The translations under genes were made by a program, and so were the position numbers. The notes beneath the pieces are model-generated. The model did no database searches. It was not told the DNA's origin and was given only the letters and a program-made list of their open reading frames with translations. Source: a virus. From it: a DNA stretch of 33,537 nt. Shown piece by piece: positions 1 through 33,537 of the stretch. Position 1 is the first letter of the stretch; every line of letters begins with the position of its first letter. The stretch is from the IMG/VR virus record IMGVR_UViG_3300034082_001922, positions 1 through 33,537 of that record, one strand, 5' to 3'.

Positions 1-2
1 GG

Positions 3-476
3 CGTATAATTCCTAGGTCAGTGGATTTTATTTGGTGTCACGATACCTTTCAGTACGTTACCAATCCAATGGAAAGCCTTGGGTTATGGAATGAACAAAT
101 GAATGTGAACGGTATGCTGATGTTGATATTTCCGCAATCTACATATTATGCATACAATAGATATCAAGCTCGCAGCCACAGTGGTTGCTATTATAATCAT
201 AATATTATAAACTTGATGTACATGTTGGCAGTCAATGGATTTGATTGTCGTGATGCATATTTTCTCAAAGAAGAAAATGATCCGTGGTTGTATGCAGCGG
301 TGTATAAATCGGACATTGCACCAATGGATCCAAAAACAACATCATGGTATGATCTGGCTGATCTTAACTTGTTGAGCGATAGTGTAGTTGATTGTCTTAC
401 TAGATTTGGACATGTCAGACAAGAAGAGATAGTCACTGCCTGGCTAGACAAAGACTTTCATTATCCTAAAGAATGA
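3..476 (+). CDS. SAM-dependent methyltransferase, C-terminal part (5'-truncated by window edge)
   Basis: The reading frame is open through the left edge of the window, so this is the 3' part of a gene that begins upstream; a GTG at 21 is internal rather than a start. The visible segment begins at the DFIWCHDTFQYVTNP stretch, which matches the region after the SAM-binding motifs of class I methyltransferases (acidic strand, then a 'bad-message' hydrophobic loop). It is followed by a NGMLMLIFPQ strand like the usual 'pGG.l.i..P' motif. The SAM-binding glycine loop is off-window. The substrate cannot be told; the neighbouring glycan genes make a sugar or lipid methylation plausible. Its stop overlaps the next start as ATGA. 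Confidence 0.6.
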   Translation, partial: RIIPRSVDFIWCHDTFQYVTNPMESLGLWNEQMNVNGMLMLIFPQSTYYAYNRYQARSHSGCYYNHNIINLMYMLAVNGFDCRDAYFLKEENDPWLYAAVYKSDIAPMDPKTTSWYDLADLNLLSDSVVDCLTRFGHVRQEEIVTAWLDKDFHYPKE

Positions 477-853
477 AACGGCTTGTTTTTTTGTTGTTAC
501 TTTTACCACTGTGGGCGTCAGCTGAATGGCTGCCGTTGGCCAAAGAAGATACGCTAGACGTATATTGGGATCCAGACACACTAATGTCTCGTGATGCCAA
601 CCGCACTGTGTTGATTCTAATCAACAATCTTAAAAAAACCAAACAAGATAAAGAAGCTTCTGTTATAGCTCAAGCTGAGTTAAACTGCGATAAACATGTG
701 CTCAGATATCAGGGCAGTAAAAGTTACACTAGAATTATGGGAAAAGGTACCGAAATATCAGAATTAGCTACATCAAAATATACAACATGGTTTAAAGTTC
801 CACCGAGCAATTATTTTGAAAGTTTTTTGATGTTTAATGCATGTAGAAACTAA
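473..853 (+). CDS. Secreted surface-adhesin E-like small protein
   Basis: A 126-aa protein with a clear Sec signal peptide: MKR, a run of leucines and phenylalanine, then a WASA|EW cleavage site near residue 17. The mature part has the pattern of the surface-adhesin protein E family (Adhesin_E): a WLPLAKEDTLDVYWDP opening, 'YWDPDTL' strand, a central 'AELNCD' cysteine segment and a final C near residue 124, which could pair as a disulfide in the periplasm. Start is the ATG of an ATGA overlap with the preceding gene. Adhesin_E proteins are typical of beta- and gammaproteobacteria, so a phage copy suggests acquisition from a host. The family assignment is by eye; the export signal is strong. 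Confidence 0.6.
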   Translation: MKRLVFLLLLLPLWASAEWLPLAKEDTLDVYWDPDTLMSRDANRTVLILINNLKKTKQDKEASVIAQAELNCDKHVLRYQGSKSYTRIMGKGTEISELATSKYTTWFKVPPSNYFESFLMFNACRN

Positions 854-936
854 AGCCTGGACACCAGGCTTTGTAGATATAATGCTGCTCTACGCTGTCT
901 TGACTCTATAATGGCCTGTAATATGCGTTGAATCAT
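850..936 (-). CDS. 28-aa arginine-rich microprotein
   Basis: A short minus-strand reading frame of 28 codons whose ATG overlaps the stop of the 55-aa gene upstream (ATGA at 933-936), the same coupling used by most genes here. The product begins MIQRILQAIIESRQRRAA, an amphipathic basic helix of a type common among tiny phage and proteobacterial proteins. Its last codons run through the hairpin at 852-872, and its stop overlaps the end of the convergent plus-strand gene by four bases. No function is known to me. Support is the start-stop overlap and helical composition only. Confidence 0.45.
   Translation of the reverse strand: MIQRILQAIIESRQRRAALYLQSLVSRL
852..872. terminator. Bidirectional hairpin between convergent genes
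   Basis: AAAGCCTGG (852-860), loop ACA, CCAGGCTTT (864-872): a perfect 9-bp stem with a 3-base loop. It sits at the junction of the plus-strand adhesin-E-like gene and the minus-strand pair. Flanking T runs are only three bases on each side, so it may be a weak terminator or mainly an RNA 3'-end stabiliser. Confidence 0.55.
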
Positions 937-1100
937 AGTCCTAGATACCGTTCGTTGCTGTAAGTCCATTGTTGAATCCAGTGCTCTACATCAGCTGCTG
1001 ACTTAGGATCTTTGCTTGCAATATATTGTTCTACATCGCTTTTGTATTGACTGGGGAACATTTCCTGTAGACGTTGTTTGAGGCTGTTAAAGTTGATCAT
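933..1100 (-). CDS. Conserved-type small phage protein (55 aa)
   Basis: A 55-aa acidic/helical protein beginning MINFNSLKQRLQEMF and ending ERYLGL. The start at 1100 was chosen because GGAAAAC lies just before the ATG and a late-type promoter box lies 20 bases upstream (1128-1120). A longer frame back to 1397 would run through the opposite gene and the divergent promoter region. Contains a tryptophan-rich 'VEHWIQQWTYS' segment. The function is unknown. It is likely co-transcribed with the 28-aa gene that follows. Confidence 0.6.
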   Translation of the reverse strand: MINFNSLKQRLQEMFPSQYKSDVEQYIASKDPKSAADVEHWIQQWTYSNERYLGL

Positions 1101-1119
1101 GTTTTCCTTTAGTATACTA

Positions 1120-1128
1120 GTATTTATG
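1120..1128 (-). promoter_or_regulatory. T4-late-type promoter box, minus strand
   Basis: CATAAATAC read on the minus strand, 7 of 8 bases of the T4 late consensus TATAAATA followed by C. It lies 20 bases before the 55-aa gene, leaving room for its ribosome binding site. It is back-to-back with the plus-strand late box at 1164, so this 77-base gap is a divergent late promoter region. Confidence 0.5.
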
Positions 1129-1163
1129 TTGTACTGCAACATATAAACAGAATACTTAAAAAT

Positions 1164-1172
1164 AATAAATAC
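1164..1172 (+). promoter_or_regulatory. T4-late-type promoter box, plus strand
   Basis: AATAAATAC, 7 of 8 matches to TATAAATA, only four bases before the ATG of the 508-aa gene. T4 late transcripts usually start about 5-7 bases past the box, so the mRNA should begin at or just inside the start codon (leaderless or nearly so). Confidence 0.45.
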
Positions 1173-1176
1173 ATTC

Positions 1177-2703
1177 ATGCGCGAAATTATTAATATCATA
1201 ACTGAAAGCCGCGGTCTTGGTGCCAGACGTCCTGGAGAGATCTTTGTTAATGCTGCTGGCGACGAAATACGAGTTAACACAGTCAACTTTTTTCCCGAAG
1301 GTGGTGGACAATTCCAAACTGCAGAAGAAACGCAAGATGCCGTTGATGCAGTAGTGCAACAACTGGGAGTCGCTCCAGAATCAGTAAATCGTCCCACCGC
1401 AGGAACATTGGCATTTGGTATTGCTGTATTTGATAGTGATACTGGTATTCTTGCCTACTTAAAATACTTTAAGACAGTACATCCTGATCCCACACAAAAT
1501 GACTGGAACAATCAAACAGGAATTCCAGGATTCAAATACAATTCAACTGCAGCCAAAAAAACTCAAAGCAGTGCAACGCCGCAGGATATTCTGACTCAAC
1601 AAGAAGATTTGACCGCTGAAGCTATTGCAATGCAAGTTGCAGCAAAGTTTCCAAATAGTACATTGGCTGAAGTGGCAATGCACTTGGCCAGAGGCGGTGA
1701 GTTACCTTATACATTTGCAGCACCAGTTGAAATGGATATTGGTGCATTCCAAGATTATTTTTGTGAACTGTTGCAGCCAATTGCATTACAAACAGGCCAG
1801 TACGACGGTGAAGCTCAAGACGCTGAAGCAATATTTTTACCTGAAGGCGGATATGCAACAGCATTGATCAGCTTTGGTAAGAACAAAACTGAAGGACTCA
1901 GTGATAGCGTAATGATTGGTCCTGATGGACGCAAGATGAAGGTCAGCAGCAAAGGTGGAAAAGGGGCCGATGCCAGTACCAAGAATTTATTGGACTGCGT
2001 GGCAGAATTAAAACAAACACCCACTGGTGAAAAATTGGTCAAGAAGTTTAAAAACACCATTGAGATATTAGAAACAGTTAAAAACAGTGGACAATCATTG
2101 GCACCATTGGTATTAGGACAACGATACGGTGTCATTGACGAAGGTGATGCCCAACTGGTGGTTAGTATTAAAAAAATGCCCTTGGTTGATATTACTAACA
2201 CCAAGAAACTAAAAATGCTTACGCCTACCTTACGCAAACTGGCAGAGCAACGTAGTACAAAAAATCCAACTAACACAAATTTATACTTTCATTTGATGGC
2301 AGCAATAGCTCACAGTGTGGCCGAACATGTGCGAGAGAACACCAGTTTTAACAAAGACGCTGCTGCTATTTTAAATAACAGTGCTCTAGTACAGGTATAT
2401 TCAAAAGTAACTGCGCGAGGCGATCAGTGGACATTGAACAAGTTCACGAGCAAATGGCCCGGTAGTGCAGTTACCACAGTAGAATTTAGTGCTGACAAAG
2501 GGTATTACAGCACAGGTATCAACGGTAACTTTACCTTTGCAGTTGATCCACCTAAAAAGAGTAAAGGTAGCAATTCTGAACAACCTGCCCCTGTGGCCAA
2601 GATGAAAGACCCAGAAGCTAGCATGAGTGCAGATAGGATCATTCGCCCCGGACGCCGCGCCGAACCACGTGACAAAGATTCCACCCCAAGACAAAAACGA
2701 TAA
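1177..2703 (+). CDS. Large phage protein of unknown function (508 aa), possibly virion-associated
   Basis: Starts MREIINIITESRGLGARRPGEI, a helix-turn opening often seen on large-phage virion and internal proteins. The middle holds 'VSSKGGKGADASTKNLLD' (about residues 249-266), a lysine/glycine loop that looks functional, and the tail is a low-complexity, basic, proline-rich segment (roughly 450-508) that is probably disordered. No signal peptide, membrane segment or known enzymatic motif was recognised. The late-type promoter box directly ahead argues for late expression, which fits a structural or packaged protein, but this is inference. It precedes the radical SAM gene by 8 bases. No SD is visible before the ATG. 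Confidence 0.7.
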   Translation: MREIINIITESRGLGARRPGEIFVNAAGDEIRVNTVNFFPEGGGQFQTAEETQDAVDAVVQQLGVAPESVNRPTAGTLAFGIAVFDSDTGILAYLKYFKTVHPDPTQNDWNNQTGIPGFKYNSTAAKKTQSSATPQDILTQQEDLTAEAIAMQVAAKFPNSTLAEVAMHLARGGELPYTFAAPVEMDIGAFQDYFCELLQPIALQTGQYDGEAQDAEAIFLPEGGYATALISFGKNKTEGLSDSVMIGPDGRKMKVSSKGGKGADASTKNLLDCVAELKQTPTGEKLVKKFKNTIEILETVKNSGQSLAPLVLGQRYGVIDEGDAQLVVSIKKMPLVDITNTKKLKMLTPTLRKLAEQRSTKNPTNTNLYFHLMAAIAHSVAEHVRENTSFNKDAAAILNNSALVQVYSKVTARGDQWTLNKFTSKWPGSAVTTVEFSADKGYYSTGINGNFTFAVDPPKKSKGSNSEQPAPVAKMKDPEASMSADRIIRPGRRAEPRDKDSTPRQKR

Positions 2704-2711
2704 TTATTAGT

Positions 2712-3560
2712 ATGCAACGACCTACTCTAGAAATCACAACCATGATTGGTTGTCCTCTGATGTGTAACTTCTGTCCTCAAGACAATCTACGTGATGCTTA
2801 CGGAGATGATGTCAAATACATGACCTTGGACACATTCAAAACTGCACTAAGTAAAGTGCCCAGCAATACCAGAATTGATTTTAGTGGCATGGCAGAAGTA
2901 TGGGTAAATCCTGCAGCCACTGACATGTTCGAACATGCGTTAGTGTCTGGTTTTAATATTGCAGTGTACACAACCTTGTACAACTGGACCATAGAAACTG
3001 CAGAACGTGTTTGCAAATTGTTATATCGTTACCGCGGACAGGTAGAAACGTTTAGTGTGCATTTTCCCGACGAGTATGGCAACATGAAGGGCTGGAAACA
3101 CAGCGCAGAATGGGAAGCAGTATTCCACATGATGACAGAAGCTGTTCAGGATTGCCGCATCAAGCTAGAAGCAATGACCATGAGTGATCACGGTCGGATA
3201 CACAAAGATTTGCAGCATCTTGGAATCCAACTGTACAACTGGTTTGGGCATGATCGCGCTGGCAGCCTTGACAAGAATCAAGTCAAGGAACAACCAATCA
3301 AGTTTGTCACTGAACATGTCCAACCAGTCAGATGCAGCAAGACCATCAACTATGACCAACATGTGTTGTTACCAAATGGTGATGTTGTGTTATGTTGTAT
3401 GGACTACGATAACAAACACGTAATTGGTAATCTAATTACTCAATCTTACCAAGACCTGTTTACTGGACCAGGCATGATGACGCTAATAAAAGAAAATATC
3501 AAGCCCTGTTATAGTTCAAAAACCCTGTGTAAGAGTTGCACAGATGCTGAATTTTATTGA
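2712..3560 (+). CDS. Radical SAM protein with SPASM-like C-terminus
   Basis: 282 aa. The radical SAM cluster motif CxxxCxxC is at C14-C18-C21 (GCPLMCNFCP), which would bind a [4Fe-4S] cluster and cleave SAM to a 5'-deoxyadenosyl radical. The C-terminal third has 'LPNGDVVLCCMDY', 'VIGNL' and a later C..C..C cluster (C270, C275, C278 approximately), typical of SPASM/Twitch auxiliary-cluster domains that modify peptides or proteins or act in sugar chemistry. No precursor-peptide gene is recognisable next door. Radical SAM enzymes need a reductant; the ferredoxin gene about 1 kb downstream is a candidate. The stop codon is inside the -35 box of the next promoter. The substrate is unknown. Confidence 0.85.
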   Translation: MQRPTLEITTMIGCPLMCNFCPQDNLRDAYGDDVKYMTLDTFKTALSKVPSNTRIDFSGMAEVWVNPAATDMFEHALVSGFNIAVYTTLYNWTIETAERVCKLLYRYRGQVETFSVHFPDEYGNMKGWKHSAEWEAVFHMMTEAVQDCRIKLEAMTMSDHGRIHKDLQHLGIQLYNWFGHDRAGSLDKNQVKEQPIKFVTEHVQPVRCSKTINYDQHVLLPNGDVVLCCMDYDNKHVIGNLITQSYQDLFTGPGMMTLIKENIKPCYSSKTLCKSCTDAEFY

Positions 3561-3585
3561 CATTAAACACGGATAGTTGTATACT
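3557..3585 (+). promoter_or_regulatory. Sigma70-type promoter with overlapping palindrome
   Basis: TTGACA (3557-3562), 17-base spacer, TATACT (3580-3585): near-perfect sigma70 match. The -35 contains the TGA stop of the radical SAM gene. The spacer and -10 are covered by a perfect inverted repeat at 3567-3593. Likely drives 3613-6604. Confidence 0.75.
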
Positions 3586-3593
3586 ATCCGTGT
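3567..3593. promoter_or_regulatory. Perfect 11-bp inverted repeat over the promoter (candidate operator)
   Basis: ACACGGATAGT (3567-3577), 5-base centre, ACTATCCGTGT (3583-3593). The repeat spans the spacer, the whole -10 box and the expected transcription start. There is no T run after it, so it is a poor terminator. Its placement fits a repressor operator or a 5'-end hairpin of the transcript. Confidence 0.5.
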
Positions 3594-3612
3594 ACTCCTT
3601 ACTTTAATTACT

Positions 3613-3792
3613 ATGACAAAAATTTATATTGCAATGGCAGAGATGTCGGATGGTAACCGTATCTTTGAACGTGCATACACTACTCGTGCAGCCGCCGAAG
3701 CAGCTATAGTAGTCATGATTAAAGAAATTGATGAAAATACCAATTGGGAAGTTGTTCCGGTAGTTGAGGAGATAGAGTTAGTGGACAATTAA
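3613..3792 (+). CDS. Small phage protein of unknown function (59 aa)
   Basis: Begins MTKIYIAMAEMSDGNRIFE and ends with an acidic valine-rich tail (VVEEIELVDN). ATG at 3613 is preferred over an upstream TTG at 3577 because the predicted transcript starts near 3592. There is no convincing SD. First gene behind the palindromic promoter. The opening is a beta strand followed by an alanine-rich helix, which is compatible with a small alpha/beta fold. The function is not recognised. Confidence 0.65.
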   Translation: MTKIYIAMAEMSDGNRIFERAYTTRAAAEAAIVVMIKEIDENTNWEVVPVVEEIELVDN

Positions 3793-3793
3793 G

Positions 3794-4342
3794 ATGTTCT
3801 TGTATCAGACTGTTCAATTCAAGAGAGTTAGAACTATAACCAGTAAATTGTTGACAATCGCACAGCAACAAAACGTAGAGTTAAAATCAACCATGCAGTT
3901 TGATACTGGTCTACTTGATGACCAGGTACCTGAGTTAGTTGAACAATTCAATGATATGGGACTAAAAGTGCAAATATTTAGAGAATTTATTTCTATGCCC
4001 AATCAAGGAATACATGTTCACCAGGATGGTAGTGAACAAAATCCTAAACATCTTGCAATCAATTGGCCAATTAAAAATTGCACAGGAACTTATATGTGCT
4101 GGTGGGAATACCGTGATTTACCAATAATTGAATCTGTGTTTTATGATCCAATTGATAAAAACAAAACTCCGCATAACTTTTATTCCCAAGATACAGCCAC
4201 TAAAATTGGAGAATGTGAAATTGTTACACCAACGTTGGTTAATATCAATCAGTATCATTCAGTTCAGAATACTAACGCTGTTAGAAGAATGATAAGTTTT
4301 AGATTTGAGCAGGAACCTTTTAATTTAATATATGATAAATGA
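3794..4342 (+). CDS. 2OG-Fe(II) dioxygenase-like protein
   Basis: 182 aa. The metal-binding triad of the 2-oxoglutarate/Fe(II) oxygenases is visible: H-Q-D in 'IHVHQDG' near residues 75-77, then a distal H in 'INQYHSVQN' near 154. An arginine in 'RRMISFRF' about ten residues later would bind 2-oxoglutarate. Between them are strands 'AINWPIKNC' and 'TYMCWWEY' of a double-stranded beta helix. Family members hydroxylate proteins, nucleic acids or small molecules; no substrate can be named. The start follows the previous stop by one base, and the 3' end overlaps the MazG-like gene by 11 bases. Base composition is more AT-rich than its neighbours. Confidence 0.6.
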   Translation: MFLYQTVQFKRVRTITSKLLTIAQQQNVELKSTMQFDTGLLDDQVPELVEQFNDMGLKVQIFREFISMPNQGIHVHQDGSEQNPKHLAINWPIKNCTGTYMCWWEYRDLPIIESVFYDPIDKNKTPHNFYSQDTATKIGECEIVTPTLVNINQYHSVQNTNAVRRMISFRFEQEPFNLIYDK

Positions 4343-4616
4343 TCAACTGACAGAAACATTAGTTATCACTCAAGAAGAGTGTGCTGAAGTAATACAAGAA
4401 ATATCTAAAATTTTTAGATTTGGTATAGACGAAATGCACAAATCTGGAATTGTTCATCGACGCAAATTAGAAATGGAAGTAGGTGATCTGTTGTGCATGA
4501 TAGACTTACTACTAGTACAGGGTATTATTAGTCAATCTGGATTAGATCTTGCCAAGGAACATAAAAAAAACAAACTCAAAATTTGGAGTAATATATTTAA
4601 AGAGGAAGCAGAATGA
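4332..4616 (+). CDS. MazG-like NTP pyrophosphohydrolase
   Basis: 94-aa all-alpha protein with the metal-binding signature EExxE (E15, E16, E19, in '[11 protein letters not shown]') and ExxD (E49, D52, in '[12 protein letters not shown]'). These are the defining residues of the MazG/dUTPase-like all-alpha NTP pyrophosphatases. Such phage enzymes hydrolyse nucleoside triphosphates to monophosphates and are thought to tune nucleotide pools or alarmone signalling during infection. The start overlaps the oxygenase gene and the end overlaps the ferredoxin gene by ATGA. Confidence 0.75.
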
Positions 4617-4939
4617 CCTATGTAGTAACCGAAGCATGTATCAAATGTAAATATACTGATTGTGTCAGTGTATGTCCGGTAGACTGTTTTTACGAAGGGC
4701 CAAATTTTTTAGTGATCAATCCAGACGAATGTATTGACTGTGCAGTGTGTGTGCCCGAATGTCCGGTGAATGCCATTGTGCCTGACAACGATACAGACAT
4801 ACCAAACCTAGTACATTGGTTAGAAGTTAACAGTACGTTAAGCAAAGTATGGCCCACTATAACAAAACGTAAAGATCCATTAGCAACTGCCGAAGAATTT
4901 AAAGACATCAAAGACAAACAACATTTATTGGAGAAATAA
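4613..4939 (+). CDS. fdxA: 7Fe ferredoxin (FdxA type)
   Basis: 108 aa, very close in length and sequence to Azotobacter ferredoxin I. The cysteines match ligand for ligand: C9, C17 and C50 for the [3Fe-4S] cluster and C21, C40, C43 and C46 for the [4Fe-4S] cluster, with the conserved non-ligand C12 and C25. The stretch '[15 protein letters not shown]' is diagnostic, and the FdI-type C-terminal tail ('[12 protein letters not shown]') is complete. It is a cytoplasmic one-electron carrier. In this context the partners could be the radical SAM enzyme upstream or the RfbH-type dehydrase of the minus-strand operon; both are inference. It appears to be a host-derived auxiliary metabolic gene. Confidence 0.93.
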
Positions 4940-5328
4940 TGACTGAACTGTATCGAGGATTACTATCTGTATTGAATCAAAAATTCAATGAGCTACTGGC
5001 TGAACTCAGAGATCATGTCAGAGGTTTCAAGAAAAAAACTACAGACGACAACAACTATCTGGATGTTGGCGTTATGGGATTTTGGAATTTTATGCTTGAA
5101 ATAATTTTTACCTTGTACGGACTTACATGTTATGCTGTTGGTATCACATTGACCGCGGCTCTGGCGATAGCATGCTATCCATTGTCTGCTTTGATTAACA
5201 GTTGTGCTTTGGTGTTGAAAAATACACGGCATCCAGAGTCACACTCAATTACAAATCAACAAACAGAGTCGGAGTTGACTCAATCACCAGTTATTATGAA
5301 AAAAGGAAAACAAAATAATGGATTATAA
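4939..5328 (+). CDS. Small membrane protein, two helices
   Basis: 129 aa. A charged N-terminal helix (1-45) is followed by a hydrophobic stretch of about 40 residues (about 46-92) that can form two membrane helices, [18 protein letters not shown] and [15 protein letters not shown] with neighbours. The hydrophilic tail is rich in Q, S and T. No family was recognised. Start overlaps the ferredoxin stop by one base (TAATG) and its end overlaps ahcY by 11 bases, so it is co-translated with these genes. Confidence 0.65.
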
Positions 5329-6604
5329 AGTTGCAGATATTGCCCTAGCTGCTTGGGGTCGTAAAGAAATTGCTATTGCAGAGATTGAAATGCCAGGACT
5401 GATGGCAGTGCGTAACAAGTATCGTGCCAGCAAGCCCTTGTTAGGAGCACGGATTACTGGTAGTTTACACATGACTATCCAGACTGCAGTACTAGTTGAA
5501 ACGTTAATTGACCTTGGTGCTGAAGTAAGATGGTCAAGCTGTAATATCTTTAGCACTCAAGATCATGCTGCAGCAGCCCTGGCAGTTCAGGGCATTCCGG
5601 TGTTTGCATGGAAGGGCGAAACCGAAGAGGAATATTGGTGGTGTATTGAGCAAACAGTACGCGGTCCGGATGGTTGGACACCTAATCTACTATTAGATGA
5701 TGGACATGATTTGACTGCATGGGTACATGATCGTCATCCTGATCTATTACCAGCTATCATTGGCGTCAGCGAAGAAACCACAACTGGTATTCATAAACTG
5801 ATAGAACGTATTGCAGCAAGTACTCTAAAAATTCCAGCCATTAACGTCAACGACTCAGTCACCAAATCAAAATTTGATAACTTGTATGGTTGTCGTGAAA
5901 GCCTAGTGGATGCAATTAAACGTGCCACAGATGTAATGATAGCTGGCAAGACTGCAGTGGTATGTGGTTACGGTGATGTAGGCAAAGGATCGGCGCAGGC
6001 CCTACGTGCATTAAGTGCGCAAGTTTGGATCACTGAAGTTGATCCTATCTGTGCATTGCAGGCAGCGATGGAGGGATACCGCGTGGTAACTATGGATTAT
6101 GCCATGGACAAAGCAGATATCTTTGTCACTGCCACTGGTAACATTGATGTTGTTACTCGTGAGCATATGAATCATATGAAGAACAATGCTATTGTGTGCA
6201 ATATTGGACACTTTGATAGTGAAATTGATATTGCTGGATTGAGTGATTGTGCCTGGGACGAGATCAAGCCCTTGGTAGATCATGTCACGTTACCTAACGG
6301 AAACAAACTGATTATTTTGGCCAAAGGGCGCCTGGTAAACCTAGGATGTGCAACTGGGCATCCTAGTTATGTAATGAGCAACAGTTTTACTAATCAGGTG
6401 CTTGCACAGATTGAACTGTGGACCAATCATACAAAATATAGTAAAGTAGGAATTTATCTACTGCCCAAGCATGTGGATGAGGAAGTTGCTCGACTGCACC
6501 TAGATCATGTAGGTGCTAAATTAACTGGCTTAACTTCTAAACAAGCACACTACATTGGTGTGCCTGTTGAAGGTCCGTACAAGCCAGATACCTATAGGTA
6601 TTAA
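5318..6604 (+). CDS. ahcY: S-adenosylhomocysteinase
   Basis: 428 aa, full length for the short form of SAH hydrolase. Seen: the N-terminal '[11 protein letters not shown]' and '[16 protein letters not shown]' substrate-domain motifs, '[21 protein letters not shown]', the NAD-binding '[14 protein letters not shown]', and the terminal '[10 protein letters not shown]' that closes the NAD site. The enzyme splits SAH into adenosine and homocysteine and relieves product inhibition of SAM-dependent methyltransferases, of which this window has three. The ATG follows AAAAGGAAAAC, a usable SD. The stop shares the sequence TTAA with the stop of the convergent sugar operon, so both transcripts meet with no spacer. 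Confidence 0.95.
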
Positions 6605-7554
6605 TATATAAAGTTTTTCTTGTAGTAATCTACAATTTCAACTAGTTCAGTTTCAAACACAGCCTGGGGTTTCCACCCTAGGCTTTTTAATTTGCTGTCA
6701 TCAATGGCATAACGTACATCTTGTCCAGGTCTAGTAATATCAAGGTCCATATGAGCATCGTGATCCGCATGCTCGGCAAAGAACATGTCAATAATCTTCA
6801 TGGCAATCATGATGTTTTGTTCTTCATGATTGCCTGAGATGTTGTAAATTTCATTTTGCACGCCGGACTCAATGATCTTTATAACAGCACTGGCAGTGTC
6901 ACTCACATGCAACCAAGTACGACTAGGCAAGCCAGCATCATGTAGCGCAATGGGTCTGCCCAGAGTCAAGTGTTTGATACTCTTGGGAATAAACTTTTCG
7001 GTGTACTGCCCAATGCCGTAGTTGTTGGTAGGCCTTACAATGATATACGGCACTCGGAATGTACGTGCCCACGCCAGGATCAACATGTCTGCTGCAGCTT
7101 TGGTTGCCGAATACGGATTACTGGGCTTGAGTAGATCTGTTTCTACATGACTGCCTGTTACAATGTCTCCGTACACTTCGTCTGTGCTAAAGTGCAACAA
7201 GGTAGGCATCTTGAACCTGTGTCGTTCCTTGATCAAGTTTAACAAATGATGTACACCGTTTACATTACTTTGCAAAAATACATCACTGCTCACAATGCTG
7301 TTGTCCACGTGGGTTTCAGCAGCAGTGTTAATAATATAGTCACAGTCATATAGCATGTCAAGATCATTGATATCTGACTCAATAAACTTAAATTGTTGCT
7401 GGTATCCTTGCAATTCCAGTAAGAAATGCACGTTTGCGGCATAGGTTTTCTTGTCAACGCCTATAACATAGTACCCTGCCTGTAAACATTGTTTAGTAAC
7501 GTGATAACCAATAAACCCCAAACAGCCAGTGACGTATACTACTTTGGTACTCAT
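6601..7554 (-). CDS. NDP-glucose 4,6-dehydratase (RmlB/RfbG-like SDR)
   Basis: 317-aa extended SDR. N-terminal Rossmann motif is '[10 protein letters not shown]'; '[11 protein letters not shown]' matches the 'aAESHVDrS' of RmlB; 'FSTDEVYGD' supplies the T-D-E catalytic set of 4,6-dehydratases; 'YSATKAAAD' is the YxxxK. It converts an NDP-hexose to the 4-keto-6-deoxy sugar. In an operon with an RfbH-type dehydrase the expected substrate would be CDP-glucose, but the sequence alone cannot separate CDP- from dTDP-glucose. It is the last gene of the minus-strand operon and starts by ATGA overlap with the preceding SDR. No cytidylyltransferase (RfbF) is present in the window. Confidence 0.85.
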
Positions 7555-8348
7555 ATGTAATCCTTTAATCCTTGTATGAATCCTCTAAGAGGAAAATTTA
7601 ATTGTGACAGTTGGTTGGCACAGCCGGTGTAGTTGTTTGAAGCTGTGCCAACGATAGTTAAATCTGTTTTAATGTGATGTAATTCTTGAAATAGGCTAAA
7701 AATCTCACTGAGTAGATATTTTTGTGGATATACGCAATTGACATCTTTATGTATATTGTTATTTAAGTATTGCTTGACCACTATACAGAAATCATCCAAT
7801 GAAATATAATCAACATATCTGTCAATGATGTCTACTGAGGATTGTTTGATAAATTTTTGAAACAGTCTATGATTTGGCTCACTGCGATTAAAACAGCCAA
7901 ATAATCTTAAAGTAACAAAGTTTTCTTTCTTGGCTGCTAATCTGGCAATAATGTTTTTACTGTACCCGTAACTGTCTTTTGGTTGTTTTAAGAATATGTC
8001 ATGTTCGTTGGCACTATTAATATCAGTTGTTCGGTCAAACTCAGCTCCGCTGCCAACGTTGATAAATTGATCAAATAGATCACTGTTGTTGTAAAAATTC
8101 ATGAATATATCAAGATTATTCTGCACATCCTGATACACAAAATCTGTAGTTTGAAAACGACCAGTTGCAGTGGCACAGTTGATAATAGTATTTGGCTTGA
8201 CCAATTGTAACCATGAGCGCACCTGTTGATAATTTGTAAGATCAACAGTTTGTCGCGTAACTGGTATAACAGTCAGCAAATCCATGGCCAATGATGCTGT
8301 CAGGTATTTTCCTATATAGCCATTGGCTCCTAGTACTGCAACTTTCAT
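7551..8348 (-). CDS. SDR-family nucleotide-sugar reductase/epimerase
   Basis: 265 aa with N-terminal 'GANGYIGKYL' (NAD(P)-binding), 'NCATATGRF' strand end and 'DSYGYSKN' YxxxK catalytic pair. It is shorter than 4,6-dehydratases and lacks the T-D-E set, so a 4-keto reductase or epimerase is more likely. Placed directly after the TPP enzyme it occupies the position of the reductase (YerF-like) that would finish a branched-chain dideoxysugar; this role is inferred from context. Start and stop both overlap neighbours by four bases. Confidence 0.7.
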   Translation of the reverse strand: MKVAVLGANGYIGKYLTASLAMDLLTVIPVTRQTVDLTNYQQVRSWLQLVKPNTIINCATATGRFQTTDFVYQDVQNNLDIFMNFYNNSDLFDQFINVGSGAEFDRTTDINSANEHDIFLKQPKDSYGYSKNIIARLAAKKENFVTLRLFGCFNRSEPNHRLFQKFIKQSSVDIIDRYVDYISLDDFCIVVKQYLNNNIHKDVNCVYPQKYLLSEIFSLFQELHHIKTDLTIVGTASNNYTGCANQLSQLNFPLRGFIQGLKDYI

Positions 8349-10114
8349 TTAATACCTAGTTCTACTAGAGTAGCATCTTCAAGAAACGGAAACATAGCAT
8401 CTAAACTGCCGCTGACAATTTTACCATCAGCGTCTCGACGACTTTGTACTCGTGGAATCAACAGTTGATCACGTACCATGTTTACTTCAATCAGCACAGG
8501 CCCGTCTTTTTTTAATAAGTTCTCCAAACCATCTTGTACATTTTGCATCGTGGACAGACGATACGCAGGAATTCCATACGCCGCTGCCACACGAACAAAG
8601 TCTGGACTGCTGACACCCGAGCCAGGATCTGCACCAAATCTTTTACCATGGAACAAGTTATCTTGCATCAAGCTAATGGCCAATAATCCGTTGTTGTTTA
8701 ACACAATGATCTTGATTGGCAATTTGTTATGCACAACAGTCTGTAACTCTTGTATGTTCATTTGAAAGCCACCATCACCAGCAATGCATATTACACGCTG
8801 ATCCGGATCAGCCAAACAAGCACCAATTGCGCCTGGTAAACCAAATCCCATTGAACACAATGCACTGCTGGTAAACAGCCTATCACGGCCTGTATGTCTT
8901 AGTGCTTGCATGGTACAAGTAAAACTAGTACCCATGTCGGTGACTACCACGTCGTTGTGTTGCAGGCAGGTGCCCAGGTGTTGAATAAAATCAAAACTGT
9001 TCACGTGATCTACGTCACGCACATGATTCTCATCAAACACGCTCAGACGTTGCTTCCAAGACAGAACTAATTCGTGCCAGGCTGGTCTAATAGGATTATT
9101 GTATTTGTCTGACAGGTCTGATATAAACTGTTTGACATCGCCCACCACCGGGTGGTCAATATCTAACGTGTGTTTGTGTATTTCGTTTGAGTCATGGTCC
9201 ACCATTATCTTTACACTGTTGGGTGCAAAATCTTTGCTGTTGTAACCTGTCACGGGAATACTGAGTCTACTGCCCAGGATCAATAACAAATCTGCCTGTT
9301 GCACAGCAAAGTTTCCTGCCCGCTCACCCAGCAAGCCAAAATTTCCTACATACAACGGATCTGAGTATTCAAATAGATCCTTGGCATTCCAGGTGCATAC
9401 CACAGGAATTTGCAACTGATCAACCAATGTTTTAAATTCTATTTCAGCATTGGCAAGATGAATACCGTTACCGGCTATAATCAACGGACGTTGCGCATTG
9501 GCAATTGCATCAAGTATTGGCTGGCTGACTAAATTTTTATTACTTGCTGTATAAGGTACAAAGTCGTGTTGATGTTCTGTCTCAACGGTTTCGGCTTGTA
9601 GATCAATTGGAATATCCAACCAAGTTGGTCCCATACGTCCGGTAGTGGCCAAGTGCCAGGCTCGCTCAACTTCTTGTCTGACAGAATCAGCATGATACAA
9701 TTGCACAGCGTAATTGGTACAATGTTGTACCATGCGTACAATACCTGCTTCCTGCAAGCCCAATTGTCTAAGTTCTGCAACCGGCTCGGCCGACAAGGTT
9801 TGGTGTCGCGGTACTTGTCCGCTTATTACTATCATGGGGATACTGTCTTGCCAGGCACCTAGCACTCCAGTTATGGCATTACTTGATCCAGGACCGTTGG
9901 TAACTAGTACCAGTGCAGGTTTTTTAGCAATTCTAGCATAACCATCTGCAGCCATTGCGCAAGCCTGTTCGTTGTAATTATGTATCACAGTGATTCCAGA
10001 TGCCCTGACGCTTTCCATTAAATGTGCAGCAGCACCACCAGTGATACAAAACACAGTATCAATGCCTTTTTCCTGCAATAACTTTATAATATAATCGCTG
10101 ACTTTAATTTTCAT
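8345..10114 (-). CDS. Acetolactate-synthase-like ThDP enzyme (YerE-like candidate)
   Basis: 589 aa, three-domain thiamine-diphosphate enzyme. Catalytic glutamate E49 is in 'NYNEQACAMAADGYAR'; 'VTNGPGSSNAITGV' follows; the ThDP-binding GDG...NN motif runs from 'AGDGGFQMN' to 'VLNNNG' near the C-terminus. Ordinary acetolactate synthase belongs to branched-chain amino acid synthesis, but here the gene lies between RfbH-type dehydrase, cupin and SDR genes. Yersinia YerE, an enzyme of this family, adds a two-carbon unit from pyruvate to CDP-3,6-dideoxy-4-keto-glucose in yersiniose synthesis, so a similar reaction is the best guess. No regulatory small subunit (IlvN) is present. Confidence 0.85.
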   Translation of the reverse strand: MKIKVSDYIIKLLQEKGIDTVFCITGGAAAHLMESVRASGITVIHNYNEQACAMAADGYARIAKKPALVLVTNGPGSSNAITGVLGAWQDSIPMIVISGQVPRHQTLSAEPVAELRQLGLQEAGIVRMVQHCTNYAVQLYHADSVRQEVERAWHLATTGRMGPTWLDIPIDLQAETVETEHQHDFVPYTASNKNLVSQPILDAIANAQRPLIIAGNGIHLANAEIEFKTLVDQLQIPVVCTWNAKDLFEYSDPLYVGNFGLLGERAGNFAVQQADLLLILGSRLSIPVTGYNSKDFAPNSVKIMVDHDSNEIHKHTLDIDHPVVGDVKQFISDLSDKYNNPIRPAWHELVLSWKQRLSVFDENHVRDVDHVNSFDFIQHLGTCLQHNDVVVTDMGTSFTCTMQALRHTGRDRLFTSSALCSMGFGLPGAIGACLADPDQRVICIAGDGGFQMNIQELQTVVHNKLPIKIIVLNNNGLLAISLMQDNLFHGKRFGADPGSGVSSPDFVRVAAAYGIPAYRLSTMQNVQDGLENLLKKDGPVLIEVNMVRDQLLIPRVQSRRDADGKIVSGSLDAMFPFLEDATLVELGIK

Positions 10115-10785
10115 TTTTGAATAATCATAATAATAATAGTGTTATCTTCAACTCCGTCCATTTCAGCAACTACTTGTTGAACCACTTTAACTTGCCCAAC
10201 ATCTCCAGGCATAATTGCTCGATGGGTTCGGCCGTTGATAGTTTTAATAACACCGCCTTGTAGAAAAATAATTATATTTTCTGGATTACTAGTATTAAAA
10301 ATTGAAGTATCAGATATACGATGGACACTCAGGCTGCAGCCACCAATTTCAAATTGAGCACTAGACACTGGATCATTGATCCATAGACAATCTTCGTTCT
10401 TGGGTAACTCAAATTGTGACCCTTCGTAGCCAACATTGGCGCGGCCATATTTGTCGTGTAATCTAATTAGATCATCTTTGTCTACCGGAGTTTCAATTTC
10501 AAACATCATAACACCGTGGTCACTGATAGCATGAGTCTGGTGAAATAAACCTCTACGTATCATTTGTTTAGCTGGTGCAGTTAATATTTTACTATCAGCG
10601 ATAAAATTAATTTCTGCTGTTCCGTCTAATACCACCAATCCCGTGGACTTGCTGGGATGACAATGCATGCTGGTTTTCTCACCGGGCAGTATATGCAGCA
10701 TCCATAATGCTACATCTGCATTTTGATATGCTAGATATTCATAACCCCATGGTTTTCGAACTATGACAGTGGTATGATCAACCAT
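10111..10785 (-). CDS. Bicupin-like sugar enzyme
   Basis: 224 aa with two cupin-like halves. The first has the metal site 'GEKTSMHCHPSKSTGLVVLDG' (HxH with E replaced, then G) ending at 'RGLFHQTHAI' for the second His. The second half repeats a 'iflqGgv...i.....mPGDV' pattern near residues 170-200. Resembles type II phosphomannose isomerase/nucleotide-sugar cupins ('PWGYEYLAY' near the start is the usual 'pWG.e' entry). It probably isomerises, epimerises or shields a keto-sugar intermediate of this operon, but the reaction is unknown. Overlaps both neighbours. Confidence 0.65.
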   Translation of the reverse strand: MVDHTTVIVRKPWGYEYLAYQNADVALWMLHILPGEKTSMHCHPSKSTGLVVLDGTAEINFIADSKILTAPAKQMIRRGLFHQTHAISDHGVMMFEIETPVDKDDLIRLHDKYGRANVGYEGSQFELPKNEDCLWINDPVSSAQFEIGGCSLSVHRISDTSIFNTSNPENIIIFLQGGVIKTINGRTHRAIMPGDVGQVKVVQQVVAEMDGVEDNTIIIMIIQK

Positions 10786-11323
10786 ACTTCTTTTTATATA
10801 AATCTAAAGTGTCTTCCATCCATTTGCCCATGTGATCGTAATGTGGGCTGGAAACAATATTGCGGTCAATCACCGACGGCTGGTCAACAAAAGTTGCACC
10901 TGCATTAATGACATCGTCCTTCATACCATAATATGCACTAATGTTGCGTCCCAAAACAACCTTTGACGAAATTAATAATTGGGCTCCACTACATGTGCTG
11001 GCAATTATTTTTCCTTTGCTATTCCACTCATAAACAAAGTCCAATACTGATTTTACTTGTCTTAGTTTTTCCATGGCCTTAACTCCGCCGGGTATAACTA
11101 GTAAATCATACTCAGTCATGTAGTGCTGTAAATTTTCAACAAAATCTTTAATTAATATAGTGCAAGGCATGTTTAAACCAAGAATACCATAAACACGCCC
11201 TTGGCCATCTTGTTTGTCAGCAACCACATCAACAGAAAAATTGGCAGCAAGCAATCTATAATACGGGTAGACTAACTCATGATCTTGAAAACCGGTGTTG
11301 GTAATAATTAATGCTTTTTTCAT
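10778..11323 (-). CDS. DJ-1/PfpI family protein
   Basis: 181-aa protein with the DJ-1 family nucleophile elbow 'IASTCSGAQLL' (C111) and the conserved glutamate near the start (E16 in 'GFQDHELVYPYY') that contacts it. 'DLLVIPGG' is the usual strand-loop before the active site. The family includes glyoxalase/deglycase-type enzymes and hydratases acting on reactive carbonyls. In an operon that makes keto-sugars with pyruvate chemistry, scavenging of reactive aldehydes or modification of a keto intermediate is possible. No evidence separates these. Confidence 0.75.
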   Translation of the reverse strand: MKKALIITNTGFQDHELVYPYYRLLAANFSVDVVADKQDGQGRVYGILGLNMPCTILIKDFVENLQHYMTEYDLLVIPGGVKAMEKLRQVKSVLDFVYEWNSKGKIIASTCSGAQLLISSKVVLGRNISAYYGMKDDVINAGATFVDQPSVIDRNIVSSPHYDHMGKWMEDTLDLYKKKYG

Positions 11324-11331
11324 AATTTTCC

Positions 11332-12651
11332 TTAAACAAATAAACTCATAAAACCATCAACTTTTTCACCAATGTAGGCAATTTGCTCTGGTGTAATAAC
11401 AGGACTGGTACCATGAAAGTAAGTGTGAGTCATGGCATGTGTGGCATTTGGAAAATTATCTCTTGCTATAGCAGGATCCATCAAATGGCTGTATGCTGGT
11501 TGTAACATGATGTTACCAGCAAAGTAAGGCCTGGTCTGAATTAAGTTTTCTTCCAAATACTCAACCAAATCGCTACGTTTAAACGGCGCATCTTTGCGTA
11601 CAGTCAACGGAAAAGCAAACCAGCTGGGATCTGACTTTGCTTGTGCTCTGGGCAAATGAAAGAACTGCTCGTGCTTTTCGTAGATATCAAACAGCAATTG
11701 ATAGTTGCGTCGTCGAAGACTGTGTATTTCTGGTAATTTTTTAAGTTGCTGCATGCCCATGGCACACTGTAATTCAATTGGTTTTAGATTATAGCCAATT
11801 TCGTCGTACACGTACTTGTGATCAAAAATTTCCCCTGGTAATTCCGGGATCCATTCTTGAAAACGCTGTCCACAGGTACCGCACTTTAATTTGTTAGCTT
11901 CTGGTCCTACACAGTAACAACCACGCCCCCATTCGCGGAAGCTACGCAAAATAACATCAGTGTTGGCATCGTTGGTGGCCACATAGCCACCTTCTCCCAT
12001 GGTCATATGATGTGCAGGATAAAAACTACAGCTGGCCATTAGGCCAAAGCTACCTAACGGTTTACTGTCGTAAGTGCTGCCTAATGCATCACAACAATCT
12101 TCTAACAGTATCAGTTCATATTTTTTAACCAAAGCCATGACACGATCCATGTTGGGAGGATTGCCCAACACATGTGCAAATGTGATAACTCGTATGTCAG
12201 GATTATTGGCAAGTATTAGTTCACATTGATCCACATCAAGATTAAGTGTATCAAGTTCGATGTCTACAAAAACAGGAACAAAGCCAACTTGTAGTGTGGG
12301 ATTGAGTGTGGTGGGAAAGCCTGCAATAGGCATTAACACCTTGGTGCCTTTGGGCAAGTTGTAACCACGTTTGCTGGTCAGCGCACTCATCATCAGCAGG
12401 TTACTTGAACTGCCAGAGTTGGTAACAATGCCTCGAGTCTTGCCAAACTGTTTGGGGAATTCGCGTTCAAAGTTTAACCCTTGATTGCCCATGGCAAGCC
12501 AACCGTCAAGCAAGCTTGCAACACCAGCCACGTATTCGTCAGAATCGTAATAGGCACCAGCATAGTTAACAAAGTCTTTGCCTGCAGTCCAGGTCTTGTT
12601 TGCTTGTTTTTGTTCGATGTGTTGCTTGACTAAATCTAGAATTTCTTTCAT
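11332..12651 (-). CDS. rfbH: RfbH/E1-type CDP-4-keto-6-deoxyglucose 3-dehydrase
   Basis: 439-aa DegT/DnrJ/EryC1/StrS-family PLP protein. The catalytic lysine of aminotransferases is replaced by histidine in 'FYPAHHMTMGEGG' (H214), the hallmark of dehydrases E1 (RfbH/DdhC) and ColD. The iron-sulfur cysteines of E1 are also present: C187, C245, C247 (C-x57-C-x-C spacing) and C260 in 'GTCGQRF', the last after a five-residue insertion; 'DHKYVYDEIGYNLK' is E1-like. E1 uses PMP and a [2Fe-2S] cluster to remove the C3 hydroxyl of CDP-4-keto-6-deoxyglucose. The usual reductase E3 is not in the window. Confidence 0.9.
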   Translation of the reverse strand: MKEILDLVKQHIEQKQANKTWTAGKDFVNYAGAYYDSDEYVAGVASLLDGWLAMGNQGLNFEREFPKQFGKTRGIVTNSGSSSNLLMMSALTSKRGYNLPKGTKVLMPIAGFPTTLNPTLQVGFVPVFVDIELDTLNLDVDQCELILANNPDIRVITFAHVLGNPPNMDRVMALVKKYELILLEDCCDALGSTYDSKPLGSFGLMASCSFYPAHHMTMGEGGYVATNDANTDVILRSFREWGRGCYCVGPEANKLKCGTCGQRFQEWIPELPGEIFDHKYVYDEIGYNLKPIELQCAMGMQQLKKLPEIHSLRRRNYQLLFDIYEKHEQFFHLPRAQAKSDPSWFAFPLTVRKDAPFKRSDLVEYLEENLIQTRPYFAGNIMLQPAYSHLMDPAIARDNFPNATHAMTHTYFHGTSPVITPEQIAYIGEKVDGFMSLFV

Positions 12652-12652
12652 A

Positions 12653-13381
12653 TTAATAAGTGGCTAAGTGAATGTTCCATGGATCGTGTTGCACCTTCAT
12701 ACCAAATTTTGAAAACAACACATCTAGACTCCGGTCAGAGTACATACAGACATGTCCGTTTCTTGGACTCAAATACCAAAATGCAGGATCACGTCGTCCT
12801 TGCATGATACCAGTACTGCAAGTTGCTAACAGTATTGAACCACCTGGTGCTAACCAACTGTGCATTTCCGCTAATGTTTCTATGGGAGTAGGAGTATGTT
12901 CGAGTACTTCCCATGCCATGATCAAATCAAATTTCTTATCAGCTGGCCAGTTTGGATCAGTACCCCACATTGGATCCCAACTATCAACTGTGTATCCGTG
13001 TTTGGCCAGTTCCTGACTCAACACAGCTGGACCAGCGCCATAGTCTAGTATACTAAGATCCTTGCTTATTTGCAAGCGATTGAGAAAATATTGGGCGTCA
13101 TTGACGCTTCTTTTGCCGTCATATTCAGGATCAACCACAATATAGTCATCGTTGTAAATAAGATCTTTAAAGTCGTCTTTGCTCCAAGCATCAAAATCTG
13201 GGCTGAACAAGTATTCGCAGTGATTGCATTTTAAGTAGTAAATGGCTACACCGGTATACGGCAAGTACATGCCGTTGCGTTCTTCGCAGTTTTTATTAAA
13301 ATCCACACACCCCCATATGGAAGTGTCGTGATTGCAAATTTTGCACTTTACTTCAGAGTAATTGACAGTTGACAATCTCAT
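12653..13381 (-). CDS. Zinc-binding SAM methyltransferase
   Basis: 242 aa. An N-terminal CxxC...CxxC (C13, C16, C52, C55) forms a probable zinc ribbon, followed by a class I SAM fold with motif I 'ILDYGAGPAVL' (111-121), acidic 'DSWDP' end of strand 2 and 'FDLIMAWEVLEHTPTP' as the motif after it. This resembles the Methyltransf_12/23 type found in sugar C- or O-methylation. Substrate is likely an activated sugar or a glycan made by this operon. It begins at an ATGA overlap with the GT34-like gene and ends one base before rfbH. Confidence 0.8.
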   Translation of the reverse strand: MRLSTVNYSEVKCKICNHDTSIWGCVDFNKNCEERNGMYLPYTGVAIYYLKCNHCEYLFSPDFDAWSKDDFKDLIYNDDYIVVDPEYDGKRSVNDAQYFLNRLQISKDLSILDYGAGPAVLSQELAKHGYTVDSWDPMWGTDPNWPADKKFDLIMAWEVLEHTPTPIETLAEMHSWLAPGGSILLATCSTGIMQGRRDPAFWYLSPRNGHVCMYSDRSLDVLFSKFGMKVQHDPWNIHLATY

Positions 13382-14037
13382 TTGATCACTTGCTCCAACA
13401 TGTTTTGGGCCAACACAATTCTTTTATCCAACGCCACAGCTGGCCAGTGAATCAAGAAATCACCTGGCTGCCATTGACCATCATTTCCAAGTAAATCCTT
13501 TTTATAGATATGCGGAACTAGGCCAGGATACTGATCGTAATCATACGAGTTCATGACACGCTGTGGGACAATTTTGATACGATCACCCATCATGTCAATG
13601 GTGTCAATCATGGCCGACTGGTCTAACCATTTTGCACCTGAATATGCCTCACGTAGACTCACAGTGTTGCGCAACCATGCAATGGTGTTGGGAGTGGCCC
13701 GTGCCAAAAAGCTGTCATTGTTGATATTGTAGCAATCAACAGCAATTACAAAATCATAATCGTCATCTACCAAATCTTCTAACCGAATATCAAAGTTAGT
13801 AATCATGGTGTCGCAACCTACTGCGTGGATCCAATCATATTTGCCAGACTCTAGTAGATCCGCAATGTAATTTGAACGTTCAAAACTAATATACTGTACT
13901 GGATGCTGAAACCCTTCAGTCATGGCAAGAGCATCATATCCCCATTTTTCGCAGTATAGTTTTTTATTTTGGTTCCATGTTATGTCTGCAAGTGGTTGAA
14001 ATTGTTCATTGTGTGCTGTTACAATAGCAAAATTCAT
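13378..14037 (-). CDS. GT34-like (GMA12/MNN10) glycosyltransferase
   Basis: 219 aa. Opening 'MNFAIVTAHNEQFQPLADITWNQNKKLYC' is the family's usual entry. 'YDWIHAVGCDTMITN' stands for the 'ydWi.wlDsDa.i.n' DxD region, although here the motif is G-C-D rather than DSD. 'PGDFLIHWPA' near the end matches the 'gDf.vHf.G' motif. GT34 enzymes are retaining galactosyl/xylosyl/mannosyl transferases. The altered DxD could change metal use. First gene of the eight-gene minus-strand operon; predicted promoter lies at 14064-14092. Confidence 0.65.
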   Translation of the reverse strand: MNFAIVTAHNEQFQPLADITWNQNKKLYCEKWGYDALAMTEGFQHPVQYISFERSNYIADLLESGKYDWIHAVGCDTMITNFDIRLEDLVDDDYDFVIAVDCYNINNDSFLARATPNTIAWLRNTVSLREAYSGAKWLDQSAMIDTIDMMGDRIKIVPQRVMNSYDYDQYPGLVPHIYKKDLLGNDGQWQPGDFLIHWPAVALDKRIVLAQNMLEQVIK

Positions 14038-14039
14038 CG

Positions 14040-14068
14040 TTGATTTCCAAAGTAGATAAGTGTATTAT
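14040..14068 (+). promoter_or_regulatory. Plus-strand promoter of the divergent pair
   Basis: TTGATT (14040-14045), 17-base spacer, TATTAT (14063-14068). It reads towards the GT17 gene, predicting a start near 14075. Its -10 lies on the same bases as the -10 of the minus-strand promoter. Confidence 0.5.
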
Positions 14069-14092
14069 ATATTTAATCTGCACAAAGATCAA
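14064..14092 (-). promoter_or_regulatory. Minus-strand promoter of the sugar operon
   Basis: On the minus strand: TTGATC (14092-14087), 17-base spacer, TATAAT (14069-14064), start expected near 14057. This is the only good promoter seen ahead of the eight tightly overlapping genes 14037-6601. TTTGGAAATCAACG precedes the first ATG, with GGAA as a weak SD. Confidence 0.6.
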
Positions 14093-14134
14093 CAGTTTTT
14101 TAATTCTAACATACAAAATACAGTAAGTACACAT

Positions 14135-14995
14135 ATGAAAATATACGATTGCTTTACCTTTTACAACGAATTTGATCTACTTGAATTACGACTACGTGAA
14201 TTGTACGACCACGTGGATCATTTTGTTCTAGTAGAAGCCAACAGGACATTCCAAAATCAACAAAAACCGTTCTATTATCAGGACAATGCTGAGAGATTTA
14301 AAAAATGGGCAGATAAAATAATACATGTAGCAGTCCAAGACATGCCCCAAGATACTGATGCATGGGGTAGAGAACGCTACCAACGCGACAGCATTGCTCA
14401 AGGCATTGCTGCTGCAGATCCGTTGGACATCATCATGATTGGCGATGTGGATGAAATTCCGCGGCCAGGCACTGTGCAACGATTACGCACTGCGCCGGGC
14501 TCGGTTTGGGGATTTAGAATGCCTTTGTTCAACTTCAAGTTCAACTACATGATGGTCACTCAAGACCTATACACAGTATGGTCCGGCGCAGTGCGTAAAC
14601 AGGTGTTGTCCAGCGCCGAGGACTTTCGTCGCATGCGACATGTGCTACACAGTTTTGCATTGAATCACAGTGATGGCAACATAGAAATCATTGAGCATGC
14701 TGGTTGGCACTTTACCTATTTGGGCACAGAAGATTTTGCTCGAAGCAAAATACAAAGTTTTGCCCATAGCGAAACAAACAAACCCGAAATACTTGACCAG
14801 CTGGATATTGAAGACAGTATCCGTAAAGGCACCGGCATCATTCGTACCAACAATGATTATCAATTTGCACTTGTGGCAATTGATGACTACTTGCCCGTTA
14901 CTTTGCTTGACAACCTGGCAGAGTTTGGGCAACATCTGATTGAACCGGCAAATAATACTCATTCAGCTAGACATTATCTTCCACCTATGCTATAA
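14135..14995 (+). CDS. GT17-family glycosyltransferase
   Basis: 286 aa. 'MKIYDCFTFYNEFDLLELRL' is the standard N-terminus of glycosyltransferase family 17 (beta-1,4-mannosyl-glycoprotein GlcNAc-transferase-like), and 'IMIGDVDEIPRP' is the DxD nucleotide-sugar/metal site. 'FALNHSDGNI' and 'GWHFTYLG' are further family motifs. The ATG at 14135 is chosen over 14060 because family members start at MKIYDC and the predicted transcript begins near 14075. The stop TAA sits inside the -10 box of the next promoter. Probably adds a sugar to the surface glycan or to a phage protein. Confidence 0.85.
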   Translation: MKIYDCFTFYNEFDLLELRLRELYDHVDHFVLVEANRTFQNQQKPFYYQDNAERFKKWADKIIHVAVQDMPQDTDAWGRERYQRDSIAQGIAAADPLDIIMIGDVDEIPRPGTVQRLRTAPGSVWGFRMPLFNFKFNYMMVTQDLYTVWSGAVRKQVLSSAEDFRRMRHVLHSFALNHSDGNIEIIEHAGWHFTYLGTEDFARSKIQSFAHSETNKPEILDQLDIEDSIRKGTGIIRTNNDYQFALVAIDDYLPVTLLDNLAEFGQHLIEPANNTHSARHYLPPML

Positions 14996-14996
14996 T
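14968..14996 (+). promoter_or_regulatory. Sigma70-type promoter inside the end of the GT17 gene
   Basis: TAGACA (14968-14973), 17-base spacer ending in TGC (extended -10), TATAAT (14991-14996). The -10 contains the stop codon TAA of the GT17 gene. It drives the 49-aa gene and possibly the operon beyond. Confidence 0.7.
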
Positions 14997-15021
14997 AGCA
15001 AATCAACCAACAGGAGGTTCT

Positions 15022-15171
15022 ATGTTTGAATCAATTGAAATTCGAAAAGTGGCAAATGGATTTGTTGTAGTAGTTCAACTTGAAGAAGAAACCATCGAAT
15101 ATGTGTTTGATACTGCTCGTAAGGCTATGAGTCATATTAAACAATATATTGCTCCTAAAGCGTCAGAATAA
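15022..15171 (+). CDS. 49-aa small phage protein with perfect ribosome binding site
   Basis: Reads MFESIEIRKVANGFVVVV at the start and ends YIAPKASE; two beta strands followed by a helix. AGGAGG stands 6 bases before the ATG, the strongest SD in the window, and a strong promoter is 25 bases upstream, so high expression is expected. No family is known to me. A late-type box overlaps its stop codon. It is an internal small gene between two glycan genes and may have moved in with its own promoter. Confidence 0.75.
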   Translation: MFESIEIRKVANGFVVVVQLEEETIEYVFDTARKAMSHIKQYIAPKASE

Positions 15172-15175
15172 ATAC
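15167..15175 (+). promoter_or_regulatory. T4-late-type promoter box
   Basis: AATAAATAC, overlapping the stop codon of the 49-aa gene and 26 bases before the ATG of the next gene, which has GAGGAAAC as SD. It could give late expression of the glycan operon. Confidence 0.35.
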
Positions 15176-15201
15176 GTTTATTCAATAATTCCTGAGGAAA
15201 C

Positions 15202-16236
15202 ATGTCAAAAACAGTCTTAATAACCGGCGGCGCCGGCTTCATTGCGCATCACGTAATAGATAAAGTACTACACGAAACAGATTGGAACATTGTCTGTTTG
15301 GATCGGCTTGATATCTCTGGCAACCTAAACAGGTTACACGATATGCTACAACAGCATGATCCGCAACAAGTGGCACGTCGTATGCGGATCATCTTTCATG
15401 ACCTCAAAGCGGAATTGAATAGCCAAATCGTGGCAGACATTGGTCCAGTGGATATTATCCTGCATCTTGCAGCCGGAAGCCACGTGGACCGCAGTATCAC
15501 TTATCCCATGGAATTTGTACAAGATAATGTGGTTGGAACAGTGAACATGCTGGACTATGCACGTAAACATTTGCCCAATCTTGAACGCTTTGTGTATTTT
15601 AGCACTGATGAAATTTACGGCATTGCACCCCCAGGAGTGGCATATAAAGAGTACGACAGATATAACAGTACCAATCCGTATTCAGCCAGCAAGGCTGCAG
15701 CTGAAGAGTTTTGCGTAGCATACGAGAACACTTACAAGATACCCATTGTTGTTACACATACCATGAATGTGTTTGGCGAGCGCCAGCACCCTGAGAAGTT
15801 TATTCCAGCCACCATACAAAAGGTTCGAGATGGTGAACCAGTGGTTATACATGCAGATCCTTCACGTACTGTTGCAGGCAGTCGTATGTATATTCATGCT
15901 CAAGATGTTGCTGAAGGCTTGATGTTTATTCTCAATCTCCAGGATTATCAACACACCGGTGATTATGGTCATGCACATTGTCCTAAATTTAATCTTGTTG
16001 GTACAGAAGAGATTGATAATCTTACACTGGCACAAATGATTGCTGCTGCTGTTGGTAAAGAACTAAAATATGAAATGACTGACTTCCATACCAGTCGCCC
16101 CGGACACGACATGCGCTATGCACTAGATGGTGGATTACTTGCCAGCCTAGGTTGGGAGCCAAAGATCAAACTCAGTGAACGTATCAAAGGTATGGTTGAC
16201 TGGACATTGGCAAACGAAAGATGGTTACGCAAATGA
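15202..16236 (+). CDS. NDP-sugar 4,6-dehydratase-like SDR
   Basis: 344-aa extended SDR. 'TGGAGFIAHHVID' is the NAD-binding loop, 'LAAGSHVDRSI' the RmlB-type motif, 'FSTDEIYGIAP' the T-D-E catalytic set and 'YSASKAAAEE' the YxxxK; 'TRP'-like 'SRPGHDMRYALD' near the C-terminus matches the family's 'vkDRpGHD.RYaiD'. It likely forms a 4-keto-6-deoxy sugar. It differs clearly from the minus-strand dehydratase at 6601-7554, so the phage has two such enzymes, perhaps for two nucleotide sugars. SD GAGGAAAC precedes the ATG. Confidence 0.85.
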   Translation: MSKTVLITGGAGFIAHHVIDKVLHETDWNIVCLDRLDISGNLNRLHDMLQQHDPQQVARRMRIIFHDLKAELNSQIVADIGPVDIILHLAAGSHVDRSITYPMEFVQDNVVGTVNMLDYARKHLPNLERFVYFSTDEIYGIAPPGVAYKEYDRYNSTNPYSASKAAAEEFCVAYENTYKIPIVVTHTMNVFGERQHPEKFIPATIQKVRDGEPVVIHADPSRTVAGSRMYIHAQDVAEGLMFILNLQDYQHTGDYGHAHCPKFNLVGTEEIDNLTLAQMIAAAVGKELKYEMTDFHTSRPGHDMRYALDGGLLASLGWEPKIKLSERIKGMVDWTLANERWLRK

Positions 16237-16943
16237 TTCGACATTGTTTTGTAGTCACTTCAGCAGTTAATAGCAAGTTTGGGGTGTATACACCAGCTGC
16301 CCGTATGCAGCAAACACTAACAACCTTGCAAAATATTAGACAACGAGTACCAGGTTGCAAAATTATTGTCATGGAGTGTGCTGGTACTCCGTTAACTGAT
16401 GCACAGAGTGCATTGATTGAAGAAAATTGTGATTTACTAATGGACTTTGGTCCGGATCCAGATGTGCAGGCCATTTATCAAAGTACCAACTGGGATGTAG
16501 TCAAAAACTCCACAGAGATCATGTGTTTTGGCCGTACATTGCGTATGTGCCAAGACGATGGAGACTTTGCGGGTTATGACCGTGTTCATAAAATGTCCGG
16601 ACGTTATTTACTCAATGATGAGTTTGATCTAGATGTATATGAACACAATGCGGATCGTATCATCATTGGACCAAAAAATGCCAGTCAATTTCCTTTTGAA
16701 GTAACCGGAATTGAATTGCAATACATGGCCAGACTGTGGTCGTGGCCTGCTGATCAAACTGAACGTGTGATACAGGTCTACAATGATAGTCTAAGTTATA
16801 TAGGCCAACGTGTGAGTCAAGGCGGATATGCTGATATTGAACATGTGCTGTACAAATTCTTGCCCACACACTTGGTCACAGAAATTCCTGTGCTAGGAGT
16901 TGAAGGAAGTATTGCTCCAAATGGTGTACCTATCAAAAACTAA
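16233..16943 (+). CDS. Glycosyltransferase-like protein of unknown family
   Basis: 236 aa, start chosen at the ATGA overlap with the dehydratase (ATG 16233) rather than at 16221. 'YDRVHKMSGRYLLNDEFD' in the middle is a motif I associate with GT-A-like proteins of polysaccharide loci ('f.ri.KiSGRYwL'). 'TTLQNIRQRVPGCKIIVME' looks like the first strand-helix unit. The position between dehydratase and C-methyltransferase fits surface glycan work. No DxD can be assigned with confidence. Confidence 0.5.
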   Translation: MIRHCFVVTSAVNSKFGVYTPAARMQQTLTTLQNIRQRVPGCKIIVMECAGTPLTDAQSALIEENCDLLMDFGPDPDVQAIYQSTNWDVVKNSTEIMCFGRTLRMCQDDGDFAGYDRVHKMSGRYLLNDEFDLDVYEHNADRIIIGPKNASQFPFEVTGIELQYMARLWSWPADQTERVIQVYNDSLSYIGQRVSQGGYADIEHVLYKFLPTHLVTEIPVLGVEGSIAPNGVPIKN

Positions 16944-16945
16944 TC

Positions 16946-18160
16946 ATGCAAACTTTAACCAAACTTGATCATTGTGTGTCGTGTGGTGGCCTTAATCTAG
17001 AACTAACGTTGGATCTTGGCAACCAACCCTTGGCCAATACTTACACCACGGAACCAGTGCCACTGGATCAGTACTATCCGCTAGCGGTAAATCGTTGCGC
17101 CTACTGCAATCATTTACAACTCACACATATTGTGGATCCTGACATTATATATCGCGATTATGCCTATGTGAGCGGAACTAGCCAAACATATCTGGATTAT
17201 ATGAATTGGTTTGCCAAATGGAGTAGGGAGTATTCGGGACACTGGATTGGATCAGTACTGGACATTGGCTGCAACGACGGCAGTCAACTGGATGCATATA
17301 AACAGCATGGATATCTGACCTATGGAATAGACCCTGCAGAAAATTTACATGGTACCAGCGTGGCCAAAGGGCACAAGGTAGTTTGTGGATTCTTTGATCA
17401 GACCAGCATCAACCGACTAGACACAAACAAGTTTGATATATTGGTAGCACAGAACAGCTTTGCGCATAATCCTGATCCAGTGACCTATCTTGGTTTAATT
17501 AAACCGTTGATGAAGGACAACAGTTTGTTTTTTGTGCAGACCAGTCAGGCTGACATGATTCGCAACGGAGAGTTTGACACTATCTATCATGAACATGTGA
17601 GTTTCTATAACATCAACAGCATGAATGAATTGTGTAAGCGTACAGGCATGCACTTGGTTGACGCAATAAAAACGCCCATACACGGAACCAGTTATGTGTT
17701 TGTGATCAGCGCAGCTCGTGGCCGCCCCAATCATATTCAAAATCTTATTGCAATGGAATCTGACTTGTTGCAAGCGGACTCGTACAATCGCTGGAGATCG
17801 CGCACCCACAAGATTGGCAGCGAGTTTGCATCCAGAATTATAATGTTTCGCGAACAAGGATACAGCATTGTGGGCTACGGTGCAGCAGCAAAAGGCAACA
17901 CATTGTTGAACTATGCTGACACTGACCTTGATTACATAATTGATGATAACCCAATTAAACAAGGCAAGTATAGTCCAGGCAGACATATTCCCATTATAGG
18001 GTCAAGCCAACTTGACGATCTGGTAAGCAATCAGAAAATTTTGTTTGTTCCGCTGGCCTGGAATTTCTTTGATGAGATCAAAAAGAAAATATTGTCAACC
18101 CAGGGCAACCGTACCTATGTGTTTTTAAGATATTTTCCTGAAGTAAGGGTAGAAAATTAA
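16946..18160 (+). CDS. Sugar C-methyltransferase (TylC3/NovU/EvaC type)
   Basis: 404 aa with all three domains of the family. N-terminal zinc site CxxC...CxxC (C10, C13, C51, C54). SAM-binding core has 'VLDIGCNDGSQL' (104-115), 'YGIDPAEN' and the active-site 'IYHEHVSFYN' (about 213-222). C-terminal Rossmann-like domain has 'GYGAAAKGNTLLNY' and 'IDDNPIKQGKYSPG'. These enzymes methylate C3 or a similar carbon of NDP-4-keto-deoxysugars after a 4,6-dehydratase, which is encoded two genes upstream. Starts two bases after the preceding stop. Confidence 0.9.
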   Translation: MQTLTKLDHCVSCGGLNLELTLDLGNQPLANTYTTEPVPLDQYYPLAVNRCAYCNHLQLTHIVDPDIIYRDYAYVSGTSQTYLDYMNWFAKWSREYSGHWIGSVLDIGCNDGSQLDAYKQHGYLTYGIDPAENLHGTSVAKGHKVVCGFFDQTSINRLDTNKFDILVAQNSFAHNPDPVTYLGLIKPLMKDNSLFFVQTSQADMIRNGEFDTIYHEHVSFYNINSMNELCKRTGMHLVDAIKTPIHGTSYVFVISAARGRPNHIQNLIAMESDLLQADSYNRWRSRTHKIGSEFASRIIMFREQGYSIVGYGAAAKGNTLLNYADTDLDYIIDDNPIKQGKYSPGRHIPIIGSSQLDDLVSNQKILFVPLAWNFFDEIKKKILSTQGNRTYVFLRYFPEVRVEN

Positions 18161-18510
18161 TGTTTAGTTTTCCTGTAATTGAATTGGTTGACAGATATAC
18201 CATTGCCCAAGTAAAATACAATAGAACACAAGGAGCCAATCAGGCCGAACTTGATTTTTATCAAGCGCAGGTTGATCTATTGGATACCCAATTGATAACA
18301 ACAGAACTGACAGCGTTAAAGGTGCTGCATAACAAAATATGGGAACTGGAAGATGATTTTAAAAAATGTAGAATTGATGGTACAGATCTGGCAGAAGTTG
18401 GCCGCCGAGCATTAGAAATAAGAGATTATAACAATTCCAGAGCGGTACTCAAAAACACAATAGCAAAAATTTTAAATGATCCTGTTAGAGAAATAAAGAC
18501 CACAACATGA
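18160..18510 (+). CDS. DUF6165-like small protein
   Basis: 116 aa, mostly helical. 'VIELVDRYTIAQVKYNR' and 'LKVLHNKIWELEDDFKKC' match the pattern I know from DUF6165-type proteins ('eliDKitIL.iK..ri', 'L...n..LW.iED.ir'), which sit in polysaccharide loci next to GT9 transferases. Its job is unknown. It starts on the last base of the previous stop (TAATG) and overlaps the GT9 gene by ATGA, so it is translated with it. Confidence 0.6.
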   Translation: MFSFPVIELVDRYTIAQVKYNRTQGANQAELDFYQAQVDLLDTQLITTELTALKVLHNKIWELEDDFKKCRIDGTDLAEVGRRALEIRDYNNSRAVLKNTIAKILNDPVREIKTTT

Positions 18511-19391
18511 ATATTGAAAAACCAATGCAGGTATTGGTTCGCAGACGTGCCAGTCTAGGTGATGTTATCATGACCACTGGAGTTGTTCGCGAACTCAAAA
18601 AGAAATACAAGTGTGAGATTGACATTGCTACTGAGCACCCCAACGTGTTTGATAATAATCCACATGTTCGGGCCATATATCATACAGATGCAACACCAAA
18701 GGTAGAACTTTATGATCTTTATGTTAATCTTGATGATGCCTATGAACTTAATCCTGTTAATCATTACTTGGACAGCTATTTTTATCGCTTTTTTAATACA
18801 TCAGAAGTGGATAAGAGAGTAGAGTTATTTCCAAGTGATCAGGATCGTGCCACAGTTGACTCTTTTTGTCTTGACAATGCGTTAGATAAATTTATTGTTG
18901 TTCATATTCGCCAATGGCATTGGGCATTAAAAAATATGTCGTGGGACACTTGGTACGCAGTATTTGAACAATTGTTTACCACACGCACGGACTTTAAAAT
19001 TATCACTGTGGGCAGTGCCCAGGATGGCTCAGTGGCGCATCCATTGTTTGTTGACGCTAGAGAAAAATTAAACATACAACAGCAAAAACTGTTGATGGAT
19101 CGCGCAACATGTTTTGTGGGAATTGACAGTGGCCCGTATCATATTGCTGCTGCCAGTGATACACATATTGTTTCCTTGCACACGCACCTATTGCCCGAGC
19201 GTATATTACCACACAGAAAACGTGTCATGGGTTACAATACCACAGCCATATTGTCCAACGTTGAGTGCGTAGGATGCAACGATACACAACAACGACCTGT
19301 TAGACAAATTGTTTGTCAACATGGTGATTTTAGATGTAGTAATAACTTTGACCCAACAAGGATTGCAACGTGCGTATTAGAGCTACTGTAG
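18507..19391 (+). CDS. GT9-family (heptosyltransferase-like) glycosyltransferase
   Basis: 294 aa. 'VRRRASLGDVIMTTGVVREL' is the N-terminal GT9 motif ('.r...lGDvi..tP.l..L'). The C-terminal half has 'CFVGIDSGPYHIAAASDT', the ADP-heptose-binding motif with D...G..H, followed by a cysteine-rich tail (C253, C256, C271, C278 approximately) that may bind metal. It would transfer an ADP-heptose-type sugar; the heptose genes three to six genes downstream make this attractive. The 3' end overlaps the next gene by 22 bases. Confidence 0.8.
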   Translation: MNIEKPMQVLVRRRASLGDVIMTTGVVRELKKKYKCEIDIATEHPNVFDNNPHVRAIYHTDATPKVELYDLYVNLDDAYELNPVNHYLDSYFYRFFNTSEVDKRVELFPSDQDRATVDSFCLDNALDKFIVVHIRQWHWALKNMSWDTWYAVFEQLFTTRTDFKIITVGSAQDGSVAHPLFVDAREKLNIQQQKLLMDRATCFVGIDSGPYHIAAASDTHIVSLHTHLLPERILPHRKRVMGYNTTAILSNVECVGCNDTQQRPVRQIVCQHGDFRCSNNFDPTRIATCVLELL

Positions 19392-19603
19392 ATCAAAATT
19401 GTAAAAATTGTTACCGATGCCTGGATGGGGTTAGAAATGACTATGGATTTCCAATAACATCATCAAGAATGATTGTGTGTGTCACTTGCGGCCACAAACG
19501 CTGCCCGCATGCCACTGATCATAAATTAAGATGCACTGATAGCAATGAGCCTGGACAAACAGGTAGCATATACTCGGAATACAATTTTAAAACAACATCA
19601 TGA
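19370..19603 (+). CDS. Small cysteine-rich protein (77 aa), likely zinc-binding
   Basis: GTG start at 19370, overlapping the end of the GT9 gene. Cysteines fall in 'CKNCYRC' near the start and 'CVTCGHKRCPHATDHKLRC' in the middle, then 'SNEPGQTGSIY'. The CPHATDH...SNEPGQ pattern is one I have seen in small phage and bacterial hypothetical proteins. It probably binds one or two zinc ions. The function is unknown. It is embedded in the glycan operon and ends at an ATGA overlap. Confidence 0.65.
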   Translation: MRIRATVDQNCKNCYRCLDGVRNDYGFPITSSRMIVCVTCGHKRCPHATDHKLRCTDSNEPGQTGSIYSEYNFKTTS

Positions 19604-20349
19604 TATATAAACACTCAGGAACATTTGGCGATTTAATTTACAGCTTGTCTGTGGTTAAAAAATTAGGTGCGGGTGCATTTGCAGTTGCATTAAACAATAT
19701 TGAAACTTGCGTAGCACAATACGGATATAGACCTGACGAAGTTGACGTCATGCACAAGGGCCGATTCACAGTGACAGATTTCAATTTGATTGAACCTTTG
19801 CTGCGACGACAATCATACATCACAGAAGTGATGCCTTGGAAAGGGATCCATGACATTGACTTAGATCAATTTCGTGGTGTGCTGTTTAGGGGATTTGAAG
19901 GCAACTATGTGGAAGCATTTTATAAAACCTTTAACTTGCCGTTTACTGCAGATGTGTATAATGAAACTTGGCTAGAAGCAGATCCTTTGCAAATGGCCAG
20001 TGTGGTAATTAATCGTACTTTTAGATATCGTTGCCCTAACGGAACAGCGTCCTGGCAAAATTTATTAGAACAAGCAAATATTACACAAAATGGAATATTT
20101 GTTGGTAGCGATGAGGAACATGAAGATTTTGAAAAAAGTACCGGCTTCCGTGTACAATATTATCCAGTCAATGACTTTAAAAAACTTGCTGACATTATTG
20201 CTGGAGCAGATCTTTTTATGGGCAACCAAAGTGCTGCATACAGCATTGCAATGGCACTTGGTAAAAGCTCTGTATTAGAAACAATCAAGATTAAACCGTT
20301 GGCAAATAATGAGTGTTATTTTCCAAGAGACAACTGTCAATACTTTTAA
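19600..20349 (+). CDS. GT9-like GT-B glycosyltransferase domain protein
   Basis: 249 aa. 'KHSGTFGDLIYSLSVVKKLG' is the 'sGdlGDiiyslp..k.lG' N-terminal motif of GT9-like proteins. 'FVGSDEEHEDF' and 'LADIIAGADLFMGNQSAAYSIAMALG' form the C-terminal nucleotide-sugar side, with GNQS in place of the usual G.DSG. Such short forms are common in large phages and marine bacteria. Probably transfers a sugar to the same glycan as its neighbour. No gap to the kinase gene that follows. Confidence 0.7.
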   Translation: MIYKHSGTFGDLIYSLSVVKKLGAGAFAVALNNIETCVAQYGYRPDEVDVMHKGRFTVTDFNLIEPLLRRQSYITEVMPWKGIHDIDLDQFRGVLFRGFEGNYVEAFYKTFNLPFTADVYNETWLEADPLQMASVVINRTFRYRCPNGTASWQNLLEQANITQNGIFVGSDEEHEDFEKSTGFRVQYYPVNDFKKLADIIAGADLFMGNQSAAYSIAMALGKSSVLETIKIKPLANNECYFPRDNCQYF

Positions 20350-21090
20350 ATGAAAATATTATTAATTGGAGATAACGGAGTAGATCAATATCAATTTGGT
20401 ACAGTGGACCGGATCAGTCCTGAGGCACCTGTGCCTATTATCAATTATGCAAACACTGTGACCAAGCCAGGTATGGCGGCCAATGTTCGTGAAAATTTGT
20501 TAAAGTTGGGCTGCGAAGTAGAGTTTGTACACGGTATAAAAACCTGCATTAAAACCAGAATCATTGACAGCAAAAGCAAACAGCATCTATTACGTATAGA
20601 TCAAGACATGCAATCACGTCCGGTCAATGTAAACCATCACGGTCTTGACCAATATGATGCTGTTGTGATCAGCGATTACAACAAAGGATCAGTCACCTAC
20701 GAATGTGTAGAAGACTTGCGATTGCATTACGCTGGTCCTATCTTTGTTGACACCAAGAAAACCAACCTGGCTCGTTTTGAAGGGTGCTATGTTAAAATTA
20801 ACGAACTAGAACGTAGCCTAGCAAAATCAGTCCCTACGGAACTTATTGTTACACTAGGGCATAAAGGTGTAAAGTACAAAGAACATGCGATTAGTACACC
20901 ACAGGTGGAGGCGTTTGATGTGTGTGGTGCCGGCGATACATTTTTATCAGCCTTGGCCTACGAATATGTGATAACAAAAGATATTTTGAAGGCAATTAAT
21001 TTTGCAACTCGTGCAGCAAGTGTTACAATACAACATGTTGGTGTGTACAGCCCAACAGTAATGGAGATTAATCATGCATACAAGGCTTGA
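20350..21090 (+). CDS. hldA: HldA-like heptose-7-phosphate kinase (PfkB family)
   Basis: 246 aa. The opening 'IGDNGVDQYQFGTVDRISPEAPVPII' is nearly diagnostic for the kinase domain of HldE/HldA, and 'FDVCGAGDTFLSALAY' holds the catalytic Asp (D196) and the anion hole. The enzyme phosphorylates D-glycero-manno-heptose 7-phosphate at C1. It is about 70 residues shorter than the HldE kinase domain and is a free protein: the nucleotidyltransferase half is a separate gene two positions on. 'GMAANVREN' replaces the usual GGAANVA. Ends within the cupin gene (17-base overlap). Confidence 0.85.
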   Translation: MKILLIGDNGVDQYQFGTVDRISPEAPVPIINYANTVTKPGMAANVRENLLKLGCEVEFVHGIKTCIKTRIIDSKSKQHLLRIDQDMQSRPVNVNHHGLDQYDAVVISDYNKGSVTYECVEDLRLHYAGPIFVDTKKTNLARFEGCYVKINELERSLAKSVPTELIVTLGHKGVKYKEHAISTPQVEAFDVCGAGDTFLSALAYEYVITKDILKAINFATRAASVTIQHVGVYSPTVMEINHAYKA

Positions 21091-21445
21091 AGGCTATGTA
21101 GAAAAAGGTTGGGGGCATGAACTTATTTGGGCCACCAACGACAAGTATTGTGGAAAGATGATGAATTTTAATACTGGTGCTCGATTCAGTATGCACTTTC
21201 ATGCCACCAAAGAAGAAACATGGCATGTGTTAAATGGTCGGTTTGAAGTGCATTGGATCAACACCAAAGATGCATCCAAAGACAGTCAAATTTTAATTGC
21301 CGGAGATACCTGGCACAACCCACCATTATTTCCACACCAATTGATTTGTTTAGAAGCAGGTACTATAATAGAAGTATCAACACCAGACTCAGTAGAGGAC
21401 AATTATCGTGTACAGCCCGGGGACAGTCAGAAGAGTAATAGTTAA
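21074..21445 (+). CDS. Single-domain cupin (sugar isomerase type)
   Basis: 123 aa. 'VEKGWGHELIWA' is the entry motif of type II phosphomannose-isomerase-like cupins. 'RFSMHFHATKEETWHVLNGRFEV' gives the HxH...E...G metal motif 1 and 'PPLFPHQLICLE' the second His. It lies between the two halves of the heptose pathway, so it may act on a heptose phosphate (no GmhA isomerase is present), but this is inference. Overlaps both neighbours, the downstream one by 38 bases. Confidence 0.75.
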   Translation: MHTRLEGYVEKGWGHELIWATNDKYCGKMMNFNTGARFSMHFHATKEETWHVLNGRFEVHWINTKDASKDSQILIAGDTWHNPPLFPHQLICLEAGTIIEVSTPDSVEDNYRVQPGDSQKSNS

Positions 21446-21827
21446 CGGAACCTTTGATATACTGCATCGAGGGCATATTGAAATGCTTAACTTTGCACGT
21501 AGTCAAGGCACTTACTTGTTGGTATGTATTGACAGTGATCGCAGGGTACAAGAGTTAAAAGGTACTGATCGACCAATCAACAATCAGCAAGATCGAAAGT
21601 TTGCCTTGGACAATTTAAAATGCGTTAATGCAGTTTGGTTGTTTGATTCGGCTCAAGAGTTGGAGCATATTTGTAAAATTTATTGTGCAGACATCATGGT
21701 CAAAGGAGCTGATTACCAAGGCCAACCCATTGTGGGCGCACAGCACTGCAAAGATGTTAAATTTTACCCGTTAGTACAAAACTACTCAACTACCAAAACA
21801 ATTGAAAATATTAATAACAGGAAATAG
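21408..21827 (+). CDS. hldC: HldC-like heptose-1-phosphate nucleotidyltransferase
   Basis: 139 aa. 'VNGTFDILHRGHIEMLNFAR' is the cytidylyltransferase-fold signature with HxGH (H20, H23), and 'MVKGADYQGQPIVG' matches the 'KG.DY' region of the HldE C-terminal domain. It would form ADP-heptose from heptose 1-phosphate and ATP. Start is a GTG at 21408 with AGAGGA 8 bases before it, inside the cupin gene. A separate protein here corresponds to the C-terminal half of bifunctional HldE. Its 3' end overlaps hldD by 26 bases. Confidence 0.85.
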   Translation: MYSPGTVRRVIVNGTFDILHRGHIEMLNFARSQGTYLLVCIDSDRRVQELKGTDRPINNQQDRKFALDNLKCVNAVWLFDSAQELEHICKIYCADIMVKGADYQGQPIVGAQHCKDVKFYPLVQNYSTTKTIENINNRK

Positions 21828-22581
21828 AGGCTTCATAGGCAGTCATGCCGAACGCTTTTGGCGTAAGACCAAGCATGACATTGTTACCTATGAGTGGCAA
21901 AAAGATCAACTGCCCAGGATACAAGGACTAGACTGGGTATTTCACTTTGGTGCTATCAGCAGCACCACTGAGACAGATGTAGCCCGAGTCATGCAACAAA
22001 ACTATGACTTTAGTGTTTGGTTGTATGAACAATGCCGTCAGTACGAAGTGGACATGCAATGGAGCAGCAGTGCTAGTGTGTACGGTCTTGGCACAGAATA
22101 TACGGAAACCAGTCCTGTAGATCCGCGCAGTCCTTACGCATGGTCCAAGTATCTGTTTGAACATTATGTGGAGCAAAACCCCACACATCGTCGATGCCAG
22201 GGATTCAGATATTTCAATGTCTACGGAGACCACGAAGCACACAAAGGATCGCAGGCCAGTCCGTATCATCAGTTTTCCTTACAAGCACAGACCACTGGTG
22301 TTATTCGAGTCTTTGAAGGTAGCGAAAACTTTCTAAGAGACTTTGTTCCAGTAGAAAGAATAATTGATGTTCAAACTGCCTTTGTTTGGCGAGATATCAA
22401 AGAAAGTGGTATTTGGAATATTGGTACAGGTACTGTTAAAAGTTTTCAGGCGGTAGCACAAGAAATAGCCGAACAATATAATGCTCGGATTGAAACTGTA
22501 CCATTTCCCGCACACCTGACTCACAGTTACCAAAAGTACACCTGTGCAGACTTGACAAAATTGCACCAGACTCTTGGTTGA
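21802..22581 (+). CDS. hldD: ADP-glyceromanno-heptose 6-epimerase
   Basis: 259-aa SDR. 'ITGNRGFIGSH' (NADP loop), 'HFGAISSTTETD' and 'FRYFNVYGDHEAHKGSQAS' are HldD hallmarks; 'YAWSKYLFE' holds YxxxK; 'ENFLRDFVPVERI' matches the 'FlRDFVYV.D' motif. It inverts C6 of ADP-D,D-heptose to the L,D form used by LPS heptosyltransferases. The start is a TTG at 21802: it places KILITG at residue 2 exactly as in the family and no ATG/GTG is available nearby. Slightly shorter than E. coli HldD (310 aa). The stop codon is part of the next promoter's -35 box. Confidence 0.9.
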   Translation: MKILITGNRGFIGSHAERFWRKTKHDIVTYEWQKDQLPRIQGLDWVFHFGAISSTTETDVARVMQQNYDFSVWLYEQCRQYEVDMQWSSSASVYGLGTEYTETSPVDPRSPYAWSKYLFEHYVEQNPTHRRCQGFRYFNVYGDHEAHKGSQASPYHQFSLQAQTTGVIRVFEGSENFLRDFVPVERIIDVQTAFVWRDIKESGIWNIGTGTVKSFQAVAQEIAEQYNARIETVPFPAHLTHSYQKYTCADLTKLHQTLG

Positions 22582-22606
22582 CAACAAGCAGCAATTCTAT
22601 TATACT
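22578..22606 (+). promoter_or_regulatory. Consensus sigma70 promoter giving a leaderless mRNA
   Basis: TTGACA (22578-22583), 17-base spacer, TATACT (22601-22606). The -35 contains the TGA stop of hldD. Only 8 bases separate the -10 from the ATG at 22615, so transcription should start at or within about two bases of the start codon. Confidence 0.75.
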
Positions 22607-22614
22607 TATTTTCT

Positions 22615-23067
22615 ATGAAATACTTCTCTTACGGAATGAATACAAACCTAGACCAAATGGCACGTCGTTGCCCTGGTGCAGTGTGTTTGGGTGCAGCCTG
22701 GATTAACAACTATCAATTTGAGTTTAGAACTCATGCCGACATTGAAAAAAAGCCCGGCGCTCGCTGTTACGGTGTGCTGTGGGACATTGATCAAACTCAT
22801 GTGAAAGCATTGGATGCGCTCGAAGGGTTTCCTTACTATTATCACAAGTTGCAAGTGATGGTAAACACTGATCAATACCGAGTGTCTGCTATGACATACC
22901 AAATGGTGGACCAACAGGACCGTGCTGCGCCAGCATCAGGTTATCTGGACATGGTCACACAAGGCTATCATGACAGCAACGTGCCCACAGAACAATTGGC
23001 TAGTGCAATAAATAGGGTATGCTCTTTATCAGTCAGGACGAATATGGAATCACAACTTACACAGTGA
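22615..23067 (+). CDS. Gamma-glutamylcyclotransferase-like (AIG2) protein
   Basis: 150 aa. 'MKYFSYGMNTNLDQMARRCPGAVCLG' is the substrate loop of the GGCT fold ('yfaYGsNl....m..R.p.a...g'). 'CYGVLWDI' and 'LDALEGFPYYYHK' follow, with the catalytic Glu in LEGFP. GGCT enzymes release 5-oxoproline from gamma-glutamyl compounds such as glutathione pieces; in phages the substrate is unknown. The promoter lies so close that no SD exists; translation must start on a leaderless message. Its 3' end overlaps the next gene by 49 bases. Confidence 0.75.
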   Translation: MKYFSYGMNTNLDQMARRCPGAVCLGAAWINNYQFEFRTHADIEKKPGARCYGVLWDIDQTHVKALDALEGFPYYYHKLQVMVNTDQYRVSAMTYQMVDQQDRAAPASGYLDMVTQGYHDSNVPTEQLASAINRVCSLSVRTNMESQLTQ

Positions 23068-23237
23068 CCAACGATTACGGATTATGTCTGATTAGAACCA
23101 CTGATGCTCGAATAGCCAACTACGTCAACTACCACAGTTATCGGGCTCCAGCTGCCGCAAGACTAGCAATAGGCGGCGATGTGGGCCATCCTGAACTTGG
23201 CATAATCTGGCGTTTTCCCCGAAAAGTTAACAAATAA
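23019..23237 (+). CDS. Small phage protein of unknown function (72 aa)
   Basis: Starts inside the GGCT-like gene. Product opens MLFISQDEYGITTYTV, with a 'RIANYVNYHSYRAPAAARLA' helix and a basic tail (RFPRKVNK). No family is recognised. AATAAATAG, a late-type box variant, ends four bases before the ATG, which supports this start and again predicts a message with almost no leader. The frame has no other methionine. Confidence 0.5.
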   Translation: MLFISQDEYGITTYTVTNDYGLCLIRTTDARIANYVNYHSYRAPAAARLAIGGDVGHPELGIIWRFPRKVNK

Positions 23238-23242
23238 AAAGG

Positions 23243-23271
23243 TAGCCCAAAAATAGCCATTTTGCTATAAT
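23243..23271 (+). promoter_or_regulatory. Repeated promoter cassette, copy 1
   Basis: TAGCCC (23243-23248), 17-base spacer ending TGC, TATAAT (23266-23271). The -35 is weak but the extended -10 is perfect. Downstream of it, GTATAGTAACTAACAAGG leads to the ATG at 23302. Confidence 0.65.
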
Positions 23272-23301
23272 GTTTGTATAGTAACTAACAAGGGGCACAA
23301 A

Positions 23302-23484
23302 ATGGGTGAGTTCTTAACGGGTGCTAAAGTTACTAAAATTGCAACTTTGTATCGGGTAGAATACAAGAACCAAATTGTTGCTGAATTTGCAATTAAAGAT
23401 TTAGCACTGATTTTTGCCCTTGATCGTGCCCAACTTGAATCAAGTTTGCAAACAAGCAACATTTTTCTGCTCCGAGCAGCCTAA
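23302..23484 (+). CDS. Small phage protein (60 aa)
   Basis: Opens MGEFLTGAKVTKIATLYRVEY and ends FLLRAA. Strand-rich N-terminus, then a helix 'FAIKDLALIFALDRAQLESSL'. AAGGGG precedes the ATG by 7 bases and the cassette promoter (copy 1) lies 30 bases upstream, so this is a monocistronic, probably early gene. The function is not recognised. Confidence 0.65.
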   Translation: MGEFLTGAKVTKIATLYRVEYKNQIVAEFAIKDLALIFALDRAQLESSLQTSNIFLLRAA

Positions 23485-23490
23485 AAACGG

Positions 23491-23519
23491 TAGACCAAAA
23501 ATCACCCATTTGCTATAAT
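23491..23519 (+). promoter_or_regulatory. Repeated promoter cassette, copy 2
   Basis: TAGACC (23491-23496), 17-base spacer ending TGC, TATAAT (23514-23519). Leader to AAGG is identical to copy 1. Confidence 0.7.
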
Positions 23520-23549
23520 GTTTGTATAGTAACTAACAAGGATTAACAA

Positions 23550-23735
23550 ATGAGCAACTATCACAATTTAATGGCCGAAGTTGACTACATTTGCAAGGGC
23601 TACTCCAGCTACGGCACCCTGGATGCAATCATGTTCATCAAAGAATGTGAAGAACTGTACCCCAGTGAAGTGCGCCGCGAACTGAAAGAATTCCTGCACC
23701 ACGGTGCCAAAATGTTTGCTCCGGTTGACCAATAA
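23550..23735 (+). CDS. Small phage protein (61 aa)
   Basis: Opens MSNYHNLMAEVDYICKGYSS and has an acidic helical middle (IKECEELYPSEVRRELKEFL). AAGG 5-8 bases before the ATG and cassette promoter copy 2 support this start. The last codons (PVDQ) carry the TTGACC -35 box of the next promoter, so coding and control sequence are shared. The function is unknown. Confidence 0.7.
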   Translation: MSNYHNLMAEVDYICKGYSSYGTLDAIMFIKECEELYPSEVRRELKEFLHHGAKMFAPVDQ

Positions 23736-23753
23736 TCACCATCGTGCTATAAT
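23725..23753 (+). promoter_or_regulatory. Repeated promoter cassette, copy 3
   Basis: TTGACC (23725-23730), 17-base spacer ending TGC, TATAAT (23748-23753). The -35 lies in the last codons of the 61-aa gene. The leader GTATAGTAATTAACAAGGAG differs from copies 1 and 2 by single bases. Confidence 0.8.
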
Positions 23754-23783
23754 AGCTGTATAGTAATTAACAAGGAGAAAATC

Positions 23784-23858
23784 GTGGGCTATTGGATCTA
23801 TGTTGAAGACGAAGAGGATTATGTTTATATTCCATCTGCAGAGGAGTTAGCACAATGA
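23784..23858 (+). CDS. 24-aa acidic microprotein
   Basis: GTG start with AAGGAG 7 bases before it, directly behind cassette promoter copy 3. Product is VGYWIYVEDEEDYVYIPS followed by AEELAQ, aromatic and acidic. Its stop overlaps the next ATG (ATGA), so it is translationally coupled to the 103-aa gene. It could be a true microprotein or a leader peptide that sets the next gene's translation; the conserved-looking composition and good SD favour real translation. Confidence 0.6.
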   Translation: MGYWIYVEDEEDYVYIPSAEELAQ

Positions 23859-24166
23859 AATTATTAATCACCACTCAAGTTTACGAAAACTACGGCGCCC
23901 ATGACTGGGACGGTGCAGGCGAGTGCCCTGAGTACTGGAAGGCCAAGGGCGGCAACGACTATGTGGTCAAGAATTTTAAAGGCAAAGATGTAACCATGGC
24001 TATTATGGCTTTGCGTGAAAAGATTGAACAAGACAGTTCGTACTACCGTGAGTACATTGTTGACTGGAATATTGTAGCCGATGACTATCTTACTGAGTTT
24101 GAGCGGGATCAACTGGACTACGAAGGTTCAATCCGCTTTCCAGCACAAGAGTTAGAATTTGCATAA
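23855..24166 (+). CDS. Conserved phage protein of unknown function (103 aa)
   Basis: Opens MKLLITTQVYENYGAHDWDG and continues GECPEYWKAKGG, a sequence pattern I know from uncharacterised proteins of large aquatic phages. The N-terminal beta strand, invariant-looking WDG and CPEYWK suggest a compact alpha/beta fold. GAGGAG lies ahead of the ATG inside the microprotein. Acidic overall. No catalytic motif is recognised. Confidence 0.7.
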   Translation: MKLLITTQVYENYGAHDWDGAGECPEYWKAKGGNDYVVKNFKGKDVTMAIMALREKIEQDSSYYREYIVDWNIVADDYLTEFERDQLDYEGSIRFPAQELEFA

Positions 24167-24169
24167 CGG

Positions 24170-24198
24170 TTGACCAATAATCTCTATTTTGCTATAAT
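24170..24198 (+). promoter_or_regulatory. Repeated promoter cassette, copy 4
   Basis: TTGACC (24170-24175), 17-base spacer ending TGC, TATAAT (24193-24198). The leader is more diverged and longer, ending AACAAGGAG before the ATPase ATG at 24250. Confidence 0.8.
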
Positions 24199-24249
24199 AC
24201 TTGAATAATAATAACAAAGAAACTTACATCGTTAAACAAGGAGCCGTAT

Positions 24250-25278
24250 ATGAGTACTTCATTTATTCGCATCAAATCTGGTGCATATCGTACCACAGAC
24301 GTTTCTGGCAAAGTGTTCCAATTGGTTGAGCAAATTAAATGTACCGCCAAAGGTAACTATGTCACTGTCAAGAACGGCGAGCAGTTCCCAGGATTCCCAG
24401 ATGACATCCGCATCAAGGTCAACGGCATTACTGACTACGAGTTTGTGGCAGAAGGCGATGCAGCAGTGTCTGCGGTGATCGCACAGGCTGCAGTTGCAGT
24501 CCAAACAGATGACGAACGCATGGCAGAGATCGCTGAACGTTTTGAAATGTTGACTGAAATGACCAAGGCTGCCACCAACGGCGACATCCGTGCCATGATT
24601 GTGTCGGGTCCTCCGGGTGTGGGCAAGAGTTATGGCGTTGAGCGTGAAATTGAGAAGGCTTGTTTGTTTGATCAGATTGCAGGCAAGCGTCTACGTGCCG
24701 AGGTAGTCAAAGGTAGTGCCACTGCATTGGGCCTGTACATGGCATTATACAAATATTCAGACAGCAATTGTGTTCTGGTGTTTGATGACTGTGACACCAT
24801 CTTGTTTGACGATGTATCGTTGAACTTGTTGAAAGGTGCCCTAGACTCAGGCAAGAGCCGTAAAATTTCGTGGTTGAGTGAAAGTCGTGCGCTCAAAGAC
24901 GAAGGCATTCCCAACAGCTTCAGTTTCAAGGGTAGTGTGATCTTTATTACCAACCTCAAATTTGATCAGATGAAAAGCCAAAAGATCAAAGATCACTTGG
25001 ATGCACTGCAAAGCCGCTGTCACTATCTTGATTTAACTCTGGATACCATGCGTGACAAACTGTTGCGTATCAAACAAATTGCTGCCAGCGGCGACCTGTT
25101 TGCAGACATGGATATTACAGAAATTGGGCAAGACGAGATCATTGCGTTCATGGACAAGAACAAGAATGCATTGCGCGAGATGAGCCTGCGCATGGCAATC
25201 AAGATTGCACAACTGTACAAGAGCTTTCCTGGCACGTGGGAGAAAATGGCTCGTACCACTTGCATGCGAGCAGCATAA
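24250..25278 (+). CDS. AAA-type ATPase
   Basis: 342 aa. Residues 1-110 are a lead domain of unknown fold. The ATPase core has Walker A 'GPPGVGKS' (120-127), Walker B 'CVLVFDDCD' (about 174-182), and sensor 1 Asn in 'VIFITNLKFD'. C-terminal 'LREMSLRMAIKIAQLYKS' fits the helical lid with a sensor-2 arginine. It resembles single-AAA proteins of large phages. Being between small early genes and the UvsW block, it may act in replication or host takeover; the target is unknown. SD AAGGAG, own promoter, and a strong terminator after it make it the end of a transcription unit. Confidence 0.8.
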   Translation: MSTSFIRIKSGAYRTTDVSGKVFQLVEQIKCTAKGNYVTVKNGEQFPGFPDDIRIKVNGITDYEFVAEGDAAVSAVIAQAAVAVQTDDERMAEIAERFEMLTEMTKAATNGDIRAMIVSGPPGVGKSYGVEREIEKACLFDQIAGKRLRAEVVKGSATALGLYMALYKYSDSNCVLVFDDCDTILFDDVSLNLLKGALDSGKSRKISWLSESRALKDEGIPNSFSFKGSVIFITNLKFDQMKSQKIKDHLDALQSRCHYLDLTLDTMRDKLLRIKQIAASGDLFADMDITEIGQDEIIAFMDKNKNALREMSLRMAIKIAQLYKSFPGTWEKMARTTCMRAA

Positions 25279-25322
25279 GTTTAGAACCGGAAGTTTTTGT
25301 TAGCTCCTTTTACTATTGGTTC

Positions 25323-25351
25323 AAAAAGCTCACTTAGGTGAGCTTTTTTTT
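25323..25351 (+). terminator. Strong intrinsic terminator
   Basis: AAAAAGCTCAC (25323-25333), loop TTAG, GTGAGCTTTTT (25338-25348) with the T run continuing to 25351. An 11-bp stem followed by eight T residues. It ends the ATPase transcript. Confidence 0.92.
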
Positions 25352-25378
25352 GACTTTGCATTCAACATGTGCTATAAT
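25350..25378 (+). promoter_or_regulatory. Consensus sigma70 promoter fused to the terminator, leaderless
   Basis: TTGACT (25350-25355) starts in the terminator's T run; 17-base spacer; TGC plus TATAAT (25373-25378). Only six bases separate the -10 from the ATG at 25385, so the start codon should be at +1. Confidence 0.85.
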
Positions 25379-25384
25379 TACTTT

Positions 25385-26548
25385 ATGCTAAAAAAATTCC
25401 CCTACGTAGAAGATTACATAGAAGTTATCAATGGTGATCGTGATTTGGTTACTGGAAAACTTTTTGGCATCTTTGAAAATACCCCACCTATAATCAGTCT
25501 GGCCCGGTACGATGTTGCTATTGTGCATAGCATGAGTGTGGCCAGTATGGATGGCCGTGCGCTGACTGACAAGCAAGCAGCACTGGCATGCAAATTGGTG
25601 CTCAAGTATCGCAAGCAGCTGGCCAACTTTGGTATTGATACCAGCCCAGTAGAAAATCCGCAGTATCGTATGAGCATAAGGATAATTGATCGCACTCGAC
25701 GAGTGTATGTGGACGGCGATTCTATTGCTTTAAGGTTTCCGTATGATGTAAAAATGATTGACAGTATAAGAGAACTGGCAAAAATTAGCCAAGGCACCTG
25801 GCAATTTGACAACAGTGCTGATAAAGTTTGGCGACTGGGCATGACCGAAACCAATGTGATTGCTGCAAATGGATTTGCTAGAAACAACGACTTTGAAATA
25901 GATCCCAAGTTTGAAGAACTGGTACAATTGATTTTGGCCTGTGAATCAGACCCTTACGAAATTAAACTGGTGGCCACACACTGTGGGTACAGCATTACCA
26001 ATGCTGCCAATACCTTGGTGGACTACATCAACAACTGGTGCGGATTTCACTCCAGCAATGTTGATTCATTGGTTGATATGTCTGCAGAACTTGGTTACAC
26101 TGTTGACACAACAATTGAACAACAATTGATAGACAAGTATTCGCCGCGAGTGTTCAATTTAATGACAGCTCAAGAAACTAGATTTGCTCCAACTCCGGAC
26201 GCAACAGTGTTTGAAGATATCATTGCCTACGCCAACATTGCCGGCCGTTGGCCCATATATGTGTACGAACCTGACATGAGTGATAGATTGTACGAAAAAT
26301 TTGTTCTTAAGTATTTCAATCCCGAGCAGGTGCATCGGGTCGGCAATGACAAAAAAGAACCTGTTAACGACGGCAACAAAATTGTGTTTTTTAACAAGTT
26401 CAAATCTGATTGGACGCAACCTATTCCTTTGTTATTGAGCTCGGTGGGCATGATGCACGGTGGCGAAAAGAACATGCTGTTACAACGTGCCAAAAAGGTT
26501 GTTTATTTTGCTGCAGATGTATATAATAATCAACAACGAAGAGCATAA
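25385..26548 (+). CDS. HARP-like domain protein, putative UvsW partner
   Basis: 387 aa from the ATG at 25385. An upstream frame back to 25316 is rejected because it reads through the terminator and promoter. 'LTDKQAALACKLVLKYRKQLA' (about 62-82) is a helical motif; 'IALRFPYDVKMIDSIREL' followed by 'WQFDNSADKVWRLGMTETNV' looks like the HARP-type domain of fork-remodelling helicases. The C-terminal half has a RecA-like feel ('PIYVYEPDMSD', 'VVYFAADVY') but no Walker motifs. It directly precedes uvsW by two bases, so it may give DNA-fork recognition to that motor. This role is inference; the domain match is by eye. Confidence 0.6.
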   Translation: MLKKFPYVEDYIEVINGDRDLVTGKLFGIFENTPPIISLARYDVAIVHSMSVASMDGRALTDKQAALACKLVLKYRKQLANFGIDTSPVENPQYRMSIRIIDRTRRVYVDGDSIALRFPYDVKMIDSIRELAKISQGTWQFDNSADKVWRLGMTETNVIAANGFARNNDFEIDPKFEELVQLILACESDPYEIKLVATHCGYSITNAANTLVDYINNWCGFHSSNVDSLVDMSAELGYTVDTTIEQQLIDKYSPRVFNLMTAQETRFAPTPDATVFEDIIAYANIAGRWPIYVYEPDMSDRLYEKFVLKYFNPEQVHRVGNDKKEPVNDGNKIVFFNKFKSDWTQPIPLLLSSVGMMHGGEKNMLLQRAKKVVYFAADVYNNQQRRA

Positions 26549-26550
26549 CA

Positions 26551-28035
26551 GTGCAAGCCAAAATAATCATTTCCGACGAAGTCAATGTAAAAATAGAAGG
26601 TCTAGACCTGACTACCCGCAAGAACCTGGTCAACAAATTTAAATTTGAGATTCCAGGCGCTAGATACCAGCCCAGTGTACGATTGGGTCGATGGGACGGC
26701 AAGGTCAGCTTCTTTCAGCTGGGTGGCAGCACATATATCAACCTTCTGCCAGAGATTCTTCCTTATCTTGATGATCACGGTTACGACTGCCAGTTAGTAG
26801 ATACCAGACAGTATCGTACCACTTTTGAGTTCACGGCAGTCAACGAGCAAAGCTACAGTCATATTGCATGGCCCCCGGGTCATGTCAAAGCCGGTGAACC
26901 CATGGAACTCAGAGACTATCAGCCTGAAATTATCAACAGATTCTTTGCCAATCCACAGTGTGTACAAGAAATTGCAACCGGCGCCGGCAAAACAGTTATT
27001 ACTGCAGCATTGAGCGATGCAGTCAGTGCATACGGTAGAAGCATTGTGATTGTACCCAACAAAAGCCTAGTTACACAAACAGAACAAGATTATGTGAACA
27101 TGCAGCTGGATGTGGGTGTTTATTTTGGCGATCGCAAAGAGTTTGGTCGTACTCATACCATCTGTACCTGGCAGAGTCTGAATATCCTGTTAAAAAATAC
27201 CAAGAACGCAGAAGCGGAGATCACCATTCAAGAGTTTCTTGAAGGGGTAGTGTGTGTTATCGTGGATGAGGTACACATGGCCAAAGCAGATGCATTAAAG
27301 ACTCTGCTGACTGGCGTGATGGCGCATATTCCAATTCGTTGGGGCTTGACTGGTACTATACCCAAAGAGCCGTCTGAATACATGAGTATATTTTGCAGCC
27401 TTGGAGATACTGTGGGTAAACTAAGTGCCAGTGAACTGCAAGATGCCGGCCATTTGGCCAACTGTCATGTGAACATTGTGCAATTGGTGGACCATGCTGA
27501 TTACAAAGATTATCAAAGCGAGCTTAAATACTTGACTACCAATGCAGAACGCATTGCTCACATTGCTGGGCTGGTTGATGCCATCAAAGATGGTGGTAAT
27601 ACCTTGATCCTGATTGACAGGATTGAAACAGGCAAGATGCTGCAGGTGGAACTGAGCACACTGTTCAGTTTATTAAAGGACAAACCCGATGTGGTTTTTG
27701 TATCAGGATCAACCAAGGCCAAAGATCGCAAAGATGAATACGACGAAATTGCCACCAGCACCAACAAAATTATTATTGCCACTTACGGCGTTGCGGCTGT
27801 TGGTATTAATATTCCCCGTATTTTTAATCTTGTGCTGCTTGAGCCTGGCAAGAGTTTTGTTAGGGTCATACAAAGTATCGGGCGTGGCATTCGCAAAGCG
27901 GAGGACAAAGACCATGTGCAAATCTGGGACATAACCAGTACATGCAAGTTTGCGAAACGACACTTGACCAAACGCAAACAGTTTTATCGAGAGGCCAACT
28001 ATCCTTTTACTATAGAGAAAGTGGAATGGAAATGA
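26551..28035 (+). CDS. uvsW: UvsW-type DNA helicase (superfamily 2)
   Basis: 494 aa, close to T4 UvsW (about 500). GTG start. The N-terminal domain (1-110) holds 'RLGRWDGKVSFF', the usual UvsW substrate-binding motif. Motor: Q-motif-like 'ELRDYQ' (119-124), Walker A 'ATGAGKT' (142-148), DEVH box (239-242), motif III 'LTGTI', and motif VI 'QSIGRGIRK' (441-449). T4 UvsW remodels replication forks, unwinds R-loops and D-loops and promotes recombination-dependent replication. All catalytic residues are in place. Overlaps the next gene by ATGA. Confidence 0.93.
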   Translation: MQAKIIISDEVNVKIEGLDLTTRKNLVNKFKFEIPGARYQPSVRLGRWDGKVSFFQLGGSTYINLLPEILPYLDDHGYDCQLVDTRQYRTTFEFTAVNEQSYSHIAWPPGHVKAGEPMELRDYQPEIINRFFANPQCVQEIATGAGKTVITAALSDAVSAYGRSIVIVPNKSLVTQTEQDYVNMQLDVGVYFGDRKEFGRTHTICTWQSLNILLKNTKNAEAEITIQEFLEGVVCVIVDEVHMAKADALKTLLTGVMAHIPIRWGLTGTIPKEPSEYMSIFCSLGDTVGKLSASELQDAGHLANCHVNIVQLVDHADYKDYQSELKYLTTNAERIAHIAGLVDAIKDGGNTLILIDRIETGKMLQVELSTLFSLLKDKPDVVFVSGSTKAKDRKDEYDEIATSTNKIIIATYGVAAVGINIPRIFNLVLLEPGKSFVRVIQSIGRGIRKAEDKDHVQIWDITSTCKFAKRHLTKRKQFYREANYPFTIEKVEWK

Positions 28036-28223
28036 GTTTTAAAATAATAGACAGAGGCAACGGCATTACCTGGGTGCAAGTTGACCAAGACATATGTCAA
28101 TTGGCTGTTTGGTGTCAACAAACAGGATGCGGCAAGCAAGTAAACTGGAAACATTTGAGTTTTAAAAATCAGGCCGAACTCACAATGTTTTTATTAAAAT
28201 GGCAGGATTTACACAATGAGTAA
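28032..28223 (+). CDS. Small phage protein (63 aa)
   Basis: Start set at the ATGA overlap with uvsW (a second ATG at 28026 is possible). Opens MSFKIIDRGNGITWVQVDQD; strand-rich with 'CQQTGCGKQVNWKHLSF', and an aromatic helix at the end (FLLKWQDLHNE). Two cysteines close together might bind metal with another protein. The function is not recognised. Its stop overlaps the next ATG region by 8 bases. Confidence 0.6.
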   Translation: MSFKIIDRGNGITWVQVDQDICQLAVWCQQTGCGKQVNWKHLSFKNQAELTMFLLKWQDLHNE

Positions 28224-29001
28224 CAGTCAAGTTACTGGTTTAACTGTAACGTGCAAACAAGACTTTTATTTAATTCCTAGGTTATTGGAATCAATTGAAA
28301 AATATAGTGTAACAAAATTTTATCATTACATTATTTTAAATGATGATATAAATTATTTAGAGCGATTGCAAAAAATAGTTTCATATTACCCCTTGGTTAA
28401 AATCTATCACTGGGAAGAAATTCCAAGAATGGTAGCTCCACTGAGAATTGACAACAGATTTGGACCAAGGCATAACTACGACGGCTGGGTAAGTCAAATA
28501 ATGTTAACACTAGCCTGCGCCAATCTTATACCAACTGATTACTATCTACATTTGTGCAGTAAAGATTATTTTATAGAATCTTATGATATCTTGGCAATGA
28601 TCAAAGATAACAGAGCGATGTCCAGATTTGACAAATTTAAAAATAACGTTCCAGATTTTGACGACGATGTAAGCTACTTGTTTTATTGGATAAATGCATA
28701 TAAATTTTTTGATTTAAACCCATGGGATTATATAGACCGCACCCTGCGGCCAGAAACACCTGCTATTTTAATTACAAAACTTGTAAATGACATGCTAGAA
28801 TACTTAGACAAAACAGATGTAAGTATTTTAGACCTAGTAGGTTATAATTTAACGCAGAGCTATAGACCAGACCCGGGCACAGGTAAAACAATAGAATACT
28901 ATCTTTATAGCGCCTGGCTAGCAAAAACTAATAATCTTGATCTATTATCAGACACCTGGTCTGATGATAGACCAGACAAATATATAGTCTACGGTAGATA
29001 A
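28216..29001 (+). CDS. GT-A-like glycosyltransferase, AT-rich insert
   Basis: 261 aa. 'TGLTVTCKQDFYLIPRLLESIEKY' followed by 'HYIILNDDINYLERL' is the first part of a GT-A fold. 'YYLHLCSKDYF' takes the position of the DxD loop, and 'YDGWVSQIMLTLACANLI' matches the helix before it. No canonical DxD is present, so activity is uncertain. The gene is clearly more AT-rich than uvsW and the genes after it and lies within a replication block, which suggests a recent insertion. It is followed by the only sizeable non-coding gap in this block. Confidence 0.6.
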   Translation: MSNSQVTGLTVTCKQDFYLIPRLLESIEKYSVTKFYHYIILNDDINYLERLQKIVSYYPLVKIYHWEEIPRMVAPLRIDNRFGPRHNYDGWVSQIMLTLACANLIPTDYYLHLCSKDYFIESYDILAMIKDNRAMSRFDKFKNNVPDFDDDVSYLFYWINAYKFFDLNPWDYIDRTLRPETPAILITKLVNDMLEYLDKTDVSILDLVGYNLTQSYRPDPGTGKTIEYYLYSAWLAKTNNLDLLSDTWSDDRPDKYIVYGR

Positions 29002-29216
29002 TTTTAAAAAGAAGAACTATATGTACTAGATTTGTTGGCATACATTGATAAGCAAGGATGTACAATATTTAATTATATAAATCTATACCTGATAGCACCC
29101 ACATGCAATGAAGCTTATTTATATGGCGCCTGACTGCGAATTAACAGACACTACATATGTGACAAACTTTAACGGCATAGTAACAGAAGTAAGATGAAAC
29201 AAACAAGAAAGTTAAA
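29002..29216 (+). other. 215-base gap with no confident gene; possible relic and weak promoter
   Basis: The gap holds two open stretches without good starts: codons from about 29009 to 29132, reading like EELYVLDLLAYIDKQGC, and a 29-codon frame from ATG 29108 to TGA 29197. Neither has an SD. TTGATA (29045-29050), 17 bases, TTTAAT (29068-29073) could be a weak promoter for the next gene. The AT-rich base composition continues that of the upstream GT-like gene, so this may be a decayed end of the same insertion. Confidence 0.35.
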
Positions 29217-29720
29217 ATGAGAATCCTAACGCTAGAAAACACAGCCTACGAGCTAAACGATATACCTGATGAAGTAGAAGATTTGCGTTTTGCTGTGTTG
29301 GATAATAGCGATCCTAGAACTCCAGATTATTTTTACATTCCGTTAATCTTTTTAGAAAGTTTCAACAGTCCGGCACTGGTGTTGAAGATTGGCAACAACC
29401 AGATCAAGATGCCGGTGGACTGGCATGTGTTGATTGGCGAACCTGATCTAGGCGATCTAGAAGTTGTGCCGCTAACCAGCATTAACGACAGAGGTTTCAG
29501 TGTGTTTTGTTTTAATCCTCTCAGCAGTTTCAGGCCCGAGTTTGCCACCATTGAAATTGTGGATATCTATCAAGACGTCAAATGGTATTTCCCCAAACTC
29601 AAGCCCGGGCAACTGTTGGCAATACCATTAGAAACCGGAACTGAAAAACCTCTGTGTGCGTATTTCGTCAAAGACATATCAAGACAAAGTGAGATAGTAG
29701 ATTATGGAAAATGTTGGTAA
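29217..29720 (+). CDS. Conserved large-phage protein of unknown function (167 aa)
   Basis: Opens MRILTLENTAYELNDIPDEV and contains 'LRFAVLDNSDPRTPDY', 'MPVDWHVLIGEPDLGDLEVVPLTS' and 'NDRGFSVFCFNPLSSF'. I associate this pattern with conserved hypothetical proteins of large aquatic phages; no function is known to me. The strand-rich composition suggests a beta fold. First of five genes that overlap or nearly touch one another through the gp62-like and DnaE-like genes, so a replication-related role is likely from context. Confidence 0.7.
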   Translation: MRILTLENTAYELNDIPDEVEDLRFAVLDNSDPRTPDYFYIPLIFLESFNSPALVLKIGNNQIKMPVDWHVLIGEPDLGDLEVVPLTSINDRGFSVFCFNPLSSFRPEFATIEIVDIYQDVKWYFPKLKPGQLLAIPLETGTEKPLCAYFVKDISRQSEIVDYGKCW

Positions 29721-29982
29721 ATTAGAACCCGGAGCAACTTACATTTATGAAAAGGCCGATGGGGTAACTTATGCAAGAAAGCTGGGTGATCCTCCAGACA
29801 CCAGATTTGAAGTAGGTAGAGACGCTTCAAGTACACGAGAACAAATTCTCCAAGACCAATTATGGCACGACATTCGACAAGCAGCCAGGTATAATCCTGG
29901 CTTGCAAGATGCACTGGATCGTGTTATAGTTATATACCAACTAGGTCGACAACATGAATCAGTACAACACCATCCAGTATGA
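29704..29982 (+). CDS. Conserved phage protein of unknown function (92 aa)
   Basis: Opens MENVGKLEPGATYIYEKADGV, then 'TYARKLGDPPDTRFEVG', and a helical second half ending in a Q/H-rich tail. 'LEPGATYIYE.ADGVTYAR' is a pattern I know from T4-like phages of aquatic bacteria. Starts 17 bases inside the previous gene, and its end overlaps the gp62-like gene by ATGA. The function is unknown. Confidence 0.7.
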   Translation: MENVGKLEPGATYIYEKADGVTYARKLGDPPDTRFEVGRDASSTREQILQDQLWHDIRQAARYNPGLQDALDRVIVIYQLGRQHESVQHHPV

Positions 29983-30443
29983 GCGATAAACTAAACATCA
30001 GCAATGAACTACAACAGCTTGATACCAAGAATCGGCAGTTTTATCGTGAGCTTACTGACGAAGAGCGCAAAAAATTCAGCACGTTCTTGATGATACGCTG
30101 GAGCAGCAGTGTACAAGGCAGCGCAGACCTGCAGGCTTATTACCTGCTGAGTTGCAACGAAAACTTAAACAAGCATTTCTTCGATCTCAGCCGCCACCCA
30201 GAACTGCAATGGTTATCGGCTACCACAGTGAGTCCAGGAATGGGCACGTTCAGACACGACTGGATCAAGCAAAAGAAACGTGATGGCAACAACAGCAAGG
30301 CAGTGAAGTTTCTTAGACAAATTTATCCTGCGTACAAACAAGATGAACTTGAGTTGTTGGCACAGATAAACAGCACAGCAGAACTAAAACAACTGGCTCG
30401 GGAGCATGGGTGGGATGACAAGCGAATCAAAGCCGAGCTATAA
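29979..30443 (+). CDS. Clamp-loader small subunit-like protein (gp62 type)
   Basis: 154 aa, all helical. 'FSTFLMIRWSSSVQGSADLQAYYLL' and 'LNKHFFDLSRHPELQWLSATTVSPG' resemble the phage clamp-loader A (gp62) family, as does the position of the gene in the replication block. In T4, gp62 is the one non-ATPase subunit of the loader that opens the gp45 clamp. The ATPase partner gp44 is not in the window. The C-terminal 'ELKQLAREHGWDDKRIKAEL' is a typical small DNA-binding-like helix. The match is by eye and may be wrong. Confidence 0.5.
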   Translation: MSDKLNISNELQQLDTKNRQFYRELTDEERKKFSTFLMIRWSSSVQGSADLQAYYLLSCNENLNKHFFDLSRHPELQWLSATTVSPGMGTFRHDWIKQKKRDGNNSKAVKFLRQIYPAYKQDELELLAQINSTAELKQLAREHGWDDKRIKAEL

Positions 30444-31110
30444 ATGTCGTTATTGCGACAAGGAGTTTCGCAAAGAAAGTTCACTCAGTGTGCATCTTTG
30501 CGAACCCAAGCGCAGATGGCAACAGGAAACTGAAACAGGAGTTCAGTTTGGACTAAGAGCCTATTTACAATTCTACGAAACCACACAGGGCAGCGCACGG
30601 CTGAAAAGTTATGAAGATTTTGTCAACAGTCCTTATTATAATGCTTTCGTTCGTTACGGCCGACATCTGGTTGCTGTTAGGGCTATCAATAGCAACAGTT
30701 TTACTACATGGCTCCTGAAGAACAACAAAAAGATAGATTTCTGGTGCAAAGATACATTCTACGAAGAGTGGCTACTAGAATATCTTAGAAAAGAATCACC
30801 ACAAGATGCACTGGAACGTGCTTTACAGGAGATGCAAGATTATGTTGGAACTAGCGGCATTGCTGATTTTAGCCATTACTTTTTGTACGGTAACGCTAAT
30901 CGTGTTTGTTACCATATTTGTACCGGTAGGATTAGTCCTTGGGTTGTTTTTAATTGTGCTAGTGGTCGCGAGTTTCTTGGAAATCTTGGTCCGGAGCATC
31001 TGGCTATGGTTATGCCTTGGATTGATCCTGATCATTGGAATCACAAATTTTGCGATTACGTGGCTGATGCAGAATGGTGTAAACACGTTTTAAAGGCAGC
31101 AGGACTATGA
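30415..31110 (+). CDS. Zinc-finger phage protein of unknown function
   Basis: 231 aa. N-terminal 'YKCRYCDKEFRKESSLSVHLC' is a C2H2/C2HC finger (C-x2-C-x12-H-x-C), followed by 'EPKRRWQQETETGVQFGLRAYLQFYETTQGS' and 'DFVNSPYYNAF', which are conserved-looking helices. ATG 30415 is preferred to 30406 because GGAG at 30401-30404 is correctly spaced for it; both lie in the gp62-like gene. Position between a clamp-loader-like and a DnaE-like gene points to replication (loader or primase accessory), but no function is known. Confidence 0.65.
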   Translation: MTSESKPSYKCRYCDKEFRKESSLSVHLCEPKRRWQQETETGVQFGLRAYLQFYETTQGSARLKSYEDFVNSPYYNAFVRYGRHLVAVRAINSNSFTTWLLKNNKKIDFWCKDTFYEEWLLEYLRKESPQDALERALQEMQDYVGTSGIADFSHYFLYGNANRVCYHICTGRISPWVVFNCASGREFLGNLGPEHLAMVMPWIDPDHWNHKFCDYVADAEWCKHVLKAAGL

Positions 31111-31694
31111 AATTTACCTCAGACGTTGACATAGATGTAGCCAATAGAGACAGTGCCCTGGCGTTGCTCACGCACACTGCAGCCGCTATTATCAAGCAAG
31201 ACAAAAACATCAGGCACAATACCGGAGTTTACTTTACACATATTCCTGTAGATCCATTCACCGGAAGATCCAGCTTGGACTATGAAGCAGCAGAACAACA
31301 CGGTTACATCAAAGTTGACGTACTAAATGTTGGGTTATATCAGCAGGTCAAGAGCGAACAACACCTGCAGCAACTGATGTCCACGGAACCAACCTGGGAT
31401 AAACTGTATGACCCGGAATTCTTTGCCAAACTAATTCATATTGGCGCACACTACGATACTCTAATACAAATGCCTGAGGCGGTGAACAGTATTGCAAGAC
31501 TGGCCATGTTCTTGGCTGTAATACGTCCTGCTAAACGGCATTTAATTGGTAAATCGTGGCAGGATGTTGCTGCAACGGTGTGGGAACGGCCCGGTGACGA
31601 TGGCTATTACTTCAAAAAAGCACATGCAATTTCTTACAGCCATTTGGTTGTGGTCAATATTAACCTGCTTAGCCAAGCTTCCGAACAAGAGTAA
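31107..31694 (+). CDS. Miniature DnaE-like protein (C-family polymerase core motifs)
   Basis: 195 aa. Four blocks line up in order with bacterial DNA polymerase III alpha: 'SDVDIDVANRD' (5-15) with 'PDFDVDFCMEKRD'; 'RHNTGVYF...DYEAAEQHGYIKVDVL' (36-73) with 'KHAGGVVI...VEYAGLVKFDFL'; 'ARLAMFLAVIRP' (130-141) with 'DMIALVALFRP'; and 'YYFKKAHAISYSHL' (167-180) with 'YGFNKSHSAAYALV'. D8, D10 and D71 occupy the places of catalytic D401, D403 and D555 of E. coli DnaE. The PHP, thumb-linked, clamp-binding and OB parts are absent. Whether it polymerises DNA is unknown. Starts by ATGA overlap. Confidence 0.6.
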   Translation: MKFTSDVDIDVANRDSALALLTHTAAAIIKQDKNIRHNTGVYFTHIPVDPFTGRSSLDYEAAEQHGYIKVDVLNVGLYQQVKSEQHLQQLMSTEPTWDKLYDPEFFAKLIHIGAHYDTLIQMPEAVNSIARLAMFLAVIRPAKRHLIGKSWQDVAATVWERPGDDGYYFKKAHAISYSHLVVVNINLLSQASEQE

Positions 31695-32046
31695 TACTTC
31701 TGCGTTTGCTGCGTTTGGCAGCAATTTCTTTCAGGCTCACTTGCGGCCCAAATTTAATTTCTACATCTTTTGAGTTCATGGTTTTGACCACAGCTCTAAA
31801 TGGTGTCCATTCTGCTTTTAAGAACACGTTAATGGGTATCAGCCTGTTACTTTCCCACCACCAGGTATCTGCCAGCGCCAAGAACTGTTGTTTTTGCTCC
31901 ACGGTACGCAGTGCACCGTAGTCGTAGATGGTGGTAATAACTTCATCCAGATTCTGAATGACCCCGATGTAATCGTTACCTCCATATACCAGGAAAGTAA
32001 GAAAAGGGTACTTTTTTAATAATTCTGTGTAGTCGTGTTCGGCCAT
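31669..32046 (-). CDS. Conserved phage protein of unknown function (125 aa)
   Basis: Minus-strand gene opening MAEHDYTELLKKYPFLTFLVYGGNDYIGVIQN and ending in a basic tail (KRSKRRSITLVRKLG). 'WWWESNRLIPINVFLKAEW' is a striking tryptophan-rich motif. I associate the pattern with uncharacterised proteins of large aquatic phages. It overlaps the end of the DnaE-like gene by 26 bases on the opposite strand, and only 21 bases separate its start from the divergent virion gene. No promoter or SD of its own is clear. Confidence 0.7.
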   Translation of the reverse strand: MAEHDYTELLKKYPFLTFLVYGGNDYIGVIQNLDEVITTIYDYGALRTVEQKQQFLALADTWWWESNRLIPINVFLKAEWTPFRAVVKTMNSKDVEIKFGPQVSLKEIAAKRSKRRSITLVRKLG

Positions 32047-32052
32047 TTAGTC

Positions 32053-32061
32053 CATAAATAC
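32053..32061 (+). promoter_or_regulatory. T4-late-type promoter ahead of virion genes
   Basis: CATAAATAC, six bases before the ATG of the next gene. Location ahead of structural genes supports late function. The message would be leaderless or nearly so. Confidence 0.55.
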
Positions 32062-32067
32062 AAGATA

Positions 32068-32562
32068 ATGCAAATTCAATGTTATTTATATTCCAATACA
32101 GTTGAGGTCCAATTTCAGGATCCTGCTGTATTCTCACCAAGGAACAGAATCGTGTACAGTCGCCCAATAACTGTGTATCAGGGTATCGATAATCCCTTAC
32201 AAATTGTTGTTAAAAACCAAGATCAGAAGCTAGTAAATTTAACCGGTTATACTGTTCAATTGAATATAGAAGATCCAGTTAATAAAACCACTGCCTATAG
32301 TTTGGCAGTTGCTTTTACAGATATTACCAAAGGACAGGGAACAGTTATCGTTGATACTGCAACGGTTAACAGCTTGGACCAGAGAATTTATAAACTGACA
32401 CTAAAAAAAGTGTTAGCAGCCGACAGTAGTGAAAGTCCACTCTACATTGATGATAACTTTGGAGTTCCACTGGATTTAGATGTGCGTGCCGCATATTATT
32501 CAACAACGGAACCTGCACCTGCACTGAACGAAGTTGTAATTGACAGCGGATTATTACCATGA
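32068..32562 (+). CDS. Virion structural protein, BppU-N/Ig-like
   Basis: 164 aa from ATG 32068; an upstream ATG at 32035 is rejected because it precedes the promoter box. 'MQIQCYLYSNTVEVQ', 'VYSRPITVYQGIDNPLQIVVKNQDQKLVNLTGYTVQLNIEDP' and 'YIDDNFGVPLDLDV' form a beta-sandwich pattern I know from baseplate/neck-type structural proteins of T4-like aquatic phages. 'KNQDQKPVNLTGy' resembles the N-terminal domain of baseplate upper proteins. It probably builds part of the tail or fibre attachment. Overlaps the tail-fibre gene by ATGA. Confidence 0.7.
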   Translation: MQIQCYLYSNTVEVQFQDPAVFSPRNRIVYSRPITVYQGIDNPLQIVVKNQDQKLVNLTGYTVQLNIEDPVNKTTAYSLAVAFTDITKGQGTVIVDTATVNSLDQRIYKLTLKKVLAADSSESPLYIDDNFGVPLDLDVRAAYYSTTEPAPALNEVVIDSGLLP

Positions 32563-33537
32563 CAACAGCCAATGTAAACGTAACTAAAGTATTATTGAAA
32601 CGTGGTAATACTGTACAAAACAATAATTATACCGGAGTAAGCGGTGAATTAACCATTGACACTCAATTAAAAACACTACGAGTACACGATGGTGTAACTG
32701 CTGGTGGTAACGCTATAACTGCGTTAGGCGCAATCGGCTCGTACAGTAATACCAATACTGCGGCATATCTGGCTTCACAAAGTATTACCAGCGCAAACAT
32801 CGGCGCATTTCAAACTTTTGCCAATGCAAATGCAGCCACACAAGCCACCAGTATTAATTCTATCAATGCCAATGTTGGTGCATATCAAACGTTTGCCAAT
32901 GCAAATGCAGCCACACAAGCCACCGGTATAAGCACACTAGATGCTAATCTAGGAACATCAACAACAAACATCACAACATTGTTTAGTAATGCAGCCACAC
33001 AAGCCATCAGTATTAGTACTGTTAATGCTAATGTAACTGCAGCCAATAGCGCAATACAGTCACTCAGTGCCAACATTGGTACCCTGGTTGCAGGGGCACC
33101 TGGAGCGCTGGATACGTTATTGGAATTGGGAAATGCACTGGGTAACAGCAGCAGCTTCAGTTCAACCATGGTCACCTGGTTGGGTAATATTACCAGCAAT
33201 GTTACAGCGGCAAATGTTCGCATTACCACACTAGATGCCAACTTGGGTACTGCTACAACAAACATCACCACCCTGTTCTCCAATGCGGCCACACAGTCCA
33301 GCACGATAACAACATTACAAACTCAGGTTTATGCCAATGCCAACGTGGCCTCTTATCTGCCCACATACTCAGGTAACATTGCTGCCAACATTGTCAAGAA
33401 TGGCTACACCTGGACCTTTGGCACAGATGCTGTCCTAACTTTACCTTCGGGCGCAACTATTTTAGAAAGCGGGTATGGAAGTGCAGGCGCTATAAGATTA
33501 AAACCCAATGGTGGTACCAGCACACAGTATCTAGAAA
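32559..33537 (+). CDS. Tail fibre / receptor-binding protein, N-terminal part (runs off window)
   Basis: 326 codons are visible with no stop before the right edge. The N-terminus 'VLLKRGNTVQNNNYTG', 'GELTIDTQLKTLRVHDG' matches the tail-attachment domain found on phage major-tropism-determinant-like fibres. Then a T/A/N-rich helical repeat region (about residues 60-270) follows, with 25-residue units containing 'FANANAATQAT' and 'LDANLGT.TTNITTLFSNAATQ'. The last visible part 'VKNGYTWTFGTDAVLTLPSG' starts a new beta-rich domain. It begins at an ATGA overlap. The repeats would form a trimeric coiled or helical shaft. Confidence 0.8.
   Translation, partial: MTTANVNVTKVLLKRGNTVQNNNYTGVSGELTIDTQLKTLRVHDGVTAGGNAITALGAIGSYSNTNTAAYLASQSITSANIGAFQTFANANAATQATSINSINANVGAYQTFANANAATQATGISTLDANLGTSTTNITTLFSNAATQAISISTVNANVTAANSAIQSLSANIGTLVAGAPGALDTLLELGNALGNSSSFSSTMVTWLGNITSNVTAANVRITTLDANLGTATTNITTLFSNAATQSSTITTLQTQVYANANVASYLPTYSGNIAANIVKNGYTWTFGTDAVLTLPSGATILESGYGSAGAIRLKPNGGTSTQYLE
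32817..32924 (+). repeat. 75-bp-period tandem repeat in the tail-fibre shaft
   Basis: A 33-base stretch is identical at 32817-32849 and 32892-32924, 75 bases (25 codons) apart. A second, diverged pair lies at about 32937 and 33231, encoding 'LDANLGTSTTNITTLFSNAATQ'-like units. Confidence 0.75.

Follow-up and report, generated by a model that had tools for sequence, protein, structure and literature searches.

A perfect 11-bp inverted repeat lies across a near-consensus sigma70-type promoter in the phage DNA studied here. Repeats of this length are rare at promoters of this group, and among the sequences examined this one is restricted to a single lineage, while the promoter beneath it is widespread. 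Given these observations, our tentative preference is for a lineage-specific operator with a putative partner protein. The site is a host-type sigma70 promoter, common in the phage group, that has acquired a perfect 27-bp palindrome in one lineage. Under our working model, a dimer-forming DNA-binding protein from either phage or host would occupy the palindrome and keep RNA polymerase from the -10 region. Expression of the downstream MazG/ferredoxin/SAH-hydrolase unit would thereby become repressible in this lineage.

The site and its surroundings

The window, by which we mean the whole stretch of DNA analysed, is a 33.5-kb IMG/VR virus record (IMGVR_UViG_3300034082_001922, positions 1-33,537). 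It is a fragment of a genome, with a G+C content of 41%, and encodes a UvsW-type helicase together with many sugar-modification genes. No named phage is close to it: megablast of positions 1-20000 returned no match, the radical-SAM protein matched four records at 29-31% identity and the ferredoxin matched six, with a top identity of 60%. There are no tRNA genes in the window, and an Rfam scan that included the SAH and SAM riboswitches gave no match at gathering score.

Table 1. Elements of the promoter-palindrome site and genes on either side of it (window positions)
Feature	Positions	Strand	Remarks
Radical-SAM/SPASM protein, upstream anchor gene	2712..3560	+	Pfam: SPASM domain only; radical-SAM is our reading
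-35 hexamer TTGACA	3557..3562	+	Overlaps TGA stop (3558-3560) of radical-SAM/SPASM gene
Perfect 11-bp inverted repeat, operator-like	3567..3593	.	5-nt centre; centred at 3580
-10 hexamer TATACT	3580..3585	+	Spacer 17 bp
Predicted 5' leader, no Shine-Dalgarno	3592..3612	+	Start site inferred from spacing
59-aa ORF, first after promoter	3613..3792	+	No Pfam/PHROG match
182-aa ORF	3794..4342	+	In viral_contigs only in two same-virus contigs
MazG-like pyrophosphohydrolase	4332..4616	+	Pfam and PHROG
Ferredoxin (Fer4 and DUF3470)	4613..4939	+	Pfam
129-aa ORF	4939..5328	+	No assigned function
S-adenosylhomocysteine (SAH) hydrolase	5318..6604	+	Pfam

Measured against a sigma70-type promoter (TTGACA and TATAAT separated by 16-18 bp, with at most two mismatches), the segment at 3557-3585 has 17 bp spacing and one mismatch overall, none in the -35 and one in the -10 hexamer. 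The arms of the repeat, ACACGGATAGT (3567-3577) and ACTATCCGTGT (3583-3593), enclose the centre TGTAT (3578-3582). They overlap 13 of the 17 spacer bases and the entire -10 hexamer and extend to the predicted +1 (about 3592, from spacing), giving 3567-3593 the dyad symmetry over promoter elements that is expected of an operator. Since no T run lies 3' of the hairpin, where the next letters are ACTCCTTAC, it is not an intrinsic terminator. In all these respects the original prediction, a perfect palindrome laid over the spacer, -10 and +1 of a near-consensus promoter and followed by no T run, agrees with the sequence, the +1 being placed by spacing. The next ATG, at 3613, is 27 bases past the -10.

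All ORFs from 3613 to 6604 are on the + strand and are close-packed or overlapping. The MazG-like protein scored 21.0 bits in Pfam, just below the cut-off of 22, and matched a PHROG family with an E value of 9e-19. In many relatives the 59-aa ORF and the MazG gene adjoin; the 182-aa ORF stands between them in this lineage only. SAH hydrolase is present in 6 of 55 relative loci and absent from 22 of the 26 that reach the next gene (an epimerase on the minus strand).

Three further places in the window drew our attention. Within 25323-25387, a terminator-like hairpin with 11-bp arms has a T run that merges into a TTGACT-17-TATAAT promoter, and this is followed by an ATG at 25385 in frame with ORF 25316-26548, an arrangement amounting to a promoter-terminator composite with a leaderless start. 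Three similar promoters at 23491, 23725 and 24170, with TTGACC or TAGACC, a CAATAATC-like spacer and GCTATAAT, are possibly a repeated promoter cassette. Finally, an 11-bp inverted repeat with an 11-nt loop lies inside the minus-strand epimerase gene (6802-6834).

A widespread promoter and a private palindrome

A search with the radical-SAM protein yielded 57 loci, of which two (L005 and L006) are the contigs L003 and L004; 49 of the remaining 55 are readable beyond the radical-SAM gene. The full palindrome was found in IMG/VR (viral_contigs, a search that may omit records of the window's own genome) only in L003 and L004. Both are practically the same virus as the window, with matches of 99.99% across 8,345 bases and 100% across 3,872 bases. 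They carry different metagenome ids, and the palindrome is unchanged in both. A degenerate search for further close relatives, using the same gene end plus TGAC, returned the same two contigs only.

A sigma70-like promoter follows the radical-SAM gene in 42 of the 49 relatives, five of these calls (L013, L016, L022-L024) having a weak TGCACA -35 inside the gene; the other seven (L007, L008, L010, L020, L021, L050, L052) gave no promoter call. The overlap of -35 and stop codon seen in the window recurs in L009, L011, L012, L014, L015 and L017-L019. The window palindrome is found after the radical-SAM gene in none of the 49. The original prediction had named a promoter kept without its palindrome in close relatives as evidence against an operator, and this is largely what we observed, 37 of the 49 having a TTGACA or TTGACT promoter at the place and none of these 37 having arms longer than 7. 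L007, the relative closest to the window (protein identity 95%; DNA identity 85% across 2650-3782), does not fit that description, as it has neither promoter nor palindrome. Taken together, the comparison marks the promoter as a widespread element and the palindrome as a private one, at present a single-lineage feature. Because relatives keep the promoter without the palindrome, the latter would amount to no more than an ordinary, local control element. The suggestion that the promoter controls a unit of MazG-like, ferredoxin and SAH hydrolase genes is consistent with the position of these genes downstream, but an operator conserved for the unit is not supported; a private one is possible.

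The comparison also reveals that the conserved promoter has a spacing that predicts leaderless mRNAs in the relatives. Of the 42 relatives with a promoter call, 27 have their first ATG 5-6 nt past the -10, compared with 27 nt in the window. In L025 a tRNA gene follows the ATG, which is perhaps not a start, and the L022 promoter is weak, which leaves 25 clear cases (L009, L011, L012, L014, L015, L018, L019, L027-L034, L036-L041, L044-L047). Transcription usually starts about 7 bases past the -10, so the mRNAs of these relatives would begin at or beside the AUG. Across the whole set there are 55 distinct strong promoters, 15 of which have an ATG that opens an ORF at this distance of 5-6 bases, against none of 17 in a reversed-box control; 14 of the 15 are the same promoter in different relatives and are therefore not independent, and the fifteenth is the promoter at 25350 in the window. 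A tRNA scan of 21 relatives showed that in 7 of them (L010, L016, L017, L025, L026, L035, L051) the radical-SAM gene is directly followed by a tRNA-Met gene.

Other palindromes occur at the same promoter place. A direct scan of the interval reaching 60 bases upstream and 140 bases downstream of the stop codon, with a separate test of the -10 region, showed that 14 of the 49 relatives carry differing palindromes there, over the -10 and mostly of 7 bp. The longest, in L013 (about 4955-4977, from the final base of the radical-SAM match onward), has perfect, A/T-rich 11-bp arms over the TATAAT of a weak promoter. Arms of 8 bp occur in L008 and L021 and arms of 7 bp in L022 and L024; these four palindromes, too, are A/T-rich and cover the TATAAT at the end of the radical-SAM gene. 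Nine loci of the L031 group (L031-L034, L036, L038-L041) have another palindrome with 7-bp arms, which is broken in L027 and L028. Arms of at least 7 over the -10 are present in 6 of 24 distinct loci, the window included, against 1.3 expected, and none of 400 shuffled sets reached 6. However, one A/T-rich core (ATATTAT..ATAAT), which in part encodes the end of the radical-SAM protein, is common to L008, L013, L022 and L024. These four are thus not independent, and the excess comes down to about three separate groups. Such a result keeps alive, and does not demonstrate, the idea that palindromes may have been built repeatedly on this promoter. A more far-reaching scenario, which we think improbable, is that the -10 is a fast-turnover place for palindromic control elements, where the window lineage would have turned a leaderless, apparently constitutive promoter into a repressible and leadered one, placing the unit under a regulator that its relatives do not use. 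The window, L013 and the L031 group would then be lineages bearing different palindromes on the same promoter.

Chance, partners and competing explanations

Repeats with arms of at least 11 and loops of at most 9 averaged 0.1 per window in 40 Markov-resampled windows; the window has two, the repeat at 3567-3593 and the terminator-like hairpin at 25323-25348. The window and the 55 relative loci together have 188 distinct promoter-like sites; about 0.06 cases with arms of at least 11 were expected at these and one, that of the window, was observed, the other 187 having arms of at most 8 under this promoter rule (a looser rule adds L013). Arms of exactly 7 were seen six times at these promoters against 4.6 expected. 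A 1.54-Mb pool contained 95 distinct palindromes (arms of at least 10) and 392 strong promoters, with two palindromes overlapping a -10 box, those of the window and L184, whose promoters both fit the pattern that fetched part of the pool. Random placement would give about 0.75 such overlaps (an estimate from the counts), and palindromes thus show no clear enrichment at promoters in general.

These figures bear on the possibility that the palindrome is a neutral, recently arisen sequence, for example a template-switching palindrome or a small inserted hairpin with no function. Its restriction to one lineage and the near-random pool overlap speak for such an origin, as does the fact that the region is much longer in the window than in L007. 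Against it, only 4 of 20,000 shuffles that held both hexamers of this promoter fixed gave arms of at least 11, the -35, spacing and -10 are all intact, and the group has other palindromes over the -10. We consider this explanation rather unlikely.

A second alternative places the function of the palindrome in RNA. In mRNA that reads through from the upstream genes it would form a hairpin by which the upstream 3' end is stabilised or marked, whereas RNA started at the 3557 promoter would lack this hairpin. The 11-bp stem begins six bases past the radical-SAM stop codon within a same-strand gene run, and folding gave -18.8 kcal/mol over 91 nt (z -3.1), with 1 of 200 shuffles as stable. Any perfect palindrome folds in this way, however, the T run is absent, and none of the 49 relatives has a comparable hairpin after the stop; the A/T-rich hairpin of L013 comes nearest. 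We consider this role distinctly unlikely. Lastly, capture of a host-regulator binding site, such as SahR-type control of SAH hydrolase, might be suggested by the presence of SAH hydrolase in the unit and by the 20-bp palindromes described as SahR sites (PMC4239095), but the window order GAT-N11-ATC is the reverse of ATC-N10-GAT, the seven bacterial contigs with the central palindrome (below) are of unrelated taxa and the match in one of them drives no gene. We give this reading by far the least credence.

With regard to a partner protein, the original prediction saw no repressor in the window, and a Pfam scan of 40 window proteins, which included only part of the short ORFs, gave no match to a repressor family. 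A weak zinc-finger match at 30406-31110 scored 20.1 bits against a cut-off of 25.2. Other copies of the palindrome, for which the original prediction had proposed a search, were found neither in the window, a 33.5-kb fragment, nor in the two same-virus contigs; the nearest in-window match has 7 differences in 22 positions and is no better than those in shuffles.

Elsewhere, the core CGGATAGT-N5-ACTATCCG occurs in three more contigs (L065-L067), none of which has a promoter with two or fewer mismatches within 60 bases. The 18-base core was also found in genome_contigs, in seven bacterial contigs of unrelated taxa. Among these, the matches in L068, L069 and L074 are followed by T runs, and L070 has a promoter-like match through the palindrome (2 mismatches, 16 bp) that is antisense to both flanking genes and therefore drives neither; a scan of the L070 genome allowing up to 3 mismatches gave one further, imperfect, place. 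Relaxed searches of the viral and genome collections revealed no promoter-borne relative of the palindrome driving a gene, with the qualification that degenerate sites escape exact-pattern searches. When the whole promoter was compared with phages by BLAST, the result was one phage in two records (E 6), with no such palindrome by eye.

We also asked for the pattern TTGAC-N10-GATAGT-NN-TATACTATC, which carries the palindrome GATAGT-N5-ACTATC and was found in four other phage contigs (L077-L080). As the palindrome letters are fixed by the pattern, their identity in these contigs is not evidence of conservation. The matches in L078 and L080 precede an HTH_39 winged-helix gene, and 4 of the 9 free spacer bases differ. 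On the promoter of that gene, GATAGTGTTATACTATC (L078 5245-5276; L080 2320-2351) is a candidate autoregulatory operator. BLAST of the L078 promoter gave 15 records at E 0.9-3, which we read as chance similarity at the level of the promoter. In an open test that fixed only the promoter, AGT-N5-ACT and one C, there were at least 120 sites, 87 of them distinct; among the matches listed, at least 3 further pairs were present in 3 of the 87, against about 1.4 expected from re-paired halves. L184 is one of the three, with 12 further pairs. Relatives of the HTH_39 winged-helix protein were found neither in the window nor in loci below L068 (L078 and L080 served as positive controls). Given the lack of a clear excess in the open test and of a winged-helix relative in the window, we do not claim an operator family.

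The original reading as a repressor operator is partly supported. The palindrome has classical operator geometry, with its centre near -12, and fits chance poorly at this promoter, but neither conservation of its sequence nor a partner protein adds support. We count in its favor: (i) position; (ii) arm length; (iii) the conserved position of the promoter; (iv) identity in two same-virus records; (v) the excess of palindromes over the -10 and (vi) L184. Counted against it are absence from the 49 relatives, the lack of a second copy, of a repressor and of a promoter-borne relative, the open test of AGT-N5-ACT promoters with its unclear excess of longer palindromes, and the near-random overlap in the pool. 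If the palindrome is an operator, the locus would show the gain of one on a promoter whose other form persists in dozens of relatives.

Comparison with known systems

Operators that overlap the -10 of sigma70 promoters are bound by repressors of the TetR, LacI and lambda-cI kind. The site in the window resembles them in its dyad symmetry over spacer, -10 and start site. It differs from them in that no repressor or second operator was found.

There is also precedent for stem-loops near host-like promoters in phages. PeSLs were reportedly described by Comeau in 2014 and Arbiol in 2010. As cited in later papers (PMC4503421, PMC5931544), they are promoter-early/stem-loop composites of T4-like phages. 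The window resembles them in two ways: it has a stem-loop near a promoter of host-like type, and the phage encodes a UvsW-type helicase. By title, however, a PeSL is a promoter-terminator composite, whereas the stem-loop of the window lies over the promoter and is followed by no T run, so we do not class it with them on what these sources give. The common consensus of SamR and gamma-proteobacterial SahR is given as ATC-N10-GAT (PMC4239095); the half-sites of the window stand in the opposite order, a comparison made with that common consensus only.

Further likenesses come from phage contigs. L013 has, as does the window, perfect 11-bp arms over the -10 after a radical-SAM gene, but its palindrome is A/T-rich with a 1-nt centre, goes with a weak TGCACA -35 and lies partly in the coding end of the gene. 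L184 (IMGVR_UViG_3300035199_000626), a contig unrelated to the window phage, differs in having 15-bp arms of other letters and an unrelated downstream gene, SbcD-type phosphoesterase-like by eye; it shares with the window the arrangement, at 5582-5622 in reading orientation, of TTGACA-17 bp-TATACT and a perfect palindrome with a 5-nt centre over the spacer and -10.
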